Shown here: positions 1 to 64,000 of the stretch, one piece after another
Layout of the letters: each line of letters begins with the position of its first letter
Position numbering within the stretch: the first letter of the stretch is position 1
Origin: Acidimicrobiales bacterium
GTDB lineage: Bacteria > Actinomycetota > Acidimicrobiia > Acidimicrobiales > JACCXE01
Direction of reading: 5' to 3'
Length of the DNA stretch: 64,000 bases
Assembly (NCBI GenBank): GCA_035546775.1
Contig: DASZWD010000044.1
Location: forward strand, 1-64,000
Translations under genes and position numbers: made by a program
Notes under the pieces: generated by a model
Databases searched by the model: none
What the model was told of the DNA's origin: nothing
The model's input: only the letters and a program-made list of their open reading frames with translations

Positions 1-839
1 CCGCCCGCGTCGGTGCCCGCGAAGACGGGCACCCCCGCCTCCGCGGCGCGGCGCACGACGTCGGCCGCGGTGCGGTGCAGGTCGCGCATGTGTGCCGCGT
101 ACGCCGGGTACCGGGAGGCGCGGTCGGCGATCGACGGGAACGTGTCGACGTTGATCAGCGTCGGCACCAGCGCGGTCCCCCGGCGGGCCATCTCGTCGAT
201 CAGCTCGTCGGTGAGGCCGGTGCCGTGCTCGATGCAATCGATTCCGGCCTTGATCAGGCCGGGCATGGCGTCGTCGCCGAAGACGTGGGCGGTGACGCGG
301 GCGCCGTGCGCGTGGGCCGTGTCGACGGCGGCTTTGAGCACGTCGTCGGACCACAGCGGGGCGAGGTCGCCGACGCCGCGGTCGATCCAGTCGCCGACGA
401 GCTTGATCCAGCCGTCGCCGCGCGCCACCTCGTGCTCGACGGTGTGCACCAACTCCGACGGCTCGACCTCGAGGCCGATTTCGCGAGTGTGACGCTTCGG
501 GCGCGCGATGTGGCGGCCGTGCCGGATGATCTGAGGCAGGTCGTGGCGGTGGTCGACCCAGTGCGTGTCGACCGGCACGCCGCAGTCGCGCAGCGTGAGC
601 GCGCCGGCGTCGCGATCGGCGATCGCCTGCTCTTCGACCTCCTCGTCGCTCGCCGCGCCGTGCGTGGTCAGGCCGACGTGGCAGTGGGCATCGACCAGGC
701 CGGGTACCAGCCATACGTCGTCGGCGACGAGGGTGGCGTCGCGCACGGGTTCGAACGTGACGTGGCCATCGGCGACGTACACGTCGCGTTGGCCGCCGTC
801 GGGAAGCACGACGCCACGGAAGTGCAAAGACTCACGCAT
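1..839 (-). CDS. Amidohydrolase family protein (3' end outside window)
   Basis: At least 279 residues are visible; the C-terminus lies beyond the left edge. The chain reads as a metal-dependent amidohydrolase of the imidazolonepropionase/prolidase-like group. A DAHCHVG segment supplies the first metal-binding HxH after a short N-terminal beta region and a VPGLVD lead-in. IKLVGDW resembles the lysine strand, a TAHVFGD segment follows, IEHG carries a later histidine, and GTDAGG at the edge is the usual final metal aspartate region. The substrate cannot be told from sequence. The ATG start is supported by a TACGCT -10 hexamer 8 nt upstream, implying a leaderless mRNA. It is divergent from the hemerythrin gene. 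Confidence 0.85.
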   Translation of the reverse strand, partial: MRESLHFRGVVLPDGGQRDVYVADGHVTFEPVRDATLVADDVWLVPGLVDAHCHVGLTTHGAASDEEVEEQAIADRDAGALTLRDCGVPVDTHWVDHRHDLPQIIRHGRHIARPKRHTREIGLEVEPSELVHTVEHEVARGDGWIKLVGDWIDRGVGDLAPLWSDDVLKAAVDTAHAHGARVTAHVFGDDAMPGLIKAGIDCIEHGTGLTDELIDEMARRGTALVPTLINVDTFPSIADRASRYPAYAAHMRDLHRTAADVVRRAAEAGVPVFAGTDAG

Positions 840-847
840 CGCGCCGA

Positions 848-853
848 AGCGTA
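848..853 (-). promoter_or_regulatory. Putative -10 element (TACGCT), leaderless
   Basis: TACGCT lies 8 nt before the amidohydrolase ATG. It matches the actinobacterial TANNNT -10 pattern at leaderless spacing. No convincing -35 is visible. Confidence 0.4.
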
Positions 854-911
854 CGGGTCAGCGCGGCACGGCGCCGGTTAAACATCGCGCCGCGCGGGGT
901 ACCTGCCGTCC

Positions 912-1454
912 ATGGACGCAGTGACTTTTCTGACCAAAGAACACGAGAAGGCGAAGGCACTCTTCGACCGGATCAAGGCGACCGACGACGTCAACCAGCG
1001 CCAGCAGCTGACGGCGCAGGTGATCAAGGAACTGCGGGCGCACACCAAGATCGAAGAAGAAGTGCTCTACCCGCTCGTGCGTGAAGACCTCAAGGGTGGC
1101 TCGAAGATGTTCGAAGAAGCCATGCAGGAGCACCAGGAAGCCAAAGAGGCGATGAAGGAACTCGAGTCCATGTCGCCGACGGATCCGGAGTGGATGGACA
1201 AGTTCGACATCCTCATGCACGGCGTGCTCCACCACGCCGGCGAAGAGGAGACCGAGATGTTCCCGATGCTCCAGGAGTTGCTGTCCGAGCAGCGCCTCAA
1301 CGAGCTCGGCGAGCAACTCGAGGCCGACGAGCGGGGCCTTCTCGTGATCGACCTGTCGAAGGACGAGCTGCTCGCGCAGGCCAAGGCAGCTGATATCGAC
1401 GGCCGGTCGAAGATGGACAAGGCCGAGCTTGAAGAGGCGCTCGGGCACCGCTAG
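912..1454 (+). CDS. Hemerythrin HHE-domain protein with C-terminal Rho_N/SAP-like domain
   Basis: A 180-residue cytosolic protein. Residues 1-130 are an all-helical hemerythrin-like HHE domain. Candidate di-iron ligands are the early H in TKEHEKA, the HTKIEEEVLYP helix, the EHQEAKE helix and the late HHAGEEE segment. Residues about 145-178 (DLSKDELLAQAKAADIDG, then MDKAELEEAL) resemble a Rho N-terminal/SAP-like helix-turn-helix module, known in other proteins for nucleic-acid contacts. The family binds O2, NO or iron, and the tail may localise it. It sits between the divergent amidohydrolase and a haem-binding ferric-reductase-like protein, which fits a redox or iron theme. Confidence 0.88.
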   Translation: MDAVTFLTKEHEKAKALFDRIKATDDVNQRQQLTAQVIKELRAHTKIEEEVLYPLVREDLKGGSKMFEEAMQEHQEAKEAMKELESMSPTDPEWMDKFDILMHGVLHHAGEEETEMFPMLQELLSEQRLNELGEQLEADERGLLVIDLSKDELLAQAKAADIDGRSKMDKAELEEALGHR

Positions 1455-1495
1455 GCCCTGAGGCCTCACAGCAACTTCGCAGACGACGCGCAGGG

Positions 1496-1514
1496 CGGCA
1501 CCAACCGGGTGCCG
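1496..1514 (+). terminator. Weak hairpin after the hemerythrin gene
   Basis: CGGCACC and GGTGCCG form a perfect 7-bp stem around a 5-nt loop, between the hemerythrin stop codon and the next start. There is no T-tract, so it may be an intrinsic-like terminator or only a GC-rich hairpin. Confidence 0.3.
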
Positions 1515-1527
1515 CATCCTGCGTGCG

Positions 1528-2169
1528 ATGCACAACCTCCCCTGGTACATCGCCCGCTCGAGCGGCCTCGTCGCCTGGGTCATCCTTGCCGCCTCGATGG
1601 TGTGGGGCCTGTCGATCTCGTCGCGGGCCGCCTTCGGCCGCCGGCGTGATGGCACGCTGCGCCGCCCGCACCCGGCGTGGCAGCTCGACCTGCACCGCTA
1701 CCTCGGCGGCCTCGCCACCGTCCTCGTGGTCCTCCACGTCCTCGCGGCGATCGCCGACAGCTACCTCCACTTCACCATCGCCGGCGTCCTCGTTCCCTTC
1801 GCCAGCGCGTGGCGTCCCGCGGCGGTGGCGTGGGGAGTGGTCGGGCTCTATCTGCTCGTGGCCGTCGAGGTGTCGTCGCTGGCCAAGAAGCACATGCCGA
1901 AGTCGACGTGGAAGGCCATCCATTTCGCCAGCTACCCGCTGTTCCTCGTCTCCACGATCCACGGCGTCACCGCCGGTACCGACGCCCGCGGCTGGATCGT
2001 GCGGCTGTTCGTGTCGGCCACCTTTGCAGTGATCTCCGGGCTCACGGCCCTGCGCGCGCAGCCTCCGGCGCCTAAGGTTTTGCCGGGTGGTCCACGTTCG
2101 GCCGAGGTAGACGCTGACGCAGCTACGACAATCGCAAACCTTCGTCGCCCGGCCTCTCTCGACGCGTGA
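1528..2169 (+). CDS. Ferric-reductase-like transmembrane protein
   Basis: A 213-residue polytopic membrane protein with about five or six hydrophobic helices and no flavin domain. It resembles the ferric reductase-like transmembrane family (NOX/MsrQ fold), which carries b-haem between helices. Likely axial histidines are in LDLHRYLG, VVLHVLA, AIHFASY and TIHGVTAG, matching the usual spacing of two His per helix pair. It would pass electrons across the membrane, but the partner is unknown. Its end overlaps the proposed start of the HATPase gene by about 56 nt, so the genes are probably co-transcribed. Confidence 0.8.
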   Translation: MHNLPWYIARSSGLVAWVILAASMVWGLSISSRAAFGRRRDGTLRRPHPAWQLDLHRYLGGLATVLVVLHVLAAIADSYLHFTIAGVLVPFASAWRPAAVAWGVVGLYLLVAVEVSSLAKKHMPKSTWKAIHFASYPLFLVSTIHGVTAGTDARGWIVRLFVSATFAVISGLTALRAQPPAPKVLPGGPRSAEVDADAATTIANLRRPASLDA

Positions 2170-2983
2170 GGCGCGGCGGTTCGTCGGTGACTGGCTGACG
2201 GAACACGGCTTCGACTCGTTCGCCGCCCGCGCCTGCTTGTGCATCTCAGAGCTCACGGCCAACGCGGTGTTGCACACCGCACGGCCCTTCACCGTCTCGG
2301 TGCAGGGTTCCAGCGGGCGGGTGCGGATCGAAGTCGTCGACTCCGCGCCCCACCTCACCCCGGTGCGGGTCCCGGTGCGCGGGACGGCGGCCGATCTCAC
2401 CGCGCTGAGCGAAACTGGGCGCGGCCTGCAGATCGTCAGCGCCATCGCCAACCGGTGGGGCGTCACGCTCGCCCAGAACGTGAAAGCGGTGTGGTGCGAG
2501 TTCTACGGCGACGAGCCGGCCGCGCCCACCGAACCCGTCGTCGACGACGAGCGCCCCGCCACGCCCAAGGCCCCCAACGTGCACCGCTTCGAGTTCCTCG
2601 GCTTGCCAGTGCGCGCCGCCATCGCCAGCGGGATCAACGTCGAGGAAGCGATCCTCGACGTCCAGTCAGAAGACGCCCGGTTGACCTCGCCCGAAACGCG
2701 GGAATTGCTCGCGCTCGTCGATCGCACGGCCTCGTTGCGCCTCGCCGGCCGCCACGCCGCGCTCGACGCCTCGGCTCGGAACGAGGTGGAGTTCGACCTC
2801 GAAGTGGAGACCACGAGCGAAGAGATGGCGGCGACGGCGCGTCTCAACGAGGCGTTGGCGGCGCGCGGCGCGCATCGCCCGAGCGACGAAGTGACGCGCT
2901 TCCGGCGTTGGATCGTCGAGGAGACGGGCCGCCAGCGCGATGGCAAGCCGCCCTCGCGCTACGGCGAAAGCGGACCGCCGTGA
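2114..2983 (+). CDS. HATPase_c anti-sigma/serine-kinase-like protein
   Basis: Residues 1-130 form a GHKL ATPase domain of the RsbW/SpoIIAB type that phosphorylates STAS antagonists or binds sigma factors. The N-box is CISELTANAVLHT, the D-box region is VVDSAP and the G-box is ETGRGLQIV. The region after about residue 150 is an acidic helical tail without a recognised domain. Conserved-looking sequence (STREARRFVGDWL) is encoded upstream of the nearest TTG (at 2237) and back to a TAG at 2108, with no ATG or GTG. A CTG at 2114 with AGG six bases before it is the best start, giving 289 residues. Its TGA overlaps the GTG of the phosphatase gene. Confidence 0.8.
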   Translation: MTQLRQSQTFVARPLSTREARRFVGDWLTEHGFDSFAARACLCISELTANAVLHTARPFTVSVQGSSGRVRIEVVDSAPHLTPVRVPVRGTAADLTALSETGRGLQIVSAIANRWGVTLAQNVKAVWCEFYGDEPAAPTEPVVDDERPATPKAPNVHRFEFLGLPVRAAIASGINVEEAILDVQSEDARLTSPETRELLALVDRTASLRLAGRHAALDASARNEVEFDLEVETTSEEMAATARLNEALAARGAHRPSDEVTRFRRWIVEETGRQRDGKPPSRYGESGPP

Positions 2984-4002
2984 GTCCGCCGCTCGAGTGG
3001 CTGTGGGATCAGGCCGGCGCCGGCTACGGCGTGTTCGCCCTCGACGGCTCGGTCGTCCGCATGAACGAGACGCTGCGGGAGTGGTGCGGTGTGGCGCCGG
3101 CCGACGCCTTGGCCGATCTCGCCCGCACCGTCCGGGCCGAGGGCCGCGTGGTCGACGCCGAAGTGCGACTGGCGGGTCCTGGCGGCGAGGTGCGCGTCGT
3201 CGTCACCGCCATCCTCGAGACCGACGACGCGGGGACGCCCGTCGCCATGCACTGCGTGGTCCGCCGGCCGGCGTCGTCGAAGCAGGACACCGACGAGCTC
3301 ATCCGGGCGCTCCAGCAAACGCTGATCCCGCCGGCGCCGCCGGCGGTGCCCGGCCTCGACGTCGCCGCCGTGTACCACCCGGCGCAGGGTGACGTCGGCG
3401 GTGATTTCTACGACGTGTTCGAGGTAGCGGAGGGCGACTGGTGTGCCGTGCTGGGCGACGTGAGCGGCAAGGGGATCGAAGCCGCCATCGTGACGTCGAC
3501 GGCGCGCCACGCCGTGCGCAGCGCCGCGCTGCGCGAACCCGTCCCCAGCGGACTCATGGCGGCGCTCAACCGAGCCCTGCTCGCCAAGGGGTCGACGCGC
3601 TTCTGCACGGTGGCGCTGTTGCGCGTGCAGCACCGCGACGGATCGTGGGTGGCGACGCTCACGTCGGGCGGCCACCCGTTCCCGCTGCTGGTGCGCCACG
3701 GCACGGCGACGCGCCTCGGCCGCGCCGGCTCGTTGCTCGGCATGTTCGCGGACGTGTCGTTTCACGACGTGTCGATCAAGCTGGCGGCGGGCGACGCCCT
3801 CGTGCTCTACACCGACGGCGTGACCGAGGCTCGGAACGCGGCGGGAGAGTTCTACGGCGAGGAGCGGATGCACGACGCCATCGCGTCGGCCGGGTCTTCG
3901 GCGCAGGCGATCGTCGACGCGGTGGTGTCGAGCGTGCTGGCGTTTCAGGAGGGTGCCGCCGATGACATCGCCCTTGTGGTTATCCGCCGGCCGAGCCTGT
4001 GA
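2980..4002 (+). CDS. PAS-SpoIIE serine phosphatase (RsbU/RsbP type)
   Basis: A 340-residue protein. Residues 1-95 read as a PAS-like sensor (WLWDQAGAGYGVFALDG, then NETLREWCG). Residues 110-338 are a PP2C-type SpoIIE domain. Its metal-binding motifs are GDVGGDFYDVF, LGDVSGKGIEAA, the LTSGGHPFPLLV strand, LYTDGVTEARN and the closing DDIALVV. Known proteins of this kind dephosphorylate a STAS anti-anti-sigma factor. The GTG start overlaps the upstream stop as GTGA, and the STAS partner follows directly, making a compact partner-switching operon. Confidence 0.92.
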   Translation: MSPPLEWLWDQAGAGYGVFALDGSVVRMNETLREWCGVAPADALADLARTVRAEGRVVDAEVRLAGPGGEVRVVVTAILETDDAGTPVAMHCVVRRPASSKQDTDELIRALQQTLIPPAPPAVPGLDVAAVYHPAQGDVGGDFYDVFEVAEGDWCAVLGDVSGKGIEAAIVTSTARHAVRSAALREPVPSGLMAALNRALLAKGSTRFCTVALLRVQHRDGSWVATLTSGGHPFPLLVRHGTATRLGRAGSLLGMFADVSFHDVSIKLAAGDALVLYTDGVTEARNAAGEFYGEERMHDAIASAGSSAQAIVDAVVSSVLAFQEGAADDIALVVIRRPSL

Positions 4003-4018
4003 AACAATGCGGCCGCCC

Positions 4019-4321
4019 ATGGAACCGCTCGTCGTCCGCCTCCAGACGCTCAACGGGAAGCATGCCGAACTCGCCCTGAAGGGCGAGCTCGACGTCGGCA
4101 CCTGCGACGCCGTGCGCGATCAGCTCGTCGAGCTCGTCGACAAGGGCGCCACCGACATCGTGCTCGACCTCGCCGATCTGTCGTTCCTCGACTCGAGCGG
4201 CCTGCGCGGGCTCATCGAGGGTGTCCACCGCGGCGCGCAGCTGCGCCTACGCCACCTTCAGCCCGCGGTGCAGCTGGTCTTCGACATCGTCGAGATCCCC
4301 GGCGTCACCATCGAGCGTTAG
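4019..4321 (+). CDS. STAS-domain anti-anti-sigma factor
   Basis: A 100-residue single STAS domain of the SpoIIAA/RsbV type. The phosphorylatable serine lies in the canonical LSFLDSSGLRGL loop, preceded by the ELDVGTCDAV segment. It would be the substrate of the upstream HATPase kinase and SpoIIE phosphatase. An in-frame ATG 12 nt earlier would add four residues; the chosen start gives the usual family length. Its TAG and the TAG of the convergent gene together form the palindrome TAGCTA, leaving no bases between the genes. Confidence 0.9.
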   Translation: MEPLVVRLQTLNGKHAELALKGELDVGTCDAVRDQLVELVDKGATDIVLDLADLSFLDSSGLRGLIEGVHRGAQLRLRHLQPAVQLVFDIVEIPGVTIER

Positions 4322-5221
4322 CTAGCGCGACAGCGGCAGTTCGGCCCACACCGTCTTGCCGACGGCGTGGCGCTCGATGCCCCAGCGGGTGCTGAGGGCG
4401 GCGATGGTCGCGATGCCGCGCCCCGACTCGGCGGCGTTGCCCGCCATCGGCAGCAGCCGCGGCGTCAGCGCGCTGCTGTCGCGCACGCCGACGCGCAGCC
4501 GGTCGGCGCTGAGCGCCACGGACACGGCGAACACACCGCCGGTGTGGTGCACGGCGTTGGAGCACAACTCGGAGGTGACCAGCAGCACGTCGTCGACGGT
4601 CCGGCCGTCGTGGCCGATGCAGGCGCGCACGAAGTGACGCGCCTCGCGCACGGCCTGCGGCGTGGCCGGATACACCCGCATGCTGACGGCCGATCCGTCG
4701 TCGCCGATGTGGATCTCGCCGTGCAGCTCGCACACGGTGCGGACGGGACCTTGCAGGTCGGCGTCGATCGTGAGGGCGGACGGGTAGGCGCACAAGAGCG
4801 TGAACTCGCACGTGTCGCGCAGGTCGCACCACAGGGCTTCGATCTCGATCGCCTCGCGCACGCCGCCGTCGGCCCACAGCAGCGCGACCATCTCGCCGAA
4901 GATGCGCACGGTGCCCTTGGCGGCGGTGGTGCGTACGAGGTCGCCGATGGTGGCGTCGAACGCGGCGCGATCGATCGTGCCGTTGTGCTGGAAGCGCGCG
5001 AGCGCGGTGGCGGCGTCGAAGCTCGACAGCCGAGCGGAGTCCGCGCCGGTGGCGGCGATGCCGCGTTCGATGTCGGCGAGGTGATCGGGCGTGCCGACCA
5101 GCAGGACGTATTCGCCGGCGCGCAGTCCGTCGACGGCAAAAGTGACGACGCGGTCGATGAGTTGCTGACGTTCGTCGTAGAACGCCACGAGGTGGTCATC
5201 GGGCGCGGTCCTACATTCCAT
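4322..5221 (-). CDS. MEDS sensory domain fused to HATPase_c (anti-sigma-like)
   Basis: A 299-residue protein. Residues 5-165 resemble the MEDS domain (DcmR sensory type): HLVAFYDERQQLID, an EYVLLVGTPDHL strand, then FGEMVALLWADG and CEFTLLCAYP. Residues 200-299 are a GHKL ATPase with N-box SELCSNAVHHT and G-box ESGRGIATI, lacking a histidine phosphotransfer domain. This is the usual layout of actinobacterial RsbW-like regulators with an input domain. A TTG 36 nt upstream (5257) is an alternative start; the ATG is preferred because the MEDS homology begins just after it. It faces the STAS gene and may act on it. Confidence 0.85.
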   Translation of the reverse strand: MECRTAPDDHLVAFYDERQQLIDRVVTFAVDGLRAGEYVLLVGTPDHLADIERGIAATGADSARLSSFDAATALARFQHNGTIDRAAFDATIGDLVRTTAAKGTVRIFGEMVALLWADGGVREAIEIEALWCDLRDTCEFTLLCAYPSALTIDADLQGPVRTVCELHGEIHIGDDGSAVSMRVYPATPQAVREARHFVRACIGHDGRTVDDVLLVTSELCSNAVHHTGGVFAVSVALSADRLRVGVRDSSALTPRLLPMAGNAAESGRGIATIAALSTRWGIERHAVGKTVWAELPLSR

Positions 5222-5269
5222 TGCAGGTTTTTGGTTCCCCGGATGACGGTTTCCCAAACCCGAAATGAA

Positions 5270-5575
5270 TCAGCCCTTCGGCCGTCGGCTGCCCCGGGCG
5301 GCATCGAGTTGGCGGCGCAAATCGGCTACTTCGGCCTCGAGGGAAAGAATCCGGCGAATCCCCGGGAGCGTCATGCCCTCGCCGGCCATGCTCCAGACCT
5401 GCTGGACCGTGGCGATCTCGGCGCGGCTGTACCGGCGCTGGCCGCCGTCGGAGCGCGCGGGGGTGACCACCTGCTCGGTGTCCAGCCGACGCAGGAACGC
5501 CGGTTGAACACCGAGCATCGACGCGACCTGCCCCACGGTGTAGAGCGGGGCGGCTTCGTCGTCGAAGGGCAGCAC
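5270..5575 (-). CDS. MerR-family regulator (HspR-like)
   Basis: A 101-residue MerR-type DNA-binding protein: LYTVGQVASMLGVQPAFLRR is the winged helix-turn-helix, YSRAEIATVQQVW follows, and a short coiled-coil tail (LEAEVADLRRQL) would dimerise it. No effector-binding domain or metal cysteines are present, as in HspR. It lies 3 nt downstream of hsp20 in the same direction, so it is probably autoregulated with it. The 25-bp inverted-repeat region in the shared promoter is the likely operator. The start is GTG. Confidence 0.87.
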   Translation of the reverse strand: MLPFDDEAAPLYTVGQVASMLGVQPAFLRRLDTEQVVTPARSDGGQRRYSRAEIATVQQVWSMAGEGMTLPGIRRILSLEAEVADLRRQLDAARGSRRPKG

Positions 5576-5578
5576 GAG

Positions 5579-5980
5579 TTAGTTCGACGCCGCCGCGCCG
5601 ACGAACGCGTCGGCGGACACCTCAGCGGAGTGGGTGTCGATGGCGTCGGGCGACGCGGCGCCTACCGAAACCGGAATGCGGCGCGGCTTGGCCTTGTCGG
5701 CGACCGGAAGACGCACGGTCAGCACACCGTCGGCGTAGCTGGCTGCGAGACGGTCGGTGTCGAGCGAGTCACCGAGGAAGATCGTGCGGGTGAACACGCC
5801 GTGGGGGCGCTCGCGGGCGATCCAGTCGACACTGGCCTGCTCGCTGCGGCTGCGCTGGGCCTTCAGCGTCAGCACGTTGTTCTCGACCGACAGGTCGATG
5901 GCGTCAGCGGCGACGCCGGGAAGGTCGAACTGGATCACGAACTCGTCGCCCTGGCGATAGGCGTCCGAACGCATGAGCAC
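5579..5980 (-). CDS. Hsp20/alpha-crystallin small heat-shock protein
   Basis: A 133-residue small heat-shock protein, an ATP-independent holdase. The alpha-crystallin domain spans residues 3-105: GDEFVIQFDLPGVAADAIDL, NNVLTLKAQR, ERPHGVFTRTIFLGDSLD and YADGVLTVRLPV. The tail has an IPV tripeptide for oligomer docking. The start is GTG with a strong AAAGGAG ribosome-binding site 8 nt before it, unlike the leaderless genes around it. The stop is 3 nt before the MerR-type gene, forming a two-gene heat-shock operon. Confidence 0.92.
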   Translation of the reverse strand: MLMRSDAYRQGDEFVIQFDLPGVAADAIDLSVENNVLTLKAQRSRSEQASVDWIARERPHGVFTRTIFLGDSLDTDRLAASYADGVLTVRLPVADKAKPRRIPVSVGAASPDAIDTHSAEVSADAFVGAAASN

Positions 5981-5988
5981 TGCGAAGG

Positions 5989-5995
5989 CTCCTTT
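5989..5995 (-). promoter_or_regulatory. Strong ribosome-binding site of hsp20 (AAAGGAG)
   Basis: AAAGGAG lies 8 nt before the hsp20 GTG and selects that start over the ATG two codons later. Confidence 0.75.
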
Positions 5996-6023
5996 CTGGT
6001 GAGTCGAGTACCTACGTATCGAG

Positions 6024-6056
6024 ATAGTACAAACCTATAACTCAAATTGCAAGGTT
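6024..6056 (-). promoter_or_regulatory. hsp20 promoter with embedded operator
   Basis: On the minus strand, a -35 of TTGCAA (6047-6052) and a -10 of TACTAT (6024-6029) are separated by exactly 17 nt. AACCT at 6032-6036 and AGGTT at 6052-6056 form an inverted repeat that spans the spacer and the -35. The neighbouring MerR/HspR-like protein is the obvious candidate to bind there. An ACTCAA block inside recalls half of the HspR HAIR site, but the full HAIR consensus is not present. Confidence 0.65.
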
Positions 6057-6058
6057 GG

Positions 6059-6064
6059 TAGCGT
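6059..6064 (+). promoter_or_regulatory. Putative -10 element (TAGCGT), leaderless
   Basis: TAGCGT ends 7 nt before the ATG of the PhyH gene and supports that ATG rather than the GTG nine bases upstream. Confidence 0.4.
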
Positions 6065-6071
6065 GCGGCTT

Positions 6072-6950
6072 ATGGCCGAACTCCAGCGTTTCGACGTCAC
6101 GACCGACCCCGCCGCGGTGTGCGCGGCCATCGCGGCGGACGGCGGCGTCATCGTCGAGAACCTGCTGAGCCGCGAGGTGGTGGCGCGGGTGAACGCCGAG
6201 GTCGAGGACGAGGTGGCCCTCGCCGATCCCGACCAAGAGATGTTCAACCCGATGCTCAAGCTCTTCCACGGCGCCCAGACCAAGCAGGTGGCGGGCATGC
6301 CGGGCCTCTCGCCCACGTTCGCCATCGACGTGATGTGCCACCCGATGCTGCTGGCCGTGGCCGACCATTTCCTGTCGCCGTCCTGCGCCCGCTTCCAGCT
6401 CAACCTCGGCCATCTCATCCAGCGCGGCCCGGGCTCGGAGGACCAACTGCTGCATCGCGACGAAGTCGTGTGGAGCGACGTGCCCCGTCCGCACCCCGAA
6501 CTGCAACTGGCGTCGGTGATCGCCTTCGTCGACTTCACCCGCGCCAACGGCGCCACCCGCGTCGTGCCCGGCAGTCACAAGGCGCCCGAGCGCGAGCTGT
6601 CGGCGATGGAGCAGCTGATGACGCCGCCGCCGACGCCCGACGAGATCGCCTATGCCGAGATGCCGGCAGGCTCGGCGGTGGTCTACCTCGGGGGCACGAT
6701 TCACGGCGGCAGCGCCAACACCACCGACGTTGCGCGCCGCGGGGTGCACCTCAGCTACTGCCTCGGGTGGCTGCGCACCGAGGAGAACAACTTCCTCTCC
6801 ACGCCGCCCGAGGTGGCGGCGAAGCTGCCGCGCCAGGCGCAGGAACTGCTCGGCTACAGCGTGCACGACAGTATGCCGAGCGGCGGCGGGTACCTCGGCA
6901 TGGTGCGTATGCAGGATCCGGCTGAACTGCTGGCGCGGGGCGAACTCTAA
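6072..6950 (+). CDS. Phytanoyl-CoA dioxygenase (PhyH) family protein
   Basis: A 292-residue non-haem Fe(II)/2-oxoglutarate dioxygenase. The metal triad is visible as H128-x-D130 in LLHRDEVVW and H211 in GGTIHGGSANTT, with a following RRGVHLS arginine for 2-oxoglutarate. An ANGATRVVPGSHK segment is typical of PhyH proteins. The family hydroxylates acyl-CoA or small-molecule substrates; the substrate here is unknown. It is monocistronic, between the divergent hsp20 operon and the csoR operon. Confidence 0.88.
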   Translation: MAELQRFDVTTDPAAVCAAIAADGGVIVENLLSREVVARVNAEVEDEVALADPDQEMFNPMLKLFHGAQTKQVAGMPGLSPTFAIDVMCHPMLLAVADHFLSPSCARFQLNLGHLIQRGPGSEDQLLHRDEVVWSDVPRPHPELQLASVIAFVDFTRANGATRVVPGSHKAPERELSAMEQLMTPPPTPDEIAYAEMPAGSAVVYLGGTIHGGSANTTDVARRGVHLSYCLGWLRTEENNFLSTPPEVAAKLPRQAQELLGYSVHDSMPSGGGYLGMVRMQDPAELLARGEL

Positions 6951-6951
6951 G

Positions 6952-6968
6952 ATACCCTAGGGGGGTAT
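6952..6968 (+). promoter_or_regulatory. CsoR-type operator overlapping -10 and start codon
   Basis: ATACCC and GGGTAT flank a short centre (TAGGG), giving the G/C-tract palindrome typical of CsoR/RcnR operators. The site contains TACCCT, a TANNNT -10 located 8 nt before the csoR ATG, and runs into the ATG itself. A bound repressor would block both the polymerase and a leaderless start. Confidence 0.7.
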
Positions 6969-7224
6969 GCCCCAGGGTTACGCCGACGACAAGCAAACCA
7001 TCCAGAAGCGACTGCGCCGCATCGAGGGTCAGGTCCGCGGCCTCCAGCGCATGGTCGACGAGGACAAGTACTGCATCGACATCCTCGACCAGGTGTCGGC
7101 GGCGACCAAGGCGCTCCAAGCCGTGGCGTTGCAGTTGCTCGACGACCACCTGACGCACTGCGTCACCAACGCCGACAAGGTCGCCGAGGCGTCGGCCGCG
7201 ATCGCGCGCCTGGTGAAGTCGTGA
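6967..7224 (+). CDS. csoR: CsoR-family metal-sensing repressor
   Basis: An 85-residue all-helical repressor of the DUF156 family. RRIEGQVRGLQRMVDEDKYC carries the first metal cysteine and HLTHC the His and second Cys, so the Cu(I) ligand set Cys-His-Cys is intact. Apo-protein binds DNA and Cu(I) releases it. The operator lies at its own start codon. The GTG of the downstream permease overlaps its TGA, so it controls that permease. Copper is the most likely inducer from the ligand set, though some CsoR-like proteins sense other signals. Confidence 0.9.
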   Translation: MPQGYADDKQTIQKRLRRIEGQVRGLQRMVDEDKYCIDILDQVSAATKALQAVALQLLDDHLTHCVTNADKVAEASAAIARLVKS

Positions 7225-8426
7225 GCAGCGTCTTGGACAGCCTGCGCGAGGGCTTCTTCATGTTCTGGGAGACGCTGTGGGCGCTCGTGCTCGGCTTCGG
7301 CCTCTCCGGCATCGTGCAGGCGTTCGTCTCCAAGGACCAGATGCAGCGGGTGATGGGCGACCACCGCCCGCCGGCGGTGCTGCGGGCGTCGGGCTTCGGC
7401 ATGGTGTCGTCGTCGTGCTCGTACGCCGCCACCGCGATGGCGAAGTCGCTGTACCAGAAGGGCGCCGACTTTGTGACCGCGCTGGTCTTCATGTTCGCGT
7501 CGACCAACCTCGTCATCGAACTCGGCGTCGTGCTGCTGATCCTGCTTGGCTGGCAGTTCGCCGCCGCCGAGTTCATCGGGGGCGCGGTGATGATCGTGCT
7601 GTTCGTGCTGGTCGGATCGGTCGCGTTCCGCGGCGTCACGTCGGGCGGCGCCGCCCAGCCCGACGACGCGCCCTTCACCCGGGGGTCGTGGGGCGACGCC
7701 GCCAGCTACGCCATCGCCGATCTCACCATGCTGCGCAAGGAGTTGGTGATCGGTTACGGCGTCGCCGGCTTCCTCGCGGTGTTGGTGCCGATGCACGCGT
7801 GGAACGACGTGTTCCTCACCGGCCACGGGTTCTGGACGACGCTCGAGAACGTCATCGTCGGACCCTTCATCGCCTGCATCAGCTTCGTGTGCTCGGTGGG
7901 CAACGTGCCGATGGCCGCGGCGCTGTGGCACGGCGGCATCAGCTTCGGCGGCGTGGTCGCCTTCGTCTTCGCCGACCTCATCTCGCTGCCGCTCGTGCTC
8001 ATCTACCGGAAGTACTACGGGACGAAGCTGGCACTGCGGATCTTCGGCGTCTTCTATCTCGTGATGGCAACGGCTGGTCTGGTCGTGGAGGGCGTCTTCG
8101 CCGTCTTCGGCGCGGTGCCCACCGAGCGCCACACCGAGATCGTGCCGACGCACTTCCAGTGGAACTACACGACGTTTCTCAACATCGCGTTCCTGCTCGC
8201 CTTCGCCGGCATGTACTGGCTGTACCGCACGCGAGCGCGCGGCGAGGGCTTCGCCATCGATCCGGTCTGCGGCATGCAGGTGCAGACGGCCAACGCCCCG
8301 GCGCACGCGCGCCACGACGGCCGTGACTACTGGTTCTGCTCTGACCGGTGCCGCGAACGCTTCGCCGCGGGCCGAGACGAGCAGGGTCCAGTGCAGATCC
8401 GGCAGGGCCGAAAGCCTCTACTTTGA
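7221..8426 (+). CDS. Permease (DUF318/ArsP-like) with C-terminal YHS metal-binding domain
   Basis: A 401-residue inner-membrane protein with about eight to ten helices. Two conserved cysteine patches mark the DUF318 permease family: SSSCSYAATAMAKS and VCSVGNVPMAAALW. After the last helix (FLLAFAGMYWLY), residues 345-385 form a YHS domain (IDPVCGMQV, then YWFCSDRCRERF) that in other proteins binds copper or other soft metals. It is translationally coupled to csoR and followed by a cupredoxin, so metal export or handling is likely. Substrate assignment is inference. Confidence 0.85.
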   Translation: MSSVLDSLREGFFMFWETLWALVLGFGLSGIVQAFVSKDQMQRVMGDHRPPAVLRASGFGMVSSSCSYAATAMAKSLYQKGADFVTALVFMFASTNLVIELGVVLLILLGWQFAAAEFIGGAVMIVLFVLVGSVAFRGVTSGGAAQPDDAPFTRGSWGDAASYAIADLTMLRKELVIGYGVAGFLAVLVPMHAWNDVFLTGHGFWTTLENVIVGPFIACISFVCSVGNVPMAAALWHGGISFGGVVAFVFADLISLPLVLIYRKYYGTKLALRIFGVFYLVMATAGLVVEGVFAVFGAVPTERHTEIVPTHFQWNYTTFLNIAFLLAFAGMYWLYRTRARGEGFAIDPVCGMQVQTANAPAHARHDGRDYWFCSDRCRERFAAGRDEQGPVQIRQGRKPLL

Positions 8427-8453
8427 CGTGCGTCGAGCTCCAACGCTGGGGTC

Positions 8454-8900
8454 ATGGAAAAGACCCAGCGGGTGCGGGCTGCGGCGGCAGCGGCGGTGTG
8501 CGTGATCGCGGCGGCAAGCGCTGCGTGCGCCGGCGATTCCACCCCGCCGGCAGCCACCGGAACGCAGTTGCATGCGACGGAGAAGGAGTTTTCGATCTCC
8601 CTCGACACGCACACGGTGCACGCCGGTGACATCAAGGTCACCGTCACCAATCACGGTGCGCTCACCCACGAGTTCGTGGCGTTCGGGACGAAACTCGCCG
8701 ACGATCGGCTGCCGCTCAAGGACGGCGACGTCGACGAGAACGGCGCCGGCGTCACGCACTTCGATCCCGAGGCCGAGAACATCAGGCCCGGCGCGTCGAA
8801 GACGATCACGTTGCATCTGCCCGCCGGTCAGTACGTCTTGATCTGCAACATCCCTGGTCACTACAAGGCCGGCATGCACACCGAGCTGACCGTCAGCTAG
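8454..8900 (+). CDS. Exported cupredoxin (plastocyanin-like) lipoprotein
   Basis: A 148-residue protein. The N-terminus is a signal peptide ending in a lipobox-like SAACAG, so it is probably lipid-anchored outside the membrane. Residues 45-148 form a blue-copper fold. Type-1 copper ligands are the His in LTHEFVA and the Cys, His and Met spaced as C-x4-H-x4-M in CNIPGHYKAGM. It carries electrons or copper outside the cell. Its position after the CsoR-controlled permease supports a copper connection, though a separate short leader suggests its own promoter. Confidence 0.88.
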   Translation: MEKTQRVRAAAAAAVCVIAAASAACAGDSTPPAATGTQLHATEKEFSISLDTHTVHAGDIKVTVTNHGALTHEFVAFGTKLADDRLPLKDGDVDENGAGVTHFDPEAENIRPGASKTITLHLPAGQYVLICNIPGHYKAGMHTELTVS

Positions 8901-8911
8901 CACCTCCGCCC

Positions 8912-8917
8912 TACGAT
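8912..8917 (+). promoter_or_regulatory. Putative -10 element (TACGAT), leaderless
   Basis: TACGAT lies 5 nt before the GTG of the following hypothetical gene. Confidence 0.35.
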
Positions 8918-8922
8918 GCGGC

Positions 8923-9549
8923 GTGGCTGACTGGCAGACCATCAGCGCGCTGGCAACCGCGGGCGGCACGCTCGTGCTCGCCGTCGCCACCTTCGGCGCC
9001 ATCCGCTCGGCCAACCGTTCGGCGCGGGTGTCCGAGCGTGCCCTGCTCGCCGGCATGCGGCCGCTGCTCGTCCAGTCGCTCAACACCGACCCGGTGCAGA
9101 AGGCGCTGTGGAGCGATCGCCATGTGGCCAAGGTCGAGGGTGGGCGCGCCGTCGCCGAGCACGTCGACGACGTCATCTACCTCGTGATCAGCGTGCGCAA
9201 CGTCGGCGCCGGCATCGCGCTGCTCCACGCCTGGAACATCTGGCCCGACGTCTACCGCGGCGACCCGCTCGCACCCGAGGCGTTCCGACGGCTGGCCATC
9301 GACTCCTACGTCGGGTCGAACGCCGCGGGCATCTGGGAGTCGGCGCTGCGCGATCCGAGCGAAGAGGCGTTCATCGGTATGGCGCAGCGCATCCGCGAGC
9401 GTGAGCCGTTCACCGTCGATCTCCTCTACGGCGACCAGGAAGGTGGGCAGCGCACGATCACCCGCTTCATGGTGCTGCCCTACGGCGACGACGGCTGGTT
9501 CGCTCAGGCGCCGCGGCACTGGAACATCGACAACCCCGCGCCGCGGTAA
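8923..9549 (+). CDS. Hypothetical protein with N-terminal membrane helix
   Basis: A 208-residue protein that I do not recognise. Residues 8-28 form one hydrophobic helix (ISALATAGGTLVLAVATFG), followed by a basic segment and a soluble domain of mixed strands. VIYLVISVRNVGAGIALLHAW looks like an immunoglobulin-like strand pair, and DLLYGDQEGGQRTITRFMV another. The layout recalls actinobacterial single-pass proteins of unknown role. The GTG start has a TACGAT box at leaderless spacing. It is convergent with the lipase gene, with essentially no intergenic space. Confidence 0.7.
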   Translation: MADWQTISALATAGGTLVLAVATFGAIRSANRSARVSERALLAGMRPLLVQSLNTDPVQKALWSDRHVAKVEGGRAVAEHVDDVIYLVISVRNVGAGIALLHAWNIWPDVYRGDPLAPEAFRRLAIDSYVGSNAAGIWESALRDPSEEAFIGMAQRIREREPFTVDLLYGDQEGGQRTITRFMVLPYGDDGWFAQAPRHWNIDNPAPR

Positions 9550-10449
9550 TCAGGCGACGACGCGCTCGATCCACGCGAGCACCGCGGCCTGCACTTCGTC
9601 GCGGTTGATCTCGTTGAGCAGCTCGTGGCGCGCCTCGGGGTAGTAGAGCGCCGTCACGTCCTGCATGCCGTGGTCGCGGTAGCGCTGTTCGAGCAGGCGC
9701 ACCGTCGACGCGTTCTCCGACACCGGGTCCATTTCGCCGGTGATGAACAGCACCGGCAGGTCCTTGCGCAGCGACGCCTCGTTCTGCCACGCGTTGTGGA
9801 GGCACGCGAGCATGCCGCGGGCGAAGCCGAGCGACAGCGGCATGTCGTCGCCGCAGAACGGATCGGCGATGTACTTGTCGACTTCGTCGGGGTCACGGCT
9901 GAGCCAGTCAAAGTCGGTGCGCACGGGTGCGAACTGTTCGTTGAAGGTGGCGAAGGTCGGCGCGGGGGAGTCGGCGCCGGCGTCGGGAATGATCGCGTCG
10001 AGCAGCTCGAGCGTGCCCTTCACGTCGCCCATCGAGCCGGCTGACCCCGACAGCACGAGCCCGTCGATCTCGTCGCCGTACTTCTGGATGTAACCCTGGG
10101 CGATGAACGACCCCATCGAGTGGGCGAACAGCACCACCTTCACGCCGGGCACCGCGGCGCGGGCGAGCTGCACGAGCTCGTGTTGGTCGTCGAGGATCGC
10201 GTCCCAGTCACCGGGACCCGCGATGCCGATGCCGGTCGTCTTGGCGGTGTTGCCGTGGCCGCGGTGGTCCTGGGCGAACACGGCGTATCCGTGTTCGGCG
10301 AGGAAGGTGGCGAAGCGGTCGTAGCGTGCACCGTGCTCCGAGGCGCCGTGCGCGATCAACACGACGGCCTTCGGCTCGCCCGCAGGCATCCAGCGGTAGT
10401 ACGCGACGTCGACGCCGTGCGCGTCGGTGAAGAAGGCAGTGGCGGGCAT
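9550..10449 (-). CDS. Alpha/beta hydrolase, monoacylglycerol-lipase/lysophospholipase type
   Basis: A 299-residue serine hydrolase. The catalytic serine is in FAHSMGSF, the acid in GEMDPVSE and the histidine in EARHELLNE. The oxyanion HGASEHGARYD and the DHRGHGNT loop are typical of bacterial monoacylglycerol lipases. It is the last gene of a four-gene leftward operon, 9 nt after a PhyH gene, so it may release a fatty or ester substrate for the oxygenases. Confidence 0.9.
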   Translation of the reverse strand: MPATAFFTDAHGVDVAYYRWMPAGEPKAVVLIAHGASEHGARYDRFATFLAEHGYAVFAQDHRGHGNTAKTTGIGIAGPGDWDAILDDQHELVQLARAAVPGVKVVLFAHSMGSFIAQGYIQKYGDEIDGLVLSGSAGSMGDVKGTLELLDAIIPDAGADSPAPTFATFNEQFAPVRTDFDWLSRDPDEVDKYIADPFCGDDMPLSLGFARGMLACLHNAWQNEASLRKDLPVLFITGEMDPVSENASTVRLLEQRYRDHGMQDVTALYYPEARHELLNEINRDEVQAAVLAWIERVVA

Positions 10450-10458
10450 CGCTCGAAT

Positions 10459-11259
10459 CTAGCGACGGACGGGTTCGCTGATGTAGCGACGCGGGTGGCG
10501 GCCGTCGACGTAGCCGACGAAGGCGGGGAAGATGTTGTAGCCGAGCAGTTCCTGGAGCCGCTCGGGTAACTCGGCGACCGTCTCGCGGGGCACGGCGAGG
10601 ATGTGGTTCTCCTGGGCCCGCAGCCACGAGGCCACGTACTCGAGGATGACGCCGAGACGCGGCTTGCTCGTCGTGTTCGCCCCGCCCGAGTGCCAGGCGT
10701 TGCCGGGATAGAACATCACCGAGCCCGCCGGCATCTCGGCGTAGACGAACTTCTCCTTGCCCGTCGGGATGCGGTCGGTCCACTTGTGGCTCTTGGGGAT
10801 CAGGCGGGTGGCGCCGTTCTCGCGGGTGAAGTCGTCGAAGGCCCACATGGTGTTGACGACCACCGGCCGGAAGTCGTTCGGCAGCGGATACACCGACTGG
10901 TCCTTGTGCAGGCCCTGCGCCTTCTCGCCCGCGCCGATGAAGATGCCGACGGGCGCCGAGAGTTGGTAGTAGCCGAGGATCTCGTCGAGCACGCCGAGCA
11001 GCAACGGGTGGATCGCCCACTGGTCGAACAGGCGCGTCTTGGCGAACAGCGCGTAGATGCGTTGGGTGGCGAAGCCCTCGAAGTCGTTGCGACCCGTGGG
11101 CGTGTAGCCGAGGATGTCGAGCAGGTCGGCCTTCGTGTCCTTGACCTGTTTCTTGGTCAGCATGTGCTCGACGATGCAGTAGCCCTCGGCGCGCATCGCC
11201 TTGACCACGCCCTCGACCGTTGCCTCCTTGGCGCCGAAACGCGTCTGGACGGGGCTCAT
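10459..11259 (-). CDS. Phytanoyl-CoA dioxygenase (PhyH) family protein
   Basis: A 266-residue Fe(II)/2-oxoglutarate dioxygenase. The facial triad is H-x-D in GLHKDQSVYP and the distal His in GNAWHSGGANTT, with the arginine in KPRLGVILEY. NGATRLIPKSHKW matches the first PhyH in this window and marks the family. The ATG overlaps the stop of the upstream gene as ATGA. Substrate unknown; the neighbours suggest lipid or ester breakdown. Confidence 0.88.
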   Translation of the reverse strand: MSPVQTRFGAKEATVEGVVKAMRAEGYCIVEHMLTKKQVKDTKADLLDILGYTPTGRNDFEGFATQRIYALFAKTRLFDQWAIHPLLLGVLDEILGYYQLSAPVGIFIGAGEKAQGLHKDQSVYPLPNDFRPVVVNTMWAFDDFTRENGATRLIPKSHKWTDRIPTGKEKFVYAEMPAGSVMFYPGNAWHSGGANTTSKPRLGVILEYVASWLRAQENHILAVPRETVAELPERLQELLGYNIFPAFVGYVDGRHPRRYISEPVRR

Positions 11260-12265
11260 ACCGGCGTGGGCTCGGGGAACACGATGTATTCGTCGATGAT
11301 CATGAGCGCCAGCTCGGACTTGCTCGGGATCGGTCCGAGGATGCGCTCGCGGGCGCGCAGGTCGGCGATGAAGCGGTTGAGCACGACGTCGACGTTGAGG
11401 TCGTCGGTGTTGGACCGCCAGGCATCGCGCTGGGCCGCGTCTTCGAAGCAGTACGCCTTCCACGACACCGAGAAACGCAGTTCGTCCCAGCGGTAGCGCA
11501 CCACCTCGTTGCCGTCCTCGGCGACGACGACCCATTGCTTGTCACCGACGTAGGTGAGGTGCATGCCGGGCTTGAGCGGCGGCATGTCCTCGGAACTCGA
11601 CGCGATGCGGTCGACGCCGTGGAACACCGAGTCGGCGTCGAAGACCAGCGCGGTGTTGGCGTGGACCTGGTGGGCGACGGCGGGCGCGTCGGCGCCGTCG
11701 GGGTAGTAGGCGAACTCGCCGCCGTCGCAGTCGTGGAACCAGGCGACGCCGGTGGCGATCGGCATGTTCCAGGGCTCGAACATGCCGGAGTGGTGCATGG
11801 CAACGAGCAGCCACTGCGGCATGACCTTGCGGTTGGCGCCGCGGAACTCGGGCACGTCGGTGTGGGTGGCCAGTTCCTGGCCCGGCACCATCAGGTTGGC
11901 GAAGACGATGGCCGGTTCGATCAGCGGCCGGCCGTGCACCTGGCGCGCCGCGTCGACGAACGCGGCGTGGTTCAGGAACGGCTCGATGCCCTCGATCAGC
12001 ACCCGCTGGCCGTAGGCGTACTCCTCACGGAAGTAGTTGGTGCGCCGCGCCAGGGTCTTGAGGTCCTCGTGGCGGCCGAAGCGACCGCCCGTCTTGACGA
12101 AGTTGAGCACGCTGTCGTGGCGCTGGCCGATGCCGCGCCCGATGTCGGACTCCACGTGCTCCTGCGAGTACATCCCGTAGCGGCCGAAGCGCTCGCACAA
12201 TTCGACCATGGCGCCGGGCCCGTCCGGAAACAGCGGGTCGACGACGACGGCGGGGTAGTGGGCCA

Positions 12266-12266
<1 letters not shown>
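11256..12266 (-). CDS. Putative 2-oxoglutarate/Fe(II) oxygenase-like protein
   Basis: A 336-residue protein that I recognise only by motifs. ELATHTDVPEF offers an H-x-D pair and DSVFHGVDRI a distal histidine, spaced as in double-stranded beta-helix dioxygenases. The intervening GGEFAYYPDGADAP strand and the HANTALVFDADS strand fit that fold. It lies between a metallo-hydrolase (1-nt TAGTG overlap) and a PhyH gene (ATGA overlap), so it belongs to the same operon. A non-oxygenase cupin role remains possible. Confidence 0.6.
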
Positions 12267-13210
<944 letters not shown>

Positions 13211-13217
13211 CGCCGTG

Positions 13218-13233
13218 AATCTATGACTACCGT
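13218..13233. promoter_or_regulatory. Two divergent -10 elements in a 30-bp gap
   Basis: TAGATT on the minus strand (13218-13223) is 7 nt from the MBL ATG. TACCGT on the plus strand (13228-13233) is 7 nt from the SRPBCC ATG. Both fit leaderless spacing and are only 4 bp apart. Confidence 0.5.
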
Positions 13234-13240
13234 GCCGCCC

Positions 13241-13696
13241 ATGGACGAAGAGTCGATCGACATCAACGCTCCGCGCGCCAAGGTCTGGGACTTGGTGGCC
13301 GACTTCTCCAACATGGGACGGTGGAGCCCTGAGCTGCGCCGGATCGTGTGGCTCGGCGGCGCCAAGGGTCCGAGCGTGGGCGCCCGCTTCGTCGGTGTGA
13401 ACCGCCACGGCCCGGTGCCGTGGGCGACGTTCTCGAAGGTCTCGAAGTGCGACGACGAGTCGGCCATCGAATGGGAGGTGTCGACGTCGGGCACCCGCTG
13501 GGGTTACCGCTTCGAGGACGCGCCCGGCGGCGGCACCCGCGTCACCGAATACCGCGAGCCGTTCAGGGACACGAACGCGCTCGTCAAGGCGGTGCAGCGC
13601 AGCGGCCTCATCGGCCGCAACCGGGAAGACCTCCTGCGCGCCGGCATGCGCACCACGCTCGAGCGAGTGAAGGCCGCCGCCGAGGCTGCCGGTTAG
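13241..13696 (+). CDS. SRPBCC-fold (polyketide cyclase/START-like) protein
   Basis: A 151-residue single SRPBCC domain: IDINAPRAKVWDLVADFSNMG opens the fold, an SVGARFVGVN strand follows, and the long C-terminal helix ends in TTLERVKAAAEA. Such proteins bind hydrophobic ligands; no catalytic residues can be named. The ATG at 13241 is preferred over the in-frame ATG at 13223 because a TACCGT box lies 7 nt before it, matching other genes here. The stop overlaps the stop of the convergent unknown gene by 4 nt. Confidence 0.85.
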   Translation: MDEESIDINAPRAKVWDLVADFSNMGRWSPELRRIVWLGGAKGPSVGARFVGVNRHGPVPWATFSKVSKCDDESAIEWEVSTSGTRWGYRFEDAPGGGTRVTEYREPFRDTNALVKAVQRSGLIGRNREDLLRAGMRTTLERVKAAAEAAG

Positions 13697-14475
13697 GTCT
13701 CTTCGCGCGCTGCGGCGATGAAGCACTGGAGGAGGTAGTCCCAGGCCTCGGGCGTACACGCCGGTTTCGCGCCGTTCATCGCCACCTGCGGGTCGGCCAT
13801 CTCGCCGAGCATGAAGCGGGCGAACATGCCCGCGTCCATCCACGTGGCCACGGCGCCGTCCATGTGCAGGTTGCCGCCCGCCTGCACCACCCGCCACCGC
13901 TCGTCTTCCCACGACAACGGTCGGGCGTCGATGAGGGCGTCGATTTCGTCGACGCCGACCACCGTGCCGCCCGCCGACGGATGCCGGCGCGCCACGAGCT
14001 GCTGGAGCACGCGGTCGAACCAGTACGGCACGAGCTGCGCTTCGTTGCCCGGGTCCGTCGGCAAGTCGAGGGCGCGCCGCACGCAGTCGGCGACACGGCC
14101 CGGTGTCTGCTGGTCGCGCATCAACGTGCCCTCGGACTCGCCGGCGAAGCGCAGCACCGACGCCTCCTCGCCGTTGCGGCTGGCCACGAAGATGGCGCGG
14201 ACGCGCCGGCGCTGGCCCCGGCGCGGGCCGGCGTAGTGCGTGCCCCAGCCGGGGGCGATGACGCCGAACACCTCCCAGCCGAGCGGCGCGTCGAAGCCCA
14301 GCAGGGCGTCGAAGGGGTGCTCGCCGTCGAGCGACCGCACGGCGATCTCGCCGGTGTTGGTGACCCGCACGATCTGCGCCGACTCACCGGTGGGCAGCTC
14401 GTCGACCTCGCCGAGGTCGAGATCGATCATCTGCGCCAGCCGTTCGAGGCTGGCCGTCGACGTGTTGATTGACAT
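13693..14475 (-). CDS. Protein of unknown function
   Basis: A 260-residue protein I do not recognise. It has no signal peptide or membrane helix and looks soluble and acidic. Notable segments are QIVRVTNTGEIAVRSL, GWEVFGVIAPGWGTHYAGP, an arginine patch RRGQRRRVRAIFVASR, and a helical C-terminus (WMDAGMFARFMLGEMADP). The ATG is 5 nt downstream of a strong hairpin that buries the ribosome-binding site, suggesting translational control. It is downstream of the ABM, purT and alkD-like genes on the same strand. Confidence 0.7.
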   Translation of the reverse strand: MSINTSTASLERLAQMIDLDLGEVDELPTGESAQIVRVTNTGEIAVRSLDGEHPFDALLGFDAPLGWEVFGVIAPGWGTHYAGPRRGQRRRVRAIFVASRNGEEASVLRFAGESEGTLMRDQQTPGRVADCVRRALDLPTDPGNEAQLVPYWFDRVLQQLVARRHPSAGGTVVGVDEIDALIDARPLSWEDERWRVVQAGGNLHMDGAVATWMDAGMFARFMLGEMADPQVAMNGAKPACTPEAWDYLLQCFIAAAREET

Positions 14476-14480
14476 GGACA

Positions 14481-14515
14481 CACTTCTCCCCGTGATGGAA
14501 CACACGGGGGAAGTG
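14481..14515 (-). promoter_or_regulatory. Hairpin sequestering a ribosome-binding site
   Basis: Arms CACTTCTCCCCGTG (14481-14494) and CACGGGGGAAGTG (14503-14515) pair over 13 bp with one bulge around an 8-nt loop. In the leftward mRNA the 3' arm contains GGGGAGAAG, the only Shine-Dalgarno-like stretch before the unknown gene's ATG, so folding would hide it. It could alternatively be a T-less terminator or a protein-binding palindrome. Confidence 0.55.
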
Positions 14516-14572
14516 CGTGGGGGAAGGTCTACACGAGGGGTGTAACGCGTTCGCTGGCGCGATCGCGCCAGA

Positions 14573-14878
14573 TCACCGGGACCAGTTGCGGTCGCTCGTG
14601 ACGTCGGCCACGACGATGCGGTACTCGGCGTAGAACGCGTCGCGGCCCTCGCGCTGCGCGGCCCGGTGCTCGACGTCGCGCGCCCACGCCTGGTGCGACT
14701 CGGCCGAGTCGAACTGGATGATCGACACGCGCTCGCCGTCGGGCGCGGTGAACGACTTGAACTCGACGAACCCCGGCATCGCGCGCGCCCGCTGCAACAT
14801 CTCCTCGGCGCGCGCCTCGTAGCCGGCGTCGTAGGCGCCGTCGGCCAGCCGCGACCGGAACACCGTCAGCACCGCCAC
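14573..14878 (-). CDS. Antibiotic biosynthesis monooxygenase (ABM)-domain protein
   Basis: A 101-residue ferredoxin-like dimeric alpha/beta barrel protein. The central PGFVEFKSFTAPDGERVSI and SAESHQAWARDVEHRAAQREG segments match ABM/YgiN-type proteins, which act as cofactor-free oxygenases or haem-related enzymes. The start is GTG. Its first base overlaps the purT stop, so it is co-transcribed with purT. The particular reaction is unknown. Confidence 0.82.
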   Translation of the reverse strand: MAVLTVFRSRLADGAYDAGYEARAEEMLQRARAMPGFVEFKSFTAPDGERVSIIQFDSAESHQAWARDVEHRAAQREGRDAFYAEYRIVVADVTSDRNWSR

Positions 14879-16095
14879 TAGGAGAATTCCACCCGCACGT
14901 GCGCGGCGGCGGCGAGGGCGCGTGCCACGGCTTCGTCGGTCGAAGACCCGGCGGCGAGCGCGACGCCCAGCCGGCGTTTCTTGGGCGCGTCCGGCTTGCC
15001 GAAGATGCGCACTTGGGCCGTGGGCACGCGCAGCGCGTCGTCGAGCCCGTCATAGGTCGGCGCGCCCGAGCCACCCGCCAGCACGACGGCCGACGCCCCG
15101 GCGCCGCCGGGCGCCACGATCGCAACGTTGTCGTCGGTGATCGGCAGCCCGAGGATGGCGCGGGCGTGGAGCGCGAACTCCGACAGCGGCTGGCTGATCA
15201 TGGTCACCATGCCGGTGTCATGGGGGCGCGGCGACACCTCGCTGAACAGCACCTCGTCGCCGCGCACGAACAACTCGACGCCGAACACGCCCCAACCGCC
15301 CAGCGCTTCGGTCACCCTGGCCGCCACGTTCTGCGCGGCCGCCAGCGCCGCCGCCGACATCGCCTGGGGCTGCCAGCTCTCGCGGTAATCGCCGTCTTCC
15401 TGACGATGGCCGATCGGCGGGCAGAAGGTCACGCCGTCGACGTGGCGCACCGTCAGCAATGTGATCTCGTAGTCGAACTCGACGAAGCCCTCGACGATGA
15501 CCGGCTGCCCGGGCACGCGGGCGTTGGCCCGCGCGTAGTCCCACGCGGCGCGCGCCGAAGCCAGCGCAGTCACGGTCGACTGGCCCTTGCCCGACGACGA
15601 CATCACCGGCTTGACCACGCACGGCACGCCGATCTCGGCGATCGCGGCGTCGTATTCGTCCTCGCTCGACGCGAAGCGGTACGGCGAAGTGGGCAGGCCG
15701 AGTTCCTCGGCTGCCAGGCGCCGGATGCCTTCGCGGTTCATTGTCAGCCGCGTGGCGCGCGCCGTCGGCACGACGCGTTGGCCCTCGGCTTCGAGTCGCT
15801 CCAACTCGTCGGTGGCGATCGCCTCGACTTCCGGCACCACGAGGTGCGGCTGCTCCTCGGTGATGACCTTGCGGATGGCGGCGCCGTCGAGCATGTCGAC
15901 GACGTGGCACCGATGCGCCACCTGCATCGCGGGCGCGTCGGCGTAGCGGTCGACCGCGATCACTTCGACGCCGAGACGCTGCAGTTCGATCACCACTTCC
16001 TTGCCCAACTCGCCCGACCCGAGCAGCAGCACGCGGACGGCCTGCTTCGTCAGCGGCGTGCCGATAGGAGTAATGGGGACGAGCGGCGCGGTCAC
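14878..16095 (-). CDS. purT: Formate-dependent phosphoribosylglycinamide formyltransferase 2
   Basis: A 405-residue ATP-grasp ligase that makes formyl-GAR from GAR, formate and ATP in purine synthesis. The N-terminal Rossmann part has [20 protein letters not shown]. The ATP-grasp core shows [16 protein letters not shown] and [14 protein letters not shown]. The metal site is in [16 protein letters not shown]. Length and motif order match full-length PurT. The GTG start overlaps the stop of the upstream AlkD-like gene as GTGA. Confidence 0.95.
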
Positions 16096-16796
16096 TTCCG
16101 TAGTTTGCCGATGTTCTTCAGCGCTTCGCGCTTCGAGAGTCCCGACAACCGGTCGGCGTTCGCCGCGACGTAGCGCTCGACTTCGCCCGGGTTGAGCCAC
16201 GCATGGGAGCGCAGCGCCCAGCCGATGGCCTTGCGGATGAAGAACTCCTTGTCGGCCATGTTGGGTTCGATGCAGTCGTAGAGGAGGCCGAGGTCGACGT
16301 CGCCCTTGGCGGAGACCTGGCAGATGATCGACGCCCGCCGCTTCCACATGTCGGCATCCGTCGACCAGGCGCGCACGATCGGCTCGATCTCGTCGCGGTA
16401 GGCGACGAGCAGCGGCCCGATGCGGTGGATGGCGACCAGGTCGACGTAGTCCCACCACGCCCCGTCCACGACGAATTCTTCGTACATCGGCATGCAGCCG
16501 GAGGTCTGGAAACGCTGGTAGGGCTTGTGGCCGGTGAGCTCGAGCGCGGCGTAGCGCTCGTCGCGGTATTCCGCCTTGCGCCACAGCGCGAGGCAGGTGG
16601 CGCGCCACGTGTCGGCGTCGCCCATCACATGGGCCTTCGACACGTCCTTGGTGATGCGCCGCATGACGGGCACCGTGAGGCCGAGGAACGGCATCGAGGA
16701 TTTCATGTAGGCCTGTGCGCCCGCGGCGCGTGACGGGTCGGCTTCGGCCCGGAGCGCGGCCCGCAGCTCCTTGATCAGCGCCCGGTCCGCCGCCAC
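16092..16796 (-). CDS. DNA alkylation repair protein (AlkD/ALK family)
   Basis: A 234-residue all-alpha HEAT-like repeat protein. It shows the family signature [14 protein letters not shown] near the N-terminus, [15 protein letters not shown], then [13 protein letters not shown] and [12 protein letters not shown]. Members excise 3-methyladenine or 7-methylguanine without base flipping. The GTG start has TACGAT 8 nt upstream. It is first in an operon with purT and the ABM gene, and divergent from adnA. Confidence 0.9.
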
Positions 16797-16804
16797 CGCC
16801 GCCG

Positions 16805-16834
16805 ATCGTACGTGTCACACCCGCCGGGTACCTT
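16805..16834. promoter_or_regulatory. Divergent -10 elements between alkD-like gene and adnA
   Basis: Minus-strand TACGAT (16805-16810) lies 8 nt from the GTG of the AlkD-like gene. Plus-strand TACCTT (16829-16834) lies 8 nt from the adnA GTG. Both fit leaderless transcripts. Confidence 0.45.
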
Positions 16835-16842
16835 CACCTCTC

Positions 16843-19248
16843 GTGGAGTTGACCGCCGACCAGCGCGCCGTAGTAGAGGCCGATGGTCCGCCGCGCGTCG
16901 CCGGACCGGCGGGGGCGGGCAAGACCGCCGCGCTCGTCGCCCGCTGGCGGCGGCTGGCCGACCTCCACGGGCCGGGCCGGGTGTTGTATCTCGTCGCCCA
17001 TCCGGGCGCGGCCGCCGACGTACGCCGCCGCATGGTGACGGCCTCGGGCGGCACCGGGTTCGGGCCGCTGCTCGTGTCCACGCCGGTGGGTTTGGCGCTC
17101 GACCTCGTGCGCCGGAACGTGCCGGCGCGGGCCGACGCCACGGCCGTGGGCGGCGCGGCGCGCCGGGCGGCCATCGCCGACGCCTTCGTGGCCGCCGACT
17201 GGCCGACCGCCGGCGCGCTCGCCACCCGGCGGGCGTTCGTCGCCGCGGTGCAGGACGGCATCGACGCCCTGGCCCACGCCGAGGTCTCAACCGAGGCGGC
17301 GCTCACCAACGCCGAGGCCGTAGGGGCGCGGGCGCGGTGGGACAAACTCGTCGCCTTTCGCAGGCGCTACGCCGACGCGCTGCGGGCGCACGACCGCATC
17401 GACCTAAGCGACGCGTTGCGCATTGCGCTCGACCACGTCGAGCCTGATCGCTTCGCCGAGATCATCGTCGACGACGCCCACGCGCTGACCTTCGCCGAAG
17501 CCGAACTCGTCGATGGTTACGCCGCGCGCGGCTGTGAGGTCACCCGCGCGCTCAGGAGCGACACCACCGTCGACGACGCCGTCAACCTGGCGCCGCGGCC
17601 GGCGGCCGCACCGCACCTGGTGTGGTGCCGGCATCCCTCGATGGAGGCCGACGCGGTCGTCGGCACCCTGCTGGAGGCGAGGGCCGACGCCGTGGCGTGG
17701 GAGGACATGGTCGTCGTCGTCCCGCGTCGCAGCGCGCCGATCGCGCGCGCCGTCACGCGGGCGCTCCAGCGCCGGGAGATCCCGGTGCAGATCCGCCTGG
17801 CCGACGGCGACGCCGAACCCGTCGTGCGCCGCCTGCGCGCCGCGCTGGCCCAGGCCGACGGCGCCGCGCCCGCCGGCCCGTTCGTCGAGGACTGGATCGC
17901 GGGCGCGCTGCGCGACCTGGCGGCCCAGGCCGACCTCGTCGCGCCCGAACCGACCGTCGACCGGGCGCTCAACGCGCTGTGCGCCTTCGATCGCGCCACG
18001 CAACGCTGGGTGGCGGGCCGCGCCGGCACGAGCGCCACCATCCTCGAGTTGGCCACCGCCCTGGCCGAGGACGACTTCACCCTCTGGTACGACGCGCCGG
18101 GCGAATCGGGCGTGGCCGTCGTGACGCCCGAAGAAGCCGTCGGCGTCCACTGGCAGTTCGCGGCCGTCGCCGGGTGCGTCGAAGGTGAATATCCGCGCCC
18201 GGTCGGCGACGGCGGATGGTTCGACGCCGCGGTCACGCGGCGCGACTTCGCCCTCGACGCGCCGGCGCGGCGCCGCGCCGCCATCGCCGCCCAGCGCGAA
18301 CGGTTCCGGGTGGCGATGTCGCGCGCGCCGCGCGTCGCCTGCGTCGCCGCCCCGCAACCCGGCGTGCTCGTGAGTCGCTACGTGGAGCAGCTGCCGTTCA
18401 CCGAAGCGGCACCGGCGTGGGCGCAGCCGCGGCCGTACCCCGCGCGGCCCTTGACCTACACCGCGACGCCGATTCACCCCTCGCGGCGACTGCGGCTGTC
18501 GGCGTCGCAACTCCAGACCTTCGAGGACTGCCCGCGGCGCTGGTTCTACGACAGCGTGCTGCGCCTCGCCGACTCCACGTCGGTGTGGGCCGACTTCGGC
18601 AGCCTGGTCCACGACGTGCTCGAGCGGTTCCTGTCGCCCGGCTCGACCGTCGAATACTCCTTCGAAGCGCTGCTCGACCTCGCCGACGAGTTGTGGAGCG
18701 ACGACATCGCCCCGTTCGCGCCGCAGCGCGACCAGGCGCGGCGCGAACTGCGCGACGTGCTGACCACGTGGTGGCAGATGGAAGGCCAGCGCTTCGACCG
18801 CGCCGACGTGGTCGAGGTCGAGCACGAGTTCGACGTCGCCGTCGGCGACCACACCGTGCGGGGCCGCATCGACCGCGTCGACTGGGACCACACCACCGAC
18901 GGCCTCGCCATCGTCGACTACAAGACGGGTCGCCACGCCCCCAAGGAGTCCGAGGTCGCCGACGATCTCCAACTCGCCGTGTACTACCTCGCGGCGTTGC
19001 GGTCGCCCGAACTGGCGGCCAAGGGCACCCCGACGCGCCTCGAGTTGCGCTACATCCGGCTCAACAAGACCTTCAGCCAGCCCATCACCGCCGACCACGA
19101 GACGCGGGCCGAGGGGCGCATTCTCGACGCCGCCACCCAGATGCTGGCCGAGCAACTCGAGCCGTTGCCCACCGCCGACTGCGACCACTGCGACTACCAC
19201 CGCCTGTGCCCGCTGCAGCGCGCCGGGCGCGACGTGGGGGCCCGATGA
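16843..19248 (+). CDS. adnA: AdnA-like subunit of helicase-nuclease
   Basis: An 801-residue protein with an N-terminal UvrD-like motor and a C-terminal RecB-type nuclease. Walker A is GPAGAGKT (residues 21-28) and motif II is degraded to VDDAH. The nuclease has LSASQLQTFEDCPRRWF, GRIDRVDW and VDYKTGR. Four cysteines (563, 780, 783, 789) match the iron-sulfur staple of AddB/AdnA-type nucleases. Mycobacterial AdnAB resects double-strand breaks. The GTG start has TACCTT 8 nt before it. The next gene overlaps by ATGA. Confidence 0.88.
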   Translation: MELTADQRAVVEADGPPRVAGPAGAGKTAALVARWRRLADLHGPGRVLYLVAHPGAAADVRRRMVTASGGTGFGPLLVSTPVGLALDLVRRNVPARADATAVGGAARRAAIADAFVAADWPTAGALATRRAFVAAVQDGIDALAHAEVSTEAALTNAEAVGARARWDKLVAFRRRYADALRAHDRIDLSDALRIALDHVEPDRFAEIIVDDAHALTFAEAELVDGYAARGCEVTRALRSDTTVDDAVNLAPRPAAAPHLVWCRHPSMEADAVVGTLLEARADAVAWEDMVVVVPRRSAPIARAVTRALQRREIPVQIRLADGDAEPVVRRLRAALAQADGAAPAGPFVEDWIAGALRDLAAQADLVAPEPTVDRALNALCAFDRATQRWVAGRAGTSATILELATALAEDDFTLWYDAPGESGVAVVTPEEAVGVHWQFAAVAGCVEGEYPRPVGDGGWFDAAVTRRDFALDAPARRRAAIAAQRERFRVAMSRAPRVACVAAPQPGVLVSRYVEQLPFTEAAPAWAQPRPYPARPLTYTATPIHPSRRLRLSASQLQTFEDCPRRWFYDSVLRLADSTSVWADFGSLVHDVLERFLSPGSTVEYSFEALLDLADELWSDDIAPFAPQRDQARRELRDVLTTWWQMEGQRFDRADVVEVEHEFDVAVGDHTVRGRIDRVDWDHTTDGLAIVDYKTGRHAPKESEVADDLQLAVYYLAALRSPELAAKGTPTRLELRYIRLNKTFSQPITADHETRAEGRILDAATQMLAEQLEPLPTADCDHCDYHRLCPLQRAGRDVGAR

Positions 19249-22223
19249 GCGAGTTCGTCCCTACTGAGGAACAGCGAGCCGTCATCGAGCACGCCCCCGA
19301 CTCGTCAATGCTGGTGATCGCCGGCGCCGGGTCGGGCAAGACCGAGTCGATCGCCCGGCGTATCGAGCACCTCGTCGCGCACGGCGCCGACCCGTCCGAG
19401 ATCCTCGCCCTCACGTTCACCAACAAGGCGGCCGCCGAGTTGGCCAAGCGCGTGCGCGGCCGCCTCGGCGCCGACACCGACGTGCTCGTGTCGACGTACC
19501 ACGGCTTCGCGGCGTCGCTCGTCGAACAGCACCTGCTCGAACTCGACCTGCCGCCGCGGACGCGCCTGATCAACCGCGGCCAGGCGTGGCAGCTGTGCCT
19601 CGCCGAGTACGACAGCTACACCTTCGAAGAGCGCAGTTCCTTTTTCCCCGCCTCGGTCATCACCGACGCCCTCGCCCTGGCGGCGCGTATCGACGACTTC
19701 CTCGTCGACGTCGACAAGGTGCTCGCCGACTGCAAGGCCACGCTCAAGAGCAACGCGTCGCGCCAGCACATTCACAAGACGGCGCGCAGCCGCGCCGAGC
19801 TGTGCCAGGTCGTCGAAAGGTACGCGGCGGCCAAGAAGCGCCTCGGTCTGCTCGACTTCGGCGACCAGATCCGCCTCGCCGTCGAACTGGTACAGACGTA
19901 TCCCGACATTGCCGCCGGCATCGCCCAGCAGCGCAAGTACGCGCTCCTCGACGAATACCAGGACACCAACTACGCGCAGCGCGTGCTGCTCACGTCGATC
20001 TACCAGCACGGGGGCGTGGTCTCGGCCGTCGGCGACGACATGCAGTCGATCTACGCGTTCCGCGGCGCGCACGTGCGCAACATCGTCGAGTTCGCCGACC
20101 ACTTCGCGCCCACGCAGCTGCGGGCGCTCACGCTCAACCGCCGCAGCGGCTCGCACATCGTCGCCTTCGCCAACCGCATCCAGGGGCTCGTCGCCGGGGC
20201 GCTGCCCAAGACGCTGTTCCCGCACGACGCCGCCGCGCCCGATGCCATCGAGTGCTTCCTGGCGGCGAGCGAGGTCGAGGAGGCGAATCAGATCGCCACC
20301 GACGTCGAAGCTGCCGTGCGCGAGGGCCGCACGACGTGGTCGGAGTGCGCCGTCCTGTGCCGCACGCGTTCGCTGATCGCGCCGATCACCGGCGCATTGG
20401 AACGGCGCAACATCCCCGTCGAGGTGATCGGCATCGGCGGGTTGCTGGAGCGTCCCGAAATCGTCGACCTGCTGGCCTGGCTCGAACTGCTCGCCGACCG
20501 GCGGCGCAACGTGCCGCTGGTGCGCCTCCTGCGCGGACCTGCCATGCGGATCGGCGATCGCGACATCGCGGCGCTGGCCCGCCACGCCCGCGGCCTCATC
20601 GACGAGTCGATCGTGAACGGCGATCGCGCCCCGATGGTGCTGGCCGACGCCGTGCGCGACCGGACGAACGTCGAGGGCCTGTCCCATGCCGCCGTCGTGC
20701 GCCTCGACGAACTGTGTGCCATGTGGGACGACCTGGCCGCGGCGGCCGAGCGCGTGCCGCTCGCCGAGTTGTGCGACGAGATCGCCCGGCGCACCGACCT
20801 GTGGGCCGTGTGCGACGACACCGCGCGCGAGAACCTGCTGCGCTTCGGCGACCTGGCGCAGCGCTACGCCCCGATCGAAGGCGCGGGCGGCATCGGCGAG
20901 TTTGTCGAGTACATCGCCATGGTCATGGAGTCCGAGGAGGAGCTCGGCGAGGCCACGCCGGGCAAGGTCGACGCCGTCAAGGTCATGACCGTGCACCAGG
21001 CCAAGGGTCTCGAGTTCGACGAAGTGTGGGTGCCCGGGCTTGCCGGCAAGAAGTTCCCGTCGCCCAGCCGCGGTGGTGACAACCCCGAGTCGTCGGCCGC
21101 GGCGCTGCCGTGGTGGGTGCGCGAGGACACCGAGGGGCTGCCGCACTGGAGTCAGGTGTCGAGCGGCGCGGCGATGACCGACATCGTGCGCAAGCGCAAC
21201 CTCGACGAGGAGCGGCGGCTGTTCTACGTCGCCTGCACGCGGGCCCGCAAACGCCTCGTGCTCTCTGCCGCGCAGTGGTACAGCGGGCCGGCAACGCCGC
21301 AGGGCCCGTCCGAGTTCTACGAGTTCGCCGCCGCGCAACGCGACCTCGTGGTGGAGCGCTACCGCCACGACCCGACCGAACGCGATCCGCGCGTCGTGGC
21401 CATGGAAGCCAATCAACGCGAGGCGGTCGCCGCGGTTGTGCCGCCGCCGGCGCCGCCCGCCAAGCGCGGGCGCAAGGCGCCGGAGGGCCCAGCCGAGCTC
21501 CCGATGACGTTGTTCGACGTCGCCGCTGCGCCCGTGGCCGCGCCGCCACCACCACCGCTGGGTCTGTCGGTGAGCTCGCTCGTGTCCTTCGCCCGCTGCC
21601 CGCGCCAGTTCCACTGGTCGACGGTGCGCCCGCTGCCGCGCCGCGCCTCGGTGGCCGCCGCCGTCGGCACGATCGTGCACCGCTGGATCGAGACGCGCCA
21701 CGGCCCCCAAGGCGTGCTCCTCGACACCGACTACGCCGAGTCGCAGGGGATCGTGGCGGGCTTGCAGCAGTCCTTCGCCGCTTCGCCTTACGCCGCGCTG
21801 GTGCCCGCCGCGGTCGAGGCACCCTTCGAGCTGCTCGTGGGCGGCCACATCATCCGGGGCCGCGTCGACGGGGTGTACGCCCACGCCGAGGGCCACGTCG
21901 AGCTGGTCGACTTCAAGACCGGCCGCCCACCGGCCGACGGCGACCCCTCGGCGCGTACCCAGCTGCACGTGTACGCCGTGGCGGCCGTCGACGCCTGGGG
22001 GCACAAGGCCGACTCGTTGCGCGCCTCGTTCGTCTACCTGCACCGCGACGGCACGCCGGCGACGACCGTTGACGTGCCGCTGTCGCCCGAGATCGTCGAC
22101 ACCGCCCGCCGCGAGCTGGCGGCGAGCGCCGGCCGTATCGACAACCACGACGCCGCCACCAACCCCGGCGCCTGGTGCACCCGCTGCGATTTCGCCGCGG
22201 TGTGTCCTAGTGCCGCTTCCTGA
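19245..22223 (+). CDS. adnB: AdnB-like UvrD helicase with RecB nuclease domain
   Basis: A 992-residue motor-nuclease. Helicase motifs are intact: IAGAGSGKTESIARR (Walker A), LTFTNKAAAELAKR (Ia), LLDEYQDTN (II), VGDDMQSIYAFRGA (III), TVHQAKGLEFDEVW (V) and LFYVACTRARKRL (VI). A proline-rich linker leads to a RecB nuclease with GRVDGVY and VDFKTGR. Iron-sulfur cysteines are 785, 978, 981 and 987. It would be the main translocating subunit of the AdnAB complex for end resection. The ATG overlaps the adnA stop. Confidence 0.92.
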   Translation: MSEFVPTEEQRAVIEHAPDSSMLVIAGAGSGKTESIARRIEHLVAHGADPSEILALTFTNKAAAELAKRVRGRLGADTDVLVSTYHGFAASLVEQHLLELDLPPRTRLINRGQAWQLCLAEYDSYTFEERSSFFPASVITDALALAARIDDFLVDVDKVLADCKATLKSNASRQHIHKTARSRAELCQVVERYAAAKKRLGLLDFGDQIRLAVELVQTYPDIAAGIAQQRKYALLDEYQDTNYAQRVLLTSIYQHGGVVSAVGDDMQSIYAFRGAHVRNIVEFADHFAPTQLRALTLNRRSGSHIVAFANRIQGLVAGALPKTLFPHDAAAPDAIECFLAASEVEEANQIATDVEAAVREGRTTWSECAVLCRTRSLIAPITGALERRNIPVEVIGIGGLLERPEIVDLLAWLELLADRRRNVPLVRLLRGPAMRIGDRDIAALARHARGLIDESIVNGDRAPMVLADAVRDRTNVEGLSHAAVVRLDELCAMWDDLAAAAERVPLAELCDEIARRTDLWAVCDDTARENLLRFGDLAQRYAPIEGAGGIGEFVEYIAMVMESEEELGEATPGKVDAVKVMTVHQAKGLEFDEVWVPGLAGKKFPSPSRGGDNPESSAAALPWWVREDTEGLPHWSQVSSGAAMTDIVRKRNLDEERRLFYVACTRARKRLVLSAAQWYSGPATPQGPSEFYEFAAAQRDLVVERYRHDPTERDPRVVAMEANQREAVAAVVPPPAPPAKRGRKAPEGPAELPMTLFDVAAAPVAAPPPPPLGLSVSSLVSFARCPRQFHWSTVRPLPRRASVAAAVGTIVHRWIETRHGPQGVLLDTDYAESQGIVAGLQQSFAASPYAALVPAAVEAPFELLVGGHIIRGRVDGVYAHAEGHVELVDFKTGRPPADGDPSARTQLHVYAVAAVDAWGHKADSLRASFVYLHRDGTPATTVDVPLSPEIVDTARRELAASAGRIDNHDAATNPGAWCTRCDFAAVCPSAAS

Positions 22224-22226
22224 GGT
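22209..22226. repeat. 18-bp direct repeat, copy 1
   Basis: AGTGCCGCTTCCTGAGGT covers the last codons and stop of adnB. An identical copy starts 192 bp downstream. Confidence 0.8.
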
Positions 22227-22398
22227 TCGTTCCGGGTCCTCTCGGGAGTTTGGGGACGCACAAGACTCACGCCCGTTTGTCGGGGTGAAACCGGTGCTCG
22301 GAGCCGAATTCGCCCCCAGAAAGCGTCGCCAAAGTGCCGTTACGGGAAAGCGGCCGACCGGCTGACGTTGCCGGGCATTGCTGCTCGAGAGAAAACAG
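22227..22398. other. Intergenic gap between adnB and MBL gene
   Basis: About 170 bp lie between convergent genes, between the two copies of the 18-bp direct repeat. I see no gene, tRNA or clear terminator stem in it. Confidence 0.6.
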
Positions 22399-23244
22399 TC
22401 AGTGCCGCTTCCTGAGGTCGAGTGAGAGACCTTCGGCCGCCGCGATCACCGGCACGGCGTGGTGCTGGTTGACGGCGACCACGGCGTCGAGTTGGTCGTC
22501 GGTGCGCGATGGGTCGTGGTGGAACAACACCACCTTGCCGACCTTGGCGCGCTCGCCGAGTTCGATGGCGTAGTCGATCGTCGAATGACCGAAGTGGGCG
22601 CGGGCGGGGAACTCGGCGCGGGTGTACTGCGCGTCGTGGATCAGCAGGTCGACGTCGTCGGCGAGCTCGAGGGCGGTGGCGTGGAACTCGCCTTCGCCGT
22701 GGGGGCCGGGTCCGTAGTCGAGCGGCCAGTGATCGGAGAGATACGCGATGGTCGAGCGGCCGTCGGAGATACGGAACCCGAAGGTGCGCCCGCCACGGTG
22801 GGGGATCTCACGCGCCTCGACGTCGAAGCCCTCGATTTGGTGATGGCCTTCTTCCATCGGCTCGAAGGCCCAGTGGCCGCGTAGCTCGGTCGGCGGGATG
22901 GGGAAGTGGGGCGGGCTCATCACGCGGGTGAGCACTTCGATCGGATCACCCTGCGCGGGTTGGTAGACGACGCCATAGGCGTCAGGGTTGTCACCGGCGG
23001 GAAAGAAGGGCAGGCCGTGCGTGTGGTCCCAGTGCAGGTGCCCGAGCAGGATCGATCCGCGGAAGGGCTGGCCGTGCAGGTCGGCGGACAGCCGGCTGAG
23101 TCCGGTGCCGGCGTCGAGCACGAGCGTCGGCAATTCGTCTTCGGCCGCGGTGATGGCGACGCACGACGTGTTACCGCCATAGCGGGCGAAGAGGTGCCCG
23201 GGAGCCGGCGTTGAGCCCCGTACGCCGCAGAATGTGACTCGCAA
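22399..23244 (-). CDS. MBL-fold metal-dependent hydrolase (PhnP/RNase Z-like)
   Basis: A 281-residue MBL protein that starts with the family signature VTFCGVRGSTPAPG and continues with YGGNTSC and LVLDAGTGL. The metal motif is LGHLHWDHTHGLPF; later ligands are in YLSDHWP, LIHDAQYT, FGHSTIDYA and LFHHDPSRTDD. Members are phosphodiesterases or domains of cyclic-nucleotide-regulated proteins. A GTG 27 nt upstream (23271) is an alternative start. The TTG is preferred because homologous sequence begins there and TAACGT lies 8 nt before it. Confidence 0.85.
   Translation of the reverse strand: MRVTFCGVRGSTPAPGHLFARYGGNTSCVAITAAEDELPTLVLDAGTGLSRLSADLHGQPFRGSILLGHLHWDHTHGLPFFPAGDNPDAYGVVYQPAQGDPIEVLTRVMSPPHFPIPPTELRGHWAFEPMEEGHHQIEGFDVEAREIPHRGGRTFGFRISDGRSTIAYLSDHWPLDYGPGPHGEGEFHATALELADDVDLLIHDAQYTRAEFPARAHFGHSTIDYAIELGERAKVGKVVLFHHDPSRTDDQLDAVVAVNQHHAVPVIAAAEGLSLDLRKRH
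22401..22418. repeat. 18-bp direct repeat, copy 2
   Basis: Identical to the copy at the adnB end. Here it encodes, on the minus strand, the last residues (DLRKRH) of the MBL protein. Confidence 0.8.
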
Positions 23245-23252
23245 GGAGACAA

Positions 23253-23258
23253 ACGTTA
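23253..23258 (-). promoter_or_regulatory. Putative -10 element (TAACGT)
   Basis: TAACGT lies 8 nt before the proposed TTG start of the MBL gene, matching the leaderless spacing seen elsewhere. Confidence 0.3.
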
Positions 23259-23318
23259 TGCGCTCGAACACCTAAGTTTGGCGAAGGTGTCAAAAGTCAC
23301 ACGGGGACGGGGGAGACG

Positions 23319-24347
23319 ATGACGATCCGGCTGGGGTTCTACGGTGCCGGCCTCATCAGCGGTGTGCACACGTGGATGCTGCGCGACGTCGACGTGGCGC
23401 ACAAGATCGTCGCCGTCTGCGACCCCGATCGCGAGCGTGCCAGCGTGATGGCGCAACGTTTCGGGGCCGACGTCGTCGACGAGGACGCCCTGCTTGACAT
23501 GGTCGACGCCGTGTTCATCACCACGTGGACCGCCGAGCACGAACGGCTGGTAGCGAAAGCGGCGGCCAAGGGCCGTGCCATCTTCTGCGAGAAGCCGCTC
23601 GCCTTCGACGCCGCGGCGGCGACGCGCATGGCCGAGACCGTCGAAGCGGCCGGAGTCGTCAACCAGGTCGGTCTCGTGCTGCGGACGTCGCCGGCGTTCC
23701 GTGTCCTCAAGCAGCTCGTGAACGACCCGCGCGCCGGCAAGACGATCGCCGTCGTGTTCCGCGACGATCAGTACATCCCGAACCAGGGGTTCTATGCCTC
23801 GACGTGGCGGGTCGACTCGTCGCTGGCCGGGCGCGGCACCCTGCTCGAGCACTCGATCCACGACGTCGACATGCTCCAGTGGATCTTCGGCCCCGTCGCC
23901 GCCGTGTCGGCGACGTGCCGTTACCACCACGGCTACGACCGCATCGACGATCTCGCCGCGGCCCGCCTCGAGTTCGCCAACGGCACGGTGGTGCAGCTGA
24001 CGTCGGTGTGGCACGACATACTCGAGCGTGGCAGCCTCCGCCACGTCGAAGTGTTCTGCGACCACCTCTACGTCAAGCTCGAAGGCGACCGGCTCGGTCC
24101 GGTGCGGTGGCAGTTCACCGGCGAGGCCGAGCACGTCGTCGACGGCGAGGACACCCTCGCGTTCCTGCACGCCGCCGGCGACGACATGCCGTCGCTCGAG
24201 CAGGACTTCCTCGCCGCCGTGCGCGACGCCGGCGCGGCGACGCCGACGCTGCGTGACGCCATCGCCGCGCATCAGATCGTCGACGCCCTGTACGCCTCAG
24301 CCGACGGGGGCGGCAACGTCGTGACCGACGTGTACCGCAACCGGTGA
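23319..24347 (+). CDS. Gfo/Idh/MocA-family oxidoreductase
   Basis: A 342-residue NAD(P)-dependent dehydrogenase. The Rossmann motif is FYGAGLISGVH, and the catalytic-lysine motif CEKPLAFD is typical of the family. A GRGTLLEHSIHDVDMLQW segment matches the C-terminal active-site H-x3-D region. Substrates in this family are sugars, inositols or related polyols. The ATG has a GGGGGAGA ribosome-binding site. Its stop overlaps the GTG of the amine oxidase gene as GTGA. Confidence 0.9.
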   Translation: MTIRLGFYGAGLISGVHTWMLRDVDVAHKIVAVCDPDRERASVMAQRFGADVVDEDALLDMVDAVFITTWTAEHERLVAKAAAKGRAIFCEKPLAFDAAAATRMAETVEAAGVVNQVGLVLRTSPAFRVLKQLVNDPRAGKTIAVVFRDDQYIPNQGFYASTWRVDSSLAGRGTLLEHSIHDVDMLQWIFGPVAAVSATCRYHHGYDRIDDLAAARLEFANGTVVQLTSVWHDILERGSLRHVEVFCDHLYVKLEGDRLGPVRWQFTGEAEHVVDGEDTLAFLHAAGDDMPSLEQDFLAAVRDAGAATPTLRDAIAAHQIVDALYASADGGGNVVTDVYRNR

Positions 24348-25804
24348 TCACCCGGCGCCAGTTCCTCGGCGGCGCCCTCGCCGGGGTGGCGGCGGCGCGC
24401 GTGCCGCGGGTGTTCACCGCGGAGCCCCGCGCCGTGACGGCGCGGCGCGTCGCCGTCATCGGCGCCGGCCTCGCCGGGCTCACGGCCGCACTCGACCTCG
24501 TCGAGGTGGGGTGGGACGTCGTCGTGCTCGAGGCGCGCGACCGCGTCGGCGGGCGCGTCTTCACCGCGTACGAACCGTTCTCGGATGGGCTGCACGCGGA
24601 ACTCGGTGGCGAGTCGATCGACGAAGGCCACCACGCGCTGCTGAACCTCGTGCACCGGTTCGGCCTGCTCACCGATCGTCGCCCACCGCAGAAGCCCTAC
24701 GACGCCGTCGTGTATCGCAATGGGGCGCGCACGCGGCTGCCGCTCATGCTGGCGCGCCGCAACGGCGGCGTGTTGCGCGACGTCCTGCGCTATTACGACG
24801 CCGAGTCGGCGCTCGGCGACGGCGTCGATCCCACGTACCCCGAGCACTCGCGCCGCGCCGAGCAGCTCGACGCCACGTCACTGGAGCAGTTCCTGCGCGC
24901 CCAGCGGTTGAGCCCCGAGGCCGAGTTCCTGATGCGCGTGCAGCTGCGCGGCCTCTACAACGCCGAGCCGCGCGACGTGTCGTTGCTGTTCATCGCCCAG
25001 CAGGCGGCGCAGTCCGCGACCGAGGCCGTCACGCCCGTCGACGACGACATCTTCAGCGAGACCCGCCGCATCCGCGGCGGCAACAGCCGGCTACCCAAAG
25101 CGATGGCGCACGCCCTCGGGTCACGGGTGCGGCTCAACCAGGCGGTGCGCCGCGTCGAGCATCGTGCCGACGGCGTGCGCGTCACGACGGCGGACGGCTC
25201 GGTCATCGACGCGGCGTGGGCGGTGGTCGCCGCGCCGCCGCGGCCGCTACGGGCGATCACGTTCGCGCCTGCGCTTCCATCCGCACTGGCCGCGGCGGTC
25301 GCCGGTCTCGACCTCGGTGACGCGGTGAAGGTCGTGCGCGAGTACAAACGGGCGTTCTGGACGCCGGAGGCGTACTCCGGGTTCACCGTCAGCGACCTGC
25401 CCTTTGCCATCGCGTGGTCGGAGACCGACTCACGGGCGGCGGCCTTGCGCGGCGTCATGGCGCAGTTCGTCACCGGCGACGCGGCGCGCCACGCGGCGTC
25501 GCTGTCGGACGCGGCGCGTGTCGCGGAGTTCACCCGGCAGGTCGACATCGTGTACCCCGAGGCCCGGTCGCTCGCCACCCGGCGCACGGCCACCCACGCG
25601 TGGCACAACGACCCGTTCACCGGCGGTGGCTACGCCGTGTTCAAACCCGGTCAGATGGCGCCGTTCTTCAACGCGTTCCGCCACGGAGCCGGGCGCCTGC
25701 GCTTCGCCGGCGAGCACACGTGCAACCTCGCGGGCTACATGGAGAGCGCGGTGCGCAGCGGCCACCGCGTCGCCGCCGAAATCGGCTCCCCGCTGGCCGG
25801 TTAG
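24344..25804 (+). CDS. Tat-exported flavin amine oxidase
   Basis: A 486-residue FAD-dependent monoamine-oxidase-type enzyme. The N-terminus TRRQFLGGALAGVAAA is a twin-arginine signal, so it is probably folded in the cytosol and exported. The dinucleotide motif is VIGAGLAGLTAAL, followed by VLEARDRVGGRV. The C-terminal flavin contact is LRFAGEHTCNLAGYMESAVRSG. Substrate unknown. It is translationally coupled to the upstream oxidoreductase. Confidence 0.9.
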   Translation: MITRRQFLGGALAGVAAARVPRVFTAEPRAVTARRVAVIGAGLAGLTAALDLVEVGWDVVVLEARDRVGGRVFTAYEPFSDGLHAELGGESIDEGHHALLNLVHRFGLLTDRRPPQKPYDAVVYRNGARTRLPLMLARRNGGVLRDVLRYYDAESALGDGVDPTYPEHSRRAEQLDATSLEQFLRAQRLSPEAEFLMRVQLRGLYNAEPRDVSLLFIAQQAAQSATEAVTPVDDDIFSETRRIRGGNSRLPKAMAHALGSRVRLNQAVRRVEHRADGVRVTTADGSVIDAAWAVVAAPPRPLRAITFAPALPSALAAAVAGLDLGDAVKVVREYKRAFWTPEAYSGFTVSDLPFAIAWSETDSRAAALRGVMAQFVTGDAARHAASLSDAARVAEFTRQVDIVYPEARSLATRRTATHAWHNDPFTGGGYAVFKPGQMAPFFNAFRHGAGRLRFAGEHTCNLAGYMESAVRSGHRVAAEIGSPLAG

Positions 25805-25918
25805 CGAAGTAGTCAGCGGGGATTCCGGGCCGACGACGAGAACGCCGTGGCTGCCAGCTCAGGAATCTCGGAAGAGGATCCAGGCCCGGAAGTCGCCCGC
25901 TGCGTTGGATCCACATAC

Positions 25919-25934
25919 CCGCCGGCACCGGCGG
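25919..25934. terminator. GC hairpin between convergent genes
   Basis: CCGCCGG-CA-CCGGCGG is a perfect palindrome that folds as a 6-bp stem with a GCAC loop. It sits just past the stop of the leftward AttH/CrtC-like gene and in the 137-bp gap after the amine oxidase. No T-run follows. Confidence 0.35.
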
Positions 25935-25941
25935 ATAAACG

Positions 25942-26961
25942 TCAGTCTCCGGGCAAGTTGTCGGAGCGGCGGACCGGGAAGAAGTGGTGGTGGTACGCCC
26001 CGGTGCACTCGTAGATGGCGGTACCGACGCGACCGTCGCTTGTCTCGACGCTGACCTCGCTCAGCCCGCCGCCGACGGGGCCGTAGCGCTGCGCCCACCG
26101 GCCCGCCGTCGTGTCGATCGCGACCTTCTGCCCGTCCTCGAAGGCGAAGTCGACGTGGCCGGCGATGCCGGTGACCTGTTCGCCGTCGCGTTCATACGAG
26201 ACGGCGTTGCCTGATTCGTCGATCCAGTCGAGGTCGTAGGAGAAGTCGGTGAGGGGGACGGGCGCGCCCCCGTCGGCCGGGCAAAAGGCGCCGTCGCGGA
26301 ACACGAGCGAGCCGTCGGGCATCTCCCAGTTCCACACGCCGATCATCCCGTCGGGCAACTGGATCGCCAGCCACATCCACATCGGGCAGCGGGCGTGATC
26401 GCGGATACCCCACGAATGGTCGCGCTGGCCCCACCAGTTCTTGAGTTCGATGTCGCGGCCCTGGTGGCGCACGGTCCCGTTGAACCACCCGCTCTGGATC
26501 ATGTGGCTCTGGTCCCAGATGGTTTCGTCGCGGTACTTCATCGTGCCGCGGCGCAAGGCGTAGTGCGGCGTGCGGGCGCTGAACGTGAGGTCGAGGGCGA
26601 CGGGCGCGGCGGGGTCCTCGTCGACGTGGAGTTGCACGGTCTTGAACGGCTCGACGATGTCGATCTTGACCGGCCCGGCCACCAGCGCGTGGGGGTCGTC
26701 GCCGAGGTGGCGGACGTGGCGGCCCCACGTGTGGGCGTCGCCGATGCGGCCGAGTTGCAGCGCGTCCATCTCGCCCCGCGTCGGGAACGACGCCAGCGTC
26801 AGGATGACCACGTCGTCGAGTCGCTCGGGGTTGTGCACGATGAAGAACAGCGATTCGCGCCAGTGCGGATGATCCGTGAACGGCGTCGGGAACGGCTCGG
26901 GGATCTGGTGGCACAGGCCCTCGTCGAGAGCAGTGAGCTTGGGGCGAGGGATTTCGGTCAC
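25942..26961 (-). CDS. AttH/CrtC-like (hydroxyneurosporene synthase-type) protein
   Basis: A 339-residue protein, probably a double lipocalin-like beta-barrel of the AttH/CrtC group: HPHWRESLFFIVHNPE, FKTVQLHVDED, DQSHMIQSGWFNGTV, NWWGQRDHSWGIRDH and WNWEMPDGSLVFRDG are typical. Members hydrate carotenoids or act on terpenoid and steroid-like substrates. No signal peptide is seen. The GTG start overlaps the stop of the upstream MFS gene as GTGA, so the transporter may import its substrate. Confidence 0.75.
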   Translation of the reverse strand: MTEIPRPKLTALDEGLCHQIPEPFPTPFTDHPHWRESLFFIVHNPERLDDVVILTLASFPTRGEMDALQLGRIGDAHTWGRHVRHLGDDPHALVAGPVKIDIVEPFKTVQLHVDEDPAAPVALDLTFSARTPHYALRRGTMKYRDETIWDQSHMIQSGWFNGTVRHQGRDIELKNWWGQRDHSWGIRDHARCPMWMWLAIQLPDGMIGVWNWEMPDGSLVFRDGAFCPADGGAPVPLTDFSYDLDWIDESGNAVSYERDGEQVTGIAGHVDFAFEDGQKVAIDTTAGRWAQRYGPVGGGLSEVSVETSDGRVGTAIYECTGAYHHHFFPVRRSDNLPGD

Positions 26962-28346
26962 TTGTCGCTTTCTTCGTCGATCTCGAGCACAACGGCCGGC
27001 GTCACATGGTCGTCTACCACGACGACGTGCGCCGCTTCGTACTCGGCGCGGGCGGCTTCGGCCTCGGCGTGCGACTTCAGCATCGCCGCCTGTACGTCGC
27101 CCTCGACGTACTTGTGGGCGCTGTAGGCCACCATGCCGCCGACGAAGAACCACGGCGCGAGCACGCCGACACCCCAGCGCAAGCCGTGGGCGTCGGCGAT
27201 CTTCGCCAGACCGAGCCCGTAGAACACCACGACGCCGAGCACGAGGAAGATGGCACCGAAGCTGAACGCCAGGCTGCGTTCGCGGGCGGGGCTCACCAAC
27301 GCCTGGATGGCGGCGAGGGGCGCGGAGAACATGCCGATGATGTAGTTGGTCGCCATGGCGAACGCGAGCGACAGCGGGAGCCACGGCGACGCGGCGAACA
27401 GGGCCACACCTCCGCCGATGGCCGCCAGCACGATGCCGATGCGCTTGACGGGCACGCCCATTCCCTGGGCGAACCAGCCGGCGGTGCGCTTGCCGCCCTC
27501 TTGAATGCCAAGGTACGCGAACACCGCGGACACCGACCCGAGCGCCCCGCGCTCCATGACGCTCAGGTGGTACACCTTCTCGAAGTAGAGGGCGATATAG
27601 CCCACGAGCGGGATGATCCCGGCGCCGATGAAGACGGCGGCGACGAACGAGCGGCGCAGTGTCTTGACGCCCCACAGCACCTTGGCCGCTTCCCAGAACT
27701 TGGGCGGTAGCGCGAACTCGCGCAGTTCACCGCCGCCCACGTCCGTCGCGCCCCGCACCGGTTCGTCGAGGCGCGTGGCGATGATCGTGACGATGAGGAC
27801 GGGGATGAACAGCAAGAAGAACGCGGCGCGCCAGCCGAACTGCCACGCGATCAGTCCGGCGACCGCGGGGGCGATGACAGCGGCCACCTGCACGGCGTTG
27901 GCGTGATTGGCGTACACCGTCGGACGGGCGTCAGGCGTGTAGTAGTCGGCCAGCAGCGAGTTGTGCACCGGCACGTTGGCCAGCAGGCCCACGCCGTTGC
28001 CGAAACGGGCGAAGGTCAACAGCGCGACGGTGCCGGCGATACCCGTCCCGAAACTGAAGATGCCGGCGACGATGCCCGAGTACACGACGAGGCGCGTGCG
28101 GTTGACGCGGTCGCCGAGGTAGCCGACGGGCACCGCGAGCAGCACGGTCACCGACACGTTGATGATGATCAGCTTGGTGAAGTCGTCGACCGAGAGGTGA
28201 AACGCATGGCGGATCTCGGGGGCCAGCGTGCCGAACGCGGAGGTGTCGAACTCGTCGAAGAAGTACAGCGCCGAGAGCACGACCAGCGGGAAGATGAGTT
28301 GACCCTTGGTGTCGCTTTCGAATTTGCGGCGTAGGTACGACAGCAT
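26958..28346 (-). CDS. Major facilitator superfamily transporter
   Basis: A 462-residue transporter with about 12 helices. PVGYLGDRVNRTRLVV in the loop after helix 2 is the MFS signature. Other helices include VALLTFARFGNGVGLL and ANHANAVQVAAVIAPAVAGLI. A long charged C-terminal tail follows the last helix. It resembles sugar-phosphate/anion symporter-like members, but the substrate is unknown. The ATG has a CGGGGGGA ribosome-binding site. It is divergent from the exported protein gene and coupled to the AttH/CrtC-like gene. Confidence 0.88.
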   Translation of the reverse strand: MLSYLRRKFESDTKGQLIFPLVVLSALYFFDEFDTSAFGTLAPEIRHAFHLSVDDFTKLIIINVSVTVLLAVPVGYLGDRVNRTRLVVYSGIVAGIFSFGTGIAGTVALLTFARFGNGVGLLANVPVHNSLLADYYTPDARPTVYANHANAVQVAAVIAPAVAGLIAWQFGWRAAFFLLFIPVLIVTIIATRLDEPVRGATDVGGGELREFALPPKFWEAAKVLWGVKTLRRSFVAAVFIGAGIIPLVGYIALYFEKVYHLSVMERGALGSVSAVFAYLGIQEGGKRTAGWFAQGMGVPVKRIGIVLAAIGGGVALFAASPWLPLSLAFAMATNYIIGMFSAPLAAIQALVSPARERSLAFSFGAIFLVLGVVVFYGLGLAKIADAHGLRWGVGVLAPWFFVGGMVAYSAHKYVEGDVQAAMLKSHAEAEAARAEYEAAHVVVVDDHVTPAVVLEIDEESDK

Positions 28347-28418
28347 TTCAAATCCCCCCGGTATCTGAAACGCTCAACCTAGCGCTAACGTTCGTCTGGA
28401 AACGGGGGGACCGACAAG

Positions 28419-29747
28419 GTGCGACGAGTGCGAGCAGTCGCAGTCGGCTGGGGGATTGCACTCACCGCCGGCGCGGTGGGAATGACACTGGGGCCCATCA
28501 CGGGAGCCGGCGCGTCCGCGGCCACGAGCGAACCGAGCTTCGGTCATTCGTTCGCCCAGACGCTCCAGCTCGACCCGCGCACGGCCGGGTTGTCCTACGC
28601 CGTCACCTTCGGCGCCGCCCTGGCCGACCACACCAACAACGTCGCCCGCGCCCAGGCGCAGATGGTGAACTTCGGCGTCATCGGCACCGCGGCCACCACG
28701 GCGTCGTGCCCCAACTCCGAACCGCCGATCGACCCGAAGTACCTGCCGAAGCCAACGCGTGTCGACTCGCGCGAGCCCGGCGCCGAGGACGGCAAGACCA
28801 CCAAGAACGGACCATTCGAGGAAGACGCCCGGGCGTCGTCGCGGCCATTCGCCGACGCGGCCTCGACCATCGCGCCGCTCGACCTCGCCGGCGTGATCAC
28901 CTTCGCCAACTCGAAGGCGGAGTCGACCAGCGGCGTCGACACCGCGGGCCGGACCATCGCTACCGGGCAGGTCGACGTCGGTTCGGTCTCGCTGGTCAAC
29001 GGCCTGGTGAAGTTGGAGGGCTTGCACTGGCGGTCGGCGTCCGAGCCGGGCAAGGCCGACCCGTCATCGAAGTTCTGGATCGACCGCGTCGCCATCGCGG
29101 GCGTCCCCGTGCCGCAGTCCGACGCCTTCGCCACGCTCGACCGCGTTAACACGGCACTCGCCCCGCTCGGTCTGGTGGTCTCGCTGCCGAAGATCCACAC
29201 CGACAACGACACCACCTTCGTGGACCCGCTGCGCATCGGGATCGTGCCGAGCGCGACGCGCGACCAACTGGCGCGGCCGGTCATCAACGGCGCGCAGCCG
29301 GTGCGCCAGGCGGTGTTTCAATACCTGCTCGACCACACGCCGTGTGCGTACTCGCCGGCGTCGATCATCCTCGTCGCCGACGTGCTCACGCTGGCGGCCA
29401 CCGGCGGCGGCTCGATGAACGTCAACATCGGCGGCACGCAGGCGCAGACGAAGGACCTGCCGCCCGTCACCGGCTTCGACTTCGCCGCCGGCGCGGCGCC
29501 GAGGACGAACGTGAGCGCGGCCGACATTGCGACCACGCCGCCGCCCGCCGAGTTCGTGTCGCCGCCGGCGTTGTACCTCGGTGATGCCCCGAAGGAGCCG
29601 CCGGGCCGGACGCGGGCCGCGCTGCCGGCGGTGCGCACCAAGCCGGCCGACAACGCCTGGTGGGTCGCGCTCGCCGTTATCGGGCTCGGTGCGGTGCTGG
29701 TCGAGGGTGAGTTGCGGCTGCGCCGCCGGCGCGAGGTCGCGTCGTGA
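28419..29747 (+). CDS. Exported protein with C-terminal membrane anchor
   Basis: A 442-residue protein I do not recognise. A signal peptide (cleavage near GAGASAATS) is followed by a secreted body with a central DVGSVSLVNGLVKLEGLHW segment, a proline-rich stretch after residue 360, one helix (WWVALAVIGLGAVLVEG) and an RLRRRRE stop-transfer tail. The secreted part is thus anchored at its C-terminus. Its TGA overlaps the GTG of the SBP gene as GTGA, so it is the first gene of the ABC operon and probably a partner of that transporter. The GTG follows a CGGGGGGA site. Confidence 0.75.
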   Translation: MRRVRAVAVGWGIALTAGAVGMTLGPITGAGASAATSEPSFGHSFAQTLQLDPRTAGLSYAVTFGAALADHTNNVARAQAQMVNFGVIGTAATTASCPNSEPPIDPKYLPKPTRVDSREPGAEDGKTTKNGPFEEDARASSRPFADAASTIAPLDLAGVITFANSKAESTSGVDTAGRTIATGQVDVGSVSLVNGLVKLEGLHWRSASEPGKADPSSKFWIDRVAIAGVPVPQSDAFATLDRVNTALAPLGLVVSLPKIHTDNDTTFVDPLRIGIVPSATRDQLARPVINGAQPVRQAVFQYLLDHTPCAYSPASIILVADVLTLAATGGGSMNVNIGGTQAQTKDLPPVTGFDFAAGAAPRTNVSAADIATTPPPAEFVSPPALYLGDAPKEPPGRTRAALPAVRTKPADNAWWVALAVIGLGAVLVEGELRLRRRREVAS

Positions 29748-31357
29748 CTGCGCCGCGCTCGCCGCGGCCCACGAGCATCCTGCGCGGCTACGGGCCGTTC
29801 TTCATGCTGGCGATGCTCGTGCTGATGATGGCGGTGTTCGTGCCCTCAAAGGTCCAGTCGGTACGCGACCAGTCGCTGTCGGCCGACCAGGCGCCCGGAG
29901 ACACCGGCAGCGACGTGACGGCGCCGGGCGAAACTGCCACCACCGTCGCCGGCGCCACCGGCAACGTCGCCGCCAAGGCGACGCCGCCGCGCACCAACCC
30001 GTGCACCGACCGTGCGCAGCAGATTCCGGGCGATCCGTACTCACCCCCGTGCGCCACCTTCAGCGGGAGCAACGGCGGCGCCACGACGCGAGGTGTCACC
30101 GGGACCGAGGTCCACCTTGCCATCCGGCAGACGTCGGACGCGTCGCTCGACGACGCCATCGCCGAAGTCGTCGGTACCGACATCGCCGACACACCCGACG
30201 ACGTGAAGCGCACCCTCGACGTCCTCGCCGAGTACTTCAACAAGCACTTCCAGTTCTACGGACGCCACATCGTCCTCGACTACTTCCAAGGCCAGGGTTC
30301 GCTCGCCGCCGAACTGCTCGGCAACGGTCGTGACAAGGCCGAAGTCGACGCCACCCGGGTCGCTACCGAACTCAAGTCGTTCGCCGATCTCACCGCACTG
30401 ACCGAGCCCTACGCCGACGCGCTGGCGCGCCAGAAGGTCATGAACTTCGGATCGCTCCTGATGTCGCGCGAGTGGTACACGCAGCGGCGGCCGTATTCGT
30501 GGAGCCCGCTGCCCGACTGCTCGACGGTGGTCGAGGACGCCACCGAGTACGTCCTCAAGCGCCTGTCGGGTGGCAACGCCGACCTCGCCGGCGGCGACAT
30601 CAAAGGCAAGCCGCGGCGCATCACGATTATCGCCCCGGAGAACGCCTGGTACCAGGAGTGTGTCAAGGCGGCCGAAAAGGTCTTCGCCGCCGCCGGTCAC
30701 CCTCTCGAGGTCGATCCGATCGCGTACCAGCTCGACATCTCGACGTTCTCCAACCAGGCCACGAACATCGTGGCCAAGCTGCGCAGTGAGAACGTCACGA
30801 CGATCCTGTGCGGTTGCGATCCGATCTTTCCGATCTTCCTCTCAGGTGACGCATCGCGCGACAACTACTTCCCCGAGTTCGTGTCGGGGTACGAACTCGA
30901 CATCGTCGGTCAGCTGTGGGACGCCGAGTTCACGAAGCACTCGTTCGGTATCAGCCCGCTCGGACCGAACGTGAGCCAGCCGCCGTACTCGACCATCGGG
31001 TACGCGGCGTACAAGTCGCTGCGCAGCGACGAGCCGGCGCACTCCGTCGACTCGCTGTACTACCAGATGTACCTCTTCGCCATCGGCGTGCAGCTGGCTG
31101 GGCCGAACTTGACGCCGGCCACGTTCGAGAAGGGCATGTTCACCTACGGCGATCACCTTGGGCCCGCGGGTTTGTGGAACTTCGGGCCCGGTGACTACAC
31201 GCCGATGGACGACTTCCACGAGATCTACTGGGACCCGAACAAGATCTCGCCCTACAACTCCAAACCTGGTGCCTGGGCTGATCCGGAGCCGGGGAAGCGC
31301 TACCGCCACGGCGCGAATCAGATGACGCCCGGCCCGCCCAAGATCCCGCAGAGCTGA
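29744..31357 (+). CDS. Membrane-tethered branched-chain-type ABC substrate-binding protein
   Basis: A 537-residue periplasmic-binding-fold type I protein. Residues 15-36 are an uncleaved hydrophobic helix (GPFFMLAMLVLMMAVF) and no lipobox is seen, so it is tethered by a helix. A linker with paired cysteines (NPC and PPC) precedes NGGATTRGVTGTEV, where the folded domain starts. ITIIAPENAWYQECVKAAEK and the C-terminal YYQMYLFAIGVQLAGPNLTP helix match Leu/Ile/Val-binding-type domains. The ligand is unknown. It lies directly before the fused ABC transporter. Confidence 0.87.
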   Translation: MTAPRSPRPTSILRGYGPFFMLAMLVLMMAVFVPSKVQSVRDQSLSADQAPGDTGSDVTAPGETATTVAGATGNVAAKATPPRTNPCTDRAQQIPGDPYSPPCATFSGSNGGATTRGVTGTEVHLAIRQTSDASLDDAIAEVVGTDIADTPDDVKRTLDVLAEYFNKHFQFYGRHIVLDYFQGQGSLAAELLGNGRDKAEVDATRVATELKSFADLTALTEPYADALARQKVMNFGSLLMSREWYTQRRPYSWSPLPDCSTVVEDATEYVLKRLSGGNADLAGGDIKGKPRRITIIAPENAWYQECVKAAEKVFAAAGHPLEVDPIAYQLDISTFSNQATNIVAKLRSENVTTILCGCDPIFPIFLSGDASRDNYFPEFVSGYELDIVGQLWDAEFTKHSFGISPLGPNVSQPPYSTIGYAAYKSLRSDEPAHSVDSLYYQMYLFAIGVQLAGPNLTPATFEKGMFTYGDHLGPAGLWNFGPGDYTPMDDFHEIYWDPNKISPYNSKPGAWADPEPGKRYRHGANQMTPGPPKIPQS

Positions 31358-31359
31358 CG

Positions 31360-34300
31360 GTGACGGGCGCGACGTCGCGACGCGGCCGGCTCGTCGCCGC
31401 GGTGCCGGTGCTGTACGCGCTGGCGTACGCACTCCCCGGAACGGGACCAAAGCTGGCGCGCACGGCGCCGCCGGCGGTGGTCGCCATCGGGGTGATCTTC
31501 GGGACCGTCACCGCCCTCGGCGCCATGGCGCTGATCCTGACGTATCGCAGCAACCGCTTCGTCAACTTCGCCTTCGGCTCCATGGGCAGCCTCGTCGGTG
31601 TACTGGCCATCGGGATGTACCGCCAGCACCACGTGCCGTTCTTCGTCGTGCTCCCGGTCGGCGTGGCGCTCGGCGCGGTGATGGGCGGCGCCGTCGAATA
31701 CGTCGTGCTGCGCCGATTCCGCAACTCGTCGCGCCTCGTCCTCACCGTCGCGTCGATCGGATTGACCCAGGTGCTCGGCGGCTTCGAGATCATCGGGTCG
31801 CGCGCCATCAACTTCGTCTCGGTGACCGGCGCCTTCAAGGTGCCCCTCGGGCTGTCGATCGACCTCGGCGTCAAGACGCTGGGCGGCGACGAGATGCTCA
31901 TCGTGATCGTGGCGCCCTTCGTGCTCGTCGGGCTGCTGTGGTTCCTGGCGCGCACCGATGTCGGCGTCGCAGTGCGCGCCGCGGCCGAGAACGAAAGCCG
32001 CGCCCTGCTACTTGGGGTCCCCGTGCGCCGCAACACGACGATCGTGTGGGTCCTCGTCGGTGGTCTCGCCACGCTGACGTTCATCCTCAAGGCGCCGTTC
32101 TCGGGGGTGACGCCCGGCGTGGCGAGCAACGGCCCGCAGGTGTTGCTGCCGGCGCTCGCCGCCGCGGTGGTCGCCCGCATGGACTCGTTGCCCACCGCCC
32201 TCGTCGCCGGCATCGGCCTCGGCATCCTCGAACAGGTCGTGCGCTGGAACTCGACGGGATCGCCGTCGGTCATCAACGTCGTGTTCCTCGTCGTCATCGT
32301 CGGCGCACTCGTACTCCAGCGCAACGCCTTCTCGCGGGCGACCGAGGGCGGCGAGGCGGCGTGGTCGGCGACGGGCCTCATCCGCCCGATCCCCGACGCG
32401 CTGCGCCGGCTGCCCGAGGTTCGCGTCGCCCGGGTGGCGTTGATCGTGGTGGCGGGTGCGGGACTCGTGTTCGTGCCCAAGCTGTGGTCGCCGAGCACGC
32501 AGCTGCTGGCGGCCTTCGCCATCGTGTGGGCCATCGTCGGCGTGTCGCTCGTGATGCTCACGGGCTGGGGCGGCAACATCAGTCTCGGCCAGTTCGGCGT
32601 CGTGGGCGCCGGCGCCATGGTGGCGGGCAACCTCATCGCTCGCAACAACATGGACCTGCTGTTCGTGCTGATCCTGTCGGGGTTGACCGGCGCCGTCGTG
32701 GCGCTGGTGATCGGACTGCCGGCGCTGCGCATACGCGGTCTGTTCCTGGCGGTGACCACGATCGCTTTCGCCGTCGCCCTCGACGGCTACTTCCTCAACC
32801 TCAACAACTTCCCGCAGTGGATTCCTTCGCAGGTACCCCGGCCCCTGCTCTTCGGCCGCTTCGACCTCGAGAACCAGTACACGATGTACTTGCTGTGCGT
32901 CGCCGTCCTCGGCGTGTGGCTCGTGGTGGCGGCCAACCTGCGCCGGGCGCGCACCGGCCGCAGCCTCATCGCCACACGCGACAACGAGCGCGCCGCGTCG
33001 GCGGCGTCGTTGTCGGTCGTTCGCCTGAAGCTGAGCGGCTTCATGCTCGCCGGCGCGGTTGCCGGCGTCGCCGGGGCGCTGCACGTGCAGCTGCTGCATA
33101 GCCTCAGCCCCGGCAGTTACCCGGTGACCGACAGCATCACCGTGTTCTCGACCACCGTGATCGGCGGCTTGGGCTCGCTCACGGGTGCGGTGACCGGCGT
33201 GCTGCTGTTCCGGTGGATCGAGTCGATTCAGGCGCTGGGGCAGCTGCGCCTCGTCGTCACCGGTGCCGGTCTGCTGTTCGTCCTCCTGGCCTTACCCGGA
33301 GGCATCGGCCAAGTCCTCGTCGCCGTGCGTGATCGCGCCCTGCGGGCGGTAGCGGCGCGCCGCGGGCTCGACGTGCCGGAGTTCGGCAACGCGCGCCTCG
33401 ACGAGTCGTCCGCGCTGGCCGACACGCCGGTGCCGGCCGAGCCGACGCGTGCCGCGCGGCCGATCGTCGACCCGATCCTCGCATGCACCGGGCTCGACCT
33501 CGCCTACGGGCAGCGCCAAATCGTGTTCGACCTCGACTTCGCCGTCGGCCGCGGCGAGATGGTGGCGCTGCTCGGTACCAACGGTGCGGGCAAGTCGACG
33601 CTGCTCAAGGGGATCTCCGGTCTCCTGCCGCCGACAGGCGGGAGCGTGCACTACGACGGCGACGCGATTACGGGCGAGGCCGCGGATCGCACGACGAGGC
33701 GGGGCGTGTCGCTGATGCTCGGCGGCGCGTCCGTGTTCCCGACGCTCACCGTGGCCGACAACCTGCGCATGGCGACATGGCTGTTCCGCAAAGACGTGGC
33801 GCGCGTCGACGCCGCGCTGGCCGAGGCGTACGCGCTGTTCCCGGTTTTGGGGGAGCGCAAGCGGCAACTCGCCGGCGACTTGTCCGGCGGCGAGCAACAG
33901 ATGCTGGCGCTCGCCGGCGCGCTCATGGGCCGGCCGCAACTGCTGATGATCGACGAACTCTCGCTCGGTCTCGCCCCAACGGTGGTCGCCGAGTTGCTCG
34001 ACGTGGTGCGCGCCGTCCACGCCCGCGGCGTGACGGTCGTCATCGTCGAGCAGTCAGTCAACGTTGCCTTGGAGTTAGCCGAGCGCGCGGTGTTCATGGA
34101 GCGCGGCCAGATTCGTTTCGAGGGCAAGACGCGCGACCTGCTCGCTCGCCCTGACCTGTTGCGCTCGGTGTTCATCGCCGGCACCGCCGAGGTACCAGCT
34201 CGCACACGCGCGTCGGCGGCAACGTCCGCGGACGCCTCGGCACCGGCGCTCGAAGTCCGCGGCGTGGCCAAGCGCTACGGCGGCATCACGGCCGTCGACG

Positions 34301-35097
34301 ACGTGGACTTCGTCGTGCAGCCCGGCGAGATCGTGGGCGTCATCGGCCACAACGGTGCGGGGAAGACGACGCTGATGGACTGCATCTCGGGCTTCACCCC
34401 GCTCGACGGGGGCACCATCCGCGTGGGGGGCGTCGAGGTGAACGAGACCGGGCCGCGCCAGCGCGCCGGGCTCGGGCTCGGGCGCTCGTTCCAAGAGGCC
34501 CGCCTGTTCCCGACGCTGACGGTGGCCGAGACCCTCGCCGTCGCCTGCGAGCGTCACGTGCGGTCGCGCAGCATTCTCGCCGACGCGCTGCAACTGCCGG
34601 CCGCCGTCGAGGCGCAGGTCGACGTGCACGCCACCGTCGAAGAACTCGTCGCCACGATGGGCCTGGCGCCCTACCGCGGCAAGCTCATCGGCGAGTTGTC
34701 GACCGGTACCCGCCGCGTTGTCGACCTCGCCTGCATTCTCGCCCAGCAGCCAGCCGTGGTCCTGCTCGACGAGCCGTCGAGTGGGGTGGCCCAGCGCGAA
34801 ACCGAGGCGCTCGTCGGACTGCTCGAACGCGTGCGCGCCGAGACGGGCTGCGCCATGGTGATCATCGAACACGACATGCCGCTGCTGCGCGCCGTGTGCG
34901 ACCGCATGGTGGCGCTCGAGCTGGGCCGCGTTATCGCCACCGGCACGCCCGAGGAGGTGCTGGCGCACCCGCGGGTGATCGAGTCGTACCTCGGTACGAA
35001 CGCGGCGACGATTTCGCGGTCGGGAGCGCGCCGCAAGCCCGTACGATCCGGCGATGCCAAGCCCAAAGGTCGTGTACCCACCGGCACGACGCGCTGA
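31360..35097 (+). CDS. Four-domain ABC transporter fusion (LivH-LivM-LivF-LivG)
   Basis: A 1245-residue single chain with two permeases and two ATPases. Residues about 35-325 are LivH-like (YRSNRFVNFAFGSMGSLVG), and 365-665 LivM-like (LTGWGGNISLGQFGV, RIRGLFLAVTTIAFA). The first ATPase has Walker A GTNGAGKST (739-747), signature LSGGEQQ (841) and Walker B LLMIDE, as in LivF. The second has GHNGAGKTT (996-1004), signature LSTGTRR (1113) and LLDEPSSG, as in LivG. It starts with GTG just after the SBP stop and overlaps the next gene by 44 nt. Fusion fixes 1:1:1:1 stoichiometry. Substrate unknown. Confidence 0.93.
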   Translation: MTGATSRRGRLVAAVPVLYALAYALPGTGPKLARTAPPAVVAIGVIFGTVTALGAMALILTYRSNRFVNFAFGSMGSLVGVLAIGMYRQHHVPFFVVLPVGVALGAVMGGAVEYVVLRRFRNSSRLVLTVASIGLTQVLGGFEIIGSRAINFVSVTGAFKVPLGLSIDLGVKTLGGDEMLIVIVAPFVLVGLLWFLARTDVGVAVRAAAENESRALLLGVPVRRNTTIVWVLVGGLATLTFILKAPFSGVTPGVASNGPQVLLPALAAAVVARMDSLPTALVAGIGLGILEQVVRWNSTGSPSVINVVFLVVIVGALVLQRNAFSRATEGGEAAWSATGLIRPIPDALRRLPEVRVARVALIVVAGAGLVFVPKLWSPSTQLLAAFAIVWAIVGVSLVMLTGWGGNISLGQFGVVGAGAMVAGNLIARNNMDLLFVLILSGLTGAVVALVIGLPALRIRGLFLAVTTIAFAVALDGYFLNLNNFPQWIPSQVPRPLLFGRFDLENQYTMYLLCVAVLGVWLVVAANLRRARTGRSLIATRDNERAASAASLSVVRLKLSGFMLAGAVAGVAGALHVQLLHSLSPGSYPVTDSITVFSTTVIGGLGSLTGAVTGVLLFRWIESIQALGQLRLVVTGAGLLFVLLALPGGIGQVLVAVRDRALRAVAARRGLDVPEFGNARLDESSALADTPVPAEPTRAARPIVDPILACTGLDLAYGQRQIVFDLDFAVGRGEMVALLGTNGAGKSTLLKGISGLLPPTGGSVHYDGDAITGEAADRTTRRGVSLMLGGASVFPTLTVADNLRMATWLFRKDVARVDAALAEAYALFPVLGERKRQLAGDLSGGEQQMLALAGALMGRPQLLMIDELSLGLAPTVVAELLDVVRAVHARGVTVVIVEQSVNVALELAERAVFMERGQIRFEGKTRDLLARPDLLRSVFIAGTAEVPARTRASAATSADASAPALEVRGVAKRYGGITAVDDVDFVVQPGEIVGVIGHNGAGKTTLMDCISGFTPLDGGTIRVGGVEVNETGPRQRAGLGLGRSFQEARLFPTLTVAETLAVACERHVRSRSILADALQLPAAVEAQVDVHATVEELVATMGLAPYRGKLIGELSTGTRRVVDLACILAQQPAVVLLDEPSSGVAQRETEALVGLLERVRAETGCAMVIIEHDMPLLRAVCDRMVALELGRVIATGTPEEVLAHPRVIESYLGTNAATISRSGARRKPVRSGDAKPKGRVPTGTTR
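35042..35047 (+). promoter_or_regulatory. Putative -10 element (TACGAT), leaderless
   Basis: TACGAT lies 6 nt before the prolyl oligopeptidase ATG, inside the 3' end of the ABC fusion gene, suggesting separate transcription of the peptidase. Confidence 0.4.
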
Positions 35098-37096
35098 CGT
35101 CGTCGACGACTACCACGGCACCAAGGTCCCCGATCCGTACCGGTGGATGGAGGAACGCGACGACAACCCCGAGCTCGACGCGTGGCTGGCGGCGCAGGAC
35201 GCGCTGTGCCAACCGTGGCTGGCCGCCTTGCCGGGACGGGACAAGTGGCGCGCCGCGCAAGCGCGGCTGCTGCCCGGCACGATCGGCCCGCCGGCCGTGC
35301 GCGGCGAGCGGTTGTACTTCAGCCGCCGCGAACCGGGCGAGCAGCACGCCAAGCTGTTCCTGCGCGAACCCGACGGCTCCGAGCGCGTGCTGTTCGATCC
35401 GATGGCCGAGGACGCGTCCGGACTCACCACGCTCGACGTGGTGTCGGTGTCGCCCGACGGCGATCGCATCGTCATCGGCGTCTCGTCGGGCGGCGACGAG
35501 GACACCGCTATTCGCGTGCTCGACGTTGCCACCCTCGCGGTGGTCGACGGACCGATCGAGCGCACGCGTTACACGTCGGTGGCGTGGCTGCCTGACGGCT
35601 CGGGTTTCTTCTACGTGCGACGGCTCACTCCCGAGCCGTTCAACCGTCGCGTGTGGCGCCACGTCGTCGGCGCGTCCGCCGACGACGATCAGCTCGTCTT
35701 CGGTGAAGGACGCGATCCGTCGACCTACTACAGCGTCGACCTGTCGAACGACGGCCGGTGGCTCCTCATCGCGGCGAGCATCGGGACCGAACCCCGCAAC
35801 GATCTCTACATCGCCGACCTCGCCGGCGATGCGTCGGTCAGGCCCGTCGTCGAAGGCGTCGACGCCGAGACCTACGGCAGCGTGATCCTGGGCCGGCTGT
35901 ACCTGCACACCTCTCTCGACGCGCCGAAGAAGCGGATGGTGGTGACCGATCCAACGCGCCCCGGGCCCGAGAACTGGACCGATGTCGTGCCCGAAAGCGA
36001 CGGCGTCCTCGTTACCGCCGAACCGACCGAGGGCGGCATAGTCGTGGCCCGCGAACAGCACGCGGTGACGACGCTGGCCGTGCGCGATCCCGCCACCGGC
36101 GACGAGCGTGCCGTCGCTCTGCCCGGCGCCGGCACCGCGATGGTGATGGCCCAGCGCGATCACAGCGCCAACGCCTGGATCCACTACACCGACTTCGTCA
36201 ACGCCGGCACGGTGTTGCACCTCGCGGTCGACACCGCGACGGCGACGACGTGGGCGACGACGCCCGGCGCATTGCCGCCGTCGTCGGACGTGCTCGTGCG
36301 CCAGCACACCTACCAGTCCCACGACGGCGTCGACGTGCGCATGTTCGTCATCGCCAAGGGCGACGCGTCGGTAGGTCCGCGCCCGACGATCCTCTACGGC
36401 TACGGCGGGTTCAACATTTCACTGTCGCCGGCGTACTCGTCGCTGATCCAGACCTGGGTCGACGCCGGCGGCGTGTACGCGTACGCCAACCTGCGCGGCG
36501 GCTCAGAAGAAGGCGAGGAGTGGCACCGTGCCGGCATGCGCGAGAACAAGCAGAACGTATTCGAGGACTTCATCGCGGCGGCGCGCTACCTGAAGGCCGA
36601 GGGGTGGACGACCACCGGACAACTAGGTATCTACGGCGGCTCGAACGGCGGTCTGCTCGTCGGCGCCACGCTCACGCAGTGGCCCGACGAGATGAGCGCC
36701 GTGATCTGCTCGGCGCCGCTGCTTGACATGCTGCGCTACGAACACTTCGGTCTCGGGATCACCTGGAACGACGAATACGGGACGGCCGACGACCCCGTCG
36801 AGTTCCAATGGCTCTACGGCTTCTCGCCATATCACAAGGTGCGCGCCGGCGTGGCCTACCCGTCCGTGCTGTTCACGTCGTTCGACAACGACTCGCGCAC
36901 CGACGTCATGCACCCGCGCAAGATGTGCGCCGCGCTCCAGTTCGCCACATCATCGGACCCCGACGCCAAGCCGATCCTGTTCCGGCGCGAGGCCGACGTC
37001 GGCCACAGCGTCCGGTCGACCGAGCGCACCCTCGACCTCGGCGCCGACCAGCTCAGCTACTTCGCCCACCAGTTGGGACTAGCCCCGCCCCGCTAA
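35054..37096 (+). CDS. Prolyl oligopeptidase (S9A family)
   Basis: A 680-residue cytosolic serine peptidase that cleaves short peptides after proline (or basic residues in the oligopeptidase B branch). The N-terminal [16 protein letters not shown] segment is a hallmark, followed by a seven-bladed propeller. The hydrolase domain has the nucleophile in [11 protein letters not shown], the acid in DNDSRTD and the histidine in DVGHSV. The start ATG lies 44 nt inside the ABC fusion gene and has TACGAT 6 nt upstream. A long bidirectional hairpin follows the stop. Confidence 0.93.
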
Positions 37097-37104
37097 CCCC
37101 ACGC

Positions 37105-37153
37105 CTTCTGTGAAGGAATTCCCGTGCTCCGCACGGAAATTCCTTCACAGAAG
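37105..37153. terminator. Bidirectional 22-bp hairpin terminator
   Basis: Arms 37105-37126 and 37132-37153 pair over 22 positions with one mismatch around a CTCCG loop. The stem begins with CTTCTGTGAAGGAATT, A/T-rich for this genome. It separates two convergent genes, and the HAD gene's TGA is inside the right arm. It is probably a bidirectional terminator or 3' stabilising stem. Confidence 0.75.
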
Positions 37154-37717
37154 TGCGGCGGCGGTGAGTTCCGTCCGCAGCGAAGCGGCGTCGGTGAAGA
37201 GGATGGCGTTCCAACCGCACTCGCGGGCACCGGCGACGTTGGCGGCGTTGTCGTCGACGAACCACGTGCGCGCCGGCGTGAGGCCGAACTGTTCCGCCGT
37301 GTGTTCGTAGATCTCACGGCTCGGCTTGAGCAGCCCGACGGCGCCCGACACGACCACGCCGTCCAGCTCGGCGAACACCCGCTGCACCTCGGCCGAGCGC
37401 GGGGCGTTCTCCATCGACGAGTTGGTCAGCCCGAACACGCCCACGCCCCGCGCCTTGAGCTCGCGCACGATGGCGAGCACGTCGGCGTCGACCGCGCCCA
37501 GCGTCTCGAGCCAGCGCTCCTGGAAGACGGCGACTTCCTCGGCGTGGTTCGGGTGCGCGGCGGCCCAGCGCGCCGCCACGTCGTCGAAGGGCACGCCGCG
37601 GTCGAGCTCGGCGTTCCAGGCGTGAAAGTCGGCGCCCTCGACGAAGGCCGCGCTGACGACACGAAGCGGGTCCCACTCGATCAGCACATTGCCCAAGTCG
37701 AATACGACGGCGTCCAT
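37145..37717 (-). CDS. HAD-superfamily phosphatase (YihX-like)
   Basis: A 190-residue HAD hydrolase, subclass IA. Motif I is VVFDLGNVLIEWD, the variant found in YihX-type sugar-phosphate phosphatases. Motif II is GLTNSS, the motif III lysine is in GLLKPSREIYE, and motif IV is WFVDDNAANV. It probably dephosphorylates a small sugar phosphate. The start ATG has TAGTGT 8 nt upstream. The stop lies within the shared hairpin. It is divergent from the SRAP gene by 21 nt. Confidence 0.9.
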   Translation of the reverse strand: MDAVVFDLGNVLIEWDPLRVVSAAFVEGADFHAWNAELDRGVPFDDVAARWAAAHPNHAEEVAVFQERWLETLGAVDADVLAIVRELKARGVGVFGLTNSSMENAPRSAEVQRVFAELDGVVVSGAVGLLKPSREIYEHTAEQFGLTPARTWFVDDNAANVAGARECGWNAILFTDAASLRTELTAAALL

Positions 37718-37725
37718 CTCGGTTA

Positions 37726-37731
37726 ACACTA
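37726..37731 (-). promoter_or_regulatory. Putative -10 element (TAGTGT), leaderless
   Basis: TAGTGT lies 8 nt before the HAD gene ATG within the 21-bp divergent gap. Confidence 0.35.
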
Positions 37732-37738
37732 AGGAACC

Positions 37739-38401
37739 ATGTGTGGGCGTTACGTATCGGCGACCGCGGCCTCGAAGCTGGCCGAAGAGTTCCACGTCGA
37801 CGAGGTCGTCGCCGAGGATCTGGGCGAGCGCTACAACGTGGCGCCGACCCTCGACGTGTACACGATCGTCACCACCAAGGAAGGCCAGCGCCGCATGGGC
37901 GCACTGCGGTGGGGACTCGTGCCCGGCTTCGCCAAGGACGAGTCGATCGGCAATCGCATGATCAACCTGCGCGCCGAGACCGTCACGTCGAAGGGCGGGT
38001 TCCGGCGCCTGCTCGACCGGCGGCGCTGCATCGTGCCCGCCGACGGCTTCTACGAATGGCAGAAGCCGGAGAAGCAGCCGTTCTACATCACCTCCGCCGA
38101 CGGCGGCCCGCTCGCCTTCGCCGCGCTGTGGGACGTGTGGAAGCCGAAGGACCTGCGCACCGTCACCTTGATCACCGGTGAACCCAACGACCTCGTCGCC
38201 AAGATCCACGACCGCATGGTGGTGTGCCTCCCCGAAGAGGCGTGGGACCCGTGGCTCGACCCGACCGTCGGCGCCGAAGAAGCGGCGAAGCTGCTCGTGC
38301 CGCTCCCGTCAGAGAAGATGCGCGCCTATCCCGTCACCAAACTCGTGAGCAACGTGAAGAACGAAGGCCCCGAACTCCTCGAGCCCCTCGCCGGCCACTA
38401 G
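37739..38401 (+). CDS. SOS response-associated peptidase (SRAP/YedK, HMCES family)
   Basis: A 220-residue SRAP protein, which forms a thiazolidine crosslink with abasic sites in single-stranded DNA. Catalytic Cys2 follows the initiator Met (MCGRYVS). Other family motifs are RYNVAPT, RWGLVPGFA, NLRAETV, RRCIVPADGFYEW and the active-site histidine in IHDRMVV, where RMP is more usual. An AAGGAA ribosome-binding site precedes the ATG. It is divergent from the HAD gene. Confidence 0.93.
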   Translation: MCGRYVSATAASKLAEEFHVDEVVAEDLGERYNVAPTLDVYTIVTTKEGQRRMGALRWGLVPGFAKDESIGNRMINLRAETVTSKGGFRRLLDRRRCIVPADGFYEWQKPEKQPFYITSADGGPLAFAALWDVWKPKDLRTVTLITGEPNDLVAKIHDRMVVCLPEEAWDPWLDPTVGAEEAAKLLVPLPSEKMRAYPVTKLVSNVKNEGPELLEPLAGH

Positions 38402-38425
38402 CCCCTTACCGATTCGTGGTCGGGG

Positions 38426-39175
38426 TCAGATGGCGGCGGCCGCTTGGAAGCGAGACCACACGTCGGGCTCGCCGAAGACGGCGACGCCCACCTCTTCGGG
38501 GTCGACGCGCCCCCAGATCGTGAGCAGCAGGTCGCTCGCCTCGCCGGTGAGCGCCACGTCGCCCTTGCCGTGTTCGCGGGTGACGGCGGGCGCGTGGTCA
38601 CCGCAGCGCACGAGCCACTCACCTGCAGCGTCGCCGGCGGCGTGGAGGTGGATCGTGAGCTCCCCGATGCGAATCGGTGTGCGCCCGTCGACGCGGGGGA
38701 CGAACAGGTCGAAGTACTCGTCGATGCCGTCGACGGCGATCGCCGGATCGAGCGCCTCGGCGACGCCGGTCGCCGCCATCTCGGCGTCATAGCGGTGGAC
38801 GGCGAGTTCGTGCGCCTGCCGGCGCACCCACGTGCCGATCGTCTGCGGGGCGTTGGGGAAGAACGTCCAGCACGCTTCGTCGTCGGGACGAGCGCGCAGC
38901 GCCGCTTCGAGCGCCGCCGCGCCTTCGGCGAACCAGTCGGCGAACCGCGCGCGATCTTCGGGCGCGCTCGGCCAGCCGCCCGTCGGTTTGCCGCCGCTCT
39001 CGATGCCGGCGGTGATGTAGCGCTGCAGCGTGCCGAGGTGTTCGACGAGCGCGCCGAGATCCCACTCGGGGCAACCGTCGACGGGCTGGGTCAGATCGCC
39101 GCCGGCGCGCACCGCCGCTTCGAACAGTTCGGCGTCGCGGTGCAACGAGTCGAGGAACTGCTCACGGCTAGGCAC
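38426..39175 (-). CDS. Mycothiol-dependent maleylpyruvate isomerase-family protein
   Basis: A 249-residue DinB/MDMPI-fold protein. CPEWDLGALVEHLGTLQRY holds the first metal histidine and VRRQAHELAVHRYDAEM the other two, the usual family pattern. The C-terminal sterol-carrier-like domain contains LTIHLHAAGD and VALTGEASDLLLTIWGR. Members use mycothiol, which supports an actinobacterial host. The GTG start overlaps the hisN stop by 8 nt. The reaction is not determined. Confidence 0.85.
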   Translation of the reverse strand: MPSREQFLDSLHRDAELFEAAVRAGGDLTQPVDGCPEWDLGALVEHLGTLQRYITAGIESGGKPTGGWPSAPEDRARFADWFAEGAAALEAALRARPDDEACWTFFPNAPQTIGTWVRRQAHELAVHRYDAEMAATGVAEALDPAIAVDGIDEYFDLFVPRVDGRTPIRIGELTIHLHAAGDAAGEWLVRCGDHAPAVTREHGKGDVALTGEASDLLLTIWGRVDPEEVGVAVFGEPDVWSRFQAAAAI

Positions 39176-39941
39176 GCAGCGCCTCCACCACCGCATCATG
39201 CAGCACGCCGTTGGTGGCGATGCAGGATCCACCGCCCGGACCGGGGTTGCCGGCGAGATCGCTGAAGCGCCCGCCCGCCGCTTCGACGATGACCGACGAA
39301 GCCGCGAGATCCCACAGCGTCACCTCGGGCTCGACGGCGATGTCGACGGCGCCCTCGGCCACGAGCATGTGCGACCAGAAGTCGCCAAAGCCGCGCGTGC
39401 GCGCGCAGCGCGCCACCAGCGCGTCGAAGGCGTCACCGCGTGCGGGGCCGTGCTGCCGGAACGTGGTGTAGCTGTCCGACGACAGGAACGCCTCCTCGAT
39501 CGTCGCGGTGTCGCTGACGTGGATCGCCTCGCCGTTGCGCCACGCGCCCTCGCCGCGCACGCCCCACCACCGGTAGCCGAGGGCGGGCGCCGACACGACA
39601 CCGACTTCGAGCGCGCCGTCGCATTCGAGCGCGATCAGCGTCGCCCACACCGGCACGCCGCGCACGTAGTTCTTGGTGCCGTCGATCGGGTCGATCACGA
39701 AACGCGTGCCGCCGCTGCTCGCCTCGAGCACGCCGAACTCTTCGCCGATGATGCCGCTGTCGCTGTGCTTCTTCGAGATGAGCTTGCGCAGCTTCTCCTC
39801 GACCTCGCGGTCGGCGACGGACACCGGCGTGTCGTCGGGTTTCGCCTCGACGGGCAGGTCCTTGGCGCGGAACCACTTGGTCGAGATCTTGTCGGCCGCG
39901 TCGGCCAGCGAGAGCACGAAGTCGAGTTCGGAATGGGCCAC
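39168..39941 (-). CDS. hisN: Histidinol-phosphatase / inositol monophosphatase family
   Basis: A 257-residue Mg2+-dependent phosphatase. Metal ligands are in GEEFGV and FVIDPIDGTKNYVRGVPVW, with EVTLWDLAASSVIVEAAGG as the second family signature. The PVWATLIALE stretch resembles actinobacterial HisN more than general inositol monophosphatases, so histidinol-phosphate is the likely substrate. The GTG start has TAGTTT 8 nt upstream, overlapping the dxs stop. Confidence 0.85.
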   Translation of the reverse strand: MAHSELDFVLSLADAADKISTKWFRAKDLPVEAKPDDTPVSVADREVEEKLRKLISKKHSDSGIIGEEFGVLEASSGGTRFVIDPIDGTKNYVRGVPVWATLIALECDGALEVGVVSAPALGYRWWGVRGEGAWRNGEAIHVSDTATIEEAFLSSDSYTTFRQHGPARGDAFDALVARCARTRGFGDFWSHMLVAEGAVDIAVEPEVTLWDLAASSVIVEAAGGRFSDLAGNPGPGGGSCIATNGVLHDAVVEALRA

Positions 39942-39949
39942 GGCCCTGA

Positions 39950-39955
39950 AAACTA
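39950..39955 (-). promoter_or_regulatory. Putative -10 element (TAGTTT), leaderless
   Basis: TAGTTT lies 8 nt before the hisN GTG and overlaps the dxs stop codon. Confidence 0.35.
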
Positions 39956-41830
39956 CGCCAGGCTGGAGGCGTTGAGCGCCGCTCGCACCGTGTCGGCGAC
40001 GCCGGGGCCGTCGAGACCCAGGCGCGACAGGATGGCGTCGGCTTTGGCCTGCGGGATGTACTCGTCGGGCACGCCGAGCGTGATCACCGTCGGTGCGCCG
40101 GCGCCGCCCAGCGCGTCGAGCGCGGTGGCGATCGACGAACCGATGCCGCCGGTGCGGAAACCGTCTTCGACGGTGACGACGACGCTGTGCACGACCGCGT
40201 CGGCGAGCATCGCCGGGTCGAGCGGCTTGACGACGCGGGGGTCCCACACCGTCGCCTCGATGCCGTCTTCGGCGAGGAGGTCGGCGGCGGACAGCGCGGC
40301 GGCGAGCATCTTGCCGACGCCGATGATGGCGACCTGACGCGACTCGCCCGAGCGCCACCGCTTGGCCTCGAGGCCGGAGCCGACGTCGGACGCGTCGACC
40401 TGACGGGCGACGCCCTTGGGGAAGCGGATCACGCACGGGCCGTCGAGTGACAGCGCGGTCTTGAGCATCGTCGGCACTTCCTGCACCGACGACGGGGCGA
40501 ACATCGTCATGCCCGGGATCGTCTGGCACAGCACCATGTCGAGCACGCCGTGGTGCGACGGCCCGTCGTCGCCGGTGATGCCGGCGCGGTCGAGGGCGAA
40601 CACCACCGGCAGGCCGTGCAGGCCGACGTCGAGGTTCGCCTGGTCGAAGGCGCGGCTGAAGAACGTCGAGTACAGCGCGACGACGGGACGCAGCCCGCCC
40701 ATGGCGAGGCCCGCCGCCATCGTCACCGCGTGCTGCTCGGCGATGCCCACGTCGAAGTAGCGATCGGGGAACTGGGCCTGGAACGGCAGCAGACCCGTCG
40801 GGCCCGGCATCGCTGCGGTGATCGCCATCACCTGCGGGTGGTCCTTGGCTTCGGCGACGATCGCGTCGGCGAAAGCCTGCGTGTAGGGATGCAGCGTCGA
40901 CTCGCCCGGCCCCGTCGCGACGTCAAAGGTCGGCGCGTCGTGCAGGCACTTCTCGTCGTCGTCCTCCGCGGGCGGGTAGCCGCGGCCCTTCTGCGTGAGC
41001 ACGTGCACGACGATCGGCCCGTCGAAGTCGGCGGCGTTGTGCAGCGCCTCTTCGAGCAGGGCGACGTCGTGGCCGTCGATGGGGCCGACGTAGCGCACAC
41101 CGAGCGCTTCGAAGAACACGACTGGTTCTGCGACCTCGCGCATCGCGGCGGTGACGCCCTTCCACGCCTTGGCCATGTACTGACCGAACACCGGCAGCTC
41201 GCCCGCCATCTGCTCGCCGAAGCGACGGAGGCTCAGGTACTGCGGGTTGAGACGCAGGCGCGACACGCTCTCGCTCAGCGTCGACACCGTCGGCGCGTAC
41301 GACCGGCCGTTGTCGTTGAGCACGATCACGCACCGGGTGCCGGAGTGGCCGAGGTTGTTGAGCGCCTCATACGCCATGCCGCCCGTCATCGAGCCGTCGC
41401 CGATGATCGAAACGACGCGCCGGTCCGTCGACCCGCTGCGCGCCACCGACGCGGCCAGGCCGTGGGCGTAGCTCAGGATCGTCGACGCGTGACTGTTCTC
41501 GACCCAGTCGTGCTCGGATTCGGCGCGGTTGGGGTAGCCCGACAGCCCGCCCTCCTGGCGCAGGTGTTCGAACATCTTCGCCCGGCCGGTGACGATCTTG
41601 TGCGCGTAGGCCTGGTGGCCGGTGTCCCACAGGATGATGTCGCGGGGTGAGTCGAACACCCGGTGGATGGCAAGGGTCAACTCGACGGCGCCGAGGTTCG
41701 AACCGAGGTGGCCACCGGTGACGGAAACGGCCTCGACGATGAACTGGCGGATCTCGGCGGCGAGGTCGTTCACCTCGGCCAACGACAGCTGCTTCAGGTC
41801 GGCCGGGGAGTTCACGCGCTCGATCAACAT
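39953..41830 (-). CDS. dxs: 1-deoxy-D-xylulose-5-phosphate synthase
   Basis: A 625-residue thiamine-diphosphate enzyme, first step of the MEP isoprenoid pathway (pyruvate plus glyceraldehyde-3-phosphate). N-terminal GGHLGSNLGAVELT and LWDTGHQAYAHKI hold catalytic histidines. The thiamine-diphosphate site is VVSIIGDGSMTGGMAYEALNN region, and the transketolase-like second domain has VGIAEQHAVTMAAGLA, then ALDRAGITGDDGPSHHG. Full length. It lies beside a polyprenyl diphosphate synthase that uses its products. Confidence 0.96.
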   Translation of the reverse strand: MLIERVNSPADLKQLSLAEVNDLAAEIRQFIVEAVSVTGGHLGSNLGAVELTLAIHRVFDSPRDIILWDTGHQAYAHKIVTGRAKMFEHLRQEGGLSGYPNRAESEHDWVENSHASTILSYAHGLAASVARSGSTDRRVVSIIGDGSMTGGMAYEALNNLGHSGTRCVIVLNDNGRSYAPTVSTLSESVSRLRLNPQYLSLRRFGEQMAGELPVFGQYMAKAWKGVTAAMREVAEPVVFFEALGVRYVGPIDGHDVALLEEALHNAADFDGPIVVHVLTQKGRGYPPAEDDDEKCLHDAPTFDVATGPGESTLHPYTQAFADAIVAEAKDHPQVMAITAAMPGPTGLLPFQAQFPDRYFDVGIAEQHAVTMAAGLAMGGLRPVVALYSTFFSRAFDQANLDVGLHGLPVVFALDRAGITGDDGPSHHGVLDMVLCQTIPGMTMFAPSSVQEVPTMLKTALSLDGPCVIRFPKGVARQVDASDVGSGLEAKRWRSGESRQVAIIGVGKMLAAALSAADLLAEDGIEATVWDPRVVKPLDPAMLADAVVHSVVVTVEDGFRTGGIGSSIATALDALGGAGAPTVITLGVPDEYIPQAKADAILSRLGLDGPGVADTVRAALNASSLA

Positions 41831-41839
41831 TGCCCGCTC

Positions 41840-41845
41840 ACGATA
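41840..41845 (-). promoter_or_regulatory. Putative -10 element (TATCGT) of dxs
   Basis: TATCGT lies 9 nt before the dxs ATG, at the long end of the leaderless spacing seen in this window. Confidence 0.3.
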
Positions 41846-41856
41846 CCCCGCACGCC

Positions 41857-42909
41857 CTAAAAGTCCCGCTCAGCGACGAAACGGGCGAGGGCGTCCAACT
41901 CGTCCCGGGCCTCGGGGGTGATCGGGGCGACGGCCAGGGCGGCGAGGGCGGCGTCGACCAGCATCTCGACGCGGCGCTCGGTCTCGGCCCGCGCGCCCGT
42001 GCGTTCGAAGATCTCCTGGAGCGCCGTCACCTCGTCGGGCGACAGGTCGGGCGCGCCGTACCGGCTTGCCAGGAGGGCGGCGTCGTCGTCGGTCGCCGCG
42101 TCGCGGGCCAGGGCGAACATCGTGGTGGGCTTACCCTCCCGGAGGTCCTCGCCAACAGGTTTGCCGGTGAGCGCCGCGTCGCCGAAGGTGCCGAGCAGGT
42201 CGTCGCGCAACTGGAAGGCCTCGCCGAGCGGATCGCCATAGGCGGTGAGGGCCCCGGCGAGGTCGAGTCGTTGGGCCAGCGCCGCGCCGAGGTGCAGCGG
42301 TCGTTCGACGGTGTACTTGCCCGACTTGTAGCGGCAGATGGTGCGGGCGGTGTCGACCGACACGTCGCCCCGCGCCGTGCCGACGAGGTCGAGGTACTGG
42401 CCGACGTTGACCTCGAGACGCAATTCGTTGAACACGTCGATCGCCGCGGGCGGCGCGCCCCGCAGCATCTGGTCGGCGTAGACGAATGCGAGGTCGCCCA
42501 CGAGGATGGCGGCGCCCTCGCCGAAGCGACGCGTCTCGCCGCGCCACGTGCGGTCGCGATGCGCGCCCTCGAACTGCACGTGCACCGTCGCGTTGCCGCG
42601 GCGTCGCTTGGAGTTGTCCATCACGTCGTCGTGGATGAGGGCGAACGTGTGGAGCAGTTCGAGTCCGGCGCCGGCGTCGATGACGGACGGGTCGGCCTCG
42701 TCGCCGCCGGCGCCGACGAAGGCCCACAGGCAAAAGGCGGGACGCAGCCGTTTGCCGCCGGCGAGCACGAACTCGCGCAGCGAGCGGAGCGGTTCGAGCA
42801 GGGCGTCGTCGACGGCAGCCCAGCGTGCGATCTCACCGTCGAGGACTTCCTCGATCCGGGCGTCGACCCGCTTGGCGATCTCGCCCAGGCTCGAGGGCGC
42901 CTCCTGCAT
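41857..42909 (-). CDS. Polyprenyl (geranylgeranyl-type) diphosphate synthase
   Basis: A 350-residue trans-prenyltransferase. The first aspartate-rich motif is LIHDDVMDNSKRRRG and the second is FQLRDDLLGTFGD; GGKRLRPAFC precedes them. It condenses isopentenyl diphosphate with allylic diphosphates; chain length cannot be fixed here. The start is ATG at 42909, with GTG immediately before it. TAAACT lies 6 nt before the ATG. It is divergent from the adenylate cyclase gene. Confidence 0.92.
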   Translation of the reverse strand: MQEAPSSLGEIAKRVDARIEEVLDGEIARWAAVDDALLEPLRSLREFVLAGGKRLRPAFCLWAFVGAGGDEADPSVIDAGAGLELLHTFALIHDDVMDNSKRRRGNATVHVQFEGAHRDRTWRGETRRFGEGAAILVGDLAFVYADQMLRGAPPAAIDVFNELRLEVNVGQYLDLVGTARGDVSVDTARTICRYKSGKYTVERPLHLGAALAQRLDLAGALTAYGDPLGEAFQLRDDLLGTFGDAALTGKPVGEDLREGKPTTMFALARDAATDDDAALLASRYGAPDLSPDEVTALQEIFERTGARAETERRVEMLVDAALAALAVAPITPEARDELDALARFVAERDF

Positions 42910-42915
42910 CACGTC

Positions 42916-42925
42916 AGTTTACGAT
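42916..42925. promoter_or_regulatory. Overlapping divergent -10 elements
   Basis: TAAACT on the minus strand (42916-42921) is 6 nt from the prenyltransferase ATG. TACGAT on the plus strand (42920-42925) is 7 nt from the cyclase GTG. The two hexamers share two base pairs, so both promoters cannot easily be occupied together. Confidence 0.5.
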
Positions 42926-42932
42926 CGACGAC

Positions 42933-43739
42933 GTGGCATCTCCCAAGGCGACTGGTCGCGCCGCGGTTCAGAGCTTCCGGCGCAGCGTGGCCAAGAAGCT
43001 GGTCGAGACGCTGCGCGAGCGCGACCCCGACGTGCTCGACGGGTTGATGGACTCGGGCCTGGTCAGTCGCGACTTCGTCGACGAGCCCGACGCCGGTGCG
43101 CCGTTCCGGACCGCACCACCCCTCGACGTCGTCGAGCGCCTGCTCGAGCGCTCCATCGAGCGCAAGCCGTCGCTGATCGCCGCGCTCGGTCTGAGCACGA
43201 TCCAGTTGCTGTCGAACAAGGGCGAGGAGGAGGAAGGCGCGGCGGGGACGACAACCCGGCTCACCGTGGCCTTCACCGACCTCGAGGGCTTCACCCGCTT
43301 CACCGAACGCAACGGCGACGACGTGGCGAGCCTGCTCATCGTCGAGCACCACCGCACGGTGGGCCCGATCGTGCGCAGTCGCGGCGGCCGGATCGTCAAG
43401 CGCATCGGCGACGGCCTGCTGCTGACGTTCCCTGAACCCGAGGCGGGCGTGCTGGCCTGCCTCGAACTTGTCGCGTCGCCGCCGGCGCCGCTGCGGCTGC
43501 GCGCCGGGTTGCACGTGGGCGACGTCGTCGTCACCCGCGACGACGTGGTCGGACACGTCGTCAACGTCGCCGCGCGCGTCACTGAGTCGGCCAAGGGCGG
43601 CGAAGTGGTCGTGACCGGCGACATCCGCGCCGCCGTGGGCGACGGTTTGCCGCGCGTCGCGTTCGGCCGGGCGCGGCGCAAGTCGTTCAAAGGACTCGTC
43701 GAGCCGATCCCCGTCTGCAAGGTGACGCAGTCGGCATAG
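42933..43739 (+). CDS. Class III adenylate/guanylate cyclase
   Basis: A 268-residue protein. Residues 1-105 are helical with no known domain; residues 110-265 form a CHD cyclase domain. The first metal aspartate is in VAFTDLEGFTRFTER and the second in RIVKRIGDGLLLTFPEP. The transition-state Asn-Arg pair is in [16 protein letters not shown]. It is predicted to make cAMP in the cytosol. The stop codon TAG is part of the -10 box of the glutathione peroxidase gene. Confidence 0.9.
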   Translation: MASPKATGRAAVQSFRRSVAKKLVETLRERDPDVLDGLMDSGLVSRDFVDEPDAGAPFRTAPPLDVVERLLERSIERKPSLIAALGLSTIQLLSNKGEEEEGAAGTTTRLTVAFTDLEGFTRFTERNGDDVASLLIVEHHRTVGPIVRSRGGRIVKRIGDGLLLTFPEPEAGVLACLELVASPPAPLRLRAGLHVGDVVVTRDDVVGHVVNVAARVTESAKGGEVVVTGDIRAAVGDGLPRVAFGRARRKSFKGLVEPIPVCKVTQSA

Positions 43740-43742
43740 AGT
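43737..43742 (+). promoter_or_regulatory. Putative -10 element (TAGAGT), leaderless
   Basis: TAGAGT lies 6 nt before the glutathione peroxidase ATG and includes the TAG stop of the cyclase gene. Confidence 0.4.
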
Positions 43743-43748
43743 CGGCTC

Positions 43749-44234
43749 ATGGCACTTCAGGACATTCCGCTCAAGACGCTGCACGGCGAGGACACGTCGC
43801 TGGCTGATCACGCCGGTAAGGCGCTGCTGATCGTCAACGTCGCCAGCAAGTGCGGCCTCACGCCGCAGTACACCGGCCTTGAGGCGATGCACGAGAAGTA
43901 CAAAGACCGCGGTTTCTCCGTCATCGGCGTGCCGTGCAACCAGTTCGGCGGCCAGGAGCCGGGCTCGGCCGACGAGATCGAGACGTTCTGCTCGACGAGC
44001 TACGGCGTCACCTTCCCGCTGCTGGAGAAGGTCGACGTCAACGGCGAGAACCAGCACCCGCTCTACGCCGAATTGACGCAGGTCGCCGATGCTGAGGGGA
44101 AGGCCGGTGACGTCGTGTGGAATTTCGAGAAGTTCCTCGTCACGCCCGACGGGTCGGTGACGCGCTTCCGCCCGCTGGTCACGCCCGAAGACGACGACCT
44201 CGTGAAGGCCGTCGAAGCGGCGCTGCCCAACTAG
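43749..44234 (+). CDS. Glutathione peroxidase-family thiol peroxidase
   Basis: A 161-residue thioredoxin-fold peroxidase. The peroxidatic cysteine is in NVASKCGLTPQY, the glutamine in CNQFGGQEPG and the tryptophan in VVWNFEKFLV, so the active site is complete. A cysteine in TFCSTSYG may act as resolving residue. Bacterial members usually draw electrons from thioredoxin or mycoredoxin. A strong hairpin follows. Confidence 0.94.
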   Translation: MALQDIPLKTLHGEDTSLADHAGKALLIVNVASKCGLTPQYTGLEAMHEKYKDRGFSVIGVPCNQFGGQEPGSADEIETFCSTSYGVTFPLLEKVDVNGENQHPLYAELTQVADAEGKAGDVVWNFEKFLVTPDGSVTRFRPLVTPEDDDLVKAVEAALPN

Positions 44235-44245
44235 TCCACAGGCGC

Positions 44246-44286
44246 GAAGAAGGGCGCCGGTGGGGGGATACCAGGCGCCCTTCTTC
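44246..44286. terminator. Bidirectional terminator hairpin
   Basis: GAAGAAGGGCGCC (44246-44258) and GGCGCCCTTCTTC (44274-44286) form a perfect 13-bp stem. GGT and ACC extend it by 3 bp past a one-base bulge. The purine/pyrimidine ends give short A and T runs on either strand. It lies between the convergent peroxidase and phasin-like genes. Confidence 0.8.
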
Positions 44287-44344
44287 TGACCTTGGGGGAG
44301 GGGTTGCTTCGTTGCAACCGTCCCCGCGGCGTTCGTATTCCGAA

Positions 44345-44674
44345 CTAGGAGGCGGCGGCGGCCGGCGCGGCCGGTGCCTTCTTGGCCGCCGGCTTCGGCG
44401 CCTTCTTGGCCTCGCGCAGCGAGAACGCCTTGGTGGCCTCGAGGGCGACGGCCTTGGCGCTCTTGAGCAGTTCGGCGCTCAGCTCGAAGGCCTTCTCGAC
44501 GACGTCGTGCGCCGTCGGGAGGTTGTCGATGCCGCGCACGTTGTCGAGCTTCGGCAAGACGGGCTGCACGCGCTCGCTGACGGCCTTGATGGCGTCGATG
44601 GCGAACTCCTGAGCCTGCTTGACGGTCTTCAGCGTGCGGGCGTTGAACTCGTCTTGAATCGTCGTGGGGGTCAT
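44345..44674 (-). CDS. Phasin/HBHA-like helical protein with Lys-Ala-Pro tail
   Basis: A 109-residue protein, almost entirely amphipathic helix over residues 1-85, followed by an Ala/Lys/Pro-rich tail (KKAPKPAAKKAPAAPAAAAS). The layout resembles small phasins that coat lipid or polyester granules, and the tail resembles that of mycobacterial heparin-binding haemagglutinin. No catalytic motif is present. The gene has the strongest promoter seen here, with a tandem operator, and appears leaderless, suggesting high and regulated expression. Confidence 0.7.
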   Translation of the reverse strand: MTPTTIQDEFNARTLKTVKQAQEFAIDAIKAVSERVQPVLPKLDNVRGIDNLPTAHDVVEKAFELSAELLKSAKAVALEATKAFSLREAKKAPKPAAKKAPAAPAAAAS

Positions 44675-44676
44675 GC

Positions 44677-44710
44677 GCTAACTATAGTTAGCAAACGCTA
44701 ACTCTGTCAA
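44677..44710 (-). promoter_or_regulatory. Consensus promoter with tandem palindromic operator
   Basis: On the minus strand TTGACA (44705-44710) and TATAGT (44681-44686) are 18 nt apart; the ATG follows 6 nt after the -10. GCTAAC, GTTAGC and GCTAAC half-sites alternate, each separated by 4 nt, so 44677-44692 and 44687-44702 are two overlapping palindromes covering the -10 and spacer. This is typical of TetR-type co-operative repression. No such regulator is encoded in the window. Confidence 0.8.
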
Positions 44711-44733
44711 GCCCCCTCCGCGCACTTTCTAGG

Positions 44734-45525
44734 TCAGCCGGAGCGGGTGGAGATGCCGCCGTCGCAGGCGATGACGGCGCCGGTGAGGTAGGCGCCGGCG
44801 CGCGACGACAGGAAGATCGCCAGGCCGGCGACGTCTTCGGGCGTGCCGATGCGGCCCATCGGCACCCCGCGGGCGACGGCTTCCTCGCCGCCGTCGGCGT
44901 CGAGGATGAACGCCATCATCTTCGAATAGAACGGCCCGGGGGCGATGGCGTTGACCGTGATGTGGTCGCCCGTGAGGTTGTGCGCCATCTGGCGGGTGAG
45001 GTGGTGAACCGCCGCCTTGCTCGCGGCGTACGCGTAGTTCTGCGTGCTGGGCACGTTGATGCCGTCGACCGAACCGATGTTGATCACGCGTGCCGGGTCG
45101 TCAGCGGTCGCGGCGGCGCGCAACTGGGGCAGCAGCTTCGACGTGAGCTGGAACAGTCCCTTCACGTTGATGTCGAGCACCTTGTCCCACGCTTCGTCGG
45201 GGAAGTCCTCGATCGACGCGCCCCACGTGGCGCCGGCGTTGTTGACGAGAATGTCGACCTTCGGGGTGCGCTCGGCGATGATCGCGGCGAACGCCTTGGC
45301 GCCCTCTTCACCCGCCACGTTGAACGGGATCGACACGCACTTGCCCGGTCCCATCTCGTTGAGCTCCGCCGCCGCCTCGTCGCACGCCTCGGCCTTGCGC
45401 GCGGTGATGTACACGTCGGCGCCCGCGCTCACGAAGCCCTCCGCGATCATCCGCCCGATCCCGCGACTTCCCCCCGTCACGACCGCCGTCTTGCCGGCGA
45501 TCGAGAACAGCCCGTTGATATCCAT
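44734..45525 (-). CDS. Short-chain dehydrogenase/reductase
   Basis: A 263-residue classical SDR. The cofactor motif is VVTGGSRGIGRM, with an arginine in TARKAEA suggesting NADP preference. NNAG, the catalytic serine (NIGSVDG), and YAYAASKAAVHH (Tyr-x3-Lys) are intact. Substrate unknown. The ATG has TAGATT 6 nt before it, so it is probably transcribed on its own. Confidence 0.92.
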   Translation of the reverse strand: MDINGLFSIAGKTAVVTGGSRGIGRMIAEGFVSAGADVYITARKAEACDEAAAELNEMGPGKCVSIPFNVAGEEGAKAFAAIIAERTPKVDILVNNAGATWGASIEDFPDEAWDKVLDINVKGLFQLTSKLLPQLRAAATADDPARVINIGSVDGINVPSTQNYAYAASKAAVHHLTRQMAHNLTGDHITVNAIAPGPFYSKMMAFILDADGGEEAVARGVPMGRIGTPEDVAGLAIFLSSRAGAYLTGAVIACDGGISTRSG

Positions 45526-45531
45526 CCGGCG

Positions 45532-45537
45532 AATCTA
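45532..45537 (-). promoter_or_regulatory. Putative -10 element (TAGATT), leaderless
   Basis: TAGATT lies 6 nt before the SDR ATG. Confidence 0.4.
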
Positions 45538-45553
45538 CGAGACACACTGGGGC

Positions 45554-46327
45554 GTGCGCGTCGTCGCCGTCCTTCTCGTCTGCGTCGCCGCGATGGCGGC
45601 GTGCGCCCGCGAGACCGATTCCGGCGTCGGCGTGCCGATTCGGGTGGTGTTCAATCACGACGGCGAAGTCGTCGAGCCGCCGATCGCGAGCGTCGCACGC
45701 CGCTGGACACACAAACAGGCGCTGGCGGCGGTCACCCACGAGTTTCCCGACGGCACGACGCAGGTTTGGTTCGGCTCGTACCAAGGCAAACCCGCGTGGC
45801 TGGCGATCACCGTGGCGCGCGGCTACACGTTCGGCGTCTACGCCGATGGTGAGACGCCGCTGCATCTCCTCAGCGGACAGATCGTGGCCCGAGGCAAGCC
45901 GCCGGTCGTCAACGCGGCCCCGGCGCGGCGCACGTACGACGGCCGACTGCACGTCACGTTCGTCACGGCCGGTCCGGGCGCGATCGGCGCCACGCCGAGC
46001 AGGTGGATGGTCGAGCCGGCGCCCGCACGCGTGCATCCGATCCAGGCGCGTGCCGTCGCCGAGCAGCGCGCGCACACGGCGGTCGTCAACCTCGTCGACG
46101 CCAACACGCGCGTGTATTTCGGCCTGTTCACCGGCATCGACAACGCCGGCGGAAGCCACGCCAAGACGCCGGCGTGGCTGGTGATCGGCAGCCACCTGCG
46201 CCTGCTCAGCGAGGGTCCCGGATCGCCGCCGGACTACGGCTACGGCGTCACCGCGTTCAGCGACGATCTAACGCAGCCGTGGGTGTCGGGCCGCATCCAG
46301 CTCGTCCAGCGACCCTTCGCCTACTGA
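45554..46327 (+). CDS. Putative lipoprotein of unknown function
   Basis: A 257-residue exported protein. The N-terminus VRVVAVLLVCVAAMAAC is a short lipoprotein signal with Cys17 as the likely lipidated residue. The body contains repeated beta-strand segments (TTQVWFGSYQGKPAWLAIT; NTRVYFGLFTGIDNAG, then TPAWLVIG), which look like two copies of one fold with a V-W/Y-F-G core. No catalytic residues are recognised. The start is GTG. It is divergent from the SDR gene. Confidence 0.7.
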   Translation: MRVVAVLLVCVAAMAACARETDSGVGVPIRVVFNHDGEVVEPPIASVARRWTHKQALAAVTHEFPDGTTQVWFGSYQGKPAWLAITVARGYTFGVYADGETPLHLLSGQIVARGKPPVVNAAPARRTYDGRLHVTFVTAGPGAIGATPSRWMVEPAPARVHPIQARAVAEQRAHTAVVNLVDANTRVYFGLFTGIDNAGGSHAKTPAWLVIGSHLRLLSEGPGSPPDYGYGVTAFSDDLTQPWVSGRIQLVQRPFAY

Positions 46328-46343
46328 TGTCCCGACGGGGGGG

Positions 46344-47135
46344 TCAGGCGGCGGGCGACGCGCGGAGGCCGAGGCGGCGGTGCACGACGTTCGTGAGCAG
46401 CTTGCCGCCGATGAGGTAGCCGAGGCTGAGGGCGATGGCGCCGCCGAGGGCGTCGGTCCAGTAGTGGTTGGCCGTCACCACGATGCAGAACAGCGTGATG
46501 AACGGATACAGACCCATGAGGATCTTGCCCCACAGCGGCTTGATCATCGGCACGAGCACCAGGGCGCACCACGACGACCACGCGAAGTGCAGCGACGGCA
46601 TGGCCGCATACTGATTCGAGATCTTCGCCATCGTCCCCGAGTCAAACGACCACAGCCCGCCGATCTTCTGCAGCGTGTCGACGAAGCCGTAGTGCAGGCC
46701 GTGGTCGGCCAGCAGGCGCGGCGGCATCAGCGGGTAGGTGGCGAAGCCGAGCAGGGCGATGGCGACGGTGACCGCCAGCGTGTTGCGCCACACCGGGTAG
46801 CGGTGCGGCGCTCGCTTGAACATCAGCGTGATGGCGATGATCGTGACGATGAAGTGCGCCGAGCCGTAGAACACGTCCCAGAACTGGATGAACCAGTGCG
46901 CCCCGATGAAGGCGTGCTGGATGCGGTGCTCCTGGAACAGCCCGAGGTCCTTCTCGAACCGAATGACCTCTTTGGCGTGGTGCAGCGCCGCCGTGGTCGA
47001 GTTGTCGGACAGGCCGAGGTTCCGCACGGCGGTGTAAACGCCGTAGAAAATGCCGATCGTCAGCAGTTCCCGCCACCAGAACAGGCGCGGAACGACGGGT
47101 TCGTCGGTGGTGGGTTCGACAGTGGCAGTAGTCAT
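46344..47135 (-). CDS. PAP2-superfamily membrane phosphatase/transferase
   Basis: A 263-residue integral membrane protein with about six helices. MPSLHFAWSSW and TANHYWTDALGG supply the two active-site histidines of the PAP2 lipid phosphatase fold; it resembles the PAP2_3 branch that includes inositol phosphotransferases (Aur1/Ipt1). It would act on a phospholipid or polyprenyl phosphate outside the membrane. Its start overlaps the stop of the flippase-like gene (ATGA), suggesting a joint role. Confidence 0.88.
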   Translation of the reverse strand: MTTATVEPTTDEPVVPRLFWWRELLTIGIFYGVYTAVRNLGLSDNSTTAALHHAKEVIRFEKDLGLFQEHRIQHAFIGAHWFIQFWDVFYGSAHFIVTIIAITLMFKRAPHRYPVWRNTLAVTVAIALLGFATYPLMPPRLLADHGLHYGFVDTLQKIGGLWSFDSGTMAKISNQYAAMPSLHFAWSSWCALVLVPMIKPLWGKILMGLYPFITLFCIVVTANHYWTDALGGAIALSLGYLIGGKLLTNVVHRRLGLRASPAA

Positions 47136-48094
47136 GCGGCGTCTGCCGAAACTTTACGGCGGGAACTGCCCGCGGCGAACGCGGGCGCGCCGATCAGGCT
47201 GACGATCAGCATCGAGCAGTAGTAGATGAGGCCGAGGCCGATGGCCTGCTCCTTGGTGACGCCGAGCGGGTGCAGGAACAGATACAGCGCCCCCTCACGC
47301 ACGCCGAGGCCGCCGACGGTGAGCGGCAGCGTCTGCAGGATGGCCACCGCGGGGAAGAAGGCGAGGATGGCGGTGAAGCCGACGTGGATCTCGAGCGCCT
47401 TGCTCTCGAGGAACACCGCCACGAGCACGCTCGCCTGGTAGGCGACGCTCGCCAGGATCACCTCCAGGGCAAGGGCCGGGTGCCGCCGGAAGTGGTCGAC
47501 GCCGAGGTGGATCGCCCCGGTGAAGCGCCGCCAGCCGGCCGCCCCGCTGAAGCGGCGCCCGACCCGCGGGTTGCCCACGGCCACCAGGACGCCACCGAGG
47601 AGCAGGAGCGTGACGGCGCCGACGCCGGCGTCGACGGCCGTCGCGTGGCCGAGCTGGCGCAGCGTCGGGTTCACCGCCAGGCCGCCGAAGGCCAGCGCCG
47701 GCAGCACGATCCAGCCCGACATGCGCTCGAGCAGCACGGACGCAAACGGCGCAGCGGTGTCGCCCGTCTCGGCACCGAGGCGGGTGACGCGCAGCACGTC
47801 GCCGCCCACCGTCGAGGGCAGGAAGTTCCCGACGAACAGGCTCGCCAGGTAGTGCCGCGTCAACTGAAGGAGCGAACTGTCGACGTCAAGGGCCGCCAGC
47901 ACGCGCTGCCAGCGGAAGGCCGACAACACGACACCCAACAGCGTGAAGGCCAGCGCCACGGCGACGAGCACGAGGTTGTGGGCGTTGCGATCGGGCAGCA
48001 CCTTGCCGAGGTGCACCCGTCCCGCGAGCACGACCGCGATGACGACGGTGGCCACCAAACGAGCCGCCACGATGACTCGTTGGCGCGAGAACAC
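47132..48094 (-). CDS. YbhN/lysylphosphatidylglycerol synthase-type membrane protein
   Basis: A 320-residue polytopic protein of the flippase-like LPG_synthase_TM family. Typical segments are SAFRWQRVLAAL, YLASLFVGNFLPSTVGGDVLR and VLLERMSGWIVLPAL, then LQTLPLTVGGLGVREGALY. Members flip or move lipid-linked substrates. It is coupled to the PAP2 gene downstream and divergent from the LprG-like lipoprotein. The GTG start has TAACTT 7 nt upstream. Confidence 0.87.
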   Translation of the reverse strand: MFSRQRVIVAARLVATVVIAVVLAGRVHLGKVLPDRNAHNLVLVAVALAFTLLGVVLSAFRWQRVLAALDVDSSLLQLTRHYLASLFVGNFLPSTVGGDVLRVTRLGAETGDTAAPFASVLLERMSGWIVLPALAFGGLAVNPTLRQLGHATAVDAGVGAVTLLLLGGVLVAVGNPRVGRRFSGAAGWRRFTGAIHLGVDHFRRHPALALEVILASVAYQASVLVAVFLESKALEIHVGFTAILAFFPAVAILQTLPLTVGGLGVREGALYLFLHPLGVTKEQAIGLGLIYYCSMLIVSLIGAPAFAAGSSRRKVSADAA

Positions 48095-48100
48095 GGCGCG

Positions 48101-48107
48101 TAAGTTA
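48101..48107. promoter_or_regulatory. Shared, overlapping divergent -10 elements (TAAGTTA)
   Basis: TAAGTT (48101-48106, plus) lies 7 nt before the lipoprotein TTG. TAACTT (48102-48107, minus) lies 7 nt before the flippase-like GTG. They share five of six base pairs, so one -10 site serves both directions. Confidence 0.55.
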
Positions 48108-48113
48108 CTTGGC

Positions 48114-48707
48114 TTGTCCCGTGTCATTGCCGTTGTGTTCCTTGCGCTCGTGGCGACCGGTTGCTCGGGCAACGGTGACGCCGGCCCGACCGCCAAGCCC
48201 GAAGCCGTGGTTGCGAACGCGCCGCAGATCACCATGGCGCTCGGGAACGCGCGCGTCGTGGGCGCGGCGCCCGGCGTCACGGCGACCGGACGCGTCGACT
48301 TCGCTACCGGTACCGACACGCTCACCGTCGCAGGCCTCAAGAAGGACGACCCGCCGTTTGGCGTGACCGAACCCGCCGCCATGATCGACCTGCTGCGCGG
48401 CGTCGTCGACGTCAAGGCGTACGGCGGCGCCGAAGTGCAGGGCGAGGGCACCAAGCGCTACGAGGTCGACATCAACCTGCCCAAGGCGATCGCGGCGACG
48501 CCCGAGGCGCGCCGGCCTGATCTGCAAAAGCTCAACGGCGTCGTCGGCGCGGACGAGAAGCTGTGGGCCGACGTGTTCATCGACAAGTCGGGACGCGTCC
48601 GGCGCATCCTCATCCCGGTGCACACCGCGTCGAACCGCCCCTACGGTGAGGACCAGACCGAACCACAGGAAGTCAGCGTCGACTACTCCAACTTCGGGAG
48701 CGCCTGA
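48114..48707 (+). CDS. LprG/LppX-like lipoprotein
   Basis: A 197-residue lipoprotein. The signal SRVIAVVFLALVATGCSG has a clean lipobox (VATGC). The mature part matches the LppX_LprAFG fold: APQITMALGNARVVG, VTATGRVDFATGTDTL, KLWADVFIDKSGRVRRI. Mycobacterial LprG/LppX bind triacylated glycolipids and help export them. The TTG start fits the leaderless -10; an in-frame ATG 42 nt earlier (48072) would overlap the divergent gene. Its neighbours are a flippase-like and a PAP2 protein. The next ORF follows as TGATGA. Confidence 0.82.
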   Translation: MSRVIAVVFLALVATGCSGNGDAGPTAKPEAVVANAPQITMALGNARVVGAAPGVTATGRVDFATGTDTLTVAGLKKDDPPFGVTEPAAMIDLLRGVVDVKAYGGAEVQGEGTKRYEVDINLPKAIAATPEARRPDLQKLNGVVGADEKLWADVFIDKSGRVRRILIPVHTASNRPYGEDQTEPQEVSVDYSNFGSA

Positions 48708-49543
48708 TGATCACCCGCACCGTGAAGGCCAACGACGTCGAGCTCGCGCTCGTCGAGCAGGGCATGGGCAACGCCGATCGCGTGCTGCTCGTGCACGGCT
48801 TCGGCGGCTCGAAGGAAGACTTCACGCACTACCTGCCGCGGCTCGGCGCGCTGGGGTGGCACGCGGTGGCGCCCGACCTGCGCGGCCACGGCGACTCGTC
48901 GAAGCCCGACGACGAGTCGGCGTACTCGCTGGCGCAGCTCGCCGATGACCTGCGAGCCCTGCTCGACGCCCTCGGCTGGGACGACGCCGTCGTGCTCGGC
49001 CATTCGATGGGCGGCATGGTGGTGCAGGTGTTCGCGCTGGGGCACCCCGGGCGCGTGCGGTCGCTCATCCTCATGGACACGAGCCACAAGTTGCCCGACC
49101 ACGTCGACCCGTCGATGGTGGCCGCCGGCCAGGCCGTGGTGCGCGAGGGCGGTACCGATCTGCTGGTGTCGATCGGCGAAGGCGCCACCGAACCCGGCCC
49201 GCTCGACACCCAGCCCTATCTCGACATGTGCGCGGCGGACCCGGCGTACAAGGCATGGTCGGACTTCAAGACGCGCAACACCGCGGGCCCGGCGTGGGCC
49301 GCGCTCGCCGGTGACATGGCGTTACAGGAAGACCGGCTGGAGAAGCTGCGGTCGCTCACGATGCCGACGCTCGTCGTCGTGGGCGAGATGGACCACGGCT
49401 TCATGCCCCAGTCGATCGCCATGAGCGAAGCCATCCCCGGCGCGCAACTCGCCGTCATCCCCGGCGGTGGCCACAGCCCGCAGTTCGAGGCGCCCACCGC
49501 GTGGTGGGACGTCGTGCGCGCTTTCCTCGACGCGGCGCGCTAA
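48707..49543 (+). CDS. Alpha/beta hydrolase
   Basis: A 278-residue serine hydrolase. LLVHGFGGSKEDF is the oxyanion loop, VVLGHSMGGMVVQ holds the nucleophile, VVGEMDHGF the acid and PGGGHSPQFE the histidine. It belongs to the broad esterase/peroxidase-like group; substrate unknown. Its ATG overlaps the end of the lipoprotein gene (TGATGA), so a lipid ester is a reasonable guess. It is convergent with the small membrane protein gene. Confidence 0.9.
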   Translation: MITRTVKANDVELALVEQGMGNADRVLLVHGFGGSKEDFTHYLPRLGALGWHAVAPDLRGHGDSSKPDDESAYSLAQLADDLRALLDALGWDDAVVLGHSMGGMVVQVFALGHPGRVRSLILMDTSHKLPDHVDPSMVAAGQAVVREGGTDLLVSIGEGATEPGPLDTQPYLDMCAADPAYKAWSDFKTRNTAGPAWAALAGDMALQEDRLEKLRSLTMPTLVVVGEMDHGFMPQSIAMSEAIPGAQLAVIPGGGHSPQFEAPTAWWDVVRAFLDAAR

Positions 49544-50184
49544 CCCACCGAGTGGGCCGGCGTCGGTCCCTTGGCGATGAAGGTCCCGGCGATGCGGGTG
49601 ACGTCCAGATCAACGGGCCGCAGCTCGAACTCCGCGGTGATGCGGTTGCTCTCGGCACTGATCACCGTCGGCGCGCCGACGGCGTGGGCGAAGAGCTTGA
49701 CCGTGAAGCCGCGTACGCGCAGCGCCGCTTGCAGCTCGGCGGCGGTCTTGACGAACGAGCTGCCCTTCGCCGTCGACACACGCCGCACCTCGCTGCACGA
49801 CGGGCGGCATCGGCCGTTGCCGATTCGCACCTCGTGCACTTTCACGCCCGGCAAGCCGAGGTGGTCAGCGAGGACGCTGAGCCGCGCCGGTGACGGCGTG
49901 GCTCCGTGCGCCGCCAGCGGCATGCATGCGATGCCCACGACCATGGCGACGGCCGTCACCGCGGTGCGCCACGCGTGGGCGCCGGCGAACAACCACGCGG
50001 CGATCGCGGCTGGGACCGGCACGCACAGCCCGAGTGCGAGTCGCGCGTGTTGCAGCCCGCCGACGGCGAACGTGCGGGCGAGCACCGTGCCGGCGACGAT
50101 GCACGCCCCGCCGCCGATCGCGGCTGCGGGCACACCGCGCCAAACCCGCGGCGGCTCGTCAGGGATGTCGAGGATGCCGGTCAA
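49540..50184 (-). CDS. Small membrane protein of unknown function
   Basis: A 214-residue protein with about three N-terminal helices (AAAIGGGACIVAGTVLA; LALGLCVPVPAAIAAWLF; TAVTAVAMVVGIACMPL) and a C-terminal soluble domain of about 110 residues with two close cysteines (GRCRPSCSEV). I do not recognise it. The TTG start overlaps the stop of the upstream anchored protein as TTGA, making it the last gene of the SBP operon. Confidence 0.65.
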   Translation of the reverse strand: MTGILDIPDEPPRVWRGVPAAAIGGGACIVAGTVLARTFAVGGLQHARLALGLCVPVPAAIAAWLFAGAHAWRTAVTAVAMVVGIACMPLAAHGATPSPARLSVLADHLGLPGVKVHEVRIGNGRCRPSCSEVRRVSTAKGSSFVKTAAELQAALRVRGFTVKLFAHAVGAPTVISAESNRITAEFELRPVDLDVTRIAGTFIAKGPTPAHSVG

Positions 50185-51584
50185 AAGACCGCGCTGTGAC
50201 GTCTCCGCACGAACACGAACCCGGCGCCGAGCAAAACCGCCGGCGCGATCAGCAGCCCGATAACGAGGACGATGCCTGACGGAGGTGCCGCCGTCGCCGC
50301 GGTATCGCGCAACGCGCTGCGGTTGAGTTGCAACCCATCGGCGTTGAACTGCTGCGTCGTGCCGAGGCCGATACCGGCGATGTCACTGTCAGGCTCGACC
50401 GGAGCCAGCGCGATCGTCGGCACGTCGCCGCCCGAGTTGTCGGTGGGCGTGTTGATCGGCGTGATCTCACCGTCGGGCGATTGCGTGATCGGCGTGCCCG
50501 TCAACGGGTCGAGCAGTTCGAAGGGCTTCGTGAACACTTCGTCGCTCAGGAACGCGGTGAGCTTGTAGCTCGTGGCCGTGCCGCCGGCCGATTGGATGAC
50601 GAGGTCGTACTCGTCCTGCGTCGCCACGAACCCGAGTTGTTCCGGCACGTTCTCGATGCTGGTGCCGCCGATCCCGTCAAGGGCGTGGTCGGGCGCGTCG
50701 TAGACGTACATGTTGAGGTCCGGGACGGGCCGGCTCACCAGACCCGTCGCTACCGCGTTGAGCGCCGGCACGGTCACCGCGCTCCAGTCGAGCTGGATGA
50801 CGACGAAGTTGGTGGCGTCTTTCGACAGATTGCGGTTGAGCTTGATGCGATACACGTCGCACAACTGCTCGTAGCCCGGCTGGCTGCGGCAGGCGTCGGG
50901 GAAGAAGTCGAGGAGCGGCTGGCCGGCGACGATCACGCTCGAGTACTCGTGCTGGAACGGCGCCGCGTGCGGGGTGAGCACGATGTCGGGCGTGACGGAC
51001 CCGCTCGCCAGCGTGGCCGACGCCACGTAGGACACGGTGAGCTTGTAGCCCGTGACCGCGCCGGCGTAGGCCTGCACGACGATGTCGTACTCGTCCTGGT
51101 CGGGCACGATCTTGATCTGCTCCGGCGACGTCTGGCCGGCGCCGCCGACCTTCGTGGAGTCGAAGGCGCTCGTGGCGTTGTCGAACAGGAACAAGTCGAG
51201 GTCCGGTACCTGGGCCAGCGTCGGGTCGCCTTCGGCCTGCCACTCGAGGGTGACGCGCAACTGGAAGTTCTTGTCAGGCGTGCGGTTGACCTTCAGCCGG
51301 TGCGCCGCACACGTCAGGCCGATCGCCGCGTTCTTGCGGCAGTCGTCGGGATGCGACTTCACCTCCGCGCTTCCGATCAGCGTTCGTGAGAACTCCATCG
51401 GCACGGTGTCGCCCGGGTTGACCACGAAGTCCGGCTTCACGCCCGGCGTGACGCCCGCGCTGGCGGAGGTGGGGGCGAGCACGATCGCGCCGGCGCCGAG
51501 GCCCGCCAGGGTCGCAGCGAGGACGAGCACGACGGTGGACGCGCGGCGAGAAACAGAACGGAGCAGCCCCAGCACGGAGTCCAA
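50181..51584 (-). CDS. Exported anchored protein, IAGIGLGTTQ family (paralogue 3)
   Basis: A 467-residue exported protein. After the signal peptide (cleavage near SASAG) come two beta-sandwich repeats that look like PPC-type domains. Each has a Cys pair, a VPDLD/VPDLN strand, and the signature QDEYDIVVQ or QDEYDLVIQ with GYKLTV or SYKLTA. Then follow a linker, the motif DIAGIGLGTTQQFN, a PPSG turn, one helix and RRRH. The body is thus outside and the tail inside. It is the third of three tandem paralogues, 24 nt after the second. Confidence 0.8.
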   Translation of the reverse strand: MDSVLGLLRSVSRRASTVVLVLAATLAGLGAGAIVLAPTSASAGVTPGVKPDFVVNPGDTVPMEFSRTLIGSAEVKSHPDDCRKNAAIGLTCAAHRLKVNRTPDKNFQLRVTLEWQAEGDPTLAQVPDLDLFLFDNATSAFDSTKVGGAGQTSPEQIKIVPDQDEYDIVVQAYAGAVTGYKLTVSYVASATLASGSVTPDIVLTPHAAPFQHEYSSVIVAGQPLLDFFPDACRSQPGYEQLCDVYRIKLNRNLSKDATNFVVIQLDWSAVTVPALNAVATGLVSRPVPDLNMYVYDAPDHALDGIGGTSIENVPEQLGFVATQDEYDLVIQSAGGTATSYKLTAFLSDEVFTKPFELLDPLTGTPITQSPDGEITPINTPTDNSGGDVPTIALAPVEPDSDIAGIGLGTTQQFNADGLQLNRSALRDTAATAAPPSGIVLVIGLLIAPAVLLGAGFVFVRRRHSAVF

Positions 51585-51608
51585 GTGTAGAGAAGCCTGC
51601 GGCGGGAA

Positions 51609-52997
51609 CTAAATGAGCGCTTCGTGGCGGCGGCGCAGCGCCCAGAACCCCGCGACCAACACGAGCAGCGGGAACAGCACCAGCGCGAGCACCAGCACGA
51701 AGCCCGACGGCGCCGGACCCGTCGCCGCAGTGTTGCGCAGCGCACTGTGTCCGAATTGCACACCGTCGGGGTTGAATTCCTGCGTCGTGCCGAGCCCGAT
51801 GCCGGCGATCTGGGAGTCGGCGTCGACCGGGGCGAGCGGCAGCGTGCCGATCGCGTCGCCCGAGTGGTCGGGGATGAGGCCGGCCAGGTTGTTGCTGTCG
51901 TCGAGCGGTGCGCTCCCGACGGGTTGACCGGTGAGCGGGTCCAGCACCTCGAACGGCTTACTGAACAGCTCGTCGGTCATGTAGGCCGTCAGCTTGTAGC
52001 TCGTGTCGGCGCCGAGGTCGCACTGGACGACGACGTCGTATTCGTCTTGGGTGGCCGTGAAGGCGGCGCGCTCGGGTTCCGTGGAGTCGTTGCCGCCGAT
52101 GGCCTGGTAGCCCAGTTCGTGCGTCGGCGTGTCCCACACGTAGATGTTGAGGTCTGGCACATAGCCGAGGCCGAGGCCGGCCGCGACGAGCGCGAGGTCG
52201 GGCAGCATCGTGCCGTCCCAGTCGAGCTGGAGGACCACGAAGTTCTGCGCGCCCTTGGCCGTGCTGCGGTTGAGCTTCAACCGGTACACGTCGCACAGGC
52301 CGTTGTACGCCGGGTTGTTGCGGCAGTCGTCGGGATGCTGGTGGACGACGGGATACAGCGCCGGCTCACCGTTCTCACCCGCCAGCACCGTCGAGTACGT
52401 CTTGGCGAACGGGGCCTGATTCGGGCTCAGCACGATGTCGGGGGTGACGTTGCTGATCTTCGACCCGCCGTTCTCGTAGTACACGGTCAGCTTGTAGCCC
52501 GTAATGGCGCCGGCGAAAGCCTGGACCACCACGTCGTATTCGTCCTGGGCCGGCACGAACTTGGCCTGCTCGGGCATGGTGCTGCCGGCGCCGCCGACCT
52601 GGCCGTCGTCGAGCGACGAGTTCGGGCCGGTGAACACGAACATGTCGACGTCGGGCACCGAGTTGATGCTGCCGGCGGCCGCGGTCCACTCGAGGACGAT
52701 GCGCAGCGTGTAGCCCGCCGCGCGGTTCACGTGGATGCGCCGAGCGTCGCAGGTGAGGCTCTCGACGGGATCGGTGCGGCACGCGCTGGGCGGGTTGGTA
52801 ACCGCCCCGCCGTTGCCTACCAGCGTTTTGGAGAACGACTGCGTCTTGGTGTCTCCGGGGTTGACGGTGAAGTCCGGCGTGTGCGGCGCGAGCGCGTCGG
52901 CCTGGGCCCGCGTGGGCGCAAGGGTGAGTGCGAGTACCCCGGCAAACGTCAGCAGTAGCGACGTGACGAGCGCGATGAACCGACGCTGAGTTGTCAC
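51609..52997 (-). CDS. Exported anchored protein, IAGIGLGTTQ family (paralogue 2)
   Basis: A 462-residue paralogue of its downstream neighbour. A signal peptide ends near RAQADA; two PPC-like repeats follow, with QDEYDVVVQAFAGAITGYKL and QDEYDVVVQCDLGADTSYKL. The membrane-proximal motif is QIAGIGLGTTQEFNPDG, then APSG, one helix (VLVLALVLFPLLVLVAG) and LRRRHEALI. It starts with GTG at 52997, 16 nt after the first paralogue. Ligand or partner unknown. Confidence 0.8.
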   Translation of the reverse strand: MTTQRRFIALVTSLLLTFAGVLALTLAPTRAQADALAPHTPDFTVNPGDTKTQSFSKTLVGNGGAVTNPPSACRTDPVESLTCDARRIHVNRAAGYTLRIVLEWTAAAGSINSVPDVDMFVFTGPNSSLDDGQVGGAGSTMPEQAKFVPAQDEYDVVVQAFAGAITGYKLTVYYENGGSKISNVTPDIVLSPNQAPFAKTYSTVLAGENGEPALYPVVHQHPDDCRNNPAYNGLCDVYRLKLNRSTAKGAQNFVVLQLDWDGTMLPDLALVAAGLGLGYVPDLNIYVWDTPTHELGYQAIGGNDSTEPERAAFTATQDEYDVVVQCDLGADTSYKLTAYMTDELFSKPFEVLDPLTGQPVGSAPLDDSNNLAGLIPDHSGDAIGTLPLAPVDADSQIAGIGLGTTQEFNPDGVQFGHSALRNTAATGPAPSGFVLVLALVLFPLLVLVAGFWALRRRHEALI

Positions 52998-53013
52998 TGT
53001 CCCAAATGTACCG

Positions 53014-54015
53014 TCAGGTGAGCAGGGCTTGACGGCGCCTTCGAAGGGCGAAAACGCCAACCGCCGCGGTCGCGAGCGGGACGGCCACGAGGCCCAGGAC
53101 GAGCGCGACGCCCGAGGGCGGTTTGGCAGTGGCCGCGACGTCACGCGTGCGCGGCGGTAACGCGAAGCCGTTCGGGTTGAACTCCTGCGTCGTGCCGAGG
53201 CCGATGCCGGCGATGTCCTGATCGGGGGTCACCGATGCTTCGGGCAGCGCGATCGTCGGGGCTTCGCTCGACGTGTCCGCCGGCGGCGTGAAGGTCGGCT
53301 CGGGACTCGACGTGTCGCTCGGCGCCGCGGTGTTGCCGAACTGGTCGAGCACTTCGTGCGGCGCTGTGAAGATCTCGTTCGAGAAGGTCAGGTGCAGGTC
53401 GTAACCCTGGTTGACACCGGCGTCCGCCTGGACGGTGATGTCGTAGATGCGCTGCTTGGCGGTGAACCCGCCGCGCTCGGGTTCGTTGAACGACGCCGCG
53501 CCTGTCGGCTCGTCGTTCGGATCGCCGGGACCGGTGACGGGATCGAGCGTGCCCGGCGCGTTCTCGCCGAGCCAGTGGTCCTCTTGGTCCCACACGTAGA
53601 CGTCGAGGCCGTTGACCGGCGGTGGGTTGAGTCCGAGCGCGACGAGGGGCAACGACGGCAACTGCGTCTGGTTGAAGTCGGCCTCGATGAAGACGGTGTT
53701 GTCCGCCCTCGGATCCGGGTCCAGGTTCAACACGATCCGGTACGCCTTGCACGTGAGCGGCGCGACGCTCTCGTCGAGCGACGCCGCTTTGCCGCGGCAC
53801 GCGCTCGGCGGATAGATCTCCTGGTCGCCCACGAGCGGCGTCGTGTTCTTGAGCACGATCGACTGACCAACCGACAGCGTCGCCGTCGGCTTCACCGACG
53901 GAGCCAGCGGTTCGGCGGCAACGCCGCCGGAACCGGCGACCAGGACCAGGCCGACGGTCGCGACGAGCGCGACGCACCCGGTGATGCAAGCGATGCGCGC
54001 CGCGGCTCGTCGCAC
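53014..54015 (-). CDS. Exported anchored protein, IAGIGLGTTQ family (paralogue 1, short)
   Basis: A 333-residue shorter paralogue with one main beta-sandwich region. It keeps the first Cys pair (SACRG, LTCKAYRI), a GLDVYVWDQ strand, the RIYDITVQADAGVNQGYDL signature, then DIAGIGLGTTQEFNPNG, PPSG, one helix and LRRRRQALLT. The GTG start overlaps the SBP stop by one base (TAGTG), so it is second in the operon. The tight link to the SBP suggests a complex at the membrane. Confidence 0.8.
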   Translation of the reverse strand: MRRAAARIACITGCVALVATVGLVLVAGSGGVAAEPLAPSVKPTATLSVGQSIVLKNTTPLVGDQEIYPPSACRGKAASLDESVAPLTCKAYRIVLNLDPDPRADNTVFIEADFNQTQLPSLPLVALGLNPPPVNGLDVYVWDQEDHWLGENAPGTLDPVTGPGDPNDEPTGAASFNEPERGGFTAKQRIYDITVQADAGVNQGYDLHLTFSNEIFTAPHEVLDQFGNTAAPSDTSSPEPTFTPPADTSSEAPTIALPEASVTPDQDIAGIGLGTTQEFNPNGFALPPRTRDVAATAKPPSGVALVLGLVAVPLATAAVGVFALRRRRQALLT

Positions 54016-55862
54016 TAGGGGTTCCTGGCGGACAGGAACGTCAGCGCGTGGCCCCCGTAGCCGTTACACGGATCGTTCGGTGACTTCGTCGTCGTGAACT
54101 CTTGTTGCGGGAAGGTGCCGTACAAATACCGCTTGGCGTTTTGCACCATGCGCCAGCAGCCGGCGTTCTGCGAGTTCGGTGCGGTGGCGTTGGCGTCCCA
54201 CCACATGGCGACGCCGTCCTTCACGCAGCTGTAGTCGTCGGTGTTGTAGAAGCACGCCGGCGTGCCGGGGTCGTCGGACGCGATCTTCGGGATGGCGTGG
54301 TAGCCCTTGTCGATCGACGTCGGGCCGAGCTTCGGCCCCGCCACCTGGATGCCGGTGAAGAGCTGGCGGAAGCGTTCGTAGAGGTCACAGGCGCGCGACC
54401 GGATGTCCTGGTCGGGGGCGGAGGGATCGGCGTCCTTGTAGGCGAGGAAGCAGGGCTCCTCTTCGAACTTCACCTTCTTCGTCTGGTAGGTGACGACCAC
54501 CGCGTGGCCGCCGAAGGCGCGCGCGTTCTGGTACTGCGTCGACACGAACCCGTCGGTTTCGGCGTCGCCCAACTGGACCCACTCGGGGAAGTAGTTCATC
54601 TGCGCGGCCGCGTCGCTGAACTTGGACTCCATGCCGCCGGGCCAGATGATCGTGGTCACCGGGCCCCCGGCTTGTCGGGGGTCGGAGAACTTGGCCATCT
54701 GCGTTCGGCCGTACGTCTGGTCGGTCTGCGGGTCGTTGTTGTCGGCGTAACAGCACGTGTCCCACGTCGCGTTGGGGATGTTCGCCTGGTCGATCGGGCA
54801 CTGCTGCTTGATGTTGGTCATCACGAGGTCCTTCAGCTTCTGGAGCTCGGGATGCAGCTTGTCGGTCGAGTAGATCAGGCCGTACTTGCGCTTCTTGCCC
54901 ACGAGGTCGCCGCCGGCGAACGTCGTGGTGTCCGATGCGTTCTTGATCTGCTTGCAGAAGAAGTCGGCGTACTCCTGCGCCTGGTCCTCGAGCGTGGGGG
55001 AGTAGCCCCACACCAGCTTGGGATACTGCTGGTAGAAGCTGCGCTGACGGCCGAGGAAGGCGCCGAAGTTCAGCACGCCGCGCTTGGTCATTGCTTCGAG
55101 GTAGGCATCGTTCGATGCCAGCGAGTCGGAGATGACGGCGAAGGGCTGGATCTTCTGGTAGTTGTCCGCCGCGTCGGCGCGCTTGGTTTCGGGGCCGTCG
55201 TCGGAGCGGCTGCCGTAATAGACCCAGAAGTGGGCGTGGCGGCAATAGAGCTGATAGCGGTCCTCGAAGTACTTCGCCCAGCCCCGCGTCAATCGCGCGT
55301 AGATGTGCTCGTCTTGCGCTTCGGGTTGATCGAGGTCGTAGTACTTGTTCGCCGGCCGGCTCTCGTCACCGCGGCTGGTGCCGGTGTCGACGATGCCGGA
55401 GTCCTCGTAGAGGATGATGCGGATCTCGTTGCCGGTGACGCCTTGATAGGTGGCGCCGCCGTTCTGGTTGCAGTTCGGATAGTCGGGCACGCACGGCGGG
55501 GCGAGCGGATCTTCGGTCTGTTTGGGGCCCTTGGGCGTCTGGACGCAACGCTTCGTGCTGCGGTTCTTGCCCGGGTCGCTCTGCTGCGTGCCTTGGTCGC
55601 CGCCTTCGGCGCCGCCGGTGTTGATCGACGAGCTCTGGCCGAGCCCGAATTGGTCGAAGTTTCCGATTGGCGGCGGCGTGGTGTCGTCCTGGGGCGGCAC
55701 CGGCGCGTATTCGAGCGTGGTGGAGGGGTTCGTCTGCGGGAGATTCAGCGCGCTCGGAAGAACGATCAGCGCGATGAGCAAACCACCGATGAGAAGAAGT
55801 AGCGGGGCGCCTTTTCTCGCGTTTTGCGATCCAGCGCGCCCCGGCCCAGCTGTTGCCGCCAT
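54015..55862 (-). CDS. Membrane-tethered ABC-type substrate-binding protein (second)
   Basis: A 615-residue periplasmic-binding-fold protein related to the SBP at 29.7 kb. Residues 18-42 are an uncleaved helix (PLLLLIGGLLIALIVLP) with no lipobox. A Pro/Gly/Gln-rich linker leads to APPCVPDYPNC and NGGATYQGVTGNEIRI, the same entry motif as its relative. The domain carries extra cysteines (CFLAYKD, TPACFYN, YSCVKD), suggesting disulfides. It is first in the leftward operon; its ATG has TACGAT 8 nt upstream. Ligand unknown. Confidence 0.82.
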   Translation of the reverse strand: MAATAGPGRAGSQNARKGAPLLLLIGGLLIALIVLPSALNLPQTNPSTTLEYAPVPPQDDTTPPPIGNFDQFGLGQSSSINTGGAEGGDQGTQQSDPGKNRSTKRCVQTPKGPKQTEDPLAPPCVPDYPNCNQNGGATYQGVTGNEIRIILYEDSGIVDTGTSRGDESRPANKYYDLDQPEAQDEHIYARLTRGWAKYFEDRYQLYCRHAHFWVYYGSRSDDGPETKRADAADNYQKIQPFAVISDSLASNDAYLEAMTKRGVLNFGAFLGRQRSFYQQYPKLVWGYSPTLEDQAQEYADFFCKQIKNASDTTTFAGGDLVGKKRKYGLIYSTDKLHPELQKLKDLVMTNIKQQCPIDQANIPNATWDTCCYADNNDPQTDQTYGRTQMAKFSDPRQAGGPVTTIIWPGGMESKFSDAAAQMNYFPEWVQLGDAETDGFVSTQYQNARAFGGHAVVVTYQTKKVKFEEEPCFLAYKDADPSAPDQDIRSRACDLYERFRQLFTGIQVAGPKLGPTSIDKGYHAIPKIASDDPGTPACFYNTDDYSCVKDGVAMWWDANATAPNSQNAGCWRMVQNAKRYLYGTFPQQEFTTTKSPNDPCNGYGGHALTFLSARNP

Positions 55863-55870
55863 GGCCACGA

Positions 55871-55876
55871 ATCGTA
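55871..55876 (-). promoter_or_regulatory. Putative -10 element (TACGAT), leaderless
   Basis: TACGAT lies 8 nt before the second SBP's ATG and supports that start. Confidence 0.45.
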
Positions 55877-56040
55877 GCGATGAGGTCAAACGTCGCGGCA
55901 TCGCGTGTGTTGCGGCCGCGTGAATCGAACGGACGGACCAGGTTCGCACGAGAAACCCGACGTATGCTGGCTTGCCTGGGGCGCAGCACAAGCGTTCCCG
56001 TTCACGTACGTAGACCCTGAAGTGAGGACGCTCCCGCGCC
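55877..56040. promoter_or_regulatory. Divergent promoter region between SBP and MoxR operons
   Basis: This 164-bp gap is one of the largest in the window. A TATGCT (55963-55968) could be a -10 for the MoxR operon with a 70-nt leader, and GTGAGGA before the ATG is a weak ribosome-binding site. No clear palindrome is seen. Confidence 0.35.
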
Positions 56041-57054
56041 ATGGCACCTCGTAAGACCGCTTCCCGTGCAGTCGCGACCGCTCGCAGTTCGAGCGCTTCG
56101 TTGAATGCTCAAACGTTCAAGAAGAACTTCGACAAGATCGTCGACAACATCGAGACGGTGTTGAAGGGCAAGCCCGACGTGGTCCGCCTCGCGCTCGTTG
56201 CCATCCTGTGCGAGGGCCACATCCTGTTCGAAGATGTGCCGGGCACCGGCAAGACGGTGCTCGCCCGCGCCATCGCCCAGTCGATCGACGCCACGACGCA
56301 GCGCGTGCAGTGCACGCCCGACATGCTGCCGGGTGACATCACCGGTTCGTCGATCCTCGACCAGAAGACCGGCAAGTTCGAGTTCCACCCGGGTCCGGTG
56401 TTCGCCAACGTGTTGCTGGCGGACGAGATCAACCGTGCGACGCCCAAGACCCAGTCGTCGCTACTCGAGGCCATGGCCGAGCGCCGCGTGTCGGCCGACG
56501 GCGTCACCTACGACCTGCCGCGACCCTTCCTCGTGCTCGCCACGCAGAACCCGATCGAGCAGGCCGGCACGTTCCCGCTGCCCGAAGCGCAGCTCGACCG
56601 CTTCCTGTTCAAGATGTCGATGGGCTACATGGACCGCGGCGCCGAGTTCGACGTGATGTTCGCCAACTCGGGTCAGCTCGCCATCGAGGACCTCGGGGCG
56701 GTCACCGACACCAAGGAGATTCAGCGGATGATGGCCTACGCCGGCGATGTCGAAGTCGGCGACGACGTGGCGTATTACATCGTCGACTTGGTGCAGGCGA
56801 CGCGCAACGACGCCCACATCGCCATGGGCGGTTCGCCGCGAGCCACCATCAACTTGCTCAAGGCGTCGCGCGCGCTGGCGGCGAGCGACGGGCGCACCCA
56901 CGTGTATCCCGACGACGTGCGCACCGTGCTGCCCCACATCATGGCCCACCGCATCGTGCTCAACCCCGACGCCATCCTGCGTGGTGAAGACGTCAGCAAC
57001 GTCCTCGACCGGGTGACCAACCAGGTGAAGCCGCCGGTTTCCGCCAAGAAGTAA
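56041..57054 (+). CDS. MoxR-family AAA+ ATPase
   Basis: A 337-residue AAA+ chaperone. Walker A is [14 protein letters not shown], Walker [16 protein letters not shown], sensor 1 [20 protein letters not shown], and the lid contains [18 protein letters not shown]. MoxR proteins act with DUF58/VWA partners to assemble or activate other proteins. It heads a rightward operon with a DUF58 gene 25 nt later, matching the known MoxR-DUF58-transglutaminase arrangement. Confidence 0.95.
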
Positions 57055-57079
57055 GTCGTCAGGGGCGCACCGCTACTCC

Positions 57080-58399
57080 ATGCCTACCGGCACCCAGAAG
57101 CTGTCCCTCGGCCGTCGGCTGCGCGCGCGCTACGACGCGCTCAGCGATGCACTCGCGCCCGGCGCGCTGCGCAAGCGCACCGAAGAGATCAAGCGCAAGA
57201 CCGGGCTGCGGGTCTACGGCGTCGTCGCCCTGATCGGTGCGGTGCTCGTGTGGCTCATGGCCCGGGTCGTGGCCGGCACCGCGATGTATCTCTTCGCCTA
57301 CGGCCTGGTGCTGCTGTTCGGCATCTGCTTCTTCCTGGCACCGCGCAACCTCAAGCTGAAGGGCGAGCGCGCTGGCTTGTTCCCGCGCGCGCACGAAGGT
57401 GACCGCCTCGAGGTCGAGGTGTCGCTCGAAGCCCAGCGGGGCGTGTCGACCTTCGTGCTCGAAGAGCGCGTCCCGGAGCGACTCGGCCAGCCCGTGCGCG
57501 TGCCGATCACCAAGTTGTCGTCGGGCGAGAAGCTGACCCATCGCTATTCGGTGCGCTGCACACGCCGCGGCGTCTACGACGTCGGTCCACTCGTCGCCGT
57601 GAAGGGTGATCCGCTCGGCCTGACCCAGCGCGAGACGCTGATCGCCGAGCCTTTCCAGCTGCTCGTGCATCCGCGCATCGAGGTGGTGTCGGACCGCCCG
57701 CTTACCCGTCAGTTCGAGGATCCGCCCATCCGTCCGCCGGTGTCGAAGCCGTGGCCGTCGGGTCTCGAGTTCTACGGCATGCGCGAGTACAAGCCGGGCG
57801 ACGACCTGCGCCGCATCGTGTGGCGCGCCTCGGCGCGTACCGGCAAGATCATGGTGCGCGAGGCCGAGCAGGGGATCACGGACAAGATCACGATCATCCT
57901 CGACACCGACCGCGGCTCGCACAGCCGCGACGGCGAAGGCCTGTCGGAGAGTTTCGAAGCGGGCGTGCGCGCCGCGGCGTCGCTCGCAGTACGTCACCTG
58001 CGCGAGGGCTACGAGATCAAAGTCGAAACCAACGGCGGGCCGCTCACGCGGTCGCTGCGCGGGGCCCAGCAGCAACTGCCGCTGCTCGACGCGTTCGCCA
58101 AGGTGGAGATGGGGCGCGAGCCGCTCGGCACCGTCATTCGTCGCCTGCTCGGCAACGCGCAGCGCGACGCCCACAACATCCTCATCACGCCCCACCTCGG
58201 GGCGGGCGAAGCGGCTCAGCTCAAGCTGCTGCTGAACAAGGGTGTATCGATCCTCGTCGTCGCCCTCCTGTGGAACGAGGAGGAGAGCGAGACGGCCGGT
58301 ATGGCCGCCGCTCTCGGTTGCCAGGTGGCGAGCGTTCGTCCCGGCGGTGACCTCGCGTCCGCGCTGTTCAACAACATTGGCGCCGGGAACCGGGTGTAG
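57080..58399 (+). CDS. DUF58-family membrane protein
   Basis: A 439-residue protein. Two helices lie at residues 45-90 (VYGVVALIGAVLVWLMARVV; YLFAYGLVLLFGICFFLA). A beta-rich ectodomain-like part follows (YSVRCTRRGVYDVGPLV, DPLGL). The DUF58 signature is FYGMREYKPGDDLRRIVWRASARTG spread over residues 232-256. A VWA-like domain follows (IILDTDRGSHS, AASLAVRHLREGYEIKVET). It is the usual MoxR partner. It lies between moxR and the transglutaminase-like gene. Confidence 0.93.
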   Translation: MPTGTQKLSLGRRLRARYDALSDALAPGALRKRTEEIKRKTGLRVYGVVALIGAVLVWLMARVVAGTAMYLFAYGLVLLFGICFFLAPRNLKLKGERAGLFPRAHEGDRLEVEVSLEAQRGVSTFVLEERVPERLGQPVRVPITKLSSGEKLTHRYSVRCTRRGVYDVGPLVAVKGDPLGLTQRETLIAEPFQLLVHPRIEVVSDRPLTRQFEDPPIRPPVSKPWPSGLEFYGMREYKPGDDLRRIVWRASARTGKIMVREAEQGITDKITIILDTDRGSHSRDGEGLSESFEAGVRAAASLAVRHLREGYEIKVETNGGPLTRSLRGAQQQLPLLDAFAKVEMGREPLGTVIRRLLGNAQRDAHNILITPHLGAGEAAQLKLLLNKGVSILVVALLWNEEESETAGMAAALGCQVASVRPGGDLASALFNNIGAGNRV

Positions 58400-58407
58400 G
58401 TGTAGCC

Positions 58408-60678
58408 GTGGCCACCACCGAACAAGACCTCAAGGCGCTCGAAGAAGACGTTCTCGAACGGCTGAGCAGCGAGGCCGGCGGCGTCGAAGCCGACATCGAA
58501 AGCGCCGCGGCGCAGCCCGAAGAGACCGAGCCGGAACAGCCCGTCGCCCGCCTCGCCATCGCCATCGCCTTCCCGGTGATCGCGGCGGCCGTGATGGTCG
58601 GCGGCGTCTTCACCGGCGTGTCGCCGCGCATCTACGGCGCCGTTGCCGGCCTGCTCGGTATCGGCCTCGCCGTCGTCGCCAATCGCCAGCGGCGCCTCGG
58701 CGCCACGCTCGGGATCGTCGCCGCCGGCATCTTCGTAATCGGTGCGCTGATGCTGCTGCCCGACGTCGGCAACATCGGCTCGATCACCACACTCGTAAGA
58801 GAAGCAAACCAGCAGGGCGACGTGCTGCGGCCACCGGTGCCGTTCGTGCCCGGTTGGCACGTGGTCATCGGTTGGTTGATGGCGGTCGTCGGCTTCTCCG
58901 CCGCCTGGGTCGCGCTCGCGTTCCGCAAGCCCGCGCTGGCGCTCGTCATCCCGGTGCCCTTCGCTGCTCTCGCCGGCATCAGCGTGCCGAAAGACCAGCA
59001 GGTCACATCGGGCATCGTCGTGCTCGTCCTGTTCGTGTTCGGCCTCGTACTGCTGTCGTCCAACTCCGGGCTCGAGGGCGACGAAAAGCCTTCGGTCGGC
59101 TACGAGCTGCGCAACGCCTTCCGGTCGTTGATCGTCATCGCCCCCGTCACCGTGGCGCTGATCGTGGCCAGCCAGCTGAACTTCCTCTTCCCGAAGCCGG
59201 CGATCAACCCCGCCGAGCAGCCGCAGAAGCCGAAGACGACGCCGCTGTCGAAGGTCGTCGACCGGCCACTGTTCCGCGTCCGCTCGGACCTCTCCGGTCC
59301 CTGGCGCATGGGCAGCCTCGACGTGTACGACGGCAAGGACTGGCGCCTCGCACCGGTTGCGGACGCCAACGTCAAGAACGTGCCGAAGAGCGGCATCATC
59401 GACCCGGAGTTGACGCCCCGCATCGACGCTCACTTCCAGGTGCTCGGCTTGACCGGCGCGGTGCTGCCTGGTTTGTCGAACACGGTCGGCCTTCAGGCCA
59501 AGGGCATCGTGCCGTCCTTCGACTACCGCTCCGGCAACATCCGCCTCGCGGCCGGCACGCTCAAGCGCGGCCAGGAGTACACGGTGCTCGCTGCCGGCCT
59601 GCCGTCGATCAAGGACCTCGAGGGCGCGTCGACGTCCATCCCGGCGGACGTTCTGAAGTTCACCGAGGGTGTCGGTGACCCGCCGCCGGCGGTGGTGAAG
59701 CTGCTCAACCAGGCGAACGCGTTGCCAACGCAGTGGGATCGCTTCGATTTCCTGCGCAACTACGTGCTCGACAACGTGGTGGCGACCGGACCCGGTGTGC
59801 CCGTGTCGATCGACTCGGCGCGCGTGGATCAGATCCTCACGAGTCTCGAGGGCACGCCGTATGAGATCGTCGCCACGCAGGCGATGCTCGCCCGCTGGAT
59901 CGGCCTGCCGTCGCGCATCGCGTTCGGCTTCGACGGTGGCGAGGACGTCGGGAGCCACACGCTTGAGATCCGGCCCAAGAACGGCGCCACCTTCGTCGAG
60001 GTGTACTTCCCGGGCTTCAAATGGGTGCCCGTGGTCGGCGTGCCGAAGCACGCCAAGCCGTCGCTGTCGAACGACAGCGGCCAGCAGCAAACCAACCCGA
60101 ACATCCTGCCGAGCGACGAAGTGAACGTGTCGGTGTTCTTGCCGACGATCACCGCACCGAAGTCCGTTTTCGGAAAGCAACTGCTGCGCGGCCTCGAGAT
60201 CGGCGTGCCGATCATCCTGCTCATTCTCCTGATCTATTCGACCTATCCGGCGCTGCGGAAGGCGCGCATCCGGTCGCGCCGCCGCGGGGCCGCCGCGGCG
60301 ATCGGACCCCGCGCGCGTATCGCGCTCGCCTACGCCGAGTTCCGCGACGTCGCCACCGACTTCGGCTTCGCCCACCCGAGCGACACGCCGCTCATGTACC
60401 TCGAGCGTTTCATCGACGACGACGAGCACACCGAACTCGCCTGGCTCGTCACGCGTGTCCTGTGGGGCGACCTGCAGGACGACGCCAGCTTCGAGCTGGC
60501 GGTGGCAGCCGAAGAGCTGTCGCGTTCGCTTCGCCGCCGCCTCGGCACCGCGCAGCCCGCGACGGTGCGGTTCGTCGCGGCGGTGTCACGCTTGTCGTTG
60601 CGCAATCCCTTCGCCCCCGATCTCAATGCAGCTCTTTCGAGCGGGAAGGAAGCAGATGCTGCAGAAGCTGCTGCCTAG
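58408..60678 (+). CDS. TgpA-like transglutaminase-fold membrane protein lacking the catalytic triad
   Basis: A 756-residue protein with a cytosolic acidic N-terminus, about six helices (residues 48-265), a transglutaminase-core-like domain (about 420-545), one helix (IGVPIILLILLIYS) and a cytosolic tail. The core motif around WIGLPSRIAFGFDGG is clear. Against the usual C...H...D pattern, the Cys position is Pro484 (GTPYE), the His position Ala527 (GATFVEV) and the Asp position Val543 (WVPVV). It is therefore probably a pseudoenzyme. The GTG start is 8 nt after the DUF58 stop. Confidence 0.88.
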   Translation: MATTEQDLKALEEDVLERLSSEAGGVEADIESAAAQPEETEPEQPVARLAIAIAFPVIAAAVMVGGVFTGVSPRIYGAVAGLLGIGLAVVANRQRRLGATLGIVAAGIFVIGALMLLPDVGNIGSITTLVREANQQGDVLRPPVPFVPGWHVVIGWLMAVVGFSAAWVALAFRKPALALVIPVPFAALAGISVPKDQQVTSGIVVLVLFVFGLVLLSSNSGLEGDEKPSVGYELRNAFRSLIVIAPVTVALIVASQLNFLFPKPAINPAEQPQKPKTTPLSKVVDRPLFRVRSDLSGPWRMGSLDVYDGKDWRLAPVADANVKNVPKSGIIDPELTPRIDAHFQVLGLTGAVLPGLSNTVGLQAKGIVPSFDYRSGNIRLAAGTLKRGQEYTVLAAGLPSIKDLEGASTSIPADVLKFTEGVGDPPPAVVKLLNQANALPTQWDRFDFLRNYVLDNVVATGPGVPVSIDSARVDQILTSLEGTPYEIVATQAMLARWIGLPSRIAFGFDGGEDVGSHTLEIRPKNGATFVEVYFPGFKWVPVVGVPKHAKPSLSNDSGQQQTNPNILPSDEVNVSVFLPTITAPKSVFGKQLLRGLEIGVPIILLILLIYSTYPALRKARIRSRRRGAAAAIGPRARIALAYAEFRDVATDFGFAHPSDTPLMYLERFIDDDEHTELAWLVTRVLWGDLQDDASFELAVAAEELSRSLRRRLGTAQPATVRFVAAVSRLSLRNPFAPDLNAALSSGKEADAAEAAA

Positions 60679-61762
60679 GAACGTCGCGATCGCCTTCGTC
60701 GCCCTGAGCGCGTTCGGCGCCACGGCGTGCGTCCATCAGGACGCGCCCGGCGTGGGTCTCGTGAAGTTCGACTCATCCGCGGTGTTCGGCATCGCGCCCC
60801 AGGACAAGCCCGACGTGCCCGACTTCTCGCTGCCGCTCGGCACCGACTTCAACCTGCCGGCACTGCCGACCGTCCGCCCCGATCTGAACAAGATCGACGA
60901 GGGCCCGTGCCCGGCGGCCAAGCTCACGGCGTTCCCGAAGACGTCAGCGACCGTGCGCGTGCAGGGGCAGCCCACCGAAGGCCTTTACAAGTGGAAGCGC
61001 GACCTCGTTGAGGCGAAGGGCGCCAACAAGGTGACGAGCCTGCCCTTCGTGCTCGAAGGCCGAGCCATCCGTCGCATCACGAAGGACAGCGACCACCAGT
61101 TCAGCTTCGAAATGGTGGCGCCCGACTCGTTCGTGCCCGGCGACACGATCATCACCGGGTTCCGCGTCAACACCAATCCGAAGCTCGAGGTGGACCGCAG
61201 CGTCGCCGCTCGCACCATCGGCGTGGTCAACGTGCCGGGTGCCGACGTGCGCGTCGCGGACCCAACCGACGCGCCCGGCATCTTCATCACGTCGATCGAC
61301 GTGCAGAACGACAAGGGCACGCGGGTGTCGTCGTTCCATCCGGTGCAGCCCATGCTGATCGCGCCCCTCGAGGGTGGGATCCTGCGTTCGGGCCAGGAGT
61401 TCCGCAGCATCGGCATTGACGAGCTCAGCGGCGCCGCCATCCTGAACGACGGCGTCGTCGGGCGCACGAGTCGTATCGACGCCTGCGGTGAGATCGTCGA
61501 GGGCTACGCCGTTTCACTCCACCAGATCCTGACGAGCGACATCCAGTCGACGCTCGGTGACGATCCCACCGGTACGGTGCTGAACGCCGGCGACCGGCAG
61601 GAAACTCGCGAGGTCGGCTACACGTTCGCCACCCAGTACGGCGCCCTGCCCATCTCCGAGACGCTCTCGCTCGGCGACTTCGAAGCCGACGCCACCGCCG
61701 CCCTCGGCAAGTGGGAACTCGGTGCGCTCACGCCCTCTCCGCTACCGGACTCCGTGAAGTAG
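60656..61762 (+). CDS. Putative lipoprotein of the MoxR-DUF58 operon
   Basis: A 368-residue exported protein I do not recognise. The signal NVAIAFVALSAFGATAC ends in a lipobox-like ATAC. The mature part begins with a Pro/Asp-rich linker (PDVPDFSLPLGTDFNLP), then a beta-rich domain with KVTSLPFVLEGRAIRRI and FVPGDTIITGFRVN. The ATG follows a GGAAGGAAG ribosome-binding site and lies 23 nt inside the transglutaminase-like gene. It may be the extracellular partner of that protein or of the downstream transporter. Confidence 0.75.
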   Translation: MLQKLLPRNVAIAFVALSAFGATACVHQDAPGVGLVKFDSSAVFGIAPQDKPDVPDFSLPLGTDFNLPALPTVRPDLNKIDEGPCPAAKLTAFPKTSATVRVQGQPTEGLYKWKRDLVEAKGANKVTSLPFVLEGRAIRRITKDSDHQFSFEMVAPDSFVPGDTIITGFRVNTNPKLEVDRSVAARTIGVVNVPGADVRVADPTDAPGIFITSIDVQNDKGTRVSSFHPVQPMLIAPLEGGILRSGQEFRSIGIDELSGAAILNDGVVGRTSRIDACGEIVEGYAVSLHQILTSDIQSTLGDDPTGTVLNAGDRQETREVGYTFATQYGALPISETLSLGDFEADATAALGKWELGALTPSPLPDSVK

Positions 61763-61780
61763 CGAGGCCACCCGAACCGA

Positions 61781-64000
61781 ATGCTCAACAACCTCCTCCC
61801 GGTCGGTAGCCGGGCCCGATCAATTGCCTTCAGCGTCGCCGCTCTCGTCGTCGCGCTGATCTACGTGCAGTTCGTGCTGCCGGGAACTCCCGGCGGTGGT
61901 CGCGGCACGCCGATGGCGATCCTGTTCAACGGCCTGGTCAACGGCTGTGCGTACGCGCTCACCGCGCTCGGCCTCGTGCTCGTCTACCGCTCGCTGCGCA
62001 TCATCAACTTCGCGCAGGTCGCGCTCGGCGCCGTCGGCGGACGGTTGTTCTTCCTCTTCATGCAGTTCACCCCCGTGCCGTTCCCGATCGCCATCGTGGT
62101 GTCGATCGCCGTCGGCGCGGCGATCGGACTCGCGGTCGACCTCACCTTCGGCCGCAAGTTCTTCAACGCGTCGCGCGTCGTGCTCACCACGGTGACGATC
62201 GCGTTGTTGCCCATGGTGGGCGGCGTGCTCCCCAACCTGGTGCCGTCGCTACCGATCTTCCCGCGACCGGGATCGCTGTCCGTCCAGGAACAGGCGGGCG
62301 CGGTGCCCTCGCGGCCGTTCTTGCCGTTTGCCGGTTGGCACTTCCGGGTCGGCCACTACACGACGAACTACGGGTTCCCCGAAGTGCTCAACATCGAGCT
62401 GTTGATCTTCGGCCTGATCGCGGTCGTGTGCATCCTGCGCTACACGCGCGCCGGTGTCGCCGTGCGAGCACTGGCGGAGAATTCCGAGCGGGCGAGCCTG
62501 CTCGGCATCCCCGTCGGCAATCTGTCGTCGATCGTGTGGTGCATCGCGGGTGCGCTCGGCACGCTCAGCGTCATCGGTGTCGGGGCGCTCACGTCGCCGG
62601 CTGCGGGCGCCGGTAGCGGCGTCGCCGTGCCGCTGCTGCTGTTGCCGTTGACCGCCGCGGTGCTGGCTGGCTTCACCAGCATCCCGATTGCGGTCTTCTC
62701 GTCGCTGGTGATGGCGACCGTGGCCAACGCCTTCACCTACAGCTACCCCGAAGACAAGGGACTGCTGTCGTTCGCCTACTTCTTGATCGTGGGCGCGGTG
62801 TTCCTCCTCCAGCGGCGTCGGAAGGGTCGCAGCGAAGAGGGCTCGGGTGTGGCGTGGGCGGCAGTGAAGGAGCAGCGCCCGATCCCGAAGGAGATGGCGA
62901 AGGTCGCCACTGTGCGCACCACCCGTTGGGTGCTCGTCGCCGTCGTCGGCCTGTTCGTCCTCGTCTATCCGATCATCGTGCCGGCCCGTTACCAGTTCCT
63001 CGGCGGCACGATCCTGCTGCAGTCCATCATCGGTGTGTCGCTCGTCGTCCTCACCGGTTGGGCGGGTCAGATCTCGCTGGCGCAGTTCTCCTTCGCCGCC
63101 GTCGGTGCCGCCGTTGCGGGCGCGCTCACCGCCCGCCACGGCATCCCGTTCTGGTTCGCCGTCCCGATCGCGACGGCGGTGGCCGCGGCGTTCGCCGCGC
63201 TCATCGGCATCCCGGCGCTGCGCCTCAAGGGACTGTTCCTCGCCGTGACGACGCTGGGACTCGCCATCGCGACGAGCGACATCCTGTTCGACGACAAGTA
63301 CTTCGGCTGGCTGCTGCCGAAGGGTGCCGTCGATCGCCCGCGCCTGTTCTTCCTCGACTTCCAGCAGGACCGCCCCACCTACTACCTGTGCCTCGCCTGC
63401 TTGGTGCTCGTGATCGTGATCACGCTCAACCTGCGGCGCAGTCGCTTCGGCCGGCTTCTCATCGCGATGCGCGAGAACGAGGCGAACGTGCAGAGCTTCG
63501 GCGTGTCCGCCACGCGGCTCAAGATCACTTCGTTCGCGGTGTCCGGGGCGATGGCGGGCTTCGCCGGCGCGGTACTCGTGCACCAGCAGCGCGGCCTCGA
63601 CCCGCAGCTGTTCGTCCCGCAGCGCAGCCTCGACGTGTTCCTCTTCACCGTCATCGGCGGCGTTGGCTCCGTCGGCGGCGCTCTGCTGGGTTCGCTGTTC
63701 GACAACCTGTTCCGCTACTTCGTTCCGAGCAACGACTTCCTGGCCACGGCCACCAGCGTGTTGCAGGGCGGCGGCGCTGCCCTCTTCGTGCTGTACCTGG
63801 CGCCAGCGGGGCTCATCGACGTTGCCATCAAGATCCGCGACGCCTGGCTGCGCATCATCGCCCAGCGGCGCCAGATCGTCGTGCCGAGCCTGTTCGCCGA
63901 CTACGACCCGGCGCTGCTCGAGCGGCGGCTCATCCCGCTCGCCGATCCTGACGCCCACAGCGGCCTGGCCGCCCTTGGCGCCGGCGCGCACTTCCGTCTT
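61781..64000 (+). CDS. Fused LivH-LivM branched-chain-type ABC permease (3' end outside window)
   Basis: At least 740 residues with no stop before the right edge. Residues 45-330 are LivH-like (FNGLVNGCAYALTALGLVLV, YRSLRIINFAQVALGAVGG; VRALAENSERASLLGIPVG). Residues 380-690 are LivM-like (VLTGWAGQISLAQFSF, RLKGLFLAVTTLGLA, AMRENEANVQSFGVSATRLK). The chain then enters a linker (PSLFADYDPALLERRLIPLA) comparable to the one before the first ATPase in the 1245-residue fusion, so ATPase domains may follow. It is the last visible gene of the MoxR operon, 18 nt after the lipoprotein stop. Confidence 0.9.
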   Translation, partial: MLNNLLPVGSRARSIAFSVAALVVALIYVQFVLPGTPGGGRGTPMAILFNGLVNGCAYALTALGLVLVYRSLRIINFAQVALGAVGGRLFFLFMQFTPVPFPIAIVVSIAVGAAIGLAVDLTFGRKFFNASRVVLTTVTIALLPMVGGVLPNLVPSLPIFPRPGSLSVQEQAGAVPSRPFLPFAGWHFRVGHYTTNYGFPEVLNIELLIFGLIAVVCILRYTRAGVAVRALAENSERASLLGIPVGNLSSIVWCIAGALGTLSVIGVGALTSPAAGAGSGVAVPLLLLPLTAAVLAGFTSIPIAVFSSLVMATVANAFTYSYPEDKGLLSFAYFLIVGAVFLLQRRRKGRSEEGSGVAWAAVKEQRPIPKEMAKVATVRTTRWVLVAVVGLFVLVYPIIVPARYQFLGGTILLQSIIGVSLVVLTGWAGQISLAQFSFAAVGAAVAGALTARHGIPFWFAVPIATAVAAAFAALIGIPALRLKGLFLAVTTLGLAIATSDILFDDKYFGWLLPKGAVDRPRLFFLDFQQDRPTYYLCLACLVLVIVITLNLRRSRFGRLLIAMRENEANVQSFGVSATRLKITSFAVSGAMAGFAGAVLVHQQRGLDPQLFVPQRSLDVFLFTVIGGVGSVGGALLGSLFDNLFRYFVPSNDFLATATSVLQGGGAALFVLYLAPAGLIDVAIKIRDAWLRIIAQRRQIVVPSLFADYDPALLERRLIPLADPDAHSGLAALGAGAHFRL

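Follow-up and report, generated by a model that had tools for sequence, protein, structure and literature searches.

Anchored PPC-fold proteins encoded next to a tethered Liv-type binding protein and divergently from a MoxR-DUF58-pseudotransglutaminase gene cluster in Actinomycetota

Three tandem genes of an Acidimicrobiales bacterium encode exported, membrane-anchored proteins that carry the identical stretch IAGIGLGTTQ close to the membrane, which raises the question of what these proteins do there and whether the stretch marks a fixed contact. They were noticed in a sequence-only reading of the window, by which we mean the whole 64,000-nucleotide stretch of DNA (contig DASZWD010000044.1) that was analyzed. 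The reading described three tandem anchored paralogues, and we recovered them as the open reading frames c3, c2, and c1, all on the minus strand and downstream of the gene for a binding protein, SBP1, which runs in the same direction:

54018..55862, minus strand: SBP1, putative Liv-type (type I) substrate-binding protein with an N-terminal transmembrane (TM) tether, 615 aa
53017..54015, minus strand: c3, signal peptide, one predicted PPC-fold domain, linker, TM helix, RRRR tail, 333 aa
51612..52997, minus strand: c2, signal peptide, two predicted PPC-fold domains, linker, TM helix, RRRH tail, 462 aa
50184..51584, minus strand: c1, signal peptide, two predicted PPC-fold domains, linker, TM helix, RRRH tail, 467 aa

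The c3 gene overlaps the end of the SBP1 gene, whose likely start was set by alignment. For c2 we took the GTG at 52997 as the start, from which a longer open reading frame extends upstream across the tail of c3. As had been claimed for the long copies, the PPC-like repeat that bears QDEYD[ILV]V[VI]Q and YKLT occurs twice in both c1 and c2; c3 contains one copy and is the single-domain form, like the orthologues. The alignment of the three proteins has 95 invariant positions among 300 gap-free columns, with a pairwise identity of 38-52% in the exported part and of 39-55% in the TM helix and tail, and both the triplication of the gene and the duplication of the domain were seen only in the window genome. 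The stop of c1 is overlapped by 4 bases by the start of another minus-strand gene (window 49540-50184), whose 214-aa product is predicted to have three TM segments and has no relative beside the other PPC genes in the neighborhoods compared.

The term "PPC-like" came from the sequence-only reading, and a search of the proteins against Pfam and NCBIfam gave no match above the cut-offs; the Pfam PPC model hit c1 only, with 14.5 bits against a gathering cut-off of 25.9, and a profile of the PPC proteins had no match among the PDB sequences. An AlphaFold2 model, built from nine relatives and covering the second domain of c2 and the C-terminus, shows a beta sandwich in which most 10-residue blocks have a pLDDT of 73-94, followed by a linker that holds the motif (pLDDT <50) and lies between the domain and the C-terminal TM helix. 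The top Foldseek matches of the domain were Tk-SP, the collagen-binding domain (CBD) of ColG, and the PPC domain of Bacillus collagenase, with which VIA-align gave VIA-Z values of 8.2-9.0 over 96-106 residues at an rmsd of 2.2-2.9 (Tk-SP beta domain, ColG CBD, and PPC). On the strength of the predicted structure, the exported domain appears to have the PPC/collagen-binding-domain fold, and the term is right as a statement of fold, though the Pfam score is below threshold. Matches at a VIA-Z of about 7, which included enterotoxin domains, calpains, GOLD domains, and claudin complexes, were set aside as the common likeness of beta sandwiches and not kinship.

SBP1 had no Pfam or NCBIfam match either. 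Its structural model, which is of moderate confidence, matches LIV-binding proteins (4kv7, E=6.3e-12; 1z15, E=5.7e-10), which points to a type I periplasmic-binding fold like that of LivJ. Divergent from SBP1 we found the following genes:

56041..57051, plus strand: MoxR AAA+ ATPase (Pfam AAA_3, E=4.5e-62, and AAA_lid_2)
57080..58396, plus strand: DUF58 protein (Pfam DUF58, E=2.9e-10)
58408..60675, plus strand: TgpA-like membrane protein (Pfam TgpA_N and Transglut_core) with a transglutaminase-fold domain that, by catalytic alignment, has no catalytic residues
60656..61759, plus strand: X60455, lipoprotein-like secreted protein (signal peptide, AC) of a locus-specific family with orthologues in the same place
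61781..64000, plus strand, continuing past the window: LivH-LivM fused permease, LivHM (Pfam BPD_transp_2 twice)

For X60455 there was no Pfam or NCBIfam match above the cut-offs. After LivHM, at about 64.2 kb, comes a fusion of MFS, LivF, and LivG (L050:1-3152; G000:C44 from 64001), whose domain content was read on the orthologue from genome G395 (L110:10180-13155; Pfam MFS_1, E=6e-27) and which is kept in related loci. With the BPD_transp_2 pair of the permease and two ABC domains of the BCAA type, the cluster contains a Liv-type ABC set. Several lipoproteins and then a mycosin-like S8 subtilase with a C-terminal TM helix follow beyond the window. This protease and the next gene pair, which we take to be TldD/TldE-like, lie downstream of the Liv genes at L050:5785-10028 (G000:C44, about 69785-74028), and the protease is also encoded in G395 and near SBP1 in G409. 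The window holds a second Liv cluster as well (28419-35094, plus strand), in which a 442-aa protein that has a signal peptide, a TM anchor, and a weak "choice-of-anchor P" match is accompanied by a tethered Liv-type binding protein and by a 1245-aa LivH-M-F-G fusion. Relatives of the 442-aa protein are encoded ahead of comparable binding proteins in L052, L063, and L068, and ahead of a Liv fusion in L067.

A genomic association of the anchored proteins with MoxR-DUF58 or Liv-type genes had been suggested, and it was borne out by the distribution of their relatives. A profile of the three proteins found relatives in 3 other genomes among 395 of the class, each directly 3′ of an SBP1 homolog. 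A scan of genome contigs with the SBP1 alignment gave seven loci, all from Actinomycetota MAGs (two of them labeled Acidimicrobiia or Acidimicrobiaceae), and a sample of the phylum added five genomes outside the class. The 3′ flank of SBP1 is intact in 12 loci, and in 10 of them a PPC-TM gene follows directly (the window, G079, G212, G197, L074, L075, G409, G433, and G533 twice; in G409 and G433 the assignment relies on weak similarity plus position and architecture); L073 and G405:C159 have none there. The relatives are linked to SBP1 in several actinomycetote lineages, the locus being seen in several families of Acidimicrobiia and in other classes of the phylum, and they usually also have MoxR-DUF58 genes and Liv permease fusions near by. 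L075 preserves the full order, MFS-LivFG, LivHM, (X,) TgpA, DUF58, MoxR and, divergently, SBP1 and PPC; so do L074 and G079 to the extent that genes were called there, L070 and G533 have the same order (with the PPC gene lost to the contig end in L070), and the divergent MoxR-TgpA-LivHM arrangement of G419 agrees as far as its contig reaches. In G212, the SBP1-PPC pair and the MoxR cluster are on different contigs, and no pseudo-TgpA was found in G197. Our simple gene finder left some genes uncalled in several loci, so we claim no absences there.

We then considered the motif itself, which occupies the same place in the three proteins:

53185..53214, minus strand: IAGIGLGTTQ of c3, at -66 from the C-terminus
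51780..51809, minus strand: IAGIGLGTTQ of c2, at -66 from the C-terminus, in the segment with pLDDT <50
50352..50381, minus strand: IAGIGLGTTQ of c1, at -66 from the C-terminus

With 10 residues it is the longest invariant run in the alignment of c1, c2, and c3, the next longest being 3 residues (P=0.00125, shuffled columns). The claim that it is better conserved than the exported domains holds among the three window copies, where pairwise identity is 92-100% in the motif (95% for the motif region, against 35% for the domain). Across genera the relation is reversed: identity drops to 17% in the motif region but is 23% in the domain of the same proteins, and the orthologues have FGLGRPIS, FGLATPIA, or FADDAFDQ at this position. 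No relative turned up when 84,980 species genomes were scanned for LGTTQ[EQ]FN; the same-genus genome G395 is uninformative, as no PPC genes were found in it but its contig ends inside SBP1. Judging from these sequences, the motif is a feature of the window genome's copies, of selective or conversion origin, and absent from the orthologues. A class-wide role for it was rejected, and the proposal of a C-terminal sorting signal conserved across genera fails on the same comparisons. The fixed contact near the membrane that had been argued for at IAGIGLGTTQ is not supported in that form either, given the different sequence in orthologues, the predicted disorder of the segment, and codons that are unusually alike.

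The codons bear on the origin of the identity. Only 5 synonymous differences occur in them, against 13.8 ± 3.2 expected from independent draws (P=0.004, an optimistic value, as the region was chosen after seeing it), which suggests that part of the identity may be recent homogenization. Gene conversion, or a constraint at the DNA level, among young tandem copies could even account for all of it, the motif having no role of its own in the protein; the lack of the motif in other genera and the restriction of the triplication and domain duplication to the window genome would fit this explanation. However, the tract is about 39 bases with divergent flanks, short for conversion, and selection alone can yield identical amino acids, so we regard this reading as possible but somewhat unlikely. 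A further alternative is that IAGIGLGTTQ is a processing or sorting site, where for example the mycosin-like subtilase encoded downstream, itself anchored in the membrane, would cut and release the PPC domains. The placing of the motif in the flexible stretch that joins the domain to the TM helix, its constant distance from the C-terminus, and the presence of such a protease in the same region of G000, G395, and G409 are consistent with cleavage, but the G409 orthologue lacks the motif with the protease encoded near by, and so do all other orthologues; we consider this highly improbable. To our knowledge, the motif resembles no known sorting signal.

A juxtamembrane segment that is conserved across genera does exist, but it sits in SBP1 and not in the PPC proteins:

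55629..55760, minus strand: SBP1 juxtamembrane segment LPSALNLPQ...EYAPVPP...GNFDQFGLGQSS, conserved across actinomycetote classes

Directly after the TM helix, 14 SBP1 proteins from several classes share the consensus LPS[AS]LN[LI]PQ[AST]NP[ST]...E[FY]AP[VI]PP...G...[FL]GL[AG]. Mean pairwise identity is 70% in this segment, against 39% in the binding domain and 16% in the adjoining linker. By eye, LGLG of SBP1 and GIGLG of the PPC proteins look like a shared docking motif, a likeness that matrix scoring did not support: a matrix of eight SBP1 segments did not pick the PPC motif, and scores did not exceed those of shuffled sequences except for one marginal match elsewhere in c1.

The catalytic Cys, His, and Asp are absent from all 13 aligned copies of the TgpA-like protein, in which [GA]-[TS]-P-[YF]-E replaces GYCEQ and neither HAW nor FEPTP occurs, whereas two control proteins, ordinary TgpA copies encoded in the same set of genomes, retain all three residues. 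Three further copies from outside the class also lack the Cys. As far as the alignment tells, the domain cannot be an active transglutaminase. Strong matches to this pseudo-TgpA (>190 bits) were found in 4 of 385 class genomes, all four with SBP1; the next best match scored 97 bits. One Acidimicrobiaceae MAG, G398, has seven TgpA homologs of this type (on C25, C27, C48, C61, and C80; L101-L106 and L111). Most of them are accompanied by MoxR/DUF58 and Liv permease genes, with LivHM and/or MFS-LivFG genes alongside in at least five of the neighborhoods and tethered binding proteins near several, which indicates that the Liv link of the MoxR-DUF58-TgpA module extends beyond the PPC loci.

Taken together, the proteins, the PPC fold, the adjacency to SBP1, the synteny across classes, the conservation of the SBP1 segment, and the loss of catalytic residues are the observations on which our preferred model builds. 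According to this model, to which we give an even chance, c1, c2, and c3 would serve a Liv-type ABC uptake system with a tethered SBP1 as extracytoplasmic accessory subunits, each held by its C-terminal anchor, and the membrane complex of this system would be assembled or regulated by the MoxR-DUF58-pseudotransglutaminase module. SBP1 would capture the solute while remaining tethered to the membrane, and its juxtamembrane segment would dock on the LivHM permease or on the pseudotransglutaminase domain. By binding SBP1 itself, or else a polymer of the wall or of the cell exterior, the PPC domain may keep the complex suitably spaced from the membrane, and the AAA+ module, together with a transglutaminase-fold domain that only binds, may assemble or regulate the complex. 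The window lineage would have triplicated the PPC proteins and doubled the domain in two of them, and IAGIGLGTTQ could act as a short linear motif, specific to these copies, by which the flexible stalks of all three paralogues use one docking site. Against the model, the PPC protein is not obligatory, as the two SBP1 loci without it show, and the separate clusters of G212 and the undetected pseudo-TgpA of G197 also count against it. The PPC proteins, unlike SBP1, also diverge fast, which is more what one would expect of a variable ligand-binding protein than of a rigid structural part. A more specific version, in which the MoxR-DUF58 motor acts through the dead transglutaminase domain on the opposite face of the membrane and loads, gates, or assembles the Liv permease with two tethered extracytoplasmic subunits, the SBP1 segment serving as a docking strap, would make this a novel type of AAA+-serviced transporter supercomplex; we think it unlikely as it stands.

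The same genes could instead form a locus for envelope assembly or surface display, in which MoxR-DUF58-TgpA services anchored beta-sandwich proteins, with the PPC proteins acting as adhesins or sensors and the Liv genes as passengers. The bifidobacterial PFNA operons, as presented in the passages of PMC8430577 devoted to them, do combine the gene for an FN3 protein with neighbors that encode an AAA-ATPase, a DUF58 protein, and a transglutaminase, and both the likeness of the PPC fold to collagen-binding domains and the rapid divergence of the exported part would agree with such a role. Yet the PPC genes belong to the transcription unit of SBP1 and not to that of MoxR, no Pkb2-type kinase gene was recognized among the neighbors compared by sequence, and the MoxR clusters of G398 adjoin Liv permeases, several with anchored binding proteins, without a PPC gene, which makes the Liv system the constant partner of the module. 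We consider surface display improbable, and we retain the accessory-subunit model as the working one.

We found no description of this locus in open-access papers, a search outside whose coverage most subscription journals lie. What is probably a nutrient-uptake locus that joins a tethered binding protein, a transporter, an ATP-driven chaperone, and a dead enzyme, and that is widely conserved in actinobacteria, has thus no prior description that we could find. Few clients are known for the widespread MoxR-DUF58-TgpA operons. A module that is repeatedly tied to one membrane machine and that includes a non-enzyme transglutaminase domain would offer a concrete client to test. The locus also points to a second mode of Liv-type import, by way of a binding protein that stays at the membrane throughout, with the PPC proteins and the juxtamembrane segment of SBP1 as specific handles.

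Each part of the locus has a counterpart among known systems. With the Liv-type (HAAT) LivJ/K-LivHMGF transporters it shares the LIV-binding fold predicted for SBP1, the LivH/LivM permease, and the LivF/LivG ATPase domains; it departs from them in the TM tether of SBP1 and its conserved juxtamembrane segment, in the joining of LivH and LivM in a single chain, in the fusion of LivFG with an MFS domain, and in the added MoxR, DUF58, pseudo-TgpA, and PPC genes. The PPC and bacterial collagen-binding domains (PF04151; CBD 3b of ColG, beta domain of Tk-SP) seem to have the same fold as the window domain, which differs from them in lacking an attached protease, in being followed by a TM anchor, in having a Cys pair of its own (CR..C), and in scoring below the Pfam cut-off. 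The nearest described arrangement that we found is the PFNA operon, given as pkb2-fn3-aaa.atp-duf58-tgm in those passages (PMC8430577), with which the window shares the MoxR-DUF58-transglutaminase-like order and a nearby anchored beta-sandwich protein. In the window, however, PPC takes the place of FN3 and is encoded in the operon of the binding protein, the transglutaminase site is lost, and a Liv transporter is linked; the passages on the operon mention neither a Liv link nor a loss of the active site, and they describe the function of DUF58 as unknown. In a listing and sequence comparison of the neighboring genes, none was recognized as a kinase or FN3 gene. Finally, as in the MoxR-VWA pairs NorQ/NorD and RavA/ViaA, to the extent that these are treated in parts of PMC9976466 and PMC12067865, a MoxR AAA+ ATPase stands beside a DUF58 protein, a VWA-linked family, which by analogy suggests a remodeling role, but the constant neighbor of MoxR-DUF58 in the loci described here is an ABC transporter.
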